Below, in pieces: positions 1-64,000 of a DNA stretch of 64,000 nt; the stretch's first letter is position 1, and each line of letters begins with the position of its first letter. A program made the translations under genes and the position numbers. The DNA comes from Sphaerolaimus hirsutus. Lineage: Eukaryota > Nematoda > Chromadorea > Monhysterida > Sphaerolaimidae. Where the stretch lies: NCBI GenBank assembly GCA_964036195.1, contig OZ038459.1, positions 21,387,206 to 21,451,205 on the forward strand, written 5' to 3'. The notes under the pieces are model-generated. The model saw only the letters and a list, made by a program, of their open reading frames with translations. It was not told the origin of the DNA and searched no databases.

Positions 1-1097
1 GGGGTGGTGTTACCCACCCCCCTTTCTTACCCCTGCAGGCATAATGTGTCTATAATGGGTCTACATGTGGAATGGGCTTTGATGCAGAATGGGCCCTAGC
101 CGCTGTTATGGGGGGTCCACCAGACTTGTGTGTCATTCCATTCTGTTGCACATTTGCTGATTATATAATTTCAAAAATTTTATGTCAATTTGACCCTGTT
201 GTTATGTGATTTATATTTATATATAAATTTACCATAAATCCTTGAATAAGTCCCTCTCGAATAAGTCCCCTCAAAAACCACTGACAAAAAATACCCCCCA
301 GGGAAGTTATTCAAGGATATACAGTATTTATATGAAGTGAATATATGATGTTCAGAAAAAAAATTTTTTTACATGTTGAAATACTGGGTTATATTGGCAT
401 ACTGAATTTATTCATCTACATTCTATCCATCTATCTACATACTTACCTACCATATTTCTTCAAAATACCCCCCTTGAATTAACCCCCCATCAAAATACCC
501 CCAGGTGTTTTCAGGCTGGGGAAAAAATAACACCCCTCAGAACCCCCCCCCCCCGTAATGATGTACATCATGTATGCGATGTACATTATATACTTATTGA
601 TGCCAGTTTGCATCACAGACATACATATACGCTAATATGAGTAGAGATAAATGTTTATATGTCACTATATATCCCATTTGGTCACATTGATTACCAGTTT
701 TTGGTATGTAAAAGCATATTCATTACTAGGAATTTAAAGAAAATTTCTGATGAAATAATAACCCCCCTTGAAATACCCCCTCAAAATTTCCACTCTGAAA
801 AAATAAACCCCCTGGGAGTATTTTGAGGAAATACAGTATATAATTAGGCAGGGGTCTGGTAGGGGGAGGGGTTGGGGGTCATTACCCCTCCCTGAAACGC
901 TCCAGCTATCTATCAAATTTTTTTCCTTAAAATTACTGCATTTTTGCATTTTTCTGGTGAACTTTAAATACACCTTTAGATTTTTCAGCTTCAAAGCTTT
1001 TACAGCTTCAAAGCTGTTACTGCAGGTACACCCATGCAGTTTTGTTCTGCACCTACAGATGGATTCTTGCAAAATTGACATTTTCATTAAATGAAAT
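1..1097. repeat. Intergenic repeats: CATGTAGACCC end and one C-rich TIR element
   Basis: 1-130 is the end of an element resembling 22540-22945 (CCTGCAGGCATAATGTGTCT, ATGGGTCTACATGTGG). 228-320 and 445-842 are C-rich-arm elements (ends like ACCATATTTCTTCAAAATAC and TTTTGAGGAAATACAGTA), sharing the internal block ATGATGTACATCATGTATGC with 57493 and 60860. Confidence 0.65.
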
Positions 1098-1537
1098 ACC
1101 GTATATCCTTGAATAAGTCCCCCCTCTCGAATAACTCCCCCCTCTCGAATAAGTCCCTCTTGTGAGTGTGAGGAACCAATAACTCCCCCCTCGAACAATT
1201 CCCCCACTTTGATAGGTAGAAAACATTTCACAACATTTCACTCTTACTAAAAACATTTTATGTAGTTAATATCTAAATATATTTATGTATTTTCTTGCAG
1301 CTAGAGTTCACTAACATTGATTTCACAGCTTGAATTGAGAATTTTGTATTCCTACAAATGATTTATGTTACCAAATTTACCCCATTTGTGTAGTAAATCA
1401 ATCATACATTTTACTGATAATTCTGATGAAAAAATAACTCCCCCTCAAATAACTCCCCCCTCTTGAAAAAGTCCCCCCTCAAAATATTCTGACAAAAAAA
1501 TAACTCCCCCAGGGACTTATTCGAAGATATACGGTAT
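1098..1537. mobile_element. TCGAATAACTCCCC inverted-repeat element, intact
   Basis: Inverted ends ACCGTATATCCTTGAATAAG and TTCGAAGATATACGGTAT enclose C-rich arms. It is one of about 15 copies in the window. The ORFs on the minus strand here (GGSYSRGG-like) are translations of the arms. Confidence 0.8.
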
Positions 1538-2705
1538 GTATTTTCATCCAAAGATGCTGAAAAAATTCGTCCAATTTTTTAAAAAATTAATTGATTTTTT
1601 TTGTATTTTTTAACCTCATGCTTAAAAATTTGAAAAGTCCAAGAAAATTCGAAAATTTGAAAAATTTCAAATCTTTTTTGCCCTTGTTACACAGAAAACC
1701 ACTTGAAGAACTTGGCATTTGACTTCAAAACTCCTTATCTCAACCAACTCTCAGCTGATTTTCATCAATGAACACTTAAAATTATCAGAATAACCCGAAG
1801 ATTTCCTTTTTATGGCCAGATTATATATTTGCATTTTCATAATGATTATTTCATACAAGAGTTTGCATTATTTTGTTTTGTGGGAAATCTAGTGAAATAT
1901 ACAGATAATGTTAGCATAAAAATGAAATCTGCAGGTTATTCTGATCATTTGAAGTGTTCATTGGTGAAAATCGGTGAGAAAAATTTGAGATATTGAGTTT
2001 TGAATTTGCACGTGGTTTTTTATGTGGATGGGAGGCAGAAGTTTGAAGTGCTATAACTTTTTATTGGAAAGAGATATTGAAATAATTCTTTCCATATATT
2101 AATACTCTTTGTCTAACCTATATGATAGCATGTTCAGAAAATAAATTTTTGTTTGCATTGAAAGACCAGGTCAAATTGGCATAAGAACTTTAGACATTAC
2201 TTATTCCGGCCCTAAAAAATGAATCTACAGATCGTGCCGATCAGTTTAAGTTTTGAACAGTCAAAATCGACGCGGAAATGGCTGAGTTCTCAACCTTCAA
2301 ACTCGATCGACCATGTAAAATGACAATCCTTTTATAGACCCCCCTTATCTCAGGACTGGGAGATAATTAAAGGAAACAATTTTTTTCTGTCATAGCCCAG
2401 ACCCCAAACCAAAACATACTCAAAGGGCATCAAAATCGCCCAACATACAACAGAATGGGATGCAGGAATGTTCATTTGTACAAGATCGCAAAAAAATACA
2501 AGAAGCTTAGTTTACGCTGTTACATTGGAAGAGTGACAAAAAACTAAAATGTAAAGAATGAATGGTGAGAATGTTTAAATAGATATTACCTAAATTCCGG
2601 CATTCAAAAAGATATTTTGGGTGACAATGAAAAATGTTGAAAAAAATAGAAGAGCACTATTCTATTAGAAGAAATACAGAAACCATAAAAGTGATTTAGC
2701 ATCAC
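1538..2705. repeat. Diverged dispersed repeat shared with 39340-39620 and 52690-53770
   Basis: The blocks CTCAGCTGATTTTCATCAATG and TTATGTGGATGGGAGGC recur in the 52.7-53.8 kb foldback. No coding potential seen. Confidence 0.6.
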
Positions 2706-3152
2706 CAGGGCCGTATCCAGGCAGCAGCCCAGGGTCTGCAGCCCCCCCCCCCCTCCCGGGGTGTGACCTAAAAAGTCCCAGAAAATGCAATTTTTCCCTA
2801 TACATTTTTCGAGGTTTCTTAAAAATTTTGCGCGCAAGTGCGCAATTTCTTCCCCATACATTGTATTTTTAGCGGATTGGTCCCCGTAAACAAATATACC
2901 TGAATGAACACATTTTTGCAACTGTCACTGCATATGTTTGCATATTTACATCTATATAAAGCGGTTCCTGGCGCTGGCACCAATGCCAATAGCGCCATGG
3001 CGTGACACATTGGTATGGCGCTAGCGCCAAAACACCTTTCCGTCCCTTTATAGGGAAAAAATTTAGGGGGGGGGGCTGAGCTTCCCCTGCTTGCCGGCCC
3101 CCGTAAACAAGCAGCCCCCCCCCTCCGCTCAAAAATCCTGGATACGTCCCTG
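2706..3152. mobile_element. hAT-like CAGGGCCGTATCCAGG element
   Basis: 447 bp. Ends CAGGGCCGTATCCAGG and CCTGGATACGTCCCTG, perfect 8-bp duplication AGCATCAC (2698-2705, 3153-3160). No transposase. Confidence 0.85.
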
Positions 3153-3679
3153 AGCATCACAAACAAATTGTTGAGTCTGATACTTTGATAAAGTACTGTA
3201 TTTCCTCAAATTACCCCCAAGGTGTTCATTTGGAAATGGAATGGAAATTTGGGGGGAGGGTTAAACGAGGGGGTATTTCGAGGGGGGTTATCTTTTCACC
3301 AGAAATTTCTACAAAATTCCCAGTACTAATTTGTTGTTTTTAATGTACTCAGATGTAGGGTTCAAACGGGATCCCGATCCTGTATCCCAAGAAATTTCGG
3401 GATTTTTGGTCCTGATCCCGATCCCAATCCCGAAACGTCAATCCTGATCTCGATCCCGATCCCGAGATTTTGAAAATCCCAATCCCGATCCTGAAAAAAT
3501 GTATCAATCTCGATCCTAATCCCGGAAAAATCCACAGACACAAAAGGTGCCAGAAATGGCCTTTTAAAGACCCATTTTGTATGCAGTTTGCAAAAAAATT
3601 GCGCGCAAGCGCACTTTTCCTCACCTCCCTGTTTATCGCTGTTGCGTGGGCATGGACACCACTACAAATGGAGTGATAC

Positions 3680-4552
3680 TAGGGTGTCAAAAAAATTTTT
3701 TAACGGAAAACGGAAAGGTAAAAAATTTTTACTTTACTTTAAAAATTTCACTCAGCGGAAAACGGAAAGGTAAAAAAATTGTTGGCCGGAAAACGGAAAA
3801 TGGCAAAATGAAATGCCGGAAAACGGTCAACGGAAAGCGAAATTTTCACGGAAATGGAAAAAATAAAGTGAAACTTGCATGGTAATAGACAAATTTGCAG
3901 AAGGAATACCTGCATGCAGATTTGCCTGTTTGGCTTTGATTGTGGTAGCTGTACATTCTGCAACTATGGATCATGCCAGTAACTTCACTTGTAGTTCAAG
4001 CTTAACTGAACCAACAAAAAATCATCAAAAGGTAGCAAAAATACACTACAACAACAATAAGAATTTAGCAAAAGTGAACTTTGATGTAACTGAACAGTAA
4101 AAAGTAGACTCAGCGGACTGCAAAGTATGTGTCCAAAATTACTTTGTGTTTTTTACAGATTTGGATACAGATAAAAATTATGAATGACAGAAGAACCTGG
4201 TAGTTGAAAACACCATAGTGGAAAAAGATAAATACAGATTGGAAAACAATGGAAAAATGCCAGAAAACTGAAAATCGAGCCAGAAAATGGAAAAATTGCC
4301 TGGAAAAATGGAAACGGAAAGGTAAAAAATTTTCAGCCGGAAAATGGAAAAGTGGGCTGGAAAAACAGAAATGGAAAGGTAAAAAATTTTCAGCTGCCGG
4401 AAGACGGAAAATGGAAAGGTAAAAAATTTTTGGCTGCCGGAAAACGGAAAATGGAAAGGTAAAAATTTTTCGGCTGCCGGAAAACGGAAAGGTAAAAAAT
4501 TTTCCTGCGGAAAGGCAGAAACGGAAAACGGAAACGAAAATTTGACACCCTA
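3680..4552. mobile_element. TAGGGTGTCAA foldback element (GGAAAACGGAAA arms), nested
   Basis: Ends TAGGGTGTCAAAAAAAT and TTTGACACCCTA enclose dozens of GGAAACGGAAAGGTAAAAAA words, reverse-complemented in other copies. Flanks AGTGATAC / GTTGATAC are a nearly intact 8-bp duplication. Confidence 0.75.
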
Positions 4553-4595
4553 GTTGATACAGTACCCATTACCGTAGTTTAAGGTTAATACACAT

Positions 4596-5269
4596 TAGGG
4601 ATGGCTGAGGTTATTTTCAAAGGTTTTTTTAAAATGAAAAAGGTTTTATTTATTTTTTAAACCCGACCATCAAAACCATTTTTTTTAAACCTTGGCCAAA
4701 AATTTTAGTACTAAGCACTAGGTATTCTGCAAATTTTTGGGTGCAAGCGCGCAATTTCACCTGCACTTTACTATTTGTGGTTCTTTTCATTGGTTTTGAG
4801 ACATTTTTAGTGTGAAAGCTTCCATTTGTTCCGGTTATTGTGTCATAATAAGCCGAGATATGTTAGTGTAGTATATAATATCCAGTCAATGTGCCTTCAT
4901 ATACTTGTACAGTGTGAAAAATAACTGCTAATGAATTAGCCTTCTTTTGTAACCTAATTAAAACACTATTCCATGGCCAACTTCACTTAGTCATGAACAT
5001 TCGACAAAAGCTGATATACGTAATAAGTTGACATATTCAGTACATAACGGATATTCTTGACAGAAATCACCACTTATAATGCTATATCATTACTCTACAG
5101 CCATTCTATGACTATATCTAACATCACAAAGTACTGTCACCAGTCTGATTTACCTGAATATGTTGACTCATGGCCATATCTGGGAGCTTTGAAAGAAAAA
5201 TGGTTTTATTTTAAAATAAAACCCTTTTTTGAAAAAAAATGTTTAAAAAACCTTTTTCGGCCATCCCTA
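4596..5269. mobile_element. TAGGGATGGC hAT-like MITE, nested
   Basis: Ends TAGGGATGGC and GGCCATCCCTA, perfect 8-bp duplication ATACACAT (4588-4595, 5270-5277), 674 bp. The minus- and plus-strand ORFs within are not genes. Confidence 0.85.
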
Positions 5270-5644
5270 ATACACATGCATATATGGTAGACAGTGGTGT
5301 GAATGGCAATGCCAGGCAGCCCATTGCGCAGTGCCTAAATGAATCTATAGCATTGTTTTGGATGCCAATTTAATCAAATGTTTCAGACATCTATTGTTTT
5401 TGGTGTTTTGGGTCATTTTGTGAAATATCAGGAAAAAAACTCCCTGAAAACCAATTTTTAGGCCAAAATCCCGATCCTGAAAAAAATCCAATCCCGATCC
5501 TGATCTTGAAAGCCCAATCCCGATCCCGAAATTTTAGAAACATCCCGATCCCGATCCCGAAACCCCAATCCCGATCCCGATCCCAAAATTTCAAAAAGCC
5601 AATCCCGATCCCAATCCCAAAAAGTCAATCCCGTTTGAACCCTA

Positions 5645-6826
5645 CTCCGATGTACAAAAATGTACAAAACCACCATGTAAAAGACTCAATAGACTTATAT
5701 TGAGGTATGTAGCTAGTATTTGTAGACCCTGGCATTTTACAGGGTCTAATTCATGACACATGACATTTTACACTTTACAGGGTCTTTTACATGGTCTTGG
5801 ACTGCCTCCTGGGGGTATTTCGAGGAGGATCAATTCAAGGGGGTGATAATTCGAGGTAATACAGTACATGCATTCCCCCTATCACTCACTATATACTACT
5901 TGCTCACACACTTATATAAGCAACTGTGGTAATCTTCAGCACGTTGTAAAATTTACTCATTGTCGTCACAAAAAAATGAAAAAAACACGTTCGCAGCTCG
6001 TGGCGACAATCGAACACAAAAATAAGGCTCACATGACAACATTTTTTTTCTTGTGACGACAAGCGCTCATCGTCGCATTGTCGCCAATCAAAAGCTTGTG
6101 CCGACAACGAGATTTTTTCGATCAAAAAAAGCAAACCGACAACGTCAAATTTTTCAAATACTTATAACTTTATGGGCCTAAAAGCCCGATTGATCTGAAA
6201 TTTGGTATGTGAGTGCACTTAACTAGTTAGTAAAATTACTGTTTTTTTCTCGCAGATATGGAACTTTATTCCGGATTTATGGAACTTTTTCACTTTTTGA
6301 TTTGTCGGCACATTTTGCAGTGTAAACGCCGCTTTAGTCTATGATCTGCTTTTCAATCCTGAAAATAAGCTAAAATACAAACGGGAATTCTGATAAACAA
6401 GTTTTTGGCAACGTTTCGAAGTAAAAAAACACTATAATCGACACAAGAATAGTGTCACTCATGAAAAATATGAAATGTCTAAAAAAAGTCAAAATTTCTT
6501 TTATTTGAATATTTTTAATTCTTTCCGCGTGCAGCGTCAACTGCGTTCCTGTCGAAATCTCAACCGGCCAGAAGGAAAGCTCTGGCCATTTACCCAATTT
6601 TCCTGTTTTATTTGGTTATTAGTTGGATGATTGCCAGCCATTCCGGAGTGCAGTGATTTTCTTTTTTTTGTCAAAAGTTCGGGTCATTTTTTTCGTTGTT
6701 TTTTTTGCGCCGCTTCCGTGATATTTTACATAGATTGTTGTCTTGTCGTTTTCGGTGATAGATTCTTGTCATTGGTGTGAAGTGCCTTTTGCAACACAAT
6801 GGTTGGGATTTTTTAATATAATATTA
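5645..6826. other. Intergenic, introner fragment and unexplained AT-rich DNA
   Basis: 5728-5800 repeats GACCCTGGCATTTTACAGGG-type family-A words. 5810-5870 is a C-rich-arm end. 5960-6330 contains GTCGTCAC/GTCGGCAC words of unknown origin. No gene seen. Confidence 0.5.
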
Positions 6827-7213
6827 CCATAAATCCTCGAATAAATCCCCAGGGTAGTTATTTTTTCCTCAGTATTTTTTTGAGGGGGACTTATTCCAGG
6901 GGGTGAGTTATTTTTTCGTCAGAATATTGAGTAAAAAGCGTGATGAATATATCATCTGAATGAGGTTAATTAGGTTGCATAAACGTGTTAGTCAGAATAG
7001 AAATCCAATAATTCATGCAATGAAATCAATGCTAGTGTGCATCAACTGCAAAATAATGCATACATTTGCAGTTTTTACAGTTACAGTTTTTTATACATGG
7101 ACATCTTTCCCGCCCATGAAAGAGGGGGGAGTTATTCGAGGGGGGGGGGTATTTTTCCTCACTCAGCTTACAGGGAGGAGTTTTTCAAGGGGGACTTATC
7201 TAAGGATTTACGG
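6827..7213. mobile_element. TCGAATAA C-rich-arm element, intact
   Basis: Ends ACCATAAATCCTCGAATAAA and AAGGATTTACGGTA. Core AT-rich. Confidence 0.75.
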
Positions 7214-7319
7214 TAATTTATTTTTGAACGTTGCGCGATCGATCCAAAAATATTATTCCATTTGCAAAACATTCGTCTTTTTCTAAATACCACAGCAATG
7301 TGTTGACAATCATAGCTCG

Positions 7320-7990
7320 GAAATCACTATGGGGTCAATTCCGCTAGTAGACAAGTGACCAGAAAAGTCATAAGAAAAGAGACATTTAGTGTTATGTCGA
7401 GTGACGATTTAACTTATAAGTAGCAAGCATTTATGTGCAAACTTGTCATTTTATTTGTAACGCTTTCCACTTGCCAGTTTTCTTGTCACTTGTGCTCTTG
7501 TGGTAATGCTTTATCATACTCCAGTGACTTAACACCTTGCTTGGCGTGGTTCACGCTGGCAGCGTGCCAACGATTTTTAATGCATGCGTTCTCATAAAAA
7601 GTGGAAGAGTTCGTTTCTGTTTTAACGTTTTACGAAACCGTATTCACAACGATGAATTTTTTCATCTGTTCACAAAAGTCGCATGCTTTAATTATCATTG
7701 GCTCGCTGCCAACGTGAGACACAAATAACTGCACGTGCAGAGTCTCAAGTCACTGCACTATGCCCCCACTAGTTGATCGTACAAAGCTGATAAGTCTGTT
7801 TTGAACACACTTCGGTTTGCCGGCCCGAGTAGTTCGTCAACTACTGTTGTCAACTGCAGGCAAAAATGGTTCATTCAGGTAAACTAGTTTCTGCTGTCAA
7901 CTAGTGTGTGTAGACCCAAAAGAAGGGCACCTGAAGTGAGCTACCTTATCAAAATGCCCATTATAAAATTGTTTTTGCGATGCCGTTTTT
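7320..7990. repeat. Three short inverted-repeat elements before RINT1
   Basis: About 7331-7500 is GGGGTCAATTCCGCTAGTAG plus AAGTAG arms (family B). 7525-7735 is GCGTGGTTCACGCTGGCAGC / TGGCTCGCTGCCAACGTG, sister of 30455-31235. 7758-7915 is CCCCCACTAGTTGA / TCAACTAGTGTGTGTAGACC. Confidence 0.55.
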
Positions 7991-8035
7991 ACAAATAATC
8001 AATAAAAACAAGCGCCAACAGCCAGCCGCGAACAT

Positions 8036-8158
8036 GGATGCGATCGGAAACTTCGAGCAGTCCACCAAAAAATTTGTCGGTTGGATTTGGACCTTGCGAG
8101 TTGTCACTGACGCCACTTTTTACATTCGAAAAAAATTTGATGGTGCTTTTTTGTAGTG
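8036..8158 (+). other. Short ATG open frame upstream of RINT1, function unknown
   Basis: Forty codons starting MDAIGNFEQSTKKFVGW and ending RKKFDGAFL. It lies in the one repeat-poor stretch before the RINT1 exons (about 7,990-8,366) and could be a start exon (a GTTGTC donor follows TLR). It has no similarity that I recognise to the human RINT1 N-terminus, and a chance frame is equally possible. Confidence 0.2.
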
Positions 8159-8367
8159 AAGTGTCACTTGTTGAATTGTTTGAAGTTTCAATTTTTTTAA
8201 AGTTTGAAGTTTGTTTCAATCCCAGAGCTGTAAAATGTCAAGCCGGAAAACTCGCTCTCATTTCCACGTTTTAACGTGACACTTTCACCAAAACCCTCCC
8301 GATTTTCTGACGCCATTGCCCCCCAAACGAGAGGGAGCACTCTCCCCCCCACCAAAAAAATTGACAG

Positions 8368-8446
8368 TTTGGTCGTTGCCGGACAGCAGCAAGGTGGTAC
8401 AGTCGGACACCACAAACGACGGCACGCACAATGCCACAGCGCTCAG
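8368..8446 (+). CDS. RINT1: RINT1 putative N-terminal exon
   Basis: The frame that joins the next exon in phase (ending ATAL plus a split Arg codon) is open from 8280 but has no ATG, so an upstream start exon is needed. An acceptor after TTGACAG, behind a C-rich stretch, is my choice for the start; AG sites at 8379 and 8382 are alternatives. The acidic, Ser/Thr-rich residues before EYLSAFLL occupy the place of the variable human N-terminus. The exon ends exactly where an introner begins (CAG then GTGCCAGTCCC). Confidence 0.5.
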
Positions 8447-11400
8447 GTGCCAGTCCCAGACCCTGTAAAATGTCAAATGTCATGCAAAGTGTCAAAAGTA
8501 GGGATGGCCGAAAAAGTTTTTTTTTCAACGACAAGGTTTTTTATAAAAACGTTGTTTTTTTCAACTACTGTTTTATTTAAAAATGAAACCGTTTGTTTTC
8601 AAAAGCTCCCAGATATGGTCATGAGTCAACAAATACAGGTAAATCAGACAGGTGACAGTACTATGGCTATAGTGTCATGGGATAGCATTATAAGTGGTGA
8701 TTTCTGTCAAAACTGTCTGTTTTTGTCGACTTATTACAGATATCTCTTTTTGTTGAACATTCATGACTTCAAGTGAAGTTGGGTATGGAAACGTGCTTAA
8801 ATAAGGATATAAGAGCAGGCTAACACATTGGCAGTGGTGTTTCACACTGCACAAGTATGTGGGGGCACATTTGGTGTATATAACATACTATACTAGCACA
8901 TCGTGGCTTATTATGACAAATAGCATAAACAAATGAAAGCTTTTACACTAAAAATGCATCAAAACCAATGAAAACCACCATGGTAAAGTGGTGAAATTGC
9001 GCACTTGCGCGCAAAAAAAATTGCAAAATACCTAGTGCTTAGTCCAAAAAAATTTGACCAAGGTTTAAAAAAAAGCGGTTTCGATGGTTGGGTTTATTTC
9101 AATAAAACGTTGTTTTTTTTAAAAAACCTTTGAAAAAAACCTTGGCATCCCTGGTCAAAAGTCATGGAAAATGCCCTGGAAAAAGGCAAGAGTTTACATG
9201 ACTTTGAATACTTTGCATGACATTTTACAGGGTTTGAGACTGCTCCCAGGGAGTATTTGAGTGCGTTTTTGCTGGCTGCGGGGGAACTGGGAAAAGTTAG
9301 GGATGAATTTAGGGCCAAGGGCTTGCAGCAGAGAAGACAGGAGATGGAGGTGCGCTGGGTTTTTTCGCTTTTTCTCTTTTTTGGTGGATGTATTCCGGCG
9401 CCAGTCCCGAAAGCTGCGTTTGAAGTGTAAAATTTCGGAATAATGCTGTATAGTGTAGAATTTGATGTGACCAGTGAAGCGAATACTTTGCCGGACAGTT
9501 TACGACGCGCTTGAAAGTTTATCTGACTTTTTACATGGTGGGGGACTGGTCCCGATATTTATTAGTGCTTCACTTCACCGAGTGTCGAGAAATATTTTTT
9601 GAAAAAGTCGACACTTCGCAGCTTTCACCGCCATTTTACAACCATCTATAAACTAATATTTATCTAGTATTTATAACCGAAATATTTATCTTGTCACTTG
9701 ACAAAGTCCGGGATAAGTTATCGACTGAATACACCTAGTTTTGGTGCATTAAATGCCGTACCTCTAGGGTTCAAACGGGACTGACTTTTCGGGATCGGGA
9801 TTCATTTTTTGAGTTTTTGGGATCGGGATTGGGGTTTCGGGATCGGGATCGGGACTGCTAAATTCCGGAATTTCACGGGATCCGGGATCGGGATCCCGTT
9901 TGAACCCTACGTACCTCTGTATTATTCTCACTCAAAATATAAATCTGAATTCTATATTCACAGGCGGCTGCCTCGAAAAACGCAAAACAGTCTACAGAAA
10001 ATCTAGAATCTATACGCAACGACGCTAAGAACAAAATCGGGAAAATACATCGAGAATTGGACCAACTATTTGCAACAGAAAAACGCAATGATTTAGACAT
10101 TAAGTACAAAAGATTTTGCCAAACCAGGTGTCAATTCCGAAAGTGAAGAAGTAAAAAAAGATTTTATAAGTGAGGGGTAAAATGGCGGTTAAAAATTCAA
10201 CAGCGGAGTAAAATGAGAAGTAAATATTTTTCTTCTTACTTCTAAAACCTTTTTTTTTCTCCACTTGTGGAATTGACCCCAGGGCCACCCTTGCTTATGC
10301 GAAATTCTTGGCCAAAATCGAAAATATCGACGATAATTTGAGGAAAACTGAATTATCGCAATTTAATCAACCTTTCAATGATTTGATTGAGCTGAAGGCT
10401 GAGTTAAAAGATACACAATGCAAAATTATTTTGGAATATTTAGATAACGTCATTGGTGTTTGGAGGACCCATGCTTCAGACCAGTATTTGGCAGCTATCC
10501 AAAAACTACTGGTGAGTTTCACAGATTCCCCCAAGCCTGTCAAATACCATGCGAAATGTCAAAAGTGATGTAAAATTCCCTGGAATTTTTTTCTATATTG
10601 TTACTTGACACTTGACAGTTTTCATGACATTTTACAGGATCGGGCTCGTGTAGTGTATTGATTTTTGCTGTGTCGTTTTTGGATCTTAAATAAAAAAATA
10701 TTCTTAAACGCAGGAGAAAATCAACTGGCCATTGGAACAAGAGAGTGCCATCAAGGCAAGCGCTGCTGACATAGATCAGCTGGCAGAATTGATGATAAAC
10801 TTCTATCTGCTGCACGCTGATCAAGTTCACATGTTTGTCCCTTTCTTTGTACCACCCGCAGCTATTTATCAAACTTTTTGGACCTTTGCCAATGTCACCA
10901 ACATTATGGGTGTGGGCGTAAGAGTCGCCCAGCGATCCAGCTAGACGGGTTTCGTTAAGGTTTCTTTTTTAATTTAGCAATTGATCATTGTTCTGATTTG
11001 CAATTCAATAACTTGGTCAGGTGCCAACTTCGTAAGTGGGGAAGTAAATACCGCAAATCTTCGAATAAGACCCCCCTCGAATAACTCCCCCCCTTGAATA
11101 ACTCCTCCCCTTGAATAACTCCCCCCTGTTGGCGAGGTGAGGAAAAAATAACTCCCCCCCTTGAATAACTCCCCCCTCCTGAATGTGTATGAAAAGGATA
11201 CAATACAAAATACATAGGAATACTAGCCAACGACAGCGACAGCAGATAAATACATTATGTGTATGCAGTGTATACACATCTTTCTGTTGTTGTGAACGGT
11301 TTAATACCTGAAAAACATGAGTTGACAGACTGCATCTGCAATGATTTGAGTCCAAGTTTCCTGGGAAAAAAATAACCCCCCCCCCCTCGAATAAGTCCCC

Positions 11401-14400
11401 CCCCCCTTGAATAATTCCCCCATCAAAAACATCTGACGAAAAAATAACTCCCCTGGGGTCTTATTCGAGGATTTAGGGTAGTAACGATTTTAGAAGGGAG
11501 AATTTTTAAGAAAAGTAAAGTTAGAAATGAAATGGCAAGTAAAAAGTTAAAAGAAAAGTAAATTTAGAAGTGATTGTGAGATGCTCGAGCTTCGAAAATT
11601 TTCGTAATTCGAGATTAAAAAGACGATATATCGGCCCAACCCTAGGTACCATAACTTTTTCCATATACCGTTTGACGCCAAGTAATTTAAGCAGCCAACT
11701 ATTTACGACATAATCATTTTCCAGTGTTCCCGATTCCAAACACTCTGAAGCAACAACAAGTGGTGCACATTTCACGCTGGAAGGATCAACACCTGAAAAA
11801 TTACCTGTAGACATTCTAGTGGATACATTGGTGGAACCCATGAAACAGAGATTCCATTTTCACTTTTATGGTGAGAGGAGCACAAATCAGGTGCCACTCC
11901 CAGACCCTGCAAAATGCCCTGTAATATGGCGAATGTCATGCAAAGTGTCAATGTCATGTAAAATGTCCTTTTAAATGTCAAATGTCATGCATGCAAAGTG
12001 TCAAAAGTCATGTAAAATGTCCTGTAAAATGTAAAACGTCCAGTAAAAAGATTGACATTTTCCAGGACATTTTACAAGACTTTTCACACTATTCATGACA
12101 TTTGGCTATTTACAGCCCATTTTACAGGGTCTGGGAGTGTCCCCAGATTGACAAGCCGCAATGGTTCTATGGGCAGATTGTACATTGGTTGAGGGTTCAT
12201 GCAAAGTTTTTGGAGTCCCAAGTACTGCCAAAATTGATCGCCAGGTTTGGAAGGATGATCATTGTTGATGTTTTTCGAAACACTTTTTTTTTTTTTTTAT
12301 CATGCCCTGTTTGGGACCGACACTTAAATTTCAAGGGTTTGGTATGGTTTTTCGGGTACTATAGATGATTGTTTCCGGATATTTTTATATGGTTCTTAAC
12401 AAATTTTATGTGACAGTTTACACTTTAAACTGATATATTAAAGTTTCAAAACTGGGTGCATATCTATTCGCTCGCTAGCCTTTTGTTCCGTTCTGTGTAA
12501 ATTGATAAATTTTTTTTACATCAAGTCGACTTTATAAAGGCCACCAATCATTGTGCACGTCCAAATATTGTTTTAATTTATGTTGTAAATATTTGCTTCT
12601 TACTTCAGGGGGTGCCACTGGCCGCTGGTTGACAAAATCTCCATGAATTTGTGCGGTTTGGCACGCGAAAAATTGGAGTCTGTTTTGAAAGAAGAAGACA
12701 TTCTTGGCAGCACCGAGGGTTTGACCCACCTGATTGACGAGACCGTGGCGTTTGAAATGGAAATCGCTCAAGGTTTGAAGGAGTTTTGATGTGGCAGTTT
12801 TGGCTCACCACGCAAAACGTTCCCAACTTTTGGTGATGAAGTGGCTTGTTTTTGTGATTAACCAGTCCTTCCCCAGATTTTCACTGAAAAAATCAGTAAT
12901 CCATCCGAGCGCAAAATTTCAAAATTGATTTATCAAATTCAAAGCTGATTATTATCGTAAATATGATCGTATACTATCGTTGTTATTCTTATAGTGTCCC
13001 ATAAACACAATTCGACGATGAAAAACTGGTATAGTCGGCGGTCATCACACTTTGCATGGAGACCTACCATAACCCATCTGAATAATCAACCAAAAATTAT
13101 ACGATTTTTTCATCATAATATTTCGTTTTTACTATGGAAAATTATTTACAAAATTTATCACATGATTTTACTCAGCAACTTATGGTAGGATTCTGCTCAA
13201 AGTGTGCGCTCTACTATGTATAGCCCCTGATTCAGTCAACCCACCAAAACACCCTCACATACCCCCCCCCCAGCATTGAACCTGCCAGCAACGCCACCAA
13301 GTGACCTGTCAGCTGGCTGCGTGGACATACTCGCCTCCAACCCGGTGCGCCTGAGCGGCTGGTTGCAGCTGGAGCGCGCCGCTGGCAGCCACACTGCGGG
13401 TGCCAGTCCCAGACCCTGTGATATGACCTGGAAAATGTCTGGTGTCATGCGAAGGGTTTAAAGTCATGGAAAATGCCCTGTAAGATTTCATGCAGCGTCT
13501 AAAGTAATATAATATAATATGTCCTGGAAAATGTGAACTTTTCTTTCATTTTACCGATCATTTGACATTATTTTTCATGTCTTTTGACACTGCATGCCAT
13601 TTTACATGACTTTTGACGCTTGCATGACATTATATATTTTACAGGTCATTTTACGTGGTTTGGGAGTGGCCTCAGATGTGGCCTTGGCTGCACAAAATCA
13701 CACCGCTGCGGCACTAAGTGACCATAGTCTTGGCGTGGTGCCAGGCGCCTTTGAGGATAGATATGATGTTAAGGGATTGGATCCGTTTAAGGTATCGGAA
13801 CCTGTGCCGGTACTAATCTAAACCCGCTAGCGATCTAAACCCGGCACCCATCTAGATCTGAAAACTGCACTGGCGCGGGCATGTACAAAATGTCAGCCAG
13901 CCGGTGTCAGCTAGCGTCCATTACTTGTGTGCGCCGCTCGGCGGCGTGCAGTCGCGCAGTGCACAATACACAACGTATGCAGCTGCGTGGGGGTGTAGAT
14001 GAGTAGCGGGTAGATCTAGATGAGTGCTGGGTTTACATGTGTACCGAGCTTACTTTCTAGAAAACAGTGAGTTGTCAATGTAGGTAATATCGTCGCAGGT
14101 GCCCCGGTGCGCGGACGACTTTCTGCTCGGCGTGCAGCTGGTACCAGTCCCAGACCCTGTACAATGTCAAATGTCATGCAAAGTGTCAAAAGTCATGTAA
14201 AATGCCCTGCAAAATGGCAACTCGGTTGCTATTTTGCAGGGCATTTTACATGACTTTGACACTTTGCTTGACATTTGACATTTTACAGGGTCTGGGACTG
14301 CCCCCTGGTCGCCGAGCGGTGCGCCCTGCTCTCCGCCGCCGAGCACAAAGTACAATTTCTTAGCGTACAATTGGAACTTCTCGACGACTTTCGATTGAGA

Positions 14401-17177
14401 TTGCTGCAGGTTTATCGAAGTTTGAGTGGTTTTGCTGACGCCAGGTTTTATCCGTTGATGAATGCCGTTTGGTGGGTTTTTTGGTGGTTTGACAAAAAAA
14501 ATCCAAAGAGCTAGGGATGGCCAGTGTCTCGTCTAAAAAACTCCAGCATCGATATCGTTTTTCAAAAAGACGTCAACCAAATTTTTTAGTACTTATCCAG
14601 AGTTTTGCATTTTTTTATTTTAGCAAATAAGTATTGGTTGTTGTTTTCATTGGTTTTATGGCATTAAGTGTCAAAGCTTTCATTTTATTTTCGTTAAAAG
14701 AAATCATAACCATATCTGTGAGATGAAAAAATATTGTTCAAAAAGAGGGGGTCGTTAAAAAGGTGTCTTTTCCATCCACAAAAAAAAACAGGGACAGTGT
14801 GAGCTACATTGAACAGAAATATTTGTATGTCCTTGTGCAGGTATATCGCGAGCACGTTGCAAGAGTGGGACTACCTGCCCTTCTATGCAACCTTGCAGAA
14901 ACTGCAATCTGCTAACACATGTGCGTTGTTTCTGTGTTTCGATTGTTGACTATTTTTGTTCGAGTTTGTGCGGTCCGCCGAGTATACGCACAAACAGGGA
15001 CGTATCCAGGATTTTTGAGCGGGGGGGCTGCTTGTTTACGGAGGCCGGCGAACGGGGGGGGGGCTCAGCCCCCCCCCTAAAATTTTAGCTACACAGTGGC
15101 GGAATGGCGCCATGGCGCTGGCGCCATTAGTAGGCGCCACGCCATGGCGCCATTGGCGTTGGCGCCAGCGCCATGGAACGCTGTATATGTATATAAATAT
15201 ACATACAAAAACAGCAAAAAGCACAACATTGAGTGTATTTGAAATGATTGGAGCCACATGGAGCGAATCTGATGATAATACCGTAGTGGGGTGAAAAATG
15301 CGCGCTTGCGTGCAAAATTTTTTACGCTGACACCGAAAAAGTCACATTTTCCGGTCACTTTCTGGTCTCACCCCTGGAAGGGGGGGGCTGCAGCCCCCCC
15401 CCCCGCCCCCTGGATACAGCCTTGCGCACAAACTAAACACCAAGTGCCTTGCAGCCACGGGCCCATTCACTGACATCGCATCCTTGTACCAGTTGCTGTG
15501 GGGCTCCATGCGCGACAACTTGGTGCAGCACGCGCTCCTGCACGAGTTCGGCCCCCTGCTCGACGCCTACGCCAGGCACAAGTGGTGGGCGGCTACTGAT
15601 TATGGTTGGTGGGTTTTTGGTGATGTTTTGGATTGTTTTATGTTTTTTTATGGTTGAAGAGCGGAATATGGAAGCGCCAGATTTTTTCTGTGAAATTTTT
15701 ACAGTTCTGGTTGGGGCGAAATATCATAGCGGATAGAGTGTCGAGCATCTTTTGGTCAACTTTCGAAAGTTCTGAAAAGTTTGAATATCAGCACCAACAA
15801 ATATATCAAAATATCTGGTATCGAATATCCAAGAGTCATTCACATCGAACATAAATTTTACAAAAAAAAATCCCCCCCCCCCCTTAGCCAAGGGCGCGCC
15901 AGTAGGCTCAGGTCTAAGTGCTGCACTATGCCCATTCCTGGTGCAGTTGCGTCAACGCCTGGGCACAATGGAGTTGGCACTGTGCCAGCAGGCTTACTTG
16001 GATGTCGCTGGCAAGTTGACTGAGAGGGTGGCTGCGTTGATTGTGGACAGGGTAGGTTGGAAACGTTTTTTAAGGATGTGTTCTTTTTAAGTGTGGTATT
16101 TTGCGGATTGACTTGGAAAAAATCTGAAACATTTTCCTGTGGGGGTTGTCAATGAACTAGTCATTTTTAGGGTAGAAAGGACACAAATTAGCTATTTTCA
16201 GCAAACTTCGGATAAACTTCCACAAAAGTCGCTCCAGACAGCTAGATAATTAGCTGGCCGATTTGAGGGGGTGTTCAGGGGATTTTAGCCAAAAATTACG
16301 CATCGTGATAGCTAGATAACTGAAAGGCCTCCAAAAAAGTAGATTTGCTAGAACGTTTCATGGAAGTGTGGTAACCCCCTCAACCCCCTACGCAACCCCC
16401 GCTTCCAACACAGGTTCTCCTAGTGGGCGACTTCAGCGTTCTGGGAGGTTTGCAACTAGCCTGCGACATGCACGACGGGCTGGTGCCACTTTTGCGCGCC
16501 TACAGCGCCACTGGTGCCTCTGGTGCTATGCAACAGCACAACGATTTGGGGCTGTACTCTATTGAGCTGGCGAAATTGATTGAGTGTGTTAAGGTGTTGG
16601 CTTTGAGCACTGCTAGTGCTACGCTGCTGAGTAATGCGGTTGGTTTTTTGGGGAGGGCTTTTTTGGGGATATATCATTTCAAGTGCCAGTCGCAAACACT
16701 GGAAAGTGTGAAGTAAAGTATAAAATGCCATGACAAATGTCAATCCGATTTTTCAATTGTCATGCAACGTGTCTATTTTCATGCTAAGTTCAGTAATAAA
16801 ATATTTTCTTATTTTATTTTGATTAACATTTTACATGGCATTTAACACTTGACTTTTCGTGGTGTAGGGCTACCCCCAAGCGACCATGATCATGTCAAGT
16901 GACGAAACAAAGTGTCAGTGGGCAGTCCCGCACCATGTAAAGTGAAGTTTCAAATGTCAATCATAATACAAAAAATTAGTGAATTTTTTAAATATAATTT
17001 ATTAATAATTTTAGATTTTTGATATTTTTTCAGTTCCATGACATCATAACTTTCTTACAGATTTCTGCCGGCGATGTGGACGAGCTATCGCAAACTTGCG
17101 ATGTGGATGTTGGACTGATTTCGTTGGATCGTTTGCGCAAACTTTTAGCTCGCAGGGTCGATTTGCATCACAACTGA
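8368..17177 (+). CDS. RINT1: RINT1 homologue, whole gene (about 17 exons, 5' end incomplete)
   Basis: Subunit of the NRZ/Dsl1 tethering complex (with ZW10 and NBAS), which captures Golgi-derived COPI vesicles at the ER. Exons, all + strand: 8368-8446 (start unsure), 9250-9349, 9964-10127, 10283-10511, 10714-10832, 11725-11890, 12147-12244, 12609-12772, 13274-13399, 13676-13791, 14099-14140, 14308-14471, 14841-14920, 15455-15604, 15888-16051, 16414-16638, 17061-17177. From 9250 on every junction keeps phase. The joined product is about 765 residues, against 792 in human RINT1, and stays collinear with it: an N-terminal coiled coil, then the RINT1/TIP20 helical domain. Recognisable blocks include INWPL (human LHWPF), QRFHFHFYGERSTN ([14 protein letters not shown]), KPQWFYGQIVHWL (KPEWYLAQVLMWI) and NAVWYIASTLQEW (NAVNYISTVLADW). 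The initiator exon was not found. Confidence 0.9.
8447..9249. mobile_element. Introner A-1, RINT1 intron, split by a hAT-like insertion
   Basis: The left part 8447-8498 starts GTGCCAGTCCCAGACCCTG and the right part 9154-9249 ends CAGGGTTTGAGACTGCTCCC + AG. The middle, 8499-9153, is a TAGGGATGGC..CCATCCCTG element. GTCAAAAG is repeated at 8491-8498 and 9154-9161 (8-bp target duplication). The introner therefore predates the insertion. Confidence 0.85.
8499..9153. mobile_element. hAT-like MITE (TAGGGATGGC family) nested in introner A-1
   Basis: Ends TAGGGATGG and GGCATCCCTG, with perfect 8-bp duplication GTCAAAAG. The 655 bp contain no transposase. Relatives lie at 4596-5269 and 54304-54957. 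Confidence 0.8.
9250..9349 (+). CDS. RINT1: RINT1 exon, start of coiled coil
   Basis: The acceptor CTCCCAG is the right end of an introner and the donor is GTGCGC. It encodes EYLSAFLLAAGELGKV and a charged helix, aligning with human SYVSAFIEKEVGNDLK. It joins the next exon in phase 0. Confidence 0.75.
9350..9963. other. RINT1 intron with a 145-bp TAGGGTTCAAACGGG element
   Basis: An ordinary AT-rich intron. The element at 9765-9909 has inverted ends TAGGGTTCAAACGG and a perfect 8-bp duplication CGTACCTC (9757-9764, 9910-9917). It is a minimal member of a family also seen at 3356-5644 and 49948-50526. Confidence 0.8.
9964..10127 (+). CDS. RINT1: RINT1 exon, coiled coil
   Basis: Encodes a charged heptad-like helix (SKNAKQSTENLESIRND, then KIHRELDQLFATEKR), matching the coiled-coil region upstream of the human HLAYLKW block. 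The donor GTGTCAATTCC is the first base run of a family-B introner. The exon ends two bases into an Arg codon. Confidence 0.8.
10128..10282. mobile_element. Introner B-1, RINT1 intron
   Basis: The whole 155-bp intron is a palindromic element. It starts GTGTCAATTCCGAAAGTG and ends CCACTTGTGGAATTGACCCC + AG, with AAGTAAAA-rich arms. CCAG flanks both sides. Its ends and internal sequence are unrelated to family A. Relatives are at 25310-25470 and 31534-32360. Confidence 0.8.
10283..10511 (+). CDS. RINT1: RINT1 exon
   Basis: Encodes ATLAYAKFLAKIENIDDN through IIEYLDNV-like sequence to LAAIQKLL. This aligns with human HLAYLKWISQIEELSDN and the following helices (CTHLLGFMRATVKFWHKIL). The donor is a canonical GTGAGT. 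Phase 0 at the 3' end. Confidence 0.85.
10512..10713. mobile_element. RINT1 intron with a degenerate family-A introner
   Basis: The first 135 bp keep the blocks AAATGTCAAAAGT and TTTTCATGACATTTTACAGG of family A, but the ends have decayed. A conventional 3' part with acceptor ACGCAG has taken over. It looks like an old introner. Confidence 0.55.
10714..10832 (+). CDS. RINT1: RINT1 exon with the INWPL block
   Basis: Begins EKINWPLEQESAIKAS, aligning with human ILAQLHWPF, and continues through LAELMINFYLLHADQVH. The donor at 10833 (GTTTGT) is chosen because it is the only one giving the phase (2) required by the next exon. The open frame runs on to 10944, but that tail shows no RINT1 similarity and is taken as intron. 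Confidence 0.75.
10833..11724. repeat. RINT1 intron filled by a TCGAATAACTCCCC element
   Basis: The element at about 11047-11480 has inverted ends (ACCGCAAATCTTCGAATAAG and TTCGAGGATTTAGGGT) and C-rich/G-poor arms. The rest is AT-rich with AAGTAAA runs resembling family-B arms (11490-11570). Confidence 0.7.
11725..11890 (+). CDS. RINT1: RINT1 exon, QRFHFHFYGERSTN block
   Basis: The acceptor is TTTTCCAG. It encodes LPVDILVDTLVEPMKQRF and HFHFYGERSTNQ, a close match to human [24 protein letters not shown]. The 3' end abuts a precise introner (CAG then GTGCCACTCCC). Confidence 0.9.
11891..12146. mobile_element. Introner A-2, complete, RINT1 intron
   Basis: A 256-bp intron from GTGCCACTCCCAGACCCTG to CAGGGTCTGGGAGTGTCCC + CAG. 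CAG is present on both sides. The arms repeat TGTCAAATGTCATGCAAAGT. It divides RINT1 at ERSTNQ / IDKPQW exactly. Confidence 0.9.
12147..12244 (+). CDS. RINT1: RINT1 exon, KPQWFYGQIVHWL block
   Basis: Starts immediately after the introner right end TGTCCCCAG. It encodes IDKPQWFYGQIVHWLRVHA and FLESQVLPKLIA, matching human SKPEWYLAQVLMWIGNH and FLDEKIQPIL. Donor GTTTGG, phase 2. Confidence 0.9.
12245..12608. other. RINT1 intron without recognisable repeat
   Basis: Opens GTTTGG, then a T-rich 3' half ending TTACTTCAG. No inverted termini or match to other repeats in the window. Confidence 0.6.
12609..12772 (+). CDS. RINT1: RINT1 exon
   Basis: Encodes DKISMNLCGLAREKLESVL followed by a segment ending LIDETVAFEMEIAQ. 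This aligns with human GLMMLVLEKLATDIPCLL and HLVDEVLLFERELHS. Acceptor CTTCAG, donor GTTTGA, phase 1 at the 3' end. Confidence 0.85.
12773..13273. other. RINT1 intron without recognisable repeat
   Basis: AT-rich, 501 bp, with a C-tract acceptor. No palindromic ends seen. Confidence 0.6.
13274..13399 (+). CDS. RINT1: RINT1 exon, SGWLQLER block
   Basis: A C-tract acceptor precedes CVDILASNPVRLSGWLQLER, aligning with human CMHILSEETCFQRWLTVER. The exon is GC-rich relative to its flanks. The next intron is a complete introner. Confidence 0.85.
13400..13675. mobile_element. Introner A-3, RINT1 intron
   Basis: 276 bp from GTGCCAGTCCCAGACCCTG to a diverged end CATTTTACGTGGTTTGGGAG + TGGCCTCAG. 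Arms carry GTCATG/CATGAC blocks. The flanking bases (CGG and CAG) no longer match, which suggests age. Confidence 0.85.
13676..13791 (+). CDS. RINT1: RINT1 exon
   Basis: Follows the introner end GGCCTCAG. It encodes an acidic linker ending YDVKGLDPFK, in the place of human QYKDITDVDEMK. Donor GTATCG, phase 0. Confidence 0.8.
13792..14098. repeat. RINT1 intron made of an inverted-repeat element
   Basis: The left arm (TAAACCCGGCACCCATCTAG at 13837) and the right arm (TAGATGAGTGCTGGGTTTAC at 14017) are inverted copies. Almost the whole intron is the element, so this may be a third intron-forming family. Confidence 0.55.
14099..14140 (+). CDS. RINT1: RINT1 42-nt exon (VPRCADDFLLGVQL)
   Basis: Fourteen codons aligning with human VPDCAETFMTLLLV. 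The 5' side is an ordinary CGCAG acceptor. The 3' side is cut by an introner whose flanking copies are CTG rather than CAG. Confidence 0.85.
14141..14307. mobile_element. Introner A-4, complete, RINT1 intron with CTG target copies
   Basis: 167 bp, near-perfect palindrome from GTACCAGTCCCAGACCCTG to CAGGGTCTGGGACTGCCCC + CTG. CTG flanks both sides, so exact excision keeps QLVAER, but the intron would end TG rather than AG. The nearest in-frame canonical acceptor is GCCGAG, 9 nt downstream. Confidence 0.9.
14308..14471 (+). CDS. RINT1: RINT1 exon, KVQFLSVQLELLDDFR block
   Basis: Encodes VAERCALLSAAEHKVQFLS, then QLELLDDFRLRLLQ, then the start of NAVW. This aligns strongly with human [21 protein letters not shown] and AILNAVNY. 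Donor GTGGGT, phase 2. Confidence 0.9.
14472..14840. repeat. RINT1 intron with a TAGGGATGGCC element
   Basis: TAGGGATGGCC at about 14513 and TTTCCATCCA near 14773 mark a short relative of the hAT-like family. The remainder is T-rich intron ending TTGTGCAG. Confidence 0.55.
14841..14920 (+). CDS. RINT1: RINT1 exon, YIASTLQEW block
   Basis: Encodes YIASTLQEWDYLPFYATLQ, aligning with human YISTVLADWADNVFFLQLQ. Acceptor TGTGCAG, donor GTGCGT. The following intron carries a complete hAT-like element. Confidence 0.85.
14921..15454. mobile_element. RINT1 intron carrying a hAT-like CAGGGACGTATCCAGG element
   Basis: The element at 14995-15424 has ends CAGGGACGTATCCAGG and TGGATACAGCCTTG and a perfect 8-bp duplication CGCACAAA (14987-14994, 15425-15432). 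Its core holds GCGCCATGGCGC palindromes. A sister copy is at 2706-3152. Confidence 0.85.
15455..15604 (+). CDS. RINT1: RINT1 exon
   Basis: Encodes FTDIASLYQLLWGSMRDNLV and HEFGPLLDAYARHKWW, aligning with human VFDDMINLLERLKHDML and KDAAKLYKKERWLSL. Donor GTTGGT gives the phase (1) needed by the next exon. Confidence 0.8.
15605..15887. other. RINT1 intron, no repeat recognised
   Basis: Opens GTTGGTGGGTTTTTGG, like several other non-introner introns of this gene. Ends in a C-tract plus TTAG. Confidence 0.6.
15888..16051 (+). CDS. RINT1: RINT1 exon, ALCPFLVQLRQRL block
   Basis: Encodes LSAALCPFLVQLRQRLGTME and a helix ending ERVAALIVDR, aligning with human [20 protein letters not shown]. A C-tract and TTAG form the acceptor. 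Donor GTAGGT. Confidence 0.85.
16052..16413. other. RINT1 intron, no repeat recognised
   Basis: Donor GTAGGT, acceptor ACACAG. 'Agctagataa' occurs twice in opposite halves, but no clear TIR is seen. Confidence 0.55.
16414..16638 (+). CDS. RINT1: RINT1 exon, near C-terminus
   Basis: Seventy-five codons. GGLQLACDMHDGLVPLLRAY aligns with human AAQLQFDMTRNLFPLFSHY, and CVKVLALSTASATLLSNA aligns with ACIVLNLNVGSALLLKDV. Acceptor ACACAG, donor GTTGGT, phase 0. Confidence 0.9.
16639..17060. mobile_element. RINT1 last intron with two degenerate family-A fragments
   Basis: About 16683-16880 keeps GTGCCAGTCGCAAACACTG on the left and CATTTAACACTTGACTTTT plus TACCCCCAAG on the right. About 16918-17050 begins GGCAGTCCCGCACCATG. 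Both look like decayed introners within a conventional intron. Confidence 0.5.
17061..17177 (+). CDS. RINT1: RINT1 terminal exon
   Basis: Encodes ISAGDVDELSQTCDVDVGLI, then SLDRLRKLLARRVDLHHN and a TGA stop. Human RINT1 ends [21 protein letters not shown] at the same place. No canonical poly(A) signal AATAAA is obvious in the next 200 bp. Confidence 0.85.
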   Translation: MSAGDVDELSQTCDVDVGLISLDRLRKLLARRVDLHHN

Positions 17178-20100
17178 TTTTTTTTCTCGTGTCGAGTTCA
17201 AAAATATGGTGTTCACATAATATTGTCAAAAAGTTCTTTTATTCGATAGTGCCTTTTCGTATTTTTTTGCTTGTCTGGATTTTGGTGGCGTTTTTTTGGT
17301 GTGACAAGCGAAGAGCTGCTCTTTTTCATTGTTTAAATTTTGTATTTAGTTAATGTTGATATATTTATGACTGCCTACTGTGGAAATATTGTGACTATAA
17401 ATATGAATATAACCATATTTGCACCAGCCTGCCCGCAGTTAGCGTTCTATAAAGTAATGTTTTTTTTCAGAAAATATGATTAAATATTATATAATCTCAG
17501 AATATTTCTCACAAATATACACCGTATTTCCTCGAAATACCCGCCGGGGGGTGATTGTTTCATAGTGGTCCCGAGAGGGGGGGGGTTAAACGAGGGGGGG
17601 GGGTGTTATTGTTTCACAAGAAAAAAATTTCAATATCAGTACGAAATAGTCGTCTGAAACGTACGCAGACGTCGAAAAATACAACAAAAACCGCTATTTA
17701 TAAGGTTATGTAGACTAATATTAGTACGTAGATGGTATAAACACTGTTCTAACGTGATTCCGACATTGTTTTAACGTGTGTTCTGCACAACGCAGAACAC
17801 AAACTGCAGTATTTGTCATGTACGTTCTCTTTACACTCAATCTGGGGGGGGGGGTATTTCGAGGGGGGGGTGATTGTTTCATAGTGGTCTCGAGAGGGGG
17901 GGGGGGGTCAAACGAGGGGGGGGGGTATTTCGAGGAAATACGGTATAGTTATTTCTCTCTGAAAAACCCAGAGAAAATGTAAGATATTTTGTTAATATTT
18001 CGTTTAAAATAAATATAGTTAAATCTCACGGAAAAATCCGAATGAAATATATGATTTTTTTATGTTTAAAAAAATATAAATCTCCCGAAATTTTTGGAAA
18101 ACTATCCCCAACCGATACACACAATGTGGGAGTCATGGTGCACACACAAATTGGTTTTATCCCTAGAATGGGACACAAAATCCAGCAGTCAGAGTGATAC
18201 CGAAATATTGGGACTACACAACATCGTATAGTTTGTGTGGCGCCCAAACAGGGGACACACATTTTCAGATTCTATTTATGTGATCAGCGGGTATAGGGTA
18301 CTCACAGAGGAGGTGTGTCGGTGCACAAGTAAACCCGGTGCACAAGTAGATAAAGTAGTAGAAGGGCGCCATGGTGCGGCTTACTTTGGCGCCCTCAAAT
18401 GGCGCCACTAATCATGTGGTTTTTGGAGGGGGGTCGCAGGGGTTCAATATATGGGTTTTTTCAAGCTTTAGAAGAAAAAAGGGAGAAGAATCGCTAGATA
18501 CATATTATGTAGATAGCTGGAGCGTTTTGGGGTAACTCAACCCCCCTCGAACCTCCCATACTGAACCCCTGCACTGCCCATGAAAACCCAGTGCTCAATT
18601 ATGGGGGGGCGTATTTACCTAAGCACCAGGTCTACATTGGCACCGGACATTGTTACTTGTGCACCGGGTTTACTTGTGCACTGGCCCTGCGCCCTCACAG
18701 ATTTGTGTAATTATGCGCGTTTATGCATGAACAAGCACACATTTCTCTTTAAATTGAAATGCAAATTGAAGATATTTTTATGCAAATCAATTTTTTTGCC
18801 AAAAAATACATTTAATAACAAGAATTCCGACTTCTATGTACCGAATGTAAATAACTCATGCTTTGTACATAATTTTACCAATTGATTGAAACGACCATGT
18901 GCTAATAAACTCTACGCTGAATTTTTCAATTCAATACTGAGTGGTGCTATGGTGAAAAAATCGAATCTTATAACTAAGAAATGCTTTGGTTACTTATTCA
19001 GATGGGATATGTTAGATTACCTTGCAACGTGTGTACTAAATACACTATTATATATTTTGCATGCAGCCGCGCTAATGTGAAAATTGTGCCGCTACATCAC
19101 TTCACATGAGCTAAAAGTGGCGCCTTTATTTACGCCTTTCGTCGTTGCGTAATTTCAGTTGCATTTAACGCTAATTTTTGTCACCATTTCCATTGGTCGG
19201 TTGCAGAATGCTGGTGATTTTTCTTTGTGGTGTTTCGATTAATTGTTTGGCGACCACTTTTTGTCTAAACCTCTGGTCGTGTCTGATTGGTTTTCGAACA
19301 CCATAAGATCACAAAAAGGATGTAGCACATATTGCACATTGAAGAAGTACCGTAAAAAATGGCCCCCTGCCGTATTTCCTCGAAATACCCCCTTCCGAAT
19401 TAACTCCCCCTCGAAATACCCTCAGGTCTTTTCGAGCTTAGGAAAAAATACCCCCCCCCCCCGAAATACCCCCCGTCTGGAATTATGTACATCATATACC
19501 GTCTATCACACTAATTTTTGTGTGTAACAGCGTATTCTATTTACGCCGAATGTCAGGAAAATTTGTGACGAAATAATAACCCCACCTCGAAAAAGCCCCC
19601 CTTGAAATTTTCACTATGACAAAGTAAACCCCCTGGGGGTATTTCGAGCAAATACTGTACCTAAATATTTGGTATGTCCAAACATATTGGGATTAAATGC
19701 AACAGCACCGGGTATCTACCAATGTTTAATCTCCACCTCCCAAACTGAAGTGGGCGGGGCTTGCGGTGCTTTGCATGTGATAACGATAGCAAACGCTGGA
19801 AAATGGTTAATTTTCTAGTGTTTTTTCAAAAACAAGTTTTTGAGTCACTTTTTCCGACAATTGTTTTCAGATTTAATTTTTTTATTGTTGGTTATTTTAT
19901 TAAGTTTTTCAATTTTGAACTTTTGTACTGTTTTCAGAGCATTGGACATTCTAAACAAAATCTCTTCCTAGCTGTTATGTGGACGCTATTTTCAGTGTTT
20001 CTTTTGCGGCACAAATGTATTTAGTTTTCGATATAATTTACCCTAAAAATAAAAGAAGATTTACGAATTTTTCAAAGAAAAATCAAATTTCAAGTCTTTT

Positions 20101-20619
20101 TCTCTCACTAACTAAAATTCCAAAATCCCAAAACATTTTCAAATTTCCATTTGCCATCGTTAGCACACAGATGGGAATCAATTCTAACTGAGTGACCATT
20201 GGGCTTGCATTTCCATGGCAATCAAATTTGAAGGCCTGATTTCATTTTGATTGCATGTTTAGTGTTTTCCTTGGGTGCCGTTTTACGATGAGCTGTGACA
20301 GCATTTTGGTGTTAATGTACAATATTCTAGGTATTATATGCATGACCACATGCATGTATTCACGTTGTGTGGATGTTTATCATTTGTGTTTTTCATTGGC
20401 ATTTGGTGGTCTGCTGACATTTTTAATGTACCTAAATGGAATTGTTTACCTGTAGGTTAGGGGCACTCCAAAACTCTGTAATGTCAAATGCTATGCAAAG
20501 TGTCTAAAGTCATGTAAATTGCCATTCTAAGTGGCAAACGTTTGCCATTTTCCAGGGCATTTTACATGACTTTTGATAGTTTGCAGGACATTTTACAGGG
20601 CAGTGTGTTATGCTCAAAT
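17178..20619. repeat. Intergenic repeats between RINT1 and the membrane-protein gene
   Basis: 17520-17944 is an intact G/C-rich-arm element (ACCGTATTTCCTCGAAATAC / TTCGAGGAAATACGGT). 18318-18690 has GTGCACAAGTAAACCCGGTG ends. 19370-19662 is a second C-rich-arm element. 19745-20457 is AT-rich with GTGGGCGGGGCTTG at 19751, a GC-box-like word. 20460-20605 is a diverged family-A copy. No convincing gene. Confidence 0.6.
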
Positions 20620-21655
20620 GGGCCCACGCACGCTAGTTGACATCGACACCAAATGAGGCATCTAGTTCCGAATGTCGGTAAAGACCAAAGTGTAAAAAAA
20701 TGAGTTAAGTGCGAATCTGTGATAAGTGCACTTATTTCTTCATGATAGCAAAAGAATTTTTTCAATATCTTATACCATTCCCGAGATATATATATGCCGA
20801 TTTTTAGAAAAAACAAAAAAAATCATCCGAAACAGGGTATCTCCACCCTCAAATTTGAAAAAATTCACTCGAAACAGGGTATCTCCAAAAAGAGCCACCA
20901 AAAATTTCACTCGAAACAGGGTATCTCCACCAACGGAAAAAATCATCCGAATTACGGTATAGATTTGACGCAAACAGTCCAAATTCCCATACAAAACAGA
21001 AAAAATCATCCGAATTACGGTATAGAATTCCAAACCAGTTTTTGAAAAAAATCATCCGAAACAGGGTATCTCCAAAAAAATCTTTGTCGGAAACAGGGTA
21101 TCTCCAAAACGTCGTTGTCCGAAACAGGGTATCTCCACTGCTCTGGGTAAGAAAGTTGCTCTCAAGTTGATCCAGCAGATGATGGGCAAGCAGAACGGCA
21201 GCACAACCGGGCCTGTTGATCGCATCGAGAAAGTGGAGATACCCTGTTTCGAGTGATTTTTTTGAAAAAAATCACTCGAAACAGGGTATCTCCACTGAAT
21301 CTGCTGACCTGCTATCAATCGAAATCATCATAACTCTAGCTATATACGCCGGCCGCAGGGTTTAAAATATGAAAAATGTAGACAATTCCATAAGCTTTTC
21401 AAAAAGTCTTGGGCAAGACTTGTCACTTTAAAGTTGCACGCTCGGGCCAACTTTGAATTTTCAAATGCAATTTTGGAAAAACCTAAAATGATGGAGATAC
21501 CGACATTCGGAACTAGATGCCTCAAATGTCAACTGGTGCCGATCCCGATTCGAAGCTGGCTGACAAGCCGACGAACGACGTTCAAAAGCATGCTTTGAAT
21601 TGGCACCGGAACCAGTTGACATTTTGTGTCGATGTCAACTAGCGTGTGTGGGGCC
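20620..21655. mobile_element. Inverted-repeat element with a tandem GAAACAGGGTATCTCC array
   Basis: Ends GGCCCACGCACGCTAGTTGA and TCAACTAGCGTGTGTGGGGCC, with second inner inverted blocks (GAGGCATCTAGTTCCGAATG). The core holds about eight spaced copies of GAAACAGGGTATCTCC or the variant GAATTACGGTATAGA, plus one inverted copy. Confidence 0.7.
21143..21235 (+). pseudogene. Short captured coding-like segment
   Basis: Reads LGKKVALKLIQQMMGKQN, GSTTGPVDRIEKVE in one frame with GC-balanced codons. It is bracketed by GAAACAGGGTATCTCC on the left and its inverse on the right, inside the inverted-repeat element 20620-21655. It looks like a fragment of a host or phage-type gene picked up by the element; source unknown. 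Confidence 0.35.
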
Positions 21656-21799
21656 ATTGTCCCGACTTGCCACCAGTTTGCTTGACAATGGCTACTCAGT
21701 CGATTGTACGCTTGCGAAATCGGCCCCAGTTTTTGTGAAAAAAATTCCCGTTTGCATTTTCAAAGTTTAATCTTATCATTTTGCGTGCAATTTGGCAAG

Positions 21800-21933
21800 A
21801 TGCCCACAATTTCTCGGCGCAGTGTGCCGCTGCCGCGAATCTTTGGACAATCGCAGATCCCTGTGCCATTACTCACTTTAAAACCGGTGCAGGCACTCGG
21901 GCCGGGCGAAATCCTGCCCAGAGTTGATAGTGG
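21800..21933 (+). CDS. Membrane-protein gene, probable start exon
   Basis: ATG at 21800 opens MPTISRRSVPLPRIFGQ and continues Pro/Leu-rich to LPRVDSG, with even codon use unlike the flanking repeats. A donor GTATTT follows at 21934 (GTGGGT at 21930 is an alternative). A short open frame with its own ATG at 21690 (16 codons) lies upstream. Confidence 0.55.
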
Positions 21934-24900
21934 GTATTTACGTTTACTCTCAAATACGTGTAGAACTGCATACAGAGTAAATACTCGTGGGTACACTACT
22001 TTAATTGTACCAGTGCCCACTGTACGCGTACTTTTTCAGTACTGGGTACCCTGGGTTGGGTGTTTAAGAAAATTCAAATATGGACACAAAAAGCGAGAAG
22101 TGTTAATTTACCTACTGCATGCTTAAGTCATACTGTTGATGTACCTACTGTCACTGTCCTTAAGCACCGATGTACCCAAAAAATGCTCCAGTTTATGCTC
22201 CAGTGACCAAAAATACACTATTTACTCAAAAATACTATAAAAAAAACATGAAAAAAGGTTTTACGCAATTTTCTCCAAGTACTGAGTAAAAACAAAGTAT
22301 TTTATCCAGGTATTTTCTGAGCATGGGTATAATGGAAGTATTAAGCAGTACGCTTACTTTTGAAAAAGTTCAGTACCTCAAACAACTCAGGTTTCCTGCT
22401 CAGCTCAAACCGCTGCCGCTCAGCGAACTGATGGCTCGCTTTTCAATGAAATAAACCATACTTGAATATCTCATCACATGTCACTTGAATAAAGAAGAAA
22501 TAATAAAAAAAGAATTCCGCCCAGATAAATGTAACGGGTCAGGCCTATAACGCATGTAGACCCATTACGCAAGTAGACCCATTACACATGTAGACCCATT
22601 ATAGACACATTATACCCGCAGGGGTAAGAAAGGGGGCGGGTAACCCCACCCAAAACCGCCCAGCTATCTATCTACACAAGAGGCAAATTTTTTTGCTTAC
22701 TTTCCCCTGAACAGCCCCCCCCCTGCAAATTGCCTAACTATCTAGCTATCTGGAGCGCTTTTCTGCAATTTTACCCTAATTTTCACCCAAAGTCACCAAT
22801 TTTCATAATTTTTTATAGATTCACACCTTTAAAATCACTAGGTCATGTGTTTTATTGCGTATTTTCAGCATGCCGGGTATAGTTAAATGCGCACCGGTTA
22901 TACATGCGTGATGGGTTTACATGCGTAATGGCACAGGGCCAAATATAACTAGCGAGAGTATTTCATTCTACTTTGGAAGTGTGCCGCTGCGACAAAATAA
23001 AATAGTAATGTAGAATAAATCAGTGAATAAAAGTGAATACGCGCGGCGGCACTTTGGTTTGCTGGTCTCGTTTTATTTCATGAAATGCACTGCGGAAACG
23101 CGGCGCTCGAGTGCGGTGCACTACTTTCTGCGTGGATTGCGCCTTGGCATTTTGCGTTTGGAAGTCGACCCGGGGGCAGTACCGGACCCTGTTAAGGGCC
23201 CTGTAAAATGTAAAATGTCATGAAAAGTGTCAAAAGTCATGGAAAATGGCCTGCGAAATGGCAAACGTACGTGCATTTTACATTTACTGGGCATTTTCCA
23301 TGACATTTGACATTTTACAGGGCTTTTTACAGTGTCTGGGAGTGGCACCCGAATAACCGAAAATGCATGCGAAAATTGATTTTGCTTTGAACCAAGGCGG
23401 TCTGGATTTTTTCAGTGAATAGAGCTTTGTTGATTGAAGTTCGGCTTTTGTGATATGTTAAGTTACAAATTCCGAACGTACTTCAAAGTTGCCTGACTAG
23501 TTATGTATTTAGAAGCGACAAGCTCCATGGCGCTCTTTGGTCCCGGTGCCATTTTCATGCTCCGCTTGGTGCTAACACCCATGAAAAGCGCCATGGCGCC
23601 AGCGTCTTGGCGGCTTTTATCACTGAACCTGACAACCAGAGGCGTGGACAATAAAAACAAGTCGTAAAATATAGCATTGGCCCTGCGCACACTAGTTTTC
23701 ACACGAAATTTCGAAAATTCATAAATAAGCTTTGAACGTGTTTGAGTTTTCCACAATGAGCCATTTTTTTATCTCCGTCAACTGTAGTTGACGGCCACCT
23801 CATTGAAGAAAGCTCAAATGCGTTCTAAGCTGATTTATGAGTTTTCGAAATTTCGTGTGAAAACTAGTGTGCGCAGGACGAATAAGTGGTTAGTCAAGCA
23901 TTTAGGTACTTTAATTTTGAAATAAACTTGGCATAAATATAACTTATCACCTTACACATTTCCTACTTTTGCCACTTTTTTGACTGCACTTTTGAAATTG
24001 GCACCATTTCGGGTCGGATTCCGAACGCTACACCGGACATGTACAACTCCGCACAGAAAGTTGTCCCTATTTTTGCCCCACATCTCACACCTCGTCTAAT
24101 ACTGAAACTTTCTTATTATATTTCGCACTTTATGACAATCCAATTATTTTTGATTCGCTTGAAAGCTTTGAAATTGACTCATGTTGGATGTTTTCTTGGT
24201 AGAAGGGTGGGATAGATTTTGTGAAATGTGATATTCATACACCGGATGCCCCCCCCCCGTTTCAGGAATTCTTCATGAGAAAAAGCTCTGGGTAAGTTCT
24301 AAAAAGCCATTTAAATACTGTTTACCGCGACTATCCCATGTAAATAAAGGCATTTTATATCTACAATGTCTTATCTAATTCATCGATATTAAGAAAATTC
24401 TGTCTAATAATGGAAAACAGAAGAAATCTCTATACAATTCGGGCATTTTGCATGGCCAGGTGCCACTCACAGACCCTGTAAAATACGCTGCAAAATGTCA
24501 AATGTCATGCAAAGTGTCAAGATCATATGAAGTGCCATTTGAAATGGCAAACTAGTTTACTATGTTCCAGGGTATTTTACATGACATTATACACTTTGCA
24601 TGACATTTGGCATTTTAGATGACATTTTCACAGGGTCTTGGAGTGGTCCCAGATGCAAACGCTATGGATTGGCATGTCCAATTATTTTGTGGATTTTATT
24701 AATCATTGCCACTGCGGCGTTAAGTGCACTTTTGTACTGCTTCGAAGCTGAAAGTTGGGCGGCAGACATCCAACGAAAAAGATATTTGAAATCGCACATC
24801 ACAGATACATTTGTGTCCAACATTGCAGCTAAGTGAGTTAATGTGTCTCAGACAGTGGTGGAAAAGGACTTTGGCGCCAAGCGCCATGACGCTTTTAGCT

Positions 24901-27900
24901 CTGGCGCTAGCGCCAAGAGTCAGCGCCAGATTTTTTTCCTGGCGCCAAAGAAAAATAGCACCAAGCACAATGTTGCATTTCCTGGATGTGGCGCGAAACG
25001 CCAATGGCGTCACAGCAAAATAGCGCCAGGCACTTTTTTCTTCGGTGTAATTTTATTTGCTCTCTAATATTTACGTACTTTCCATTATGGAGTAGGTTAC
25101 CTCAAGTGTTGTTGTTGGCGCCATTTTGGCGCCTGGTGCCATTGTTTCTGTCGCCCTTTTGAGCCTATCGCCAGTTTTTTCAAATGGCCCTGTGGCGCTT
25201 TTTTTGCCCTATGGCGCCATGGGCCATTGTCGCCGGGCACGTTACCATCACTAGTTCCTGCTAGTGATGGAAAAGCGCCAGGCGCCAAAATGGCGCCAAT
25301 TTCACGAGTGCTGAAGTCGAAAAAACATTTGAGAAGTGTGAAGTAAAAGTCAAAAGCAAAGTAAAATGAGAAGCGGAAAGATAACTTAGCTTTTTACTTC
25401 TCACTTCTCTTCCCACTCATTTTACTTCTAAATTGTTTTTTTCTTCTCCACTTGCGGAATTGACCCTGATTAAACCCCAACTCTTATTGCAGGCTATTCA
25501 ACAATACAAAGACATACATATTTATCGATATCGACACTTCAGTCTATGCAAATGGGATGATATTCACGCAAACTGACAGACTGTACGACCACATTTTGCA
25601 CTCTCTGGAGCCTGTGAACGTATTTGATTGGAACTTTGCCAACTGCTCACTTTATGTTTTAAGTAGAACATTCATGATTGGGATCGAAGGGGTCAGTTTT
25701 GATGCGAAAATTGTGTTGTTTTTTTTTGGGAATGCGTGAATATTAGGACCTTATTCTGAAATGAATTTCTGAATTCTGGATTCAGAATTTTTTTTTGAAT
25801 TCTTAGGCTAAAATATTCACAAGCTGTTTTTTTATGTAAAACAATTATCATCATCAGACCGTAAAGTATGCGTCAAAATTACTTATGTCTTGATCGATAA
25901 GTGTAAGCAGGATACGTATGCACACACTTTCACAAAAAAGGGAAAGGCGGAGTCGTTTACTAGAAGAAGATAATGTTTTTCCTGAAATGTTTTTTTTCTA
26001 TTTTGGGACAATTTTTATTTTATTTATAGTGAAATGTAATGTAATGTAAAAAAGTTGGTCCTAAAAAATAAAAATGGCCCTTTTCTATTCGAAGAAATAT
26101 GGTAAGCTAACCAAACTTTTTACAGGTAAAACCTGGTTCGTTGAATGGCCAATGCGTGGACATAATGATTAGTCTGTTGGCAGTGCCCCTGTACTGTGTC
26201 GCAGTGGTCATGACTAGCAGAACATTGCACCTGGTGCCAATCCCAGACCCTGTAAATAGCCCTGTAAAATGTCAAATGTCATGCAAAGTGTCAAAAGTCA
26301 TGGAAAATGCCCTGCAAAATGGCAACTCGGTTGCCATTTTGCAGGGCATTTTCCATGACTTTTGACACTGCATGACATTTGACATTTTACAGAACTTTTT
26401 ACAGGGTCTGGGATTGCCCCCTGGTGGCTGGGATGAAATTGAGACTGCAGTATGTTCACTTGTATGCACCTGGGGCCAGTCCCAAGCCCTGTAAAGTGTA
26501 AAGTCAGGGTCTAATGTCATGAAAAATGCAAAGGATTTGTCAATTGTCATGCAAAGTGTCAAAAGTCTTGTAAAACAATATTGTTTTTTGATAACATTTT
26601 GGATAGCATTTGACAATAGACTTTACAGGGTGTGGGACTGCCCCCAGATACCGCAAAGTGCCCTGTAAAATGTAAACAAATTACTGGTCATGATTCTGAC
26701 ATTTTTCATCACATTTAAGATGACTGTTGACTCTTTACATGACATTTTACATTTTACAGGATTTTAGAGCATGACTGTTGACACTTCAGAGCCATCAACA
26801 AAAAAGCACATAAAATTTTACACTCCCTTATTTACAGGCGCCGCCTGTTCCCGGCGATAATTTCGTGCATCCTGCTTATAGGAATATTTATTATCACTAC
26901 CTACATCCCATACAACTACCGTAAACCACCAGAATACATAGACCATTTGAATCCTAACTCAGATTTGTCAAATTTCATTTCCATGGCACTTCAAGTGCTC
27001 ACAACAAGTGCCTCAATTAATAGGTCACTGGTAATACAAAATGAACTGTGGAGTGTTCTAACTATTGTTGCATGTGCTCCATTTGTAGCGGTACTTTTTG
27101 CCTTCCTGGTTCGGTTGGCTATTTGGCCTGAGGTATGTTCTTTTTCAACTGATTTTTAAGAGTCAAAACCACTCAATTTTTCTGAATAAAATGTTGCAAC
27201 AATGTTGCATTGGAAATATTTCAGAATGTTCCAAATTGAACATTTGACGTGTATTTTTTGGTATCCACTGACTGCACATTTGACAAATAAAATTTACCAT
27301 ATTCCATCTGAATAACAAACAGTTCTACTTTTGCTCATGACACCAACATTACTGTCAGTGTATTTTGCACATAGTTGTTAAAACGTATTTACATTTACTG
27401 TGCTGACTAGTGATGGAAAAGCGCCATGGCGCTGGCGCCTGGCGCTAGCGCCAAAGCAAAAAGCGCCATGGCGCTTTTGGCGCTTGGCGCTAAAACGCTC
27501 TGGCGCCATTGGCGCTTGGCGCCGGGGTCTGAGAAAGCGCCATGGCGCTTTTGGCGCTTGGCGCCATTTTCTGGTGGCGCTATTGGCGCCTGGCGCCGGC
27601 ATTTTAAATAGCGCCAAAAAAGCGCCAACCATGATTATAAAATTCTTATGATTCAATGAAAACACAAGCCAGTTGATAAATTTTGAGCTTAACTTAATAA
27701 ATATTGATAAATATAAGGGTGTAAGGGGACATTTATAGTAATTAAATATTGATTATGTAACATTTGGGGCAAATGAATATACCGTATTTCCTCGATATAA
27801 ATACCACCAGGGGGTTTATTTTTTCAGAGTGCAAATTTTGATGGGGGTATTTTGAGCGAGGGGTTTATTATTTCGCCAGGAATTTTCATAAAGTATTATG

Positions 27901-30900
27901 TAAAGAATAAGTATTTACATACCCATAACTGGTAATAAACATGATAAAATTGGATATAATATTTAGGACCTATCATTGTACGGCTGTTTGGCTGAAAAAT
28001 AGGTGGTTGATTGAACTTTAATGGCAAAAGTTAAATCGACTACTATGGCATCAGCGGTATGTCACAATTACAAATAGGTAGATTATTCAGAAGAATTGCA
28101 AACGAATTGCAGAAGAAAAGTTTTTTGGCGCTGGCGCTATTGGCGCTTGGCGCCATCACTCTCTGGCGCCATTGGCGCTTGGCGCTGAGGTTCAGAAAAG
28201 CGCCATGGCGCTTTTGGCGCTTGGCGCTATTTTGCTCTGGCGCCATTGGCGCTTGACGCTGGGGGGCGGAAAAGCGCCATGGCGCTTTTGGCGCTTGGCG
28301 CCAAAAGTCTGGCGCTTTTTCCATCACTAGTGCTGACCATTGGTAATTTAAATGAAAATGGTCAGGATATCTCCCATGGGCCAATTATGGGTGTTCAGGG
28401 CACCCAGTATTGTTTTGTGTTTGAGTTTTTTGTATTTTATAAGTTTTTATGTTTTCTGAAAGTTTATTGAGAAATTTTAGATTAAAAAGTCAAATATGTT
28501 TAAGTTAGGTTTGTGAATTCAATATTAGGCTTATTCAACTCGCAATTTTCCGCTGATCAAGAAAATATGCAGGTTTATATGTTTTTCTGTAGCCATTATT
28601 AAACCACTCAAACTTTATTTATTTCTTAATTAAATTTATATTAAGTTTGCATTGCACTGCATAATTCAAGCCACAATCTTTATCCAACATTTGTTCATTT
28701 TTTAGGCTCTGCGCTAAAGCCCAACCATTTTCTATAAAGCACAGCTGCATTAATGGCCCAGTTTCATTATTATTGTAGGGTGTTTTTCAATACATTTTCC
28801 CCTCTCCCAGTCCATTTTCAGTTTTCAATTCAGTCTGCCACTCTGTTTCTGTGTGAAGGAAGTTTGCTAGAGGGTTTAGTAAATAAAATCGGAACTCCTG
28901 AATGAGATTGTGTGTTCCAAATCTGTCCTGTGTGCTCTGAAATTTCTCCTTTGTCATTGAGAAACCAGTTTTAATGCCCAAAATAACCGATCAACCCCCT
29001 ACACTTGCAAAACTGTTCTAACTGCTGCTAAAACTAGACTTGGGGAATTGCCCAGTCTAGTGGACATCCAAACCATCGAGGCCATCAACAGCACCACGGT
29101 CAACACATTTACTCGAAAAATACGCGTAAACGCATACTGCGTAAAAACGTTTACGTTTCCTCCTGAAAAAATACTGGTACTCACTTACTCGCGTACTTTT
29201 TTAAAGTATGCGGGTACGGAAAACGTATTTTAAGGGGACAGAAAATGTAATTTTTCCAGACAGAAAGTGGCAAAAATAGGAAAACAATTACACTAAGAAA
29301 TACTTATCAGGAGAGAAAACACATTTTTGATGTATGCCAGAGTGAACATCAAAAAAGATACTGATTTTTACATTATTTTTGTGAGAGTAAATATTCACTG
29401 TTACATTTTCTGTGAATAGATTACCCATTTTTACGTTTTCCCTGGAAAAAATACTCCTTTTGACATTTTCTCTGAAAAAAGTATTTTATGCACGTTTTTT
29501 TTGCAGTGTAAAAGTATTTTAAAAATACTTTACGTTTTCAGTACTCACCTGTGAGTAAAAAATCAATACTTTACGTTTACTTTCAAAAAAGTTCAGTACT
29601 TTTAACAACTCTGATTTTGTGCCTTTTTTCTTAGGACTTTATTCACCCAATAACGGTAACATTCATGCACAGCGTTGATTAAGATAGTATATGCCATATA
29701 TCCTTGAATAAGTCCTCCCCCTTGAATAACATTCCCCCTTGAATAACTCCCCCCTGTTGGCCAGGTGAGGAAAAAATAACTCCTCCCCTTGAATAACTCC
29801 CCCTCCTGAATTACTCCCCCTTTGTGTATTTGATATCTGATCCACAACATGTATTTGAATGGATCAGATGCTGATGAACACTAATTTTAGCATGAAAACC
29901 TTGTTTTTGTTGTTTTTGAATTGTTTAATACCTGGGATTACATGAGTTGATGGAATGCATTCATGCAAGGAATAAAGCGCAAGTTCCAAGGAAAAATAAC
30001 TCCCCCTTGAATAACATCCCCCCCTTGAATAACTCCTCCCTCCGAAACTTCTGACGAAATAATAACTCCCCTGGGATCTTATTCAAGGATATACGGTGGT
30101 TAATATGAAGTGTGGGCTCAGTAATGATATTTCCCAATAAAAGTCAATAAAAGCTACCCCACTTTTCAGGCGGGAAACTCTCATGATTTCAACCAGAAAA
30201 ACTCAGCCACCAACGATGGAAAATCGGGTGAGCTCTACTACAGAAATCAAGACGAAATCGCTTTAGATGGCGATAGTTCCATGGAAAACATTTGCACCGA
30301 TTTGGCTGACAAAATGGCTAAATGCTCCCCTCTGAGGGAGTGCGAACTAGTGCTGGAAAATACTGGGACTAGTGGTGGGAAAAGTGCTAGTAATAGGATC
30401 AGGTCTGATGAAAGAACTTGGCTAGCTGAGGTGAGTTCCTATACTCCAATGACTTTACACCCTGCACGCGTGGTTCCCGCTGGAAGCGTGCCAACGATTT
30501 TTTACGCATACGATTTTCATAGAAAAAGTTGAAAGTGATATCTGTTAGAACTAGGGTGTCAACTTTCCGTTTTCCGTTTTCCGTTTCCGCTTTCCGCAGG
30601 CAAAATTTTTTCCGTTTCCGTTTCCGTTTTCCGGCTGCTAAATTTTTTTTCCGTTTCCGTTTCCGTTTTTCCGGCCCATTTTCCGTTTTCCGGCTAAATT
30701 TTCAGTTTTTCCGTCTTTTTTCCGTTTTCCGGCTCAATTGTCTGTTTTTCCAACTTTTTTCATTTTCCAGCTCAATTTTCTGTTGCCGAACTGGTAAACA
30801 TGCATGAAAATTCATAATTATGTGAATTTTATACATTTCTAGCAAGATTTCAGCTAATTTTTTTTATTTACAGATAAATTTCTGCTAATTTTTTCCCATT

Positions 30901-33714
30901 TCCGGCAAAATTTCAGCAAGTTTTTTCTGTTTCCGGCATAATTGCAGCAAATTTTTCCGTTTCCGTTTCCGTTTTCCGGCCATTCATTTTTCTGTTTTCC
31001 GTTTTCCGGCAAGTGCAAAATTTTTTCCATTTCCGTTTCCGTTTTCCGGCAAGTTCAAAAAATTTTCCATTTCCGTTTCCGTTTTCCGCCAAAAAGTTTT
31101 TGTTGACACCCTAGTTAGAACGCTATACGTTAACTTATTGACGACAATGATTATTTTTCATCTTTCATACAAAAATCGCATGCTTTATATCGTCATTGGC
31201 ACGCTTCAAACGTGTGACATAAATGAGTGCGAGGGCAGAGTATCATGTTCACCTAGTATATTTACTCCAGAGTTGTGCAAATACTGGTATTTTTGGAAAA
31301 CGTAAACGTAAACGTAAATACCTTTTCCAAATCAAAAGTATAAATACTAAAACGTAAGGTATTTTTAAAATACCAAGGAATACGTAAAAAGAAACGTAAA
31401 CGTAAATTTTTTACTTTTATTTTTTACTTTTACCATTATTTTCAGCTTTAGATGGGTAAATCGCTCCATCTGCACCACTTTCTGTTTTAGTGTGGCGAAA
31501 TCCAACTACGCTGGTGATTCTGGGGGAGTCCCAGGGGCCAGTTCCGCAAGTAGACAAGTTAAGAGTTAAAAGTTAAGAGTTGAGTTAAAGGTTAAAAGTT
31601 GAGTCAAAAGTTGAGTTAAAAGTTAAGAGTTGAGTTAAAGGTTAAAAGTTGAGTCAAAAGTTGAGTTAAAAGTTAAGAGTTGAGTTAAAGGTTAAAAGTT
31701 GAGTCAAAAGTTGAGTTAAAAGTTAAGAGTTGAGTTAAAGGTTAAAAGTTAAGTCAAAAGTTGAGTTAAAGGTTAAAAGTTGAGTCAAAAGTTGAGTTAA
31801 ATGTTAAGAGTTGAGTTAAAGGTTAAAAGATGAGTTAAAAGTTGATTTAAAAGACAAATGGGTCATTCGTTGCAGAAGCGCGATACGCTGATCTTCAATC
31901 ATATTTTGTCCCCACACAGCCATTTCGAAACAACGTTCGGCGATTTTTTCTTTTTTTAGCGATAATTTTTTTGGATACGTTATTTTCAAATGATGTGCAT
32001 ACAACATTGGCACCATGCCAGCGAACAGCCGTATCGATACCAATTTCATATTTTTATTTTTTTATATTTTTTTACCAGCATTTTCCACTTGTCTCTTAAC
32101 TCTCAACTCTTAACTCAACTCTTAACTCAACTTTTAACTCTTAACTCAACTTTTAACCTTTAACTCAACTCTTAACCTTTAACTCAACCTTTAACTCAAC
32201 TCTTAACATTTAACTCAACTTTTAACTTTTCTCTTAAATTTTCACTTTTCTCTTAAACTTTAACTTTTCTCTTAAACTTTAACTTTACTCTTAACTCGCC
32301 ATTTGTCTTTTTACTCAACTCTTAACTTTTAACTCTTAACTTGTCCACTTGCGGAACCGGCACCTGACCCTGTAAAATGCCTTGAAAATGTCAAATGGCA
32401 TGCAAAGTGTCTTAAGTCATGCAAAATGCCCTGGAAGGTGGCAAATCTTTGCCATTTTGCTGGGCATTTTACATAAGTTTTGACATTTGCATGAAATTTT
32501 ACATTTTACAGGGCATCTTACATTCTGGGATTCGCACCAGAGCTTGCACTCGCCCTGCCAGTTTCAAAACGTGTGCTACTCACAGTTGTTGCAAGCGTTC
32601 AGAATTCATCACAAAAATTTTTATAAAGACAAGGTTCCACAAACAAACAAAAAGTGTTCAGCATTTGAACACATTTATGAATATGTACCCAGTATTCCAT
32701 GTGTAAGTGCAAGGGTGCAGTCACTTTTTATGTTTATGTGAAATGTGTTTATGCAAAAACACAAGAATATTGTTGGCTGCAGGTGGTGTGGCCCATTTGA
32801 ACATGTGCACTTGTGAACGATCACAAGTTTTTTTTTTACGTTTTCCCTAGTACCCGGGTATTTTGGTGAGGAAAACGTAATAAAACGTAATGGTATTTTT
32901 GGAAAACGTAAACGTAAACGTAAGTATAAATACCTGAATAACCGGGTATTTCGGGTAAACGTAAATACGTTTTTCCAACTCTGATTTACTCACAACAGTC
33001 CCACATCTTGTAAAATGTCAAATGTCATGCAAAGTGTTTAAAGTAATGTAAAATGCTCTGGAAAATCCTAAACTTCCTTCGCCATTTGCAGGTCATTTTA
33101 CATGACTTTAAACACTTTGCATGACATTGACTTACAGGGTCTGGAAGTGGCCACTGGGCAGCAGCTGTTTGAAAGCCAAAAGGTGTCAAAAGTCATGTAA
33201 AATGCCCTGTAAAATAACAAATGTCATGCAAGGTGTTAAAACTCATGTAAAGCGGCAATGTGACGCAAAGTGTCAAAAGTCATGTAAAATGCCCTGTAAT
33301 GTGACAAATGTCATGAAAAGTGTCAAAAGTCTACATGTACAAAAATGTACATGTAAAATAATCTGTGAAGTAAAATACCAACTGTCAAAAGTCAAAGTGT
33401 CAAAAGTCATTTTTTTAATTGAAGTCGCCATTTTACAGGGTCTGGGAGTAGCGTGGCACCTGGATTTTATCTTTTGTTCAGATGTGCTTTTTACAAATTT
33501 ACTTTTAAGTTGAAGATATTTATGTTTTTTTCAATGCTCTCAGATTCGCCACTATGATGAACAAAGTTCTCCAGTTGACCAGGGACAAAATTTAATTAGC
33601 CTGACCCGTTTTCTCGGACAGAAGATTAATTGGCTTGTCTCTTATTTCTTTGATTGGCTTGTCTCTTACTCTAATTCTAATTCTACAATACCGCCAGAAA
33701 AAAACCTAACATGA
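21800..33714 (+). CDS. Unrecognised membrane protein with four predicted TM segments, whole gene
   Basis: I do not recognise the family. Probable exons: 21800-21933, about 23015-23170 (unsure), 24421-24459, 24653-24832, 25493-25691, 26126-26233, 26424-26472, 26648-26657, 26838-27132, 30170-30430, 32541-32702, about 33162-33182, 33544-33714. From 24421 to 32702 all phases agree. The predicted product has a Pro/Leu-rich N-terminus; TM1 (PIILWILLIIATAALSALLY); a ~95-residue loop with an NNT glycosylation sequon; TM2 (MISLLAVPLYCVAVVM); a short basic loop; TM3 (AIISCILLIGIFIITTYI); a ~45-residue loop; TM4 (VLTIVACAPFVAVLFAFLV); and a long polar C-terminal tail. Four-span topology with two external loops resembles tetraspanin- or claudin-like folds, but I see no CCG or claudin signature. 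At least three of its introns are introners. Confidence 0.65.
21934..23014. repeat. Intron region with CATGTAGACCC element
   Basis: About 22540-22945 has ends GGCCTATAACGCATGTAGAC and GTTTACATGCGTAATGGCAC. Upstream, 21935-22440 repeats GTACTGGGTA/AAGTACTGAGTAAAA words. Confidence 0.55.
23015..23170 (+). CDS. Membrane-protein gene, possible exon 2
   Basis: An open frame of good coding character (YARRHFGLLVSFYFMKCTAE, then HYFLRGLRLGILRLEVD) follows a possible AATCAG acceptor. It ends at a diverged introner (23171-23350). The exact splice sites and phase to neighbours are not settled, so membership of this gene is inferred from position only. Confidence 0.4.
23171..23350. mobile_element. Introner A-5, diverged, in the membrane-protein gene
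   Basis: Left GGGGGCAGTACCGGACCCTG, right CAGTGTCTGGGAGTGGCACC, with arms TAAAATGTCATGAAAAGTG and their inverse. CCCG flanks both sides. No GT at the left end, so it may not act alone as an intron here. Confidence 0.65.
23351..24420. repeat. Intron region with an ACTAGTTTTCACACG element
   Basis: About 23685-23880: GCGCACACTAGTTTTCACAC and GTGTGAAAACTAGTGTGCGC are inverted ends. Sisters at 58201-58440 and 59930-60181. Before it, 23520-23640 holds GCGCCATGGCGCC words. Confidence 0.65.
24421..24459 (+). CDS. Membrane-protein gene, 39-nt exon
   Basis: Encodes RNLYTIRAFCMA plus a split Arg codon, ending CCAG directly before an introner. It joins the TM1 exon in phase. The acceptor (GGAAAACAG) has a weak pyrimidine tract. 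Confidence 0.5.
24460..24652. mobile_element. Introner A-6, complete
   Basis: 193 bp from GTGCCACTCACAGACCCTG to CAGGGTCTTGGAGTGGTCC + CAG, with CCAG on both sides. It splits an Arg codon in frame (CMAR / CKRYG). Confidence 0.8.
24653..24832 (+). CDS. Membrane-protein gene, TM1 exon
   Basis: Begins right after the introner end GTCCCAG. It encodes CKRYGLA, then the hydrophobic PIILWILLIIATAALSALLY, then CFEAESWAADIQRKRY and more. Donor GTGAGT, phase 2. Confidence 0.75.
24833..25492. repeat. Membrane-protein intron with GCGCC palindromes
   Basis: Holds GGCGCTAGCGCC/GGCGCCATTTTGGCGCC arrays (24855-25030 and 25115-25300), including CCATCACTAG..CTAGTGATGG ends of the TAGTGATGG family, then the family-B copy. 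Confidence 0.6.
25310..25470. repeat. Family-B element inside a membrane-protein intron
   Basis: AAGTGTGAAGTAAAAGTC arms and right end CTCCACTTGCGGAATTGACC. The left terminus is weak. Unlike B-1 it is internal to a larger intron (24833-25492). Confidence 0.6.
25493..25691 (+). CDS. Membrane-protein gene, extracellular-loop exon
   Basis: Encodes KLFNNTKTYIFIDIDTSVY and DRLYDHILHSLEPVNVFDW through GIEG. NNT is a potential N-glycosylation site. Acceptor ATTGCAG, donor GTCAGT, phase 0. Confidence 0.75.
25692..26125. other. Membrane-protein intron, no clear element
   Basis: AT-rich, with GAATTC/GAAATTC direct repeats near 25760-25800. A fragment like TTCTATTCGAAGAAATATGG at 26085 resembles the end of the ACCGTATTTCTTC family. 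Confidence 0.5.
26126..26233 (+). CDS. Membrane-protein gene, TM2 exon
   Basis: Encodes VKPGSLNGQCVDIMISLLAV and PLYCVAVVMTSRTLHL. Its last codon CTG is duplicated at the far side of the following introner. Confidence 0.75.
26234..26423. mobile_element. Introner A-7, complete, with CTG target copies
   Basis: 190 bp, strong palindrome from GTGCCAATCCCAGACCCTG to CAGGGTCTGGGATTGCCCC + CTG. Second case of a GT..TG apparent intron. Exact removal keeps RTLHLVAGMK in frame. Confidence 0.85.
26424..26472 (+). CDS. Membrane-protein gene, 49-nt exon between two introners
   Basis: Encodes VAGMKLRLQYVHLYAP plus one base, a basic cytoplasmic loop between TM2 and TM3. Both flanking introns are members of introner family A. 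Confidence 0.65.
26473..26647. mobile_element. Introner A-8 with GG at the 5' splice position
   Basis: 175 bp from GGGCCAGTCCCAAGCCCTG to CAGGGTGTGGGACTGCCCC + CAG. The expected GT is GG here. Frame logic with the 10-nt exon supports this boundary. Confidence 0.65.
26648..26657 (+). CDS. 10-nt micro-exon between two introners
   Basis: ATACCGCAAA sits between the CCCCCAG end of one introner and the GTGCCCTG start of the next. With it, the flanking exons join as APDTAKRRLF with no frame break; without it, the phases do not match. Confidence 0.6.
26658..26837. mobile_element. Introner A-9, partly degenerate
   Basis: Starts GTGCCCTGTAAAATGTAAAC. CATGACATTTTACATTTTAC marks the inverse arm, and the acceptor TTTACAG lies further downstream. 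It forms the intron after the 10-nt exon. Confidence 0.65.
26838..27132 (+). CDS. Membrane-protein gene, TM3-TM4 exon
   Basis: Encodes RRLFPAIISCILLIGIFII, a soluble loop (PYNYRKPPEYIDHLNP and more) and TM4 LTIVACAPFVAVLFAFLVRL ending IWPE. Acceptor TTTACAG, donor GTATGT, phase 0. It is the longest and most convincing exon of this gene. Confidence 0.8.
27133..30169. repeat. Long membrane-protein intron with three element families
   Basis: Contains the TAGTGATGG element 27408-28329, an AT-rich stretch to 28990, a TACGTTTAC/GTAAACG-rich stretch 29100-29600, and a C-rich-arm element 29692-30098. Confidence 0.65.
27408..28329. mobile_element. TAGTGATGG hAT-like element with GCGCCATGGCGC arms
   Basis: 922 bp. 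Ends TAGTGATGGAAAAGCGCCA and GGCGCTTTTTCCATCACTA, perfect 8-bp duplication GTGCTGAC (27400-27407, 28330-28337). The arms are dense GGCGCTTTTGGCGCTTGGCG repeats, and a C-rich-arm end is nested at 27780-27890. Confidence 0.85.
30170..30430 (+). CDS. Membrane-protein gene, polar cytoplasmic exon
   Basis: Encodes 87 hydrophilic residues rich in Asn, Ser, Asp and Glu (AGNSHDFNQKNSATNDGK, ELYYRNQDEIALDGDSSM, DERTWLAE). Acceptor TTTTCAG, donor GTGAGT, both phase 0. Confidence 0.75.
30552..31113. mobile_element. TAGGGTGTCAA foldback element, intact
   Basis: Ends TAGGGTGTCAACTTTCCG and TTGTTGACACCCTA, perfect 8-bp duplication GTTAGAAC (30544-30551, 31114-31121). Interior made of CCGTTTCCGTTTTCCGGC words. 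Confidence 0.85.
31534..32360. mobile_element. Family-B foldback with GAGTTGAGTTAAAGGTTAAA arrays
   Basis: Ends GGGCCAGTTCCGCAAGTAGA and GTCCACTTGCGGAACCGGCA. Inverted minisatellite arms 31555-31850 and 32095-32345 flank a unique 240-bp core carrying the minus-strand ORF. Confidence 0.75.
31816..32049 (-). other. Small coding-like ORF in the core of a family-B foldback element
   Basis: ATG at 32049 (minus) opens MKLVSIRLFAGMVPMLYAHH, then KITYPKKLSLKKEKIAERCF and EMAVWGQNMIEDQRIALLQR. The frame then runs into minisatellite. The first ~65 residues have coding-like composition. It lies antisense in an intron of the membrane-protein gene, between inverted GTTAAGAGTTGAG arrays. A captured exon or small gene is possible; not recognised. 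Confidence 0.35.
32361..32540. mobile_element. Introner A-10 at the 3' end of a long intron
   Basis: Left CACCTGACCCTGTAAAATGC, arms TGTCAAATGGCATGCAAAG, right CATCTTACATTCTGGGATTC + GCACCAG. It abuts the family-B foldback at 31534-32360 and provides the acceptor of the exon at 32541. Confidence 0.7.
32541..32702 (+). CDS. Membrane-protein gene, Cys/His-containing exon
   Basis: Begins at the right end of an introner (CGCACCAG). It encodes SLHSPCQFQNVCYSQLLQAF and KKCSAFEHIYEYVPSIPC. Donor GTAAGT, phase 0. Confidence 0.7.
33000..33161. mobile_element. Introner A-11, diverged
   Basis: Left CAGTCCCACATCTTGTAAAATG region, right CTTACAGGGTCTGGAAGTGG, with GTCATG/CATGAC arms. It lies between the exon at 32541 and the putative 21-nt exon. 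Confidence 0.6.
33162..33182 (+). CDS. Membrane-protein gene, possible micro-exon (QLFESQK)
   Basis: Twenty-one in-phase bases between an introner right end with GGGCAG and a donor GTGTCA. An 18-nt version from 33165 is also possible. Without it the flanking exons still join in phase, so its inclusion is uncertain. Confidence 0.35.
33183..33543. mobile_element. Introner A-12, internally repeated
   Basis: Starts GTGTCAAAAGTCATGTAAAATG. It contains three or more copies of the GTCAAAAGTCATGTAAAATGC block and ends its palindromic part at CATTTTACAGGGTCTGGGAG (33452), then ordinary sequence to CTCTCAG. Confidence 0.6.
33544..33714 (+). CDS. Membrane-protein gene, terminal exon
   Basis: Encodes IRHYDEQSSPVDQGQNLISL, then LGQKINWLVSYFFDWLVSYS and an Asn/Ser tail ending PPEKNLT before TGA. 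The repeated WLVSY could be an amphipathic or membrane-associated segment. Acceptor CTCTCAG. Confidence 0.7.
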   Translation: MRHYDEQSSPVDQGQNLISLTRFLGQKINWLVSYFFDWLVSYSNSNSTIPPEKNLT

Positions 33715-34772
33715 TTTTCAACGTCACATCACACTTTTTTCACTGTATTCGACTTAATTCATCAGAATAACACTTTTTTGTGAAGGACTCAGTCCGATCA
33801 TCAGTAGATCTTGAAAAATTTAGAGGGATCGGCAGTAAAAAACCCAAAATTACAATAAATCGGGCTGCCCGAAAAGAACGTGTCGGGCTAATAAAAATTG
33901 CGACCAGATAAGTCCACTGATTGCAGCGGACAACTCAAATCTTGCAGCCGCGTCGAATGGAAAGAGCGGCCACAAAGGATTGCTTTGAGCTTGAGGTTTT
34001 ATAGAGAATGATCTTTCGCTATTGTAGTTGTTGAGTGCATTTAAAATACTTTGGTTTTCCCGATTTTGATTACGCGCGTCGATGTTTCAAAGTCGATAAG
34101 TCCAAATTGAGTTAGGTGCCAAAGTTAATCGACTTGTTGTCCCGCTCAATTTCAACCATCTTCAATTTCAACCGTTCTTTCAACTTTGGTATATCCATTT
34201 TTGAAGCGACGTAATTTGACAACATTGAAAGAATTAATGAAAAAAATGGCCACAACTTTGACAAGTCATCTCTTGCGTCCGTTTTTATTATGTTGCGAAA
34301 AATAGCAATGAATTACGCTACGTTGGAGACAAACTTCTGAAAGTCCAAAATATGTCCAAACCTATTTTTCCCACTATGGGAACGGAATGAAAACAAACGA
34401 AACGCCATGGCGCTTTTCCTGGGTGTGGCGCCAAGCGCCTATAGCGCCACAGCAAAATAGCGCCAAGAGCCAAAAACGCCATGGCGCTTTTTGCATTGGC
34501 GCTAGCGCCATGATTCTTTTCATCACTACACTGGGCTAATCCAAGTTTAAAAAAAAGTGAAATCACGCTCATATCAGCTAGTGGAGCGGGGTGAACATGC
34601 AACGTTTGCAGAAAATGGAGTTTGAAAGTTTAAAAACGCGATTTGTGCAGAATGGGCATTCTGGACTTATCGACTTTTTTTAGGAGTCAACGCTTCGTTT
34701 GTATCCATTTTAAAACACTGCATGAATAGGAGATTTGTTGGAAAAAAATTAAGGTTGTTTCTGTACAGGTTT
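33715..34772. other. Intergenic, mostly unexplained
   Basis: No gene or TIR element recognised up to 34380. 34400-34530 holds GCGCCATGGCGC words of the TAGTGATGG type (ends CATTGGCGCTAGCGCCATGA). Confidence 0.5.
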
Positions 34773-35273
34773 ACCGTATTTCTTCTGATAGAAAGCGCTG
34801 TTCAATTTTTTAGTCAACTTCTAACCTGCCGTTGTGTTGGAGTTGCCGTTCTATTGAAGTAAGCCGTTCTATTAAAAGGAATATGGTTAGTAGCTTATCA
34901 GTATTCAGTAAAACATTACCTTTTTGCTCAGCTGTAGTAAATATTTACCGTATTTCTTCTAATAGAACGGCATACCTCCAATTGAACGGCACCTACAATA
35001 GAACAGCAGAAAGGAATTACGTTGGGAGTGCGCCAAAACACAAAAATGAATCAAAAGTGGATGGATATGTTAAGAAAGGTGTTAAATCTGAAATTGAGTC
35101 TCTGATATTAAAATATTGCTCAAGCTTCATGACCAATAAAGCTATTTTGAAATGAGCAATGAGTGAACAAATTGGTGACAAAAAAGAACGGCATCCTCTA
35201 ATAGAATGGCAGGTAAAAAAGTTGACGAAAAAAATAGAAGGGCGCTCTTCTAAATATTAGAAGAAATACGGTA
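34773..35273. mobile_element. ACCGTATTTCTTC element
   Basis: Ends ACCGTATTTCTTCTGATAGA and TTAGAAGAAATACGGT. Interior repeats of CTATTGAA/AATAGAACGGCA. Relatives at 37122-37993 and 49568-49640. Confidence 0.7.
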
Positions 35274-35274
35274 T

Positions 35275-35690
35275 GTTAAATACCCAAAATTCTCGTATAA
35301 AACCCCACGGGAGTTATTTTTTCCTCAGACGTTTTACAGGGGGAGTTATTCAAGGGGGGAGTTATTCGAGGGGGGAGTTAATTTTTCCCCAGAAAACTTG
35401 AACTTAATTCATTGTATGGAGCCAGTAAATATGTAAACTCATGCATTTCAAATATTTAACTGTACAACAACAACAAAAAGATGTGTATACACTGCATACA
35501 CATCATGTATCTGCTGTCGCTGCTGCAGGCTAATATGCTTTTGTATTTTTGTTTGTATCGTTTTCATGCAGAGGGTGGAGTTATTCAAGGGGGGAGTTAT
35601 TCGGGGGGGGGGGGGGGGTTATTTTTTCTTTACTTCCCAACAGGGGGGGTATTCGAGGGGGGTCTCATTCGAGGATTTGCGGTTTGTGCG
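35275..35690. mobile_element. C/G-rich-arm element (ATTCGAGGGGGGAGTTA)
   Basis: Left AAATTCTCGTATAAAACCCC, right TTCGAGGATTTGCGGTTT, G-rich arms with a G tract at 35605-35620. Confidence 0.7.
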
Positions 35691-35765
35691 ACTATTTACA
35701 CATTTTTTATGCCATATTGAGGTAATTTTATGCCATTTTATGCCATTTTTTATGCCACATTCTAA

Positions 35766-37115
35766 ACACCTTCCCGGACAAGTTCACCGCCCATTTTTTT
35801 ATTTCACTTCGAATGCAATATCTCCGTCCATGGGGGTGTTATAAGGCTGAAACTTTGTATATATTACGTTGTAATACCCCCTTACTCCCCAACAATGGGG
35901 GGAGGTGCGGCGACTCACTACAGGGTGGGTCGCCCTATATGCAAAAAAATTTTGTGGCGTTTTTGGTGTCCCAAGCAAGTTCACCACCCACTTGATTAGC
36001 TACACTTTGAAGGCTATATCTCCAGCTGTGAGGGCGGTAGAAAGCTGAAATTTGGGGGATGTCTTGCCAACAATCCCCCTCACAATACACCAGTGGGGCG
36101 GCTGCCGACGACCCACTAAAGCATGGGTCACTGCATATAAATTTGATAATTGGTTTAAGAACAACGCAAGTGTCCCAAACAAGTTCGCTACCCAACTGCA
36201 TTAAAAAAATGTTGTGAGAACATACCTGATATAAACTTGAATCAGATATGAACCCTAGTTCTGCTCATTAATTTTTTTTCAGTAGGGCACCCACCCTGTC
36301 CCATAAACAGCAGATTGAAAATTTCACTTTAAACCAATTTTTGGATCACACTTAAAAAGTTGGTTTACAAAGTTCACCAGGGGAGGGTCTAACGTTCAAA
36401 GTTATGTAAACAACATAACCTCTAAAATGCTTCCATAAGGAAATTTATTTGGGGTGAATGAAAAAGTGAAAATTTTGTCAAATTTTCTTCCTGAAATGAC
36501 ATCATTTTGACATCATAGAATTCACCCCAAGTAAATTTCCTTATGGAAGCATTTTAAAGGTTATGTTGTTGACATAACTTTGAACCTTAGATCCTCCCCT
36601 ACTGAAAAAAATTTTGTTGGCTGAAATAGTGTTCCAACCCGATTCATTTTTATATTAGGTATGTTGTTGCAACAATTTTTTATGCAGTTGGGTGATGAAC
36701 TTGCTTTGGGACACTTGGGCTGTTTTTAGAAAATGATTAACTTTATATGCAGTGACCCATGCTTTAGTGGGTCGTTGGCAGCCGCCCCACTGGTGGATCG
36801 TGAAGGGGGTTGTTGGCAAGACATCCCCCAAATTTCAGCTTTATACTGCCATCACAGCTGGAGATATGGCTCTCGTAGTGTAGCCAATCAAGTGGGTGGT
36901 GAACTTGTTTGGGACACCAAAAACGCCAAAAAAATTGTTGCATATAGGGCAACCCACCCTGTGGTGAGTCGCCGCACCTCCCCCATTGTTGGGGAGTAGA
37001 GGGGTCTTACAACTTTATATATACAAAGTTACAGCTTTATAACACCCCCATGGACGGAGATATTGCATTCGAAGTGAAATAAAAAAATGGGTGGTGAACT
37101 TGTCCGGGAAGGTGT
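35766..37115. repeat. 1.35-kb palindrome
   Basis: ACACCTTCCCGGACAAGTTC on the left and its inverse on the right. Inverted copies of CGAATGCAATATCTCCGTCC and CACCTCCCCCATTGTTGG follow in mirror order, with the centre near 36480. It could form a very long hairpin. Confidence 0.8.
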
Positions 37116-37121
37116 TTATTA

Positions 37122-37993
37122 GAGGTGCCGTTCTATTGGAGGCTGCTCTTCTATTTTGTTTTCCGAATTTTTTATCATTCTTCATATGAACGTAGTGTTT
37201 TGGATGAAACATCAACAACATTTTGATATCAGATGAGCATCAATTAAAACAACACCAATTGCGAAAACAACCTTGAATCACAATTATGAACACTTTGGAT
37301 GTTCTCACACCACCCATTTTTCTAATATTTTTGTGTTCGAGCACTTTTCCAGTGTAATTTTTACCTGCCGTTCTATAGGAGGTGCCATTCTATTGGAGGC
37401 TGCCATTCTATTCTTTTCATGAGTGCAAAAATGTGCCAAAATCTGCCGTTCTGTTCGAGGTGCGGTCCTAATGGAGGTATGCCGTCCTATTATGCTATGA
37501 TTACAGCTCGGGCGTAAAATTCCAGCGTAAAATTCCATCGCAAAATCGATTATAAAAAAGTGCATGACGATACAGGTCTGCAATTTTTCATGGAGAATAT
37601 GTTTATCAATACCTTCATTGTGTCCCAGAGTCATCATCCGCAGTCACTGCCATTTGATTGTGGAAATTCAAAAATTTCTATTTTACGTTGGAATTTTACG
37701 CGAGCTGAAGAAAAATCAATTCTACGCTATGTCATTGCATGCAATCACCTGGCGTAGAATTGAGTTTTCTTCAGCTGGCGTAAAATTGCAGCGTAAAATC
37801 GAAATTTTTGAATTTTCAGAATCAAATAGAAGTGACCGTGGACGATGACCCTTGGTCACAATGAAGGTATTGATGAACATATTCTCCATGAAAAATTGCA
37901 GACCTGTATCAACATCCACTTTCATGTAATCAATTTTGCGATGGAATTTTACGCTGGAATTTTACGCCCGAGCTGTAATCGCTCCATTACAAG
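37122..37993. repeat. ACCGTATTTCTTC-family remnant with a nested 480-bp palindrome
   Basis: GCCGTTCTATTGGAGG words and right end ACAAGAAATACGGTA. Nested 37499-37980 has ends GATTACAGCTCGGGCGTAAA and TTTACGCCCGAGCTGTAATC and long inverted arms. Confidence 0.7.
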
Positions 37994-38190
37994 AAATACG
38001 GTAATGATTTTTTTCAATTGAAGAGTTTCATTCCAAAAATGCACAAGCGACATATATATCTCAGATCCCCTATGAAAAACAGAACTTTCACGTCGAAAGT
38101 GCACATATCCATCTCGGACCACCGCAGTTTCATTTCATAAGTGCACATAAAATCCAAAAAATAGTTTCATTTGCAAAGTGCACGCGTGCT

Positions 38191-38727
38191 TAGGGTGTCA
38201 ACAAAAACTTTTTGGCGGAAAACGGAAACGGAAACGGAAAAAAATTTGCACTTGCCGGAAAATGGAAAAAAATTTGCACCTGCCGGAAAACGGAAAACGG
38301 AAAAATGAAAGGCCAGAAAATGGAAACGGAAACGGAAAAATTTGCTGACATTATGTCAGAAACAGAAAAAATTTGCTGAAATTTTGCCAGAAACGGAAAA
38401 AATTGCAGAAATTTATCCAGAAATCAAAAAATTTGCAGAAATCTTGCTAGAAACAGAAACAATTCACATAATTGAGAACCTGCATGCATGGTTACCAGTT
38501 TGGCTGAAACAGAAAACATAGTATTGAGCCAGAAAATGAAAAAAAGTTAGAAAAACAGACAATTGAGCCGGAAAACGAAAAAAGGCAAAAAACTGAAATT
38601 TTAGCCGGAAAATGGAAAATGAGCTGGAAAAACGGAAACGGAAAAAAATTTAGCAGCCGGAAAACGGAAACGGAAAAATATTTGCCCACGGAAAGCGGAA
38701 AACGGAAAATGGAAAGTTGACACCCTA
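38191..38727. mobile_element. TAGGGTGTCAA foldback element
   Basis: Ends TAGGGTGTCAACAAAAAC and GTTGACACCCTA, flanks CGCGTGCT / GACGTGCT. GGAAACGGAAAA interior. Confidence 0.8.
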
Positions 38728-39682
38728 GACGTGCTCCCGATCGCTCGCGAAGAGCCGGCCAGATTTCCCCTACAAAAAAGTTTCATTTCCAAAAGTGCAC
38801 ACGTGAATTTCCAAATCAATTTTGCACTATATATAAAAAATGTTTGTGTGTGTGTATATATAGATCTGAAAATTTAGGTCGAGGTACTTTTTGACATGAG
38901 CTTTGTAATGGCAGACTCAGTTTAGCTCCACGACGCATAGTTTAGCATTTATTTCACTTTGAATTGCAAATATTCAGATTTACTCCCTATTTTGAATGTT
39001 TTCCAAAAACTGACAACTCCCAAAATATTTGCTGGCCAACAAAATTTGTGGAATAGAAAAATGTAGACAAATGTTCAAGGTATCTGAAAAGTGCGGGGGA
39101 AGCTTTGTCACCCAAACATGGCGCTGTCAGGCCACTGCCAAACTTTAAAATGCGATTTTGAAAAATCGAAAAATCTGGATATGTTAACTTTTGGAATGAA
39201 AGTCTTCAATTGTAGTAGTTGATTGAATTACTAAATTCAATTAAATAAATACTACACAATGTGATGCGATCACACGTACCTACCTCGGTTGGCGAGGGCC
39301 CCCATAGCATGTAAACAGCTTGGCATCTTTACCGATCTGGTTTAATTGTCACCAATGAACACATAAAATAATCATAATAACATGGAGATAGCGTTTTTAT
39401 TCATAGTTTATTTGTATGCATTTTCATTACTATTAACTTGCATGCATCGCTAATCATGTGGTTGTTGATGTGGATGGGAGGAAAAAGTTTGAAGCGCTTA
39501 ACTTTTGATTGGAAAGACTCATATTGAACTCATTCTATGTTTTCTATGTATTCCCGTTGTCTAAAGTATTTAGCATGTTCAGAAAAATTTATTTTTTCGT
39601 GTTGAAAAACGGGTCAATAATCTAGACATCACTAAAATAACTGAAAAAAATGGAATCTGCATGTTGTCCCAATCATTTTAAT
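38728..39682. other. Intergenic, low-similarity repeats
   Basis: GTGCACATAAAA words around the preceding element (38040-38190, 38770-38830), a TGTGTGTGTGTATATATAG microsatellite at 38848, and a block at 39050-39180 similar to 21365-21480. 39340-39620 matches 1690-2160. Confidence 0.5.
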
Positions 39683-39835
39683 ACAGCAAAAATGAGTGTG
39701 TGCTGCGTCGTGAAGCATCGTGAAGTGTCTTCATGTCGACACTTCCCGACGCTGTGAAGCACTGGTTGGCACGTCCCGGCACTTCACGAACCATGCAAAG
39801 TATGCTGTAATAGTTTGTGAAGTGTACTACACTAG

Positions 39836-40302
39836 CAGGATTCTCTCCGACCTTCGGTCGGGTTTTGTGGTTCTCTACAATTAATACCATTGGAGAAAAT
39901 ATGATACTTTAGTTAAGTTTGCCCACATGCTAGGCATGTGTTTTGAATTGCAGTATGTAATGTACCAACAATAACAAGACCAATACGAAAGATGCAATGT
40001 TTTGGAATGGATTTTTGTAAACTTGGTTGGTAAAATGTAAAACTGTTAACTGTAAAATGGTTGGGCATGAAACTCGGTAGTAAAATGTGGACAGTTTGCG
40101 ATTTGGTATGATGGTGTGCAGTGTGCATTCTGTGTGGTATGGGTTTTGTGATATGATAGTGTGGTTTTTGCAAGGTGTCAAACTTTGTTGTAATCTTCAA
40201 TTGGTTACATTTGTGCTTTGCTGTTCTTTTTGTGTTTGTAAATCCTTGTGGTATTAATTGTAGAGAACCACAAAACCCAACTGAAGGTTGGAGAGAATCC
40301 TG
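39836..40302. mobile_element. 467-bp inverted-repeat element with hairpin
   Basis: CAGGATTCTCTCCGACCTTC left and its imperfect inverse right. GGTTCTCTACAATTAATACC at 39870-39888 is matched inversely at 40249. CCGACCTTCGGTCGG can form a short hairpin. Confidence 0.7.
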
Positions 40303-40339
40303 CTATAGGTACCCACTACTCAGAGGCTTGCAAAAACTG

Positions 40340-40805
40340 ACACCCCAATGGGGACCCCCCTCCAAATGGCACCCCCCGGGGAACCCCCCAAAAGTGGCAC
40401 CCCCTGGGAACCGCCCAAAAAGGAGACCCCCTAGGGCCCCACAAATATGGCACCCCCTTGGGACCCCCCAAAATAGCACCCCCTGGGGACCCCCCAAACA
40501 TGGCACCCCCTAGGAACCCCCACAAAAATGGCACCCCCTGGGGACCCACCCAAAGTTGGCTCCCCCTGGGGACTCTCCAAAAATGGCACCCCCTGGGGAC
40601 CACCCCAAAATGGCACCCCCTTAAGACCCCCCTGCAAAAAAAATATAGCACCCCCCTGAGGACCACCAAAAAATGGCACCCCTGGGGACCACCCAAAAAA
40701 TGGCACCCTATGTGGACCCCCTTGAAATGGCACCCCCATATGTACCTCCAGAAAATGGCACCCCCTGGAGACCCCCCAAAAATGGCACCCCATGGGGACC
40801 CCCTC
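40340..40805. repeat. Minisatellite, ~27-31 bp unit
   Basis: About 16 copies of a unit like GGCACCCCCTGGGGACCCCC followed by CAAAAAT. It creates long Pro- or Gly-rich false ORFs on both strands. Confidence 0.85.
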
Positions 40806-41215
40806 TAAATCCTGTAAACACAGCCCCTAGTTTGGAAACTCCTGTAAACTCAGCCCCTAATTTGGAAACTCCTATAAACTCAGCCCCTAACTTGCAAACT
40901 CTCGTAAACTCAGCCCCTAACTTGCAAACTCCCATAAACTCAGCCACTTATTTGTAAGCTCCCATAAACTCAGCCTCTAATTTGAAAACTCCCATAAACT
41001 CAGCCCCCAATTTTGGAAACTCCTGTAAACTCAACCCATAATTTGGAAACTGCTGTAAACTCAGCCCTAATTTGGATACTCCAATAAACTCAGCCCCTGC
41101 TTTAGAAACTCCCATAAACTCAGCCCCTAATTTGGAAACTCCCTTAAAATCAGCCCCTAATTTGGAAACTCCCATAAACTCAGCCCCTAATTTGGAAACT
41201 CCCGTAAACTCATTT
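40806..41215. repeat. Minisatellite, ~30 bp unit
   Basis: About 13 copies of CATAAACTCAGCCCCTAATT plus TGGAAACTCC. The same unit returns at 43493-43690 on the other side of the satellite. Confidence 0.85.
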
Positions 41216-43492
41216 TCAGGTTTATGGTAATGTAGTGTGAAAATGGTATGAATATTTCAAAAAATCACTATCATCAATCCACAAATGCATCAATTCACAA
41301 TTTTCAATTTTTTAGCCCCAACGGTTAGACTTAAAAGGTTATGGTAATGTAGAGTAGAAATGGAGTGCACATCTCAAATCACTGCAATAAAAAACCCACA
41401 AACGCATAATTTCACAAATTGAAAGTTTTTGTGCCCAGGGGTTCATTATCAGGGTTTTAGTAATGTGGTGTCAAAATGGAGTGCATATTTGAAATCGCTA
41501 CAATCAGAAACCCACAAACACATCATTTTATGATTTGAAATTTTTTGGCCCTGGGGGTTCATTTTCAGGGTTATGGTAATGTAGTGTCAAAATGAAGTGC
41601 ATATTTCAAATCAAGGCAATCAAAAAGCCACAAATGCATCATTTCACAATTTCTAATTTATTAGCCCCATGGGTTCAATTTAAGGCTTACAGTAATGTAG
41701 AGTTGAAATTGAGTCATTTCAAATCAGTGCAATAAGAAACCTGCAAAATGCATCATTTTACAAATAGAAATTTTTGGGTCTAGGGGTTCAATTTCAGAGT
41801 TTTAGTAATGTAGTGTCAAAATGGAGTGCATATTTGAAATCGCTACAATCAGAAACCCACAAATGCATCATTTTATGATTTGAAAGTTTTTGGCTTAGGG
41901 GGTTCATTTTTATGGTTATGGTAATGTAGTGTCAAAATGAAGTGCATATTTCAAATGAGTGCAATCAGAAACCTGAAAATGAATGATTTCAAAATTGAAA
42001 GTTTTTGGCTCCAGAGGTTCATTTTCAGGGTTATGGTTATGTAGTTTTCAGGGTTATGTAGTGTCAAAATGGATTGCATATTTCAAATCAGTGCAATTAG
42101 AAACCCACATCGAATCATTTCACAATTTCTAATTTTTTAAGCCCTGGGCATATTTGAAATAGCTACACTCTGAAACCCACAAATCCATCATTTTATGGTT
42201 TGAAAGTTTTTGGCCCAGGGGGTTCATTTTTAGGGTTATGGTAATGTAGTGTCAAAATGAAGTGCATATTTCAAATGAGTGCTATCAGAAACCTGAAAAT
42301 GCATCATTTCTCAAATTGAAAGTATTTGGCCCCATGGGTTCATTTTTAGGGTTATGGTAATGTAGTGTCAAAATGGAGTGCATATATCAAATTGGTGCAA
42401 TCATAGACCCAAATTTGAAATCAGTGCAATCAGAAACCCAAAAATGAATGATTTCACAAATTGAAAGTTTTTGGCTCCAGAGGTTCATTTTCAGGGTTAT
42501 GGTTATGTAGTTTTCAGGGTTATGTAGTGTCAAAACGGAGTGCATATTAGAATTATGGGAAATTAGGGAGTGAATCAGTGCAATTAGAAACCCACATTGA
42601 ATCATTTCACAATTTCTAATTTTTTAAGCCCTGGGCATATTTGAAATCACTACACTCAGAAACTCACAAATCCATCATTTTATGATTTAAAAGTTTTTGG
42701 CCCAGGGGGTTCATTTTAGGGTTATGGTAATGTAGTGTCAAAATGAAGTGCATATTTCAGATGAGTGCAATCAGAAACCCGAAAATGCATCATTTCTCAA
42801 ATTGAAAGTATTTAACCCCATGGGTCCATTTTGAGGGTTATGGTAATGTAGTGTCAAAATGGAGTGCATATATCAAATCAGTGCAATCAGAAACCCAAAT
42901 TTGAAATCAGTGCAATCAGAAACCCAAAAATGCATCATTTCACAAATTGAAATTTTTTGGCCCCAGTGGTTCATTTTCAGGGTTATGGTAATGTAGTGTC
43001 AAAATGAAGTGCATATTTCAAATGAGTGCAATCAGAAACCTGAAAATGCATCATTTCTCAAATTGAAAGTATTTGGCCCCATGGGTTCATTTTTCGGGTT
43101 ATGGTAATGTAGTGTCAATGGAGTGCATATATCAAATCAGTGCAATCAGAAACCTAAATTTGAAATCAGTGCAACCAGAAACCCAAAAATGCATCATTTC
43201 ACAAATTGAAAGTTTTTGGCCCCAGTGGTTCATTTTCAGGGTTATGGTAATGTAGTGTCAAAATGGAGTGCATTATATATCAAATCAGTGCAATTAGAAA
43301 CCCACAATGCATCATTTCACAATTTGAAAATTTTGGCCCCATTTTGGGTTCAATTTCAGGGTTATCGTAATGTACTGTCAGAATGGAGTGCATATTTCAA
43401 ATCATTGTAATCAGTAACCCACAAATGCATTATATCACAATTTATATTTTTTAGCCCCGGGGGCCTCACTTAAGGATTATGGTAATGTTATT
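41216..43492. repeat. Satellite array, ~118-bp unit
   Basis: About 18 diverged copies of a unit containing TTATGGTAATGTAGTGTCAA, AATGGAGTGCATATTTCAAA and TGCATCATTTCACAAATTGA. Some units are rearranged (41990-42160 and 42420-42600 are a higher-order duplicate). Confidence 0.85.
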
Positions 43493-44283
43493 GTTAACTC
43501 CCATAAACTCAGCCCCTAATTTGGCAAACACCCATCAACTCAACTCCCATAAACTCAGCCTCTAATTTTTAAACTTGTGTCAACAGCCCCTTATCTTTAA
43601 ACTTCTGTCAACTCAACCCTAATTTATCAACACCCATCAACTCAACCCTGAATTGTAAACTCAGCCCCTAAAAACTCAAGTCAACCCCCTATACATGTGC
43701 AATTGCATTCTTGGGAAGCAACTTTGCCATCTACTAACCCTGTTTGTCAAGATTGTGGATCGTGTTTGTAAAGGGCATTTGTACTAATAAATAGTGACTG
43801 CATTGTGTGCAAAAACACACACGAATCGGGCACAATGAGGCCTGTGATTGTGCCTCCTATCTTTTGCATTGAAGCATCCTTAGCGTGCAGTTCTCTCGAA
43901 ATTGTATAGGTGGAGATGAACTCCGGTCACCATGATGATAAGTGAAGTGTGTGGAACACACTTCACAAACAATCTTGAAAAACTTCGTGATGTGTGGTGA
44001 AGTGTGTGGATTTGTCTTCACAGACGCCGCTTCACGCAAATCCAGCCCGCTTCCACACACTTCACGAACCTATTTTTTGCTGTGTAAGTGTTAACCGATC
44101 CAAATCGGCCCAGAAATAGCCGAGTTATTGATGTGCAAAGTTTGCATGTTCTGGGTGACACCCAAAAATCTCTGGTCTCCAGTCAGGGGGTCATAGAAAA
44201 ATTTCGTCGAAATCTGAGAGAGCCCCGACCTGGAACCATAATATATCCAAATTTCAACATTTTTCACCAAGCGGTTCCCAATT

Positions 44284-45363
44284 AGCATTGTAAAAATCTC
44301 TGGGAGATTTATATTTAAAAAATCTCAGAAAATCTCAGAAAATATAAGATTTTCTGAGATTTATATTTATTCCATGATTTTCCAGAGAGATTTAATTATA
44401 TTTTCTCCTGATTGAGAAAATCTCTCGAGAAAATCTCCCTATATTTGCCAATTTTCACCTTCAAATTCACTAGCTCATGTGTTTTTTAACCAATTTTCAT
44501 ATATTTTTAACTATATATTTGCTTATATACCCATTTTTGACTATTTTCCCCCCTATTTGTAGTTTTTCCTCCTGTTTTTCTGTTCTATGGCATGAAAGAG
44601 CCAATAAAAAAGTTACGTATATGAAATACATTTTCTGTACTCAAGTACTTTCAAGAAGTATACATAAAAGAGAGCACTGGTACTTTTTCAGAGGAAATTT
44701 AGATGTATTCACTTAGTACTCAAGTATATGAATTTTTGAGTAAATGAACCATACCGAACCCCTGCAGTCCCATGAAGACCCAGTGCTCAAGTACAGGGGT
44801 GTACTTAAGCACCAGGTGTTCATTGGCACTGGATGTTGCTACTTGTGCAAAGTGTAAACTTATGCAGTGGGATCTAGCCGTTTGAACAACTAAAGAGTTG
44901 ATGGCATGCTTTGGAAATATAGTTACCAAATTTTGGTGAAAAAGGCATCTGATAAATTCTGTGGGGATCATCACATGTGAAAGTAATGTGTTCTACTATG
45001 AGGAAAAATGTGCCTAAACCATATTTTTGTTCATTATTCAAATACTGAATACATGGTAGTGCAAAGTGTGCCATCAGTAGCCAATATGCTGTTATCATAT
45101 GAAATTGTGAATGAAAAGGTTAAACATCATGTAATGTGCTTAATATCTACTCTCAATGGTTCAAATACCTTGAAATATCGATTAAATAATACTTCGAGTT
45201 GGGAGATTTTATGAGATTTTTTTGAACTGCAAGAGATTTTCTCAGAGATTTAATTATATTTTCGAAAATGACCCAAGAGATTTAATTATATTTTTTTCTT
45301 GAGAGATTTTTTGAGATAATATTTAATTATGTTTTCTCAAAATCGGTCGTTTTTTACAATGCT
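44284..45363. mobile_element. AGCATTGTAAAA element (GAGATTTAATTATATTTTC arms)
   Basis: Ends AGCATTGTAAAAATCTCTG and TTTTTTACAATGCT, arms of AAAATCTCAGAAAATCTC words. The core at 44760-44870 resembles 18540-18690. Confidence 0.65.
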
Positions 45364-45537
45364 ATTCCCGATATAAAAAAGCGTGAAAAGTGGTAACCCC
45401 CCCCCCTGAAATGCTAACCCCAAAATCCCCTGCGGCTGCAGGGCAACAAATCCTATTGGCTCGCGGTCAACTCGTTGAACACCGATTGGGGTGACAAGGG
45501 TATGTGCGGAAGTGCCTTCATGCTGACGCGTTGCGAT
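45364..45537. other. Short spacer, no repeat family identified
   Basis: Moderately GC-rich, no open frame of note. Insertion site of the following element. Confidence 0.4.
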
Positions 45538-46315
45538 TAGGGCTCGAACTCGACTCGACTCGTGACTCGAGGGTAAAATAGGGTACCGACTCGACTCGGC
45601 CGACTCGACCGGAAAAATATCGCCCTGACTCGAGACTCGAGGTTTTTGCCTGACTCGACTCGAAATTTTGGCAAATTTCGAGTCAGGGTTCTCCATTCAA
45701 TCATGTCAAAAATATCAATTTTGACATGATTTTTTAAACGTATTTTTTGAAAATTTTGCGCGCAAGTGCACATTTCCACACCACATTCATGATTAATCAT
45801 CAATTGGCTTGGCATATGTATTCAATGATAAATACATAGGATGTTGTTTTCCAGTCCTTGCCTGAAATTGTAATTTGCTGGCTGATTTAGGGATGGCATT
45901 TTTTCCTGGTTTTTATTTTAAAATGTTGTTTTATTATAAAAACCAAGTAATTAAAATATGTCATTTTTCTATCCCTAGGCTGTTTTTATTTATGGCAGTA
46001 TCAAGAAAGTGAACTTGTGTGACAAAAAGTTATTATTTTTGCTTTATCTTTATCTAACTTGATATTAAAATGAAATGTTGGCTTTTTACTTCATCAAGTG
46101 TGTGGGAAAACATTGGTAAAGAAACCAGTATCTAAAATTTCCACAAGCATCCTACCAGAAGATAATACATCTGACTCGACTCGAGACTCGACATTTATGC
46201 CTGACTCAACTCGATTTTTCACTGACTCGTCCGACTCGACTCGCCGACTCGACCGGAAAAATTTTGGGGCTCTGACTCGAACTCGAGTTTGAAAAAAATC
46301 GAGTTTCGAGCCCTA
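45538..46315. mobile_element. TAGGGCTCGAA hAT-like element
   Basis: Ends TAGGGCTCGAACTCGACTCG and CGAGTTTCGAGCCCTA, perfect 8-bp duplication GTTGCGAT (45530-45537, 46316-46323). CGACTCGACTCG arms. A nested AGGGATGGCA..TATCCCTA relic at 45890-45980. Confidence 0.85.
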
Positions 46316-46323
46316 GTTGCGAT

Positions 46324-47482
46324 GCTTCACCCACTACGCTGCAGACAATTTTGGAAGCACTTGAAGCACGTGTGAAGCTAGGTGAAGCATGTGAATGTCA
46401 CTTCACCATGAATTTCGTGATGCTGGTTGAAGCGGCTGGATGCGTGCCACTTCACACACATCCAGCCGCTTCCCAACGCATCACACATCCATTTTTTGGC
46501 TGTGCGTTGGGGGGGCGCATGTTGCAAAATATGTCTACCATCAGTAAATGCAATTGGGATAAAAAGGATGGTTTTTGATGCCTTTTCTGATGTGAATTCG
46601 TTCACGATCTACGAGCAACGATTACAAAAATACACATATTAAATATGGAAACTCATTCAGTTTCCTTGTTTTTGTTTAACACAGAAACAAGGAAGCTCAG
46701 CAAATTTGAAAGAAAGGGAAACTCAAATGAGTTTTTATTGAGAACGCGGAAACAGTGACACAGAAAATACGGAAATGTTTTTTTGAGTTTTTTTCAGGCC
46801 CATGATTTGAACTGAACAATGTGAGTACCGTAATTCCTCGAAATACCCCCAGGTGGTTTATTTTTTCAGAGTGGAAATTTTGAGGGGGTATTTCGAGGGG
46901 GGGTTATTATTTCGTCAGAAATTTTCGCGAAATTCATGGTAAGTATTTACCTAACACGCTTTCACATACCTGAAACCAGTAATAAACATGACTAGGTAAA
47001 TATGATAAATTGGGACATTCAACGGACCTCCCTATACAAACCGGTGTATGTGTATCTGCGATGCAAACTGGCAGCAATAATGGCGCTTGTGAACTTTTGG
47101 AATGGAGGTCCCCATGTACTGTTTTCACTTGTTGATCAAAATATTGATAAAATATCCGGAATTTTGTTGGAGTGCCGGTGTATTTATATCTAATGGATCG
47201 CCGACATTGTGTGAACTTGGCATTTTTCCAATAAAGTCTAATTTTGTATTTGAATACGATTACATATTGTACGAACGAGAGGAAAAGACACAAAATTGCC
47301 GTCCGAGTCACTGATAGTGTCGGCGGAATGTGATAAAGCCACCGGATATGGTCGCTTATGGCCACCGACACGCTGGCATGCAGCGCTCGTTCCCCATCGT
47401 CAACGGCGGTATACAAACCGGATATCCATACCAGCTTTTGGACAGGTGCCAAGTTCACATTATGTCGGGATTCGTATCTAAT
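46324..47482. repeat. Intergenic repeats
   Basis: 46330-46505 has GAAGCACGTGTGAAGCTAGG words of the ACAGCAAAAA family. 46650-46800 has AACTCATTCAGTTTCC words of the CAACGATGG family. 46829-46925 is a C-rich-arm end. 47000-47480 has no assignment. Confidence 0.5.
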
Positions 47483-48615
47483 GGCGCACCGCACACTGCC
47501 TTTTCAGGTTCAGCGTTCATACGTTTTTTGACATCCGCTGAACTAAAAACGCGGAACCGACAGAAGCGCTGAACTCCAAATCGTCCGTACGATTAAAATT
47601 GGGTGGTTTGTTAATTCAGCGAGTGAAAAATTCGGACGATTTGGTGCGCTGAAATGATCTCGAACGCTGAACTCAGATTTGACACACTGAACTGTGAAGA
47701 TAAGATGGTGCAGGTGCAGAACGGAATTTCAGGTAGATTGGTGCCGCAGTGTGCAGTACGTGCAATGCAACCGTGCAATGAACGTAATGCAGCCACGACA
47801 CTATTAAACCATAACTTCCCAAATATAGTCAGGCATCAACAAAGTCACAGTACGTTGTCATGTTTCATACACCGTATTACCTATAATTACCCCCAAGGGG
47901 TTTATTATTTCGTCAGCAAATTTTGAGGGGGTTAATTCGAGGGGTGGGGTTATTATTTCGTCAGAAATTTTCATGAAATGCATAGTATTTAAAGTATACG
48001 CTTCTACATACCCAAAACCGGTAAATAATGTAATCAAATAGGATATATTATACCGGCTGGCGCACGTCAGGCGCACGATTTCAATTGGCTCCCAACACGT
48101 CAATTTTGAATGAAAATTGCTCAACATTGGTATGGGAGTAGATAAATGTCCCCATTAATTGTGTTAAATGCATAATTTCATATCGCAGGATTTCATGTCT
48201 GAAGGTGAAGGACAGTTCCATATGTACCATTGTGTTTGGATGCGCAAATGGTTGAACAGCAACAGCAAAATGCTGAACTTTCAAGATGCGGTCAAGCTGA
48301 CAAATTAACATATTAAATGGGGTGCATTTACCTACTTCCATGCCAAATTAAGACTATTTTTATCAAGAATTGGTGCTTTGGTAGATGATTTAAACTGTGC
48401 ACCACGTTCAAACACATATGAAACTGTGCTTCACTTCTGACATGATATCTTGCGAAATGAAATTATGCACTTAAAACAACAAATAGGGGACATTTATCTA
48501 CTCCCATACCAAATTTGAGCAGTTTTCATTCAAAATTGACGTGTTGGGAGCCGATTGAATCCATGCGCCTGACGTGCACCACCCGGTATTTGGCCCTATC
48601 GACGTACATTGCAAC

Positions 48616-49317
48616 TAGGGTGTCAAATTTCCGTTCCCGTTTCCGCTTTTCCGCAGGAAATTTTTTACCTTTCCGTTTTCCGTTATCCGGCAGCTGAAAT
48701 TTTTTTACCTTTCCGTTTTCCAGCAGCCAAATTTTGTTAACCTTTCGGTTTTCTGGCAGCTGAAAAATTTTTACATTTCCGTTTCCGTTTTTCCGGCTGA
48801 AAAAATTTTACCTTTCCGTTTCCGTTATTCCAGGCAATTTTTCCGTTTTCTGGCTAGATTTTCAGTTTTCTGGCATTTTTCCATTATTTTTCCAATCTGT
48901 ACTTACCTTTTTCCACAATGGTGTATATAACTACCAGGTTCTTGTGCCTCTCTTATATACTCAGCAGACTGCATGCTATTTTTCTGAAGAAAATGCTCCA
49001 TTGTCATTGTTTAAAGAATCAAATATGTCCCAAAAAAAGAAAAAACATTTCTGTTGTGTGTGCATACTACTGTATTCTCATTTTTAAATATTTCGCTCTT
49101 TTTTCCGTTTCCGTGAAAATTTTGCTTTATTTTTCCGTTTCTGTGAAAATTTCACATTCCATTTTCCGGCATTTCATTTTTGCATTTTCTGTTTTCCGGC
49201 CAATAATTTTTTTTACTTTTCCATTTTCCGCTGAGTGAAAATTTTTTACCTTTCCGTTTTCCAGCAGAATTTTGTTTCACCTTTCCGTTTTCTGTAAAAA
49301 ATTTTTTTGACACCCTA
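48616..49317. mobile_element. TAGGGTGTCAA foldback element
   Basis: Ends TAGGGTGTCAAATTTCCG and TTTTGACACCCTA. Interior CCTTTCCGTTTTCCGGCAGC words, and the middle (48900-49070) resembles 4100-4240 in inverse. Confidence 0.75.
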
Positions 49318-49399
49318 ACCACAACACACACTAGTAAATATATGTGTAGCTGGAATGCAAACTGGCAGTAACAAATGCATCATGTAAACAGGGGACACG

Positions 49400-49545
49400 C
49401 CAGGTGCCAATCCCAAGCCCTGTAAAGTGTAAAGTAAAGTGTCAAATGTAAAGTAAAGTGTTAAGTCAAATGTCAAATGTAAAGTAAAGTGTCAAGTCAA
49501 ATGTCAAATGTTAAGTAAAGTGTCAAATGTAATGTAATGTAATTC
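49400..49545. repeat. One-ended family-A copy outside genes
   Basis: GTGCCAATCCCAAGCCCTG followed by about ten AAAGTAAAGTGTCAAATGT repeats, without a right end. Together with fragments at 5728-5800 and 20460-20600 it shows the family is not confined to genes. Confidence 0.6.
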
Positions 49546-49947
49546 GTTTTTCAGAGAGATTTGATTACCATATTTTTTCTAATAGAACAGCATACCTCCA
49601 ATAGAATGGCACCTCCAATAGAACGACACAACCAATAGAATTTTTGGCGCCAGCACCAGTGCCAACGCCTAGGGTGCCATGACGTGGCACACACGACTGG
49701 CGCCAGCGCCATGGCGCTCTTCCGTCACTGTGCATGCAAAATTGTCTCAGTATCTCAATCCTGGCAGCCCCAATACTTAGTCCTGGTCCCGGTACCCCAG
49801 TCGCACTCCCAATAAAATTGCAGTCCATTCCGATCAAAAAGTTCCGGTCCCAGTCTCTGCCCAAAAAACTGGTCCAGTTTGAAATTTGATCCAGATCCCC
49901 CCATCTCAATTCAATTATATCTCAATTATAAATACCCTACTTATGAT

Positions 49948-50526
49948 TAGGGTTCAAACGGGATCCCGATCCCGGATCCCGTGAAATTCCGGGATTTACC
50001 AGTCCCGATCCCGATCCCGATCCCGAAACCCCAATCCCGATCCCGAAATCTCAAAATTACCAATCCCGATCCCGATCCCGAAAGTTTTCAAATCCCGATC
50101 CCGATCCCGAGAAACTCCCAAGTCCGGGATCCCGATCCCGGAAAAATTAGTGGAAATTATAAAAAGTGAAATAATGACGTTTTTGCATGCAAAAAAGTGG
50201 ATGCAAACCCCCAGCGTCAATCTAATGCCACTTTTCTGGCATCCAACAGTGTTTTGAGACCTTTATGAACAACTGTGAATGCCAGAAAAATGGCCAAAAT
50301 CTCTATCTCTAGAACCCAATCCCGATCCCGGAAAAATGCCTATTCCAATCCCGATCCCGATCCCGTGACCCCAATCCCGGCCAATCCCGATCCCGATCCC
50401 GAAATCTCAAAAAACCAATCCCGATCCCGAAACCCCAATCCTGATCCCGATCCCGGTCCCGAAATCTCAAAAAGTGAATCCCGATCCCGATCCCGATCCC
50501 GAAAAGTCAATCCCGTTTGAACCCTA
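49948..50526. mobile_element. TAGGGTTCAAACGGG element, intact
   Basis: Ends TAGGGTTCAAACGGGATCCC and CCCGTTTGAACCCTA, perfect 8-bp duplication CTTATGAT (49940-49947, 50527-50534). The GATCCCGATCCC arms yield false DRDRD or IPIPI ORFs. Confidence 0.85.
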
Positions 50527-51095
50527 CTTATGATTGTTGCTGAATTCAGACCATCCGGACGTTTTTTGAGCATGGTGTTTATGATTCCAGTTGTTTTGAG
50601 ATTCACGAGATTCAGACGCGGAACTCAAATTTCATGCATTTGTGAAAATTTGCAAAAACTCTAAAATAAATGATTTTTGGAAAAACATTTCTCTCTTCTT
50701 TTATGAAGCTAAAATGTCAATCTTATACGTATTCAAATTTCATGAATGTATCTCACATTGTGAATGAGATACATATCATTTAACAACAGTAGCTCGTCCG
50801 CTGAACTCGACTCAGGCGCTGAACCTCGATGCAGAACTGCGACGCTGAACCGCCGGATAAAAGTGTTCGGACACTTTCATTTTGATCGGCGCTGAAATGT
50901 CAAGTTCAGCAAATGACCAAAACTGGTCAAAAATGCATGTAAATCTGTCCGAATTCATCCGGACGCTTTGAAAAATCAATATGGCGACCGCTCAACCGCT
51001 GAACTTAAACCGTCCGAACCGCAGATTCCGAGTTACAATTGAGCGGATTTCAAACGTTCGAACGCTGAACGTCCAAAATCAGTGTGCGGTGCGCC

Positions 51096-52471
51096 AATGC
51101 GGATCGGGCCACGTATGAGTACTTGGCCCTCATCCCAGTTACCACTTGCGTATTATACGAATGAGCATAAAAGCTCAAAGTTAGCTCAAAATCGCTACAA
51201 TGTGCTCCAACTTACACGTTCATAATCGCTATTTCCGTTTATAAACATGGTTATATAGCTATTGTAGTGCTAGCCTATTTTTTCATATTAATTTCAGATT
51301 TCGAAATTTTGGCACAGCTGCCAAGTCCTCATACGGCATGGTTCCCTTAAATGCGAATCCCGCGCATTTGAAAATAAGTTAAAATTATATCGTTGGCACT
51401 GTGCCAAATAGCTGAGTTCGCACCCGCGACCTACAATATTGACGCGATTTTACTCGTTTGAGCCCAGCGTAAACTTCGCATCGGGCGCTATCTCAGTTGA
51501 AGTGTTGAGTGTCACTTTGCACGTTTGGAACTGTGCCAATTTCGCGATCGTTGTAACGCCATTTATCCCCTTTTTACCAAGGTCAATTTCGCAATCGGCA
51601 CTGTGCGTCAATTTTTAGTGCGGCAGTTGCTGTTTTACGGCTAAATATCTACTGCAAACATTCCATTTTATGCATTGATGCAAAGTATGGGCAAGCGGCA
51701 TAGCAGATCCAGCCACCGCGACGGGGGTCAGTTTGGGGGGTTGGAAAAAATTTTTTGTTTAGCTGCGCGACTCAACGCAAAATGCATCCAGCCAGGGTTT
51801 TTGAGGGGGGGGGGGCGAACGGGTGGGTCGCGCCCCCTCACAAAAAATTGTCTGATGTGGTCAAGGAATAGCCCCATGAAATGGAATAGCACCCGGGAAG
51901 GGGGGTGACCGCTGCCCCCAGGGGTATTCTAGATTTCGACCCTCCGGGGAGTAGGATAGAAAGCAAATCGCTCCTCCGGAGGGATAGATGGCTGAAAATT
52001 TTTCTGGGGGGGTTCTCGGGGTTTCAATATATAGGCATAGACGGGAGGAAAAGGAGAAAAATCGCTAAAAGTAAGTGAAAATGTCTAAAAATGGGTATAT
52101 AAGGACATATAGTACTAAAAATAGCTGAAAATAGGCAGTTAGACGCATGAACTAGTGATTTTGGAAGTGAAAATCTGTATAAAGGTATGAAAAATAGCGA
52201 TTTTGAGTGAAAATTGGGTTTCTCAAGAATCACTCTAGATAGATAGATAGCTGGCCGATTTTGGGGGGGGGGGTTAGGGGATAGTTGCCCAAAATTTTGC
52301 CTCTGGTATAGATACATAGCTGAGCGGCCTCCGGGATAGATAGATAGCTGGGTTACCCCCCTTAACCCCCCCTTCCATACCCCTGGCCGCACCCCCTGCC
52401 TACGTCCTTGCATGCTTGCTTGCAATCAAGTCCATGGTTTTTTGAGCTCAGTTGTGAACGAAAACATTTCA
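51096..52471. repeat. Intergenic, partly unexplained
   Basis: 51100-51660 shows no known repeat. 51780-52400 contains GGGTTTTTGAGGGGG and CCTACGTCCTTGC, ends of the CAGGGACGTATCC type, with TAGATAGATAGCTGG words between. Confidence 0.45.
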
Positions 52472-55400
52472 GGTCGAAAGCGGCGGGCGCGATCCAGTGA
52501 GACGCCCCCCGCCCATAGGGGATTTTGAGGGTAGCATTTTGGGGGGGGGGGGGGGTCGGCCCCCGAGCACGTGCTAATAACTAAGGAATGGCTTGGTGGA
52601 AAATGTTGAAATTTTGATATATTATAGTTTCAGGTCGGGGCTAATTACAAGTCCGAGGAAATTTCGCTACGACCCCCCTGACTGGAGATAGGGTGGGTCT
52701 ATAAAAATGTCGTTTTTGCGAAATTTTTCGGTGTCGCTCAGAACATGTTAACTTTGGACAGCAATAACTCGGTGATTTGTCAACCGATTTTTGTCGTTTA
52801 ACTTTCATAAATATCACAACTGTTTGGAGAGTTCATTTCTGAGGTCAAATCGGTTATATTCAATTGTGTATATATTGATTTGGCCGAATTTCCGGGTGTA
52901 AAATTTCGCGCAAATTTTTTTTTAGACATGCTATCTGATACTCCTGATCGAGAGAAACTCAAAAATAAAAAAATGAGATCGATAGCTCTTTCCAATCAAA
53001 AGTTATGGCACTTCAAACTTTCGCCTTTCATCCACACAAATAACCACATGAAGAACTTCAAAACTCCATATCTGGACCATTTCTTGGCCGATTTTCATCA
53101 ATAAGCACTTAAAATAATTGGAATAACCTGGAAATTTCGTTTTCGTTCTCTATTTATCTATATGTATTTTTATCCTGATAATTACACAGAAGAATTTGCG
53201 TTGCTTGTTGTACGGGAAATCTGATTGAATATATACATAAATAGAAAACAAAAATGAAATGTTCAGGTTATTCCAATCATTTGAAGTGCTCATTGACGAA
53301 AATCGGCCAAGAAATCGTCCAGATATGGAGTTTTGAAGTTGCGTGCATTGTTCTTCATGTGGTTGTGTGGATGGGAGGCGAAAGTTTCAAGTGCTTTAAC
53401 TTTTGATTGGAAAGAGCTATCGATCTCATTTCTGTATTTTTGAGTTTCTCTCGATCAGGAGTATAAGTTAGCATGCTCAAAAAGAATTTTTTGCAAGAAA
53501 TTTTGCATTCCGAAGTTGGGCCAAATCGATATATAAAATATTAAATGTCACTGATTTGACCCAAAAAACGAACTCTCCAAACATTCATGATCATTTTAAA
53601 AGTCAAACGATAAAAATCTGCTGAGAAATGGGCAAGTTATTGAGGTGCAAAGTTTGCGTGTTCTGGGCGACACCCAAATTTTTTCGCAAAAAGTACGTTT
53701 TTATAGACCCACCCTATCTCCAGTCAGGGGTGTCGTAGCGAAATTTCCTCGGACTTGTAATTAGCCCCGACCTGAAACCATAATATATCAAAATTTCAAC
53801 ATTTTCCACCAAGCCATTCCTTAGTTATTAGCACGTGCTCGGGGGCCGACCCCCCCCCCTAAAATGCTACCCTCAAAATCCCCTATGCCCCCGCCCCCAG
53901 TCCCCCCAAGCAGAAGCAACTTGCTAAGTGCCCCGGGGACCCTGAGTGCACCAAAGGTTTGTAGACTAGTGATGGTCAGAGTTTTTTTAATTTTAAAAAC
54001 ACACATCGAAACCCTTTTTTAAACCAGACCGAAAACATTTGCGCTCTGATGGCTGGTCACGTTTGGAGGGGGGGGGGCTCAATTTCAAAACCTTGGTGGA
54101 AACATCGAATGTGTTATACGTAACCGTACTTTCGAAAACCCACCCCGACTATCAGTATTGATTAATTTATCACTAACATCTATGGATCCCAAATCCCGAA
54201 AGGTTTTCTCTTGGGATTTTGCGGTCCTCCTAATTCCGAAACCGTTATCCCGGTCACGATCCGGTTATCTACAAAACGAATCCCGATCCCGAAAAGTCAA
54301 TCCCGTTTAGGGTTGGAAAAAACGTCTTTTTAACTCCGTTTTTTTTTAAAAACAACGTTTAAAAATCTAAAAAACGTTGTTTTTTTCAAGCTCCCAGATA
54401 TGGCTTTATGTCAACATATATATATATAGGTATATCAGACAGGTGACAGTACTTTGTGAAGATTATATATGACCATATAATGGCTGTGGAGCCATGGGAT
54501 AGCATTATAAGTGGTGATTTGTGTCAAAAATGTACATTTTTTGTCGACCTGTTTGTATATCGCCTTATAGTCAAATGTTCGTGACTTCAGGTGTATTTGG
54601 CACGGAATAGTGATCAAACAAGGTTATAAAAGGAGGTTGTTACTTTGGGAGTGAAGTTACACACTGTGGAGGTACATGGAAGCACATTACCTCAATATTA
54701 TATACTACAGCAACATATGACGGCTTATTAGGTAACCCATGGTAGCACATAGAAATGGATGCTTTGATACTAAAAATGCCACAAAACCAATGAAAACGAC
54801 CACCAATGTCAATTTGAGTGTGAAATTGTGCGCTTGCGCGCAGAAATTTTGCAAAATGCCTAGTGCATAGTACAAAAAATTTCGGCCTATGTTTAAAAAA
54901 AACATTTCGGACGCCGTGTTTTAAAAAAAACGTTTAAAAAAACATCGGCCATCCCTATGAATATTTATATTTGCTAACAGAATTTTCTCCAACCAGCTCT
55001 TTGCATCGCAGAGGTGGTCGCGGCGGGCGAGTTGAAGCTCACGGTGGAGCGGGTGCACGAATTGGACAGCGCGCGCGAATATTCCGATCCAGTGGACATT
55101 GGTGGATTGAAATGGTTCGTTGGCACCAGTGGCGTAGCCAGGATTTTTGAGAGGGGTACGGATAGTTGTGGGAGCCATGGGAAGTGGGTAGCACATCCAT
55201 TGAGGAAATCGGGGGTAGCATTTTAGGGGGGGTTCCGCCAGAGTTTGCATGGTTATAACTCTGCAACCACTTGGCAAAGTTTGTCGAAAATTAAATATAA
55301 TGTGGTTTCATGTCGGGCGGGGCTAACATGAAAATCGAAGGCATCCATTTATGACCCCGCTGACCCAAGATAGACAAATTTTTAGACCTTTTTTGAGTGT

Positions 55401-58400
55401 CACCTGGAACATCCAAATTTGAATCTTAATAACTCGACTAGTTCACGACCGATTTTGTTAATTTGACTTTTATTATGATCATAACTGTTTGAAGGGTTCA
55501 TTTTTGAAGTTAAATTTGTGATTCACAATTTTCCATAGATTGATTTGGCCCAATTTCAGAATGCAAAATTTAGATAATTTTTTTTCGCTTGAACATCCTA
55601 TCTTATATTCGGTTCCGGGTCAACATGTGGGATGAGTTTACATGCGGAATAGTGCAGCACCCCTCCAATTCCTCTATGGGCACAACCCCTCAAACTTTCA
55701 TGCAAGCAGGGTTCCTCCATAACAGCCAGGCACCTGGAAGTACTTGGCACGATGCCACCACAATTGCGCGATGTCATCTTTTCTACAAAAATAAAATGAA
55801 GTTTATAACGAAAAAAAACCCGGAAAAAATGCGGCGGCAGCTGTAACGTTGAACCCTGAACACGGAATCATGTGAGGTTTCAAATCACACCCGATTTCAC
55901 CTACGACCCCCCCCCCCCCGGCTACGTATGTACTGGTGTTGGAACTCGCTTTCCAATTCACTCTTGTTGTCTGGCCAGGTGGCAATCCCAAGCCCTGTAA
56001 AATGTAAAGTAAAGTGTAAATTGTAAGTCAAATGTAAATTGTAAGTCAAATGCAAAGTAAAATGTCAGTCAATTGTCATGCAAAGTTCAGTAATAAAATC
56101 TTTCTTTTTAGTTTTGATTGACACTTAACTTTGCATTTGACTTTACATTTCACACTTTACTTTACACTTTACAGGGCTTGGGACTGCCCTCAGGTATACG
56201 TTTTTGGGTTCAGTTATTTAGCTCGCGTTTACAGGCGCATTTTTGTCGAGCGCACGATGAAAGATGGTGAACCGTACATCGGTGCGTTTGTGACGCACCC
56301 CTCGCTGTATGGCAACGACTCTCACCGGTGGGCCCTCTTTTATGCTGCATCGTTCTCTGTCGCTGGCCAAATTGTGAGTTTACAGGCCACTTTACATGTT
56401 TCCCACGTTTGACAAGTAAAAACTGTTGTGTTTCAAATTATTTGTTGGGCTGTAAAAAAAAAGTTGTTTTTTTTTGTAAAAACCTTTCCTTTTCAACTTC
56501 GATTCCGAGAGTGCTGGTATTGTTTAGCTTTTGCTGTGAACTGAATACCTGTAGTGCAAAAGCGAGTTAAAAAAACGTTTAAAAACTAAAACTTTTTCTT
56601 TAAGCGGTCCCGATTTTGGTTATGTGTAGGGTTGGCAAGGGATTTGTAAAAGTGACTTTTGTAAAATCCGATTTTTAAAATCGCAGCACCCGATTCGAGG
56701 GACTTATTCGGGCGCCCCGTGGACTTACTCGAGAATGTACGATAATGATTGTTTTTTTTCTTCATTTCAGCCCCAAGGCAGGCACGGGTTCTGTCGCGAA
56801 TGCACAGCTAAGGATGGATCCTATGGTTGGGGTGTTGAAACGCTGCTAGATTTGGTTTGTTTTGCTGCTTTGTTATATTTAGATTCAGAATATTTGAGTG
56901 ATGTGAACGTTTGCTGACATCTTACCGTAAGTCTACGATCCCCCTTGAATAACACCCCCATATGAATAGTCGCCTGAAACGTTTATGTTCAATATCCCAT
57001 GTAACTTCCACATGTCGGTTTAGTCTACCATTGTGCCTACACCAACGATGGAAAAAACACAGAAATTGAACACAGAAACTCATTGAGTTTCTGTGTTTTT
57101 GTTTTACACAGAAACACGGAAACTCATAAATTTTGAAAAACTCAAAACTCAAATGAGTTTTTTTTTGGAGAACACAGAAACACGGAAACACAGAAAAGTT
57201 TTTTGAGTTTTTGTGTTTTTTTTCAGCGAAGTGGTTGAATGCACATTAATTCAGTAAAACTAAACATGATAAGATAAGCATCTATAGTATGTAAATATGT
57301 ACATAATGTATTCATATTTTATAATGGTACAAAAACGAAATTAAAGATGGCATGCACATCTCATGGTGGATTTGACAATTTAAGTTTCGACATTAGGGTA
57401 TACCTTATTACCTTGAATAAACCCCCCTTGAATTAACTCCCCTCAAAATGGACTGGTGAAATAATAAGCCCCACCCCCTCGAAATACCCCCCTCCGGGAT
57501 GATGTACATCATGTATCCAATGTACATGATGTATTTATTACTGCTAATTTGCATCGCAGCTACACATAGACTGTACTAGGTTGTGTAGCTGACTACATGT
57601 TTATTTCAAATATATCCTGTTTGTACCCATTTATAACCTGTTTTGGGTACGTAAATGCCTACTATTTTCTATGATCCTTACAAAACTTTCTGACGAAAAA
57701 ATAATGCCCATGGGGTTATTTCGAGGTAATATGGTAGTTGTAGTTCAAATCAATTCCGTAGTTTTCCATACAGTGCACATCCATTGAAGAATTTTGGAGT
57801 ACTGCGTAAATTGTCGTTTCTGGGCATGTTGTTGCTGGTGTTGTGATGTTGATGTCCTCATTGTGGACATTTTTAAGGACTTTTTGACACTTGAATGAAT
57901 ACACAAATGTTAGGTGGGGTTAAAACATGTGCAAAACCAATATTTTATAAGAAAACCACTGTTTCCAGATCGAAATGCTGTAAATCAACATTTTTGGGGG
58001 GAAAACTCGAATTTTTTGGAAAAAAACTCGAGTTTTTTTTTGAAAAAACTCAAAAAACTCAAGTTTTTACAAAAAACACAGAAATAAAAACAGAGTTACT
58101 CAAGTTTTTTTCAAGGAAAAAACTCAAAACACAGGTATTCATTTTTGAAAAACTCAAAACACAGAAAGTGTTTTTTTTTGGAGAACTTACCCATCGTTGG
58201 CCTACACACACTAGTTTTCACCGTGACTTCGTGAAAACCGTGACCGAAAATTTTTCAAATGCAAATTAAAAATCACGGTTGAATGATTTGATTCTATTTA
58301 AATTTGAGTTTAAATAAATGATAGTTAAACTTTGAAACCTAAAACACAGAAAGCATACAAAATGAGTAGGCTGGATGTCGCCATGTCGCCATTTCAGTTT

Positions 58401-61400
58401 TCACATCAGTCACGGTGCAAACTAGTGTGTAGGGCCATTCACAGCAAAAAATGGATCCGTGAAGCGTGTGGAAGCGGGCTGGATGCGCGTGAAGCTGCGC
58501 GCTTCCACACGCTTCCAAAGGCTTCAACCAACATCACGAAAATCTCAGTGAAGTTTCTTCCACACTGAAAGAGCTACCTGATAAATAATGGCATGATAAA
58601 GTGATAAAAGATATTGAGAATATATATTTATGTATTTAGAGTTTTCGCCAAGCCATTAAATAATCAAGCAACTCTTTTGGTAAATAAATAAAGAAGGTAT
58701 TTATACGGATATGCGAGACCGTACATAAATACTTTATGAAGTTAAATCAATGTCCAAATATATTTATATCTTCATATAAGTGAGCGAGATCAGCGCGGCG
58801 GTCATAATAATATTTCTTTCTTAATAATGGCTTAATGAATTATTTTATAAGATTACAAAAGGAATGAGATCTTAAAATGGAATGCGTGTTTTTAGGAAAG
58901 ACAAAAAATGGAAGGAATGCATTTCCTTCACTTTCCCCCTAAAATGAAAGTCCCTCAAGTGAAATGATGAAGTCCCCAGTCAAGTGAACATAACATTAAC
59001 TACCTATATGTTCCACTTCCTACTACCTAAGTCACCTATTTACTTAACAATGAAAAACCCAAAAAATATCACCATTTACCTGACACAAACACCTTGCCCC
59101 TAACTAAAGTGGACCATAAAAAAACAAAAAAATCACTCCGAATCTGGCAGGCAATTCTCCTGAGAATGGGAACGGGTGGCGGCCAGGCCCTGAGCGCGCT
59201 GGCGGCGCACCTCAGTGCCGGTGAGCGAGTTGGCAGAGCTGCTGGCGACGGCGCCGACGCGCACCGAGGATCTCTTGGTGGCGGCGCTGGCATGCGTCGC
59301 GTCGACACTCGCCGCCGGACTATGAAAAAGCGATTCATAGTTGATACGCGAACACAGACGCAAAAAAAGAAAATAAGAATTCCACCTGGCGGCGGAACTC
59401 GAGCCACTGCTAGACACAGCAAAGCCCACGGACTGCAAACGCTTGCGGCGCTCGACAATATTGGAGATCTCCAAATTGAACATGTGTATGCAGTGGTGCA
59501 AAAACGTCTCGCGGCCTTGATCAGCCTCAATGATGGCTTCGAGATCTTTGAGCCCGATTGCGCCCACGCCAGCATCTTTCAGCATCGCGTGCTCAGCCTC
59601 CACGGCAAAGCACTGCACTTTGCAGCAAACGTCGGCTGGCACCAACTTGGGCGCCTCCCGCTTGACACTCACAGCACAAGTGACCTCGGGTTCGCGAAGC
59701 GCGTAGGAGCTGGGCGCTTCACCTAGCTTCACCGCGCGCTTCACGCGCATCCAAACATGTGGAACACACTTCACTGCACTGGCGCTTCCACACGCTTCCC
59801 CCACGTATACATTTGTGTGGGAGCGCCATATTAAGAAGTGTGAAGTGCAAGCGTCTGGAAGCGTCGGCGTGAAGACACTTCCCGACGCTTCACCGCACAT
59901 CCACACACCTATTTTTTGCTGTGATTGTGCCTACACACACTAGTCTTCACCGTGACTTCGTGGGAAAACTGGAATTTTTTAAAATGCAAATATATGAACA
60001 TGGTTGAACGATTTTATTTTATTTTAATTAAAATTAAAATTTATGACAGTTAAAATTTTCACATTTAAAAACTAAAACTCATATAGCATACAAAAAGAGT
60101 ACAAAAAGAGTAGGCTGAATGTCGCCATGTGGCCATTTCAGTTTTCACATCAGTCATGGTGAAAACGAGTGTGTGTATGGCCCAACGATGGGTAAGTTCT
60201 CCAAAAAAAACACTTTCTGTGTTTTGAGTTTTTCAAAAATGAATACCTGTGTTTTGAGTTTTTTCCTTGAAAAAAACTTGAGTAACCCTGTTTTTATTTC
60301 TGTGTTTTTTGTAAAAACTTGAGTTTTTTGAGTTTTTTCAAAAAAAAAACTCGAGTTTTTTTCCAAAAAATTCGAGTTTTCCCCCCAAAAATGTTGATTT
60401 ACAGCATTTCGATCTGGAAACAGTGGTTTTCTTATAAAATATTGGTTTTGCACATGTTTTAACCCCACATAACATTTGTGTATTCATTCAAGTGTCAAAA
60501 AGTCCTTAAAAATGTCCACAATGAGGACATCAACATCACAACACCAGCAACAAAATGCCCAGAAACGACAATTTACGCAGTACTCCAAAATTCTTCAATG
60601 GATGTGCACTGTATGGAAAACTACGGAATTGATTTGAACTACAACTAGCATATTACCTCGAAATAACCCCATGGGCATTATTTTTTCGTCAGAAAGTTTT
60701 GTAAGGATCATAGAAAATAGTAGGCATTTACGTACCCAAAACAGGTTATAAATGGGTACAAACAGGATATATTTGAAATAAACATGTAGTCAGCTACACA
60801 ACCTAGTACAGTCTATGTGTAGCTGCGATGCAAATTAGCAGTAATAAATACATCATGTACATTGGATACATGATGTACATCATCCCGGAGGGGGGTATTT
60901 CGAGGGGGTGGGGCTTATTATTTCACCAGTCCATTTTGAGGGGAGTTAATTCAAGGGGGGTTTATTCAAGGTAATAAGGTATACCCTAATGTCGAAACTT
61001 AAATTGTCAAATCCACCATGAGATGTGCATGCCATCTTTAATTTCGTTTTTGTACCATTATAAAATATGAATACATATGATAAATTATCTTATCATGTTT
61101 AGTTTAACTGAATTAATGTGCATTCAACCACTTCGCTGAAAAAAAACACAAAAACTCAAAAAACTTTTCTGTGTTTCCGTGTTTCTGTGTTCTCCAAAAA
61201 AAACTCATTTGAGTTTTGAGTTTTTCAAAATTTATGAGTTTCCGTGTTTCTGTGTAAAACAAAAACACAGAAACTCAATGAGTTTCTGTGTTCAATTTCT
61301 GTGTTTTTTCCATCGTTGGACTATGGCCATCATATTCAATGATGAACTTAATCATAATGATGCAGGACTCTCCGCTGATTGAAGACAATGCGGTCACTGT

Positions 61401-63388
61401 GGTAGCTCAGATCGGCTTGCACGAATCCCCGGGGATTTCGTTAGTTACTGACATTTTTCATAGTGAAAATACCATCTATCCTCAAATAAGACCCAGGGGA
61501 GTTATTTTTTCATCTGAAGTTTTCTAGGAGGAGTTAAGTTTTAATCAAAATATTTTGTAAAATTCATGATCAATACATTCTATGAATTACCTAGTTCCTT
61601 AAATGTGTAGGTCACAAATAATTCCATTATTTAAGGAATGAAATCAATGCCGCATAGTGAACTTCAGTTACAAAATAAAACAAATTTACATGCGGAATGG
61701 GCACACATGCGGAATGGGTTTAGGTGCGGAATAGGCCCTAGCCTCAAAATCCACTTAATCCCTGATGCAATTCCCCAGCAATGACTTTTGAATGCAGGCT
61801 GCCACCGCCTGCGAAAACCTACTTGGAGCAGGGGCCCGGCTGCGACGTGCAGCTCAAATTCGACTGCGGCACCGTGTTGCACGCGAACAAAGCGGTCTGT
61901 CAGAATCAGGGGTCTCGAATGGGGGTGGGGGGGTTGAGGGGGGGTTGAAAAGCGGCAGGGCGCTTTTGGCTACTGGCGTCAAAGTTTTGGCTCTTTTTAC
62001 ATCACTACCTAAGACTGTTTATTAACAGGATACATATGAATCGAATATTGACTTTTTATATCAGATATAAGTTTGGCAAGATGTCGGAAAACGTTGAAAA
62101 GTTTGAAAAAATATCGATGTCGAAAAGTGATCTCTTTGCTACCCCACCGGTTGAACGGCAGTCTAGAAAAAGTACTGGCAACTTTAATGGACCTGCACAA
62201 TAGTTGACACATGTGCGTCAACTGATCCTTGTCAACTCAGATTTAGTCACGTGTCGCAGAGGGTTCTCCAAATGCACATGCGGCACGTTGTAAAATAAAT
62301 ATTACAGCAAAGTGCATTGGAAGATCGCTCGGCGACACGTGAAGCCGAAATCTGAGTTGACACAGACCAGTTGACACAGACGAGTTCACATACATGTGTC
62401 AACTAGTCTGTCAGCCGCCATTAGCAACCATTTCCGGTCACAAATGAAGGGTGTGCTTCTAAAAGTACCGATCTACAAATTTTTCAAATTTGGGTTAGGA
62501 CCATTTTTGGGGTCCCCATAAAAATGCGCTTCAAAAAATATATACCTAATATCTGGGGAGTGCAAAATTCAATTTTGAAATATAGGGGGACGAAAAATGC
62601 AAAAAAATCACAAAATACAGTTTCTGAAATTTTAAAAGTACCGATCTATGTACAAGCTTTTTCAGCCTTTGTATCTTTAAAACTACCGATCTACACATAT
62701 TTTTTAAAATTGTGCTTCTAAAGGTACCGATGTGCACTTTATTTTTTGTGCTTCTAAAAGTACCTATGTCAGATTGGCATCGTCAGCAGCAAAAACTCAA
62801 TTTGTGCTTTTTTACTATTGGTAAGAGTACCGATCTACATCTATCTGATTTTGTGCTTTTAAAGGTACCAATCTACATGCTATTACCAATTTGTTCCTTT
62901 AAAATCTACTGAACTACAAAAAATACAATTCACTAAATTTGATATAGCTAGTGTTATGTGTATAAGCAACGATTACACCCATGCATGTGGATACCCAACA
63001 ATATGGCCAAAATACCCATACCCAAAATTCCCATACCCAATACCCATGTATGGGTATTGCATACTCCAAACTTTAAATTGTGATTATCTCAAAATCGATT
63101 TTTTGTAGATCGGTACTTTTAGAAGCACACCCTTCAAATACTCTCGTTTGTACAATACGTAGCTGTATCCAATACAAACTTGGCCGCGGGCCAAGATATC
63201 ATAAGTGACACGATCCCTTTTTCAGACGTTGGCTACCTTCTGCACGTACTTTGAGCGGCTCTTTCATGGCGCGGAGTGGGTGGACAGCTCAGAGAACACC
63301 CAGGGACAAGTGCGCATCAAGGATGCCCATGCGGGCTCATTTGTCCTCATGCTAAACATTTTGTGCGACTGTGTGGAGACCATTGGCG
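52472..63388 (+). CDS. MATH-BTB protein gene, partial (runs off the window)
   Basis: MATH-BTB proteins (SPOP/BATH type) are substrate adaptors for CUL3 ubiquitin ligases: MATH binds the substrate and BTB binds cullin and dimerises. Exons: 55012-55118, 56194-56373, 56771-56854, 61366-61439, 61798-61894, 63226-63388. A possible earlier exon is split at 52472-52510 and 53890-53957. MATH features are DPVDIGGLKWF, KDGEPYIGAFVTHPS and LIEDNAVTVVAQI. BTB starts GCDVQLKFDCGTVLHANKA and continues TLATFCTYFERLFHGAEW, with ending AGSFVLMLNILCDCVETIG. Spacing and order fit the family; the BTB C-terminal half lies beyond the window. The intron at 56855-61365 is full of nested elements. Confidence 0.75.
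52511..53889. mobile_element. 1.38-kb foldback element between two exon-like halves
   Basis: CATAGGGGATTTTGAGGGTA on the left is mirrored by TACCCTCAAAATCCCCTATG on the right, and GAGCACGTGCTAATAACTAA by its inverse. The arms are inverted for several hundred bases. No gene inside. Confidence 0.75.
53890..53957 (+). CDS. Possible upstream exon of the MATH-BTB gene, 3' half
   Basis: A repeat-free island (CCCCAG, then codons for PPKQKQLAKCPGDPECTK, then GTTTGT) lies between a 1.4 kb foldback element and a hAT-like element. Together with 52472-52510 (acceptor TTTCAG, VESGGRDPVRRPP) it reads as one Pro/basic exon interrupted by the foldback element. No homology recognised. Confidence 0.3.
53958..55011. 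repeat. Hybrid repeat region with a TAGGG..CCATCCCT element
   Basis: 54215-54310 is a GATCCCGAAAAG remnant of the TAGGGTTCAAACGGG family. 54304-54957 ends AGGGTTGG and GGCCATCCCT and matches 4596-5269 internally. Confidence 0.6.
55012..55118 (+). CDS. MATH-BTB gene, MATH exon 1
   Basis: The acceptor CATCGCAG precedes VVAAGELKLTVERVHELDS and AREYSDPVDIGGLKWF. The GGLKW motif is the MATH hallmark (iGGfkW). The donor GTTGGC is chosen for phase 0 with the next exon, but it sits at the edge of a TIR element, so the 3' boundary is uncertain. Confidence 0.65.
55119..55978. repeat. MATH-BTB intron with a CACCAGTGGCGTAGCC element
   Basis: CACCAGTGGCGTAGCCAGG at 55124 and GGCTACGTATGTACTGGTG at 55918 are inverted ends. 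The interior (55290-55600) matches 52620-52950. A 45-bp island 55935-55978 before the introner could be a short exon. Confidence 0.55.
55979..56193. mobile_element. Introner A-13 in the MATH-BTB gene
   Basis: Left GTGGCAATCCCAAGCCCTG, right CAGGGCTTGGGACTGCC + CTCAG, flanked by CCAG and TCAG. The arms are a TAAAGTAAAGTG variant. This shows the family acts in a third gene. Confidence 0.75.
56194..56373 (+). CDS. MATH-BTB gene, MATH exon 2
   Basis: Starts after an introner end (GCCCTCAG). It encodes VYVFGFSYLARVYRRIFVE, DGEPYIGAFVTHPSLYGND and WALFYAASFSVAGQI. Donor GTGAGT, 60 codons, phase 0 both ends. Confidence 0.7.
56374..56770. other. MATH-BTB intron, no clear element
   Basis: T-rich. 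56690-56745 (CGAGGGACTTATTCGGGCGC, TTACTCGAGAATGTACG) is a relic of the C-rich-arm family. Confidence 0.5.
56771..56854 (+). CDS. MATH-BTB gene, MATH exon 3
   Basis: Encodes PQGRHGFCRECTAKDGSYGW and GVETLLDL, in the position of the MATH strand 'wGf..fi.l..l'. Acceptor TTTCAG, donor GTTTGT. Confidence 0.65.
57042..58199. mobile_element. CAACGATGG hAT-like element, copy 1
   Basis: Ends CAACGATGGAAAAAACACAG and CTTACCCATCGTTG, perfect 8-bp duplication GCCTACAC (57034-57041, 58200-58207). It carries a nested C-rich-arm element at 57400-57736. Confidence 0.85.
59133..59740 (-). pseudogene. GC-rich coding-like segment on the opposite strand inside a nested element
   Basis: Within the MATH-BTB intron a minus-strand frame reads REPEVTCAVSVKREAPKLV, then VEAEHAMLKDAGVGAIGLKD, LEAIIEADQGRETFLHHC, NLEISNIVERRKRL and a Ser/Ala-rich tail. 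Codon composition and acidic helical character look like real protein and unlike the AT-rich surroundings. The segment is enclosed by terminal repeats of the ACAGCAAAAAATGG family (58441-59922), so it may be a captured host gene fragment. I do not recognise the protein, and whether it is expressed is unknown. Confidence 0.4.
60182..61318. mobile_element. CAACGATGG hAT-like element, copy 2 (inverted)
   Basis: Reads as the inverse of copy 1, including the nested C-rich-arm element (60645-60985) at the same internal place. The two copies therefore descend from one already-nested ancestor and are nearly identical. Confidence 0.85.
61366..61439 (+). CDS. MATH-BTB gene, last MATH exon
   Basis: Encodes DSPLIEDNAVTVVAQIGLHE and SPGI, matching the terminal MATH strand (yl.dD.l.i.a.v.v). 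Acceptor GATGCAG, donor GTTAGT, phase 2. Confidence 0.7.
61440..61797. repeat. MATH-BTB intron with a C-rich-arm relic
   Basis: 61470-61560 (ATCCTCAAATAAGACCCAGG) is one end of the family. 61680-61745 holds TACATGCGGAATGGG words of the CATGTAGACCC family. Confidence 0.55.
61798..61894 (+). CDS. MATH-BTB gene, start of BTB domain
   Basis: Encodes LPPPAKTYLEQGPG then CDVQLKFDCGTVLHANKA. The C/SDV..........HA.KA spacing is the BTB N-terminal signature. Donor GTCTGT, phase 0. Confidence 0.8.
61895..63225. repeat. MATH-BTB intron with two inverted-repeat elements
   Basis: 62190-62410 has inverted ACACATGTGCGTCAAC / GTGTCAACTAGTCTG and GTCAACTCAGATTT blocks. 62446-63135 has ends GAAGGGTGTGCTTCTAAAAG and CTTTTAGAAGCACACCCTTC with about seven internal copies of CTTCTAAAAGTACCGATCTA. 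Confidence 0.7.
63226..63388 (+). CDS. MATH-BTB gene, BTB exon 2
   Basis: Continues the BTB fold: TLATFCTYFERLFHGAEW (usual Lar.S.yF..lf), then QVRIKDAHAGSFVLMLNIL (i.l.d....f..lL.yi). Donor GTTGGT, phase 1; the rest lies off the window. Confidence 0.8.
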
Positions 63389-64000
63389 GTTGGTTTTCTA
63401 TTTTTGAGTTTGATTTAGTGAAGTTTTTTTTCATTTTCACGCAAAGAGTGGTCGATATTTATATGGCTGCAAATTCGATTTGTTCAAACTTCGATTTGGT
63501 CCTGTAATACCCCCAAAAATCAAAGATAGTAACCCCCGCGGTGTTCCAAATCTACAAAACCCCTGACCTAAGTCACGTAACAACTGGACTGCATATTGAA
63601 ACTGCACTGGCAAGGACGTACGCAGGGGGGCGGGGCGGCCGCCCCCCCCCCCCCCCGTTCGCCGAGCCAGACATGAAATATACTCGGAGATGACAGTTTT
63701 GTAAGGCGATTTTTTCGCCACATTGAAAAAATTTTGCGCCCCAATACTTTGCCTAGTATGACATTTTTGTGTATAAATAGGTACGTATAGAGTATACTTT
63801 TTGGCGCTGGCACCTGTAAATGGCGCCAGAGCCATGACCCCATTGCGTTTTACAGGACCAACTTTTAGGGGGAAGGCGCCCCCTCCCTTTCGCCGGGCTC
63901 CGTATACCATCCGCCCCCCCCGCTCAAAAATTCTGCTTACGTCCTGGGAAGTCTTGTGAAGTGTTGTGAAGTCGCTTCATGATGCCGGACACACATTTTA
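63389..64000. repeat. MATH-BTB intron (partial) with a CAGGGACGTA-like element
   Basis: 63611-63945 is bounded by CAAGGACGTACGCAG and CTGCTTACGTCCTGG and contains G/C tracts and GGCGCTGGCACC words. From 63950, AGTGTTGTGAAGTCGCTTCA starts another ACAGCAAAAA-type repeat cut by the window end. Confidence 0.6.

Follow-up and report, generated by a model that had tools for sequence, protein, structure and literature searches.

The stretch analysed here (the window) is 64 kb of an assembly of 348,482,957 bp in 762 contigs. It contains a RINT1 gene and, as its downstream neighbour, a partly covered gene (gene 2) whose product is an unnamed protein of membrane type. Gene models rest on open frames, borders that look like splice sites, and Pfam matches; the choice of RINT1 exons was guided by the human protein and then checked with Pfam, and the RINT1 start codon is provisional, with the first exon counted from position 8340. 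The models hold 22 introns, 16 in RINT1 and six in gene 2, of which 20 are GT-AG. Ordinary RINT1 introns between 8447 and 17060 have loose donors (GTTTGG, GTTGGT, GTGGGT, GTGCGT), which may point to relaxed 5′ splice site recognition in the host. The gene 2 model gave no Pfam match above the cut-off, and the RINT1 model gave no match in a protein database search, with no RINT1 relative found. No match came from a search of solved structures, from Rfam over the whole window at gathering cut-offs, or from viral contigs scanned with two long repeat-end strings, and Pfam found nothing at E 0.05 in the three plus-strand frames of 54.5-63.5 kb.

Element introns in RINT1 and gene 2

In five of the 16 RINT1 introns and two of the six gene 2 introns, a whole inverted-repeat element plus one copy of its target makes up the intron. 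We compared the first and last 50 nt of each intron as an inverted repeat, with 500 shuffles each. Seven of the 22 introns carried a border repeat that no shuffle equalled (0/500 for each), with offsets of 2-4 nt at the 5′ border and 5-7 nt at the 3′ border. The 3′ offset was always larger by 3, because the target copy sits at the intron end. In the remaining 15 introns the border repeat was equalled by 8 to 500 of the 500 shuffles; the 8/500 case, intron 12773-13273, had offsets of 3 and 16. The seven element introns are as follows.

8447-9249, plus strand: RINT1 intron, family A (GTGCC...GCTCC) and a CAG copy, with a nested palindromic repeat; triplets CAG/CAG, GT-AG; 0/500
10128-10282, plus strand: RINT1 intron, family B (GTGTCAATTCC...GGAATTGACCC) and a CAG copy; 0/500; hairpin z -5.9
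11891-12146, plus strand: RINT1 intron, family A and a CAG copy, GT-AG; 0/500
13400-13675, plus strand: RINT1 intron, family A, left triplet CGG and right triplet CAG, GT-AG; arms 72% identical; 0/500
14141-14307, plus strand: RINT1 intron, family A and a CTG copy, predicted GT-TG; arms 95% identical; 0/500; PF04437 scores given below
24460-24652, plus strand: gene 2 intron, family A and a CAG copy, GT-AG; 0/500
26234-26423, plus strand: gene 2 intron, family A and a CTG copy, predicted GT-TG; arms 97% identical; 0/500

All seven start with GT and five end with AG. At 14141 and 26234 CTG stands on both flanks, so that exact removal of the element yields a GT...TG intron; kept in the message, either copy would bring in a stop and a frameshift. 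The intron at 10128-10282 belongs to another family and follows the same terminal logic as family A. Hairpins were found in all six element introns that were folded (8447-9249 was left out), with z-scores of -5.9 to -25.6 relative to mononucleotide shuffles. The repeat nested in the 8447 intron occupies 8500-9155 and has GTCAAAAGT on both flanks; similar repeats, AGGGATGG...CATCCCT, lie near 4600-5280 and 54310-54970. The nested repeat would be an example of an introner growing into a longer intron.

An earlier note on this DNA had placed introns at 11891-12146, 13400-13675, 14141-14307, 24460-24652 and 26234-26423, and all five intervals proved correct to the base. It had also taken the element ends to coincide with the intron borders, which agrees with the 0/500 result and the constant offset of 3 in all five. 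Its claim that removal restores the protein frame is borne out in RINT1: the model from which each element and one triplet were removed scored 183.8 bits against PF04437 and covered profile positions 4-514 of 514. Its description of similar ends plus a target copy needs a small correction at 13400, where the triplets differ (CGG and CAG). The introns at 8447-9249 and 10128-10282 (the second family), the copies outside exons and the TG ends of 14141-14307 and 26234-26423 had escaped it. The CWG target, the unequal ends with GT at only one of them, and the likely transposon group, described below, also go beyond it.

Ends, targets and copies outside exons

The family core, CAGTCCCAGACCCTG, was found with at most 3 mismatches at 26 places in the window, compared to 0.61 expected, and none of 100 shuffles reached 26. 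The 5′ end of the seven exonic copies reads GTGCC, GTACC or GTGTC. The 3′ end, read outside-in, is GGGGC, GGGAC, GGGTC, GGAGC, GGACC or AGGCC. The two ends of each exonic palindrome thus differ at the second base, T versus G. The CWG triplet was duplicated in 7 of the 12 paired copies in the window.

Five paired copies were placed outside exons. Unequal ends were present in three of them (starting at 23173, 55979 and 31535) and absent in two (26473 and 32992). Since unequal ends also occur in these non-exonic copies, the GT end is a property of the element itself, not of the exon around it. Three of the family A copies outside exons are listed here.

23173-23348, minus strand: family A copy outside the gene models, triplets CCG/CCG, GT end on the minus strand
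26473-26644, plus strand: family A copy within the ordinary GT-AG intron 26450-26837, without a GT end, triplets CTG/CAG
55979-56190, plus strand: family A copy with a GT end in a putative longer intron of a third gene (by eye), triplets CAG/CAG

Six of the 10 full family A copies fall within coding regions (P = 1.2e-5 when judged by length and 2.1e-4 when judged by CWG count), a post hoc comparison to which we give little weight; its coding length, 4,104 bp, includes third-gene exons drawn by eye and gene 2 borders that are approximate to a few bases.

Several further palindromes lie in the window. The copy at 31535-32363 is an 829-bp element with 231-nt arms, family-B-like ends (GGGCC/GTGCC) and flanks of CAG and CTG, and is perhaps a larger relative in the same transposon group. 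Another inverted repeat at 22543-22933 has CAG on each side and ACGCATGTAGACCC-like subrepeats, and possibly represents an additional CWG family. A nearly perfect palindrome without a spacer occupies 37499-37980 (241-nt arms, 89% complementary), and a palindrome with 208-nt arms occupies 35944-36939.

Genome-wide copies and their coding context

The exact 15-bp core occurs 4,676 times in the genome (2,387 + 2,289 on the two strands), while the reversed control occurs 1 + 1 times, and the one recurring palindromic element named by the earlier note is thus well borne out. A sample of 68 loci from one contig was taken around listed exact-core places, with 282,644 bases read; selection by the exact core biases it towards young copies. 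After near-identical loci were collapsed, 81 two-ended copies gave 75 distinct sites; we used the 66 that have exactly one GT end and dropped the other nine. Among the collapsed loci, L014-L017 lie within 50 kb on contig 1 and share one CTG/CTG insertion between near-identical coding-like flanks, with two length classes (285 and 241 bp); the insertion seems to predate the local duplication.

The commonest ends in the sample were GTGCC and, outside-in, GGGGC, and the commonest flanks were CAG or CTG in duplicate. Opposite the GT end, the element started with GGG at 53 of the 66 sites; the GT end itself does not. Identical triplets stood on both sides at 35 of the 66 sites, compared to a mean of 15.6 and a maximum of 26 in 2,000 re-pairings. 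All but three of these 35 were CAG/CAG or CTG/CTG (32 sites, and 3 with other pairs); the triplets were not identical at the other 31. An AG was found 19 nt before the element end in 62 of the 66 copies. At the 21 sites with the exact GT end the triplet was CTG in 7 and CAG in 8, and genome-wide CTG stands directly before the exact GT end 587 times (282 + 305).

The joined flanks were rated with a codon score for which RINT1 and gene 2 were the only training genes, at a threshold passed by 1% of 671 background CWG sites. Forty-two of the 66 sample sites were coding-like. The control set was the 147 CWG sites of the two window genes: 92 passed, 91 of them correctly directed; these are the same genes that trained the score. 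The coding-like fraction bears on the idea that MITEs later settled in introns that already existed, their ends reaching the borders by chance. The family does also occur within ordinary introns, as at 26473 and 55979. Chance placement would nevertheless have to produce repeats reaching both borders of seven introns at a constant offset of 3, which none of the other 15 introns shows, and 42 sites that look coding across both sides once joined. We regard later occupation as improbable.

The coding-like sites have a strong sense bias. Sense scored higher than antisense in 36 of the 42 coding-like sites (P = 1.4e-6), including 12 of 12 CTG/CTG sites and 8 of 9 CAG/CAG sites. This sense bias speaks against DNA-level excision as well as against a symmetric hairpin route. 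Precise excision of Harbinger-type MITEs leaves one target copy, as would be needed if the elements were removed from DNA, in the soma or in transcribed copies, and not from RNA. Excision is orientation-blind, however, and decayed copies such as 13400, with arms 72% identical, should have lost it; we give this route very little credence. Removal by the hairpin itself, without the spliceosome, has been proposed for the nonconventional introns of euglenids and diplonemids (PMC12621601). Here too the ends pair, the hairpins are strong and two of the seven introns lack AG. By contrast with the euglenid type, which has paired ends and no GT-AG, all seven start with GT and five end with AG, and direction matters although the palindrome is nearly symmetric. 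Such self-removal appears unlikely.

Exact removal was also judged by reading frame and by protein domains. Where both flanks looked coding, exact removal preserved the frame in 10 of 10 CTG/CTG, 3 of 6 CAG/CAG and 6 of 13 other sites. Antisense agreement, in the same order, was 5/7, 4/6 and 2/10. The frame test alone is therefore weak, and the case is made by orientation and by the domain scores. One sample locus, L035, is the start of OSCP1, in which a CAG copy and a CTG copy, both predicted introners, lie in conserved exons beside three ordinary GT-AG introns. With both copies removed exactly, residues 17-189 of the protein aligned to positions 1-173 of PF10188 at 207.2 bits; ending the CTG intron at the next AG gave 181.0 bits, and at the AG after that 176.4. 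For the RINT1 CTG copy (14141-14307), PF04437 scored 182.5 with exact removal, 176.1 with the next AG and 172.0 with ten residues read in. A chondroitin-synthase-like (CHGN) exon with a CTG copy (L061) scored 43.4 bits with exact removal versus 39.0; the presence of a CHGN domain suggests that the host is an animal. An NHL repeat split by a CTG copy (L057) scored 15.9 bits, under the Pfam cut-off of 20, and gave no match when shortened. Several other joined sample segments gave no Pfam match.

These results bear most directly on the CTG copies. In the reading that we slightly favour for them, sites with CAG yield GT-AG introns and sites with CTG yield GT-TG introns, each spliced at the WG of the target. 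The competing reading is that the introners are real, but that CTG copies use a neighbouring AG, 19 nt upstream or in the downstream exon, or are young harmful alleles of the one assembled haplotype; we consider this a substantial, though lesser, possibility. The survey of human TG sites, as reported, has none in which TG is the sole acceptor (PMC2374985), and the two CTG copies in the window have the best-kept palindromes, with arm identities of 0.95 and 0.97; four of the remaining exonic copies have 0.70-0.77, and 8447, taken by its outer part, has 0.82. The idea drawn from the window that CTG copies are merely young was dropped, since in the sample they were no younger than CAG copies by median arm identity (0.90, n = 19, versus 0.88, n = 16). 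CTG and CAG occurred at similar frequencies (22 and 16, respectively, of the 72 oriented sample copies), and the sense orientation of every coding-like CTG/CTG site is unexplained for an insertion that is not spliced. Moving the acceptor to the next AG lowers the score by 26 bits for OSCP1, 6 for RINT1 and 4 for CHGN, and taking the AG 19 nt upstream as acceptor would add 19 nt and shift the frame.

Relation to known introners and transposons

Taken together, we believe that the element introns are very probably introners: short non-autonomous MITEs that duplicate a CWG target and are predicted to be removed from RNA at their own ends. The earlier note had proposed an introner family, and this is supported, at the level of sequence and protein homology, by whole elements forming whole introns in unrelated coding sequences, by the inverted repeats and by the duplicated triplet. 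Similarity reaching both borders was found across unrelated genes (the two window genes, OSCP1 and other sample sites), and terminal inverted repeats with a target duplication are the marks of DNA transposition. The survey of Gozashti et al. (2022) reports 548 introner families, with introners in only two animal groups, and its Fig. 2C legend describes a type in which the element provides the 5′ splice site and the target copy the 3′ one (PMC9860276). Our elements resemble the introners described there in that copies are similar to each other up to the splice borders, and in their terminal inverted repeats, target duplications and enrichment in genes; they differ in that the duplication is a CWG triplet and half of the targets supply TG. 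We thus seem to be dealing with an introner family of a known general type, whose target-supplied 3′ end would tolerate TG.

The target and terminus point to a particular transposon group. The NuwaI group of PHIS is described as having a CWG target duplication, termini that are usually GGG, and inverted repeats, and all reports of it come from animals (PMC4482050). In our sample the CWG duplication was present at 32 of 66 sites and the GGG terminus at 53 of 66. In contrast to NuwaI as described there, we see only short non-autonomous copies, and one terminus is GTG. By target and terminus the family appears NuwaI-like. The transposase that mobilises it would be of the NuwaI/PHIS (Harbinger-related) kind, which in autonomous copies is a DDE enzyme accompanied by a Myb/SANT partner. 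Within the open-licence literature, we found no link of introners to PIF Harbinger, nor to NuwaI among the matches listed.

The nearest parallel for the 3′ end comes from the larvacean Fritillaria borealis, where the intron often finishes with a YAY triplet that is also found just ahead of its 5′ border, and from which duplicated U2AF genes have been reported (PMC13326754). The repeated border triplet there supplies a non-AG 3′ end, as CTG would here; there the introns start with AG and end with AC or AT, whereas here they start with GT and end with CAG or CTG. The introner elements of Amoebophrya are described as having inverted repeats, direct repeats of 3-5 nt at the borders and, in many cases, no GT-AG (PMC7789003). 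Their borders are given as highly variable, whereas here one terminus and one target type dominate. Human TG 3′ splice sites are reported as U2-type, always with an AG within 28 nt, and only as alternatives beside AG (PMC2374985). The AG 19 nt upstream in our copies is a likeness to these sites; the difference is that exact protein restoration here would need TG as the main site.

In the mechanism that we envisage, one terminal GGG changed to GTG, by which the element would carry its own 5′ splice site, and the WG of the downstream target copy would serve as the 3′ splice site. The RNA hairpin would join donor to acceptor, with the AG 19 nt inside used for the first splicing step and the terminal WG for the second; this part of the mechanism, hairpin included, is a tentative hypothesis that we think rather doubtful. 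More broadly, we see an even chance that the animal's spliceosome takes TG about as readily as AG for many transposon-made introns, with the hairpin and the internal AG 19 nt upstream defining the intron and joining taking place at the target-supplied WG.

One base change at one end and a borrowed splice site would be a way in which a DNA transposon could make introns, and, if this is true, introners would be tied to a named transposon group. The CWG target would also set A against T at the 3′ splice site in an experiment made by nature, with matched AG and TG introns in many genes, and the need for AG in the last splicing step would become directly testable.
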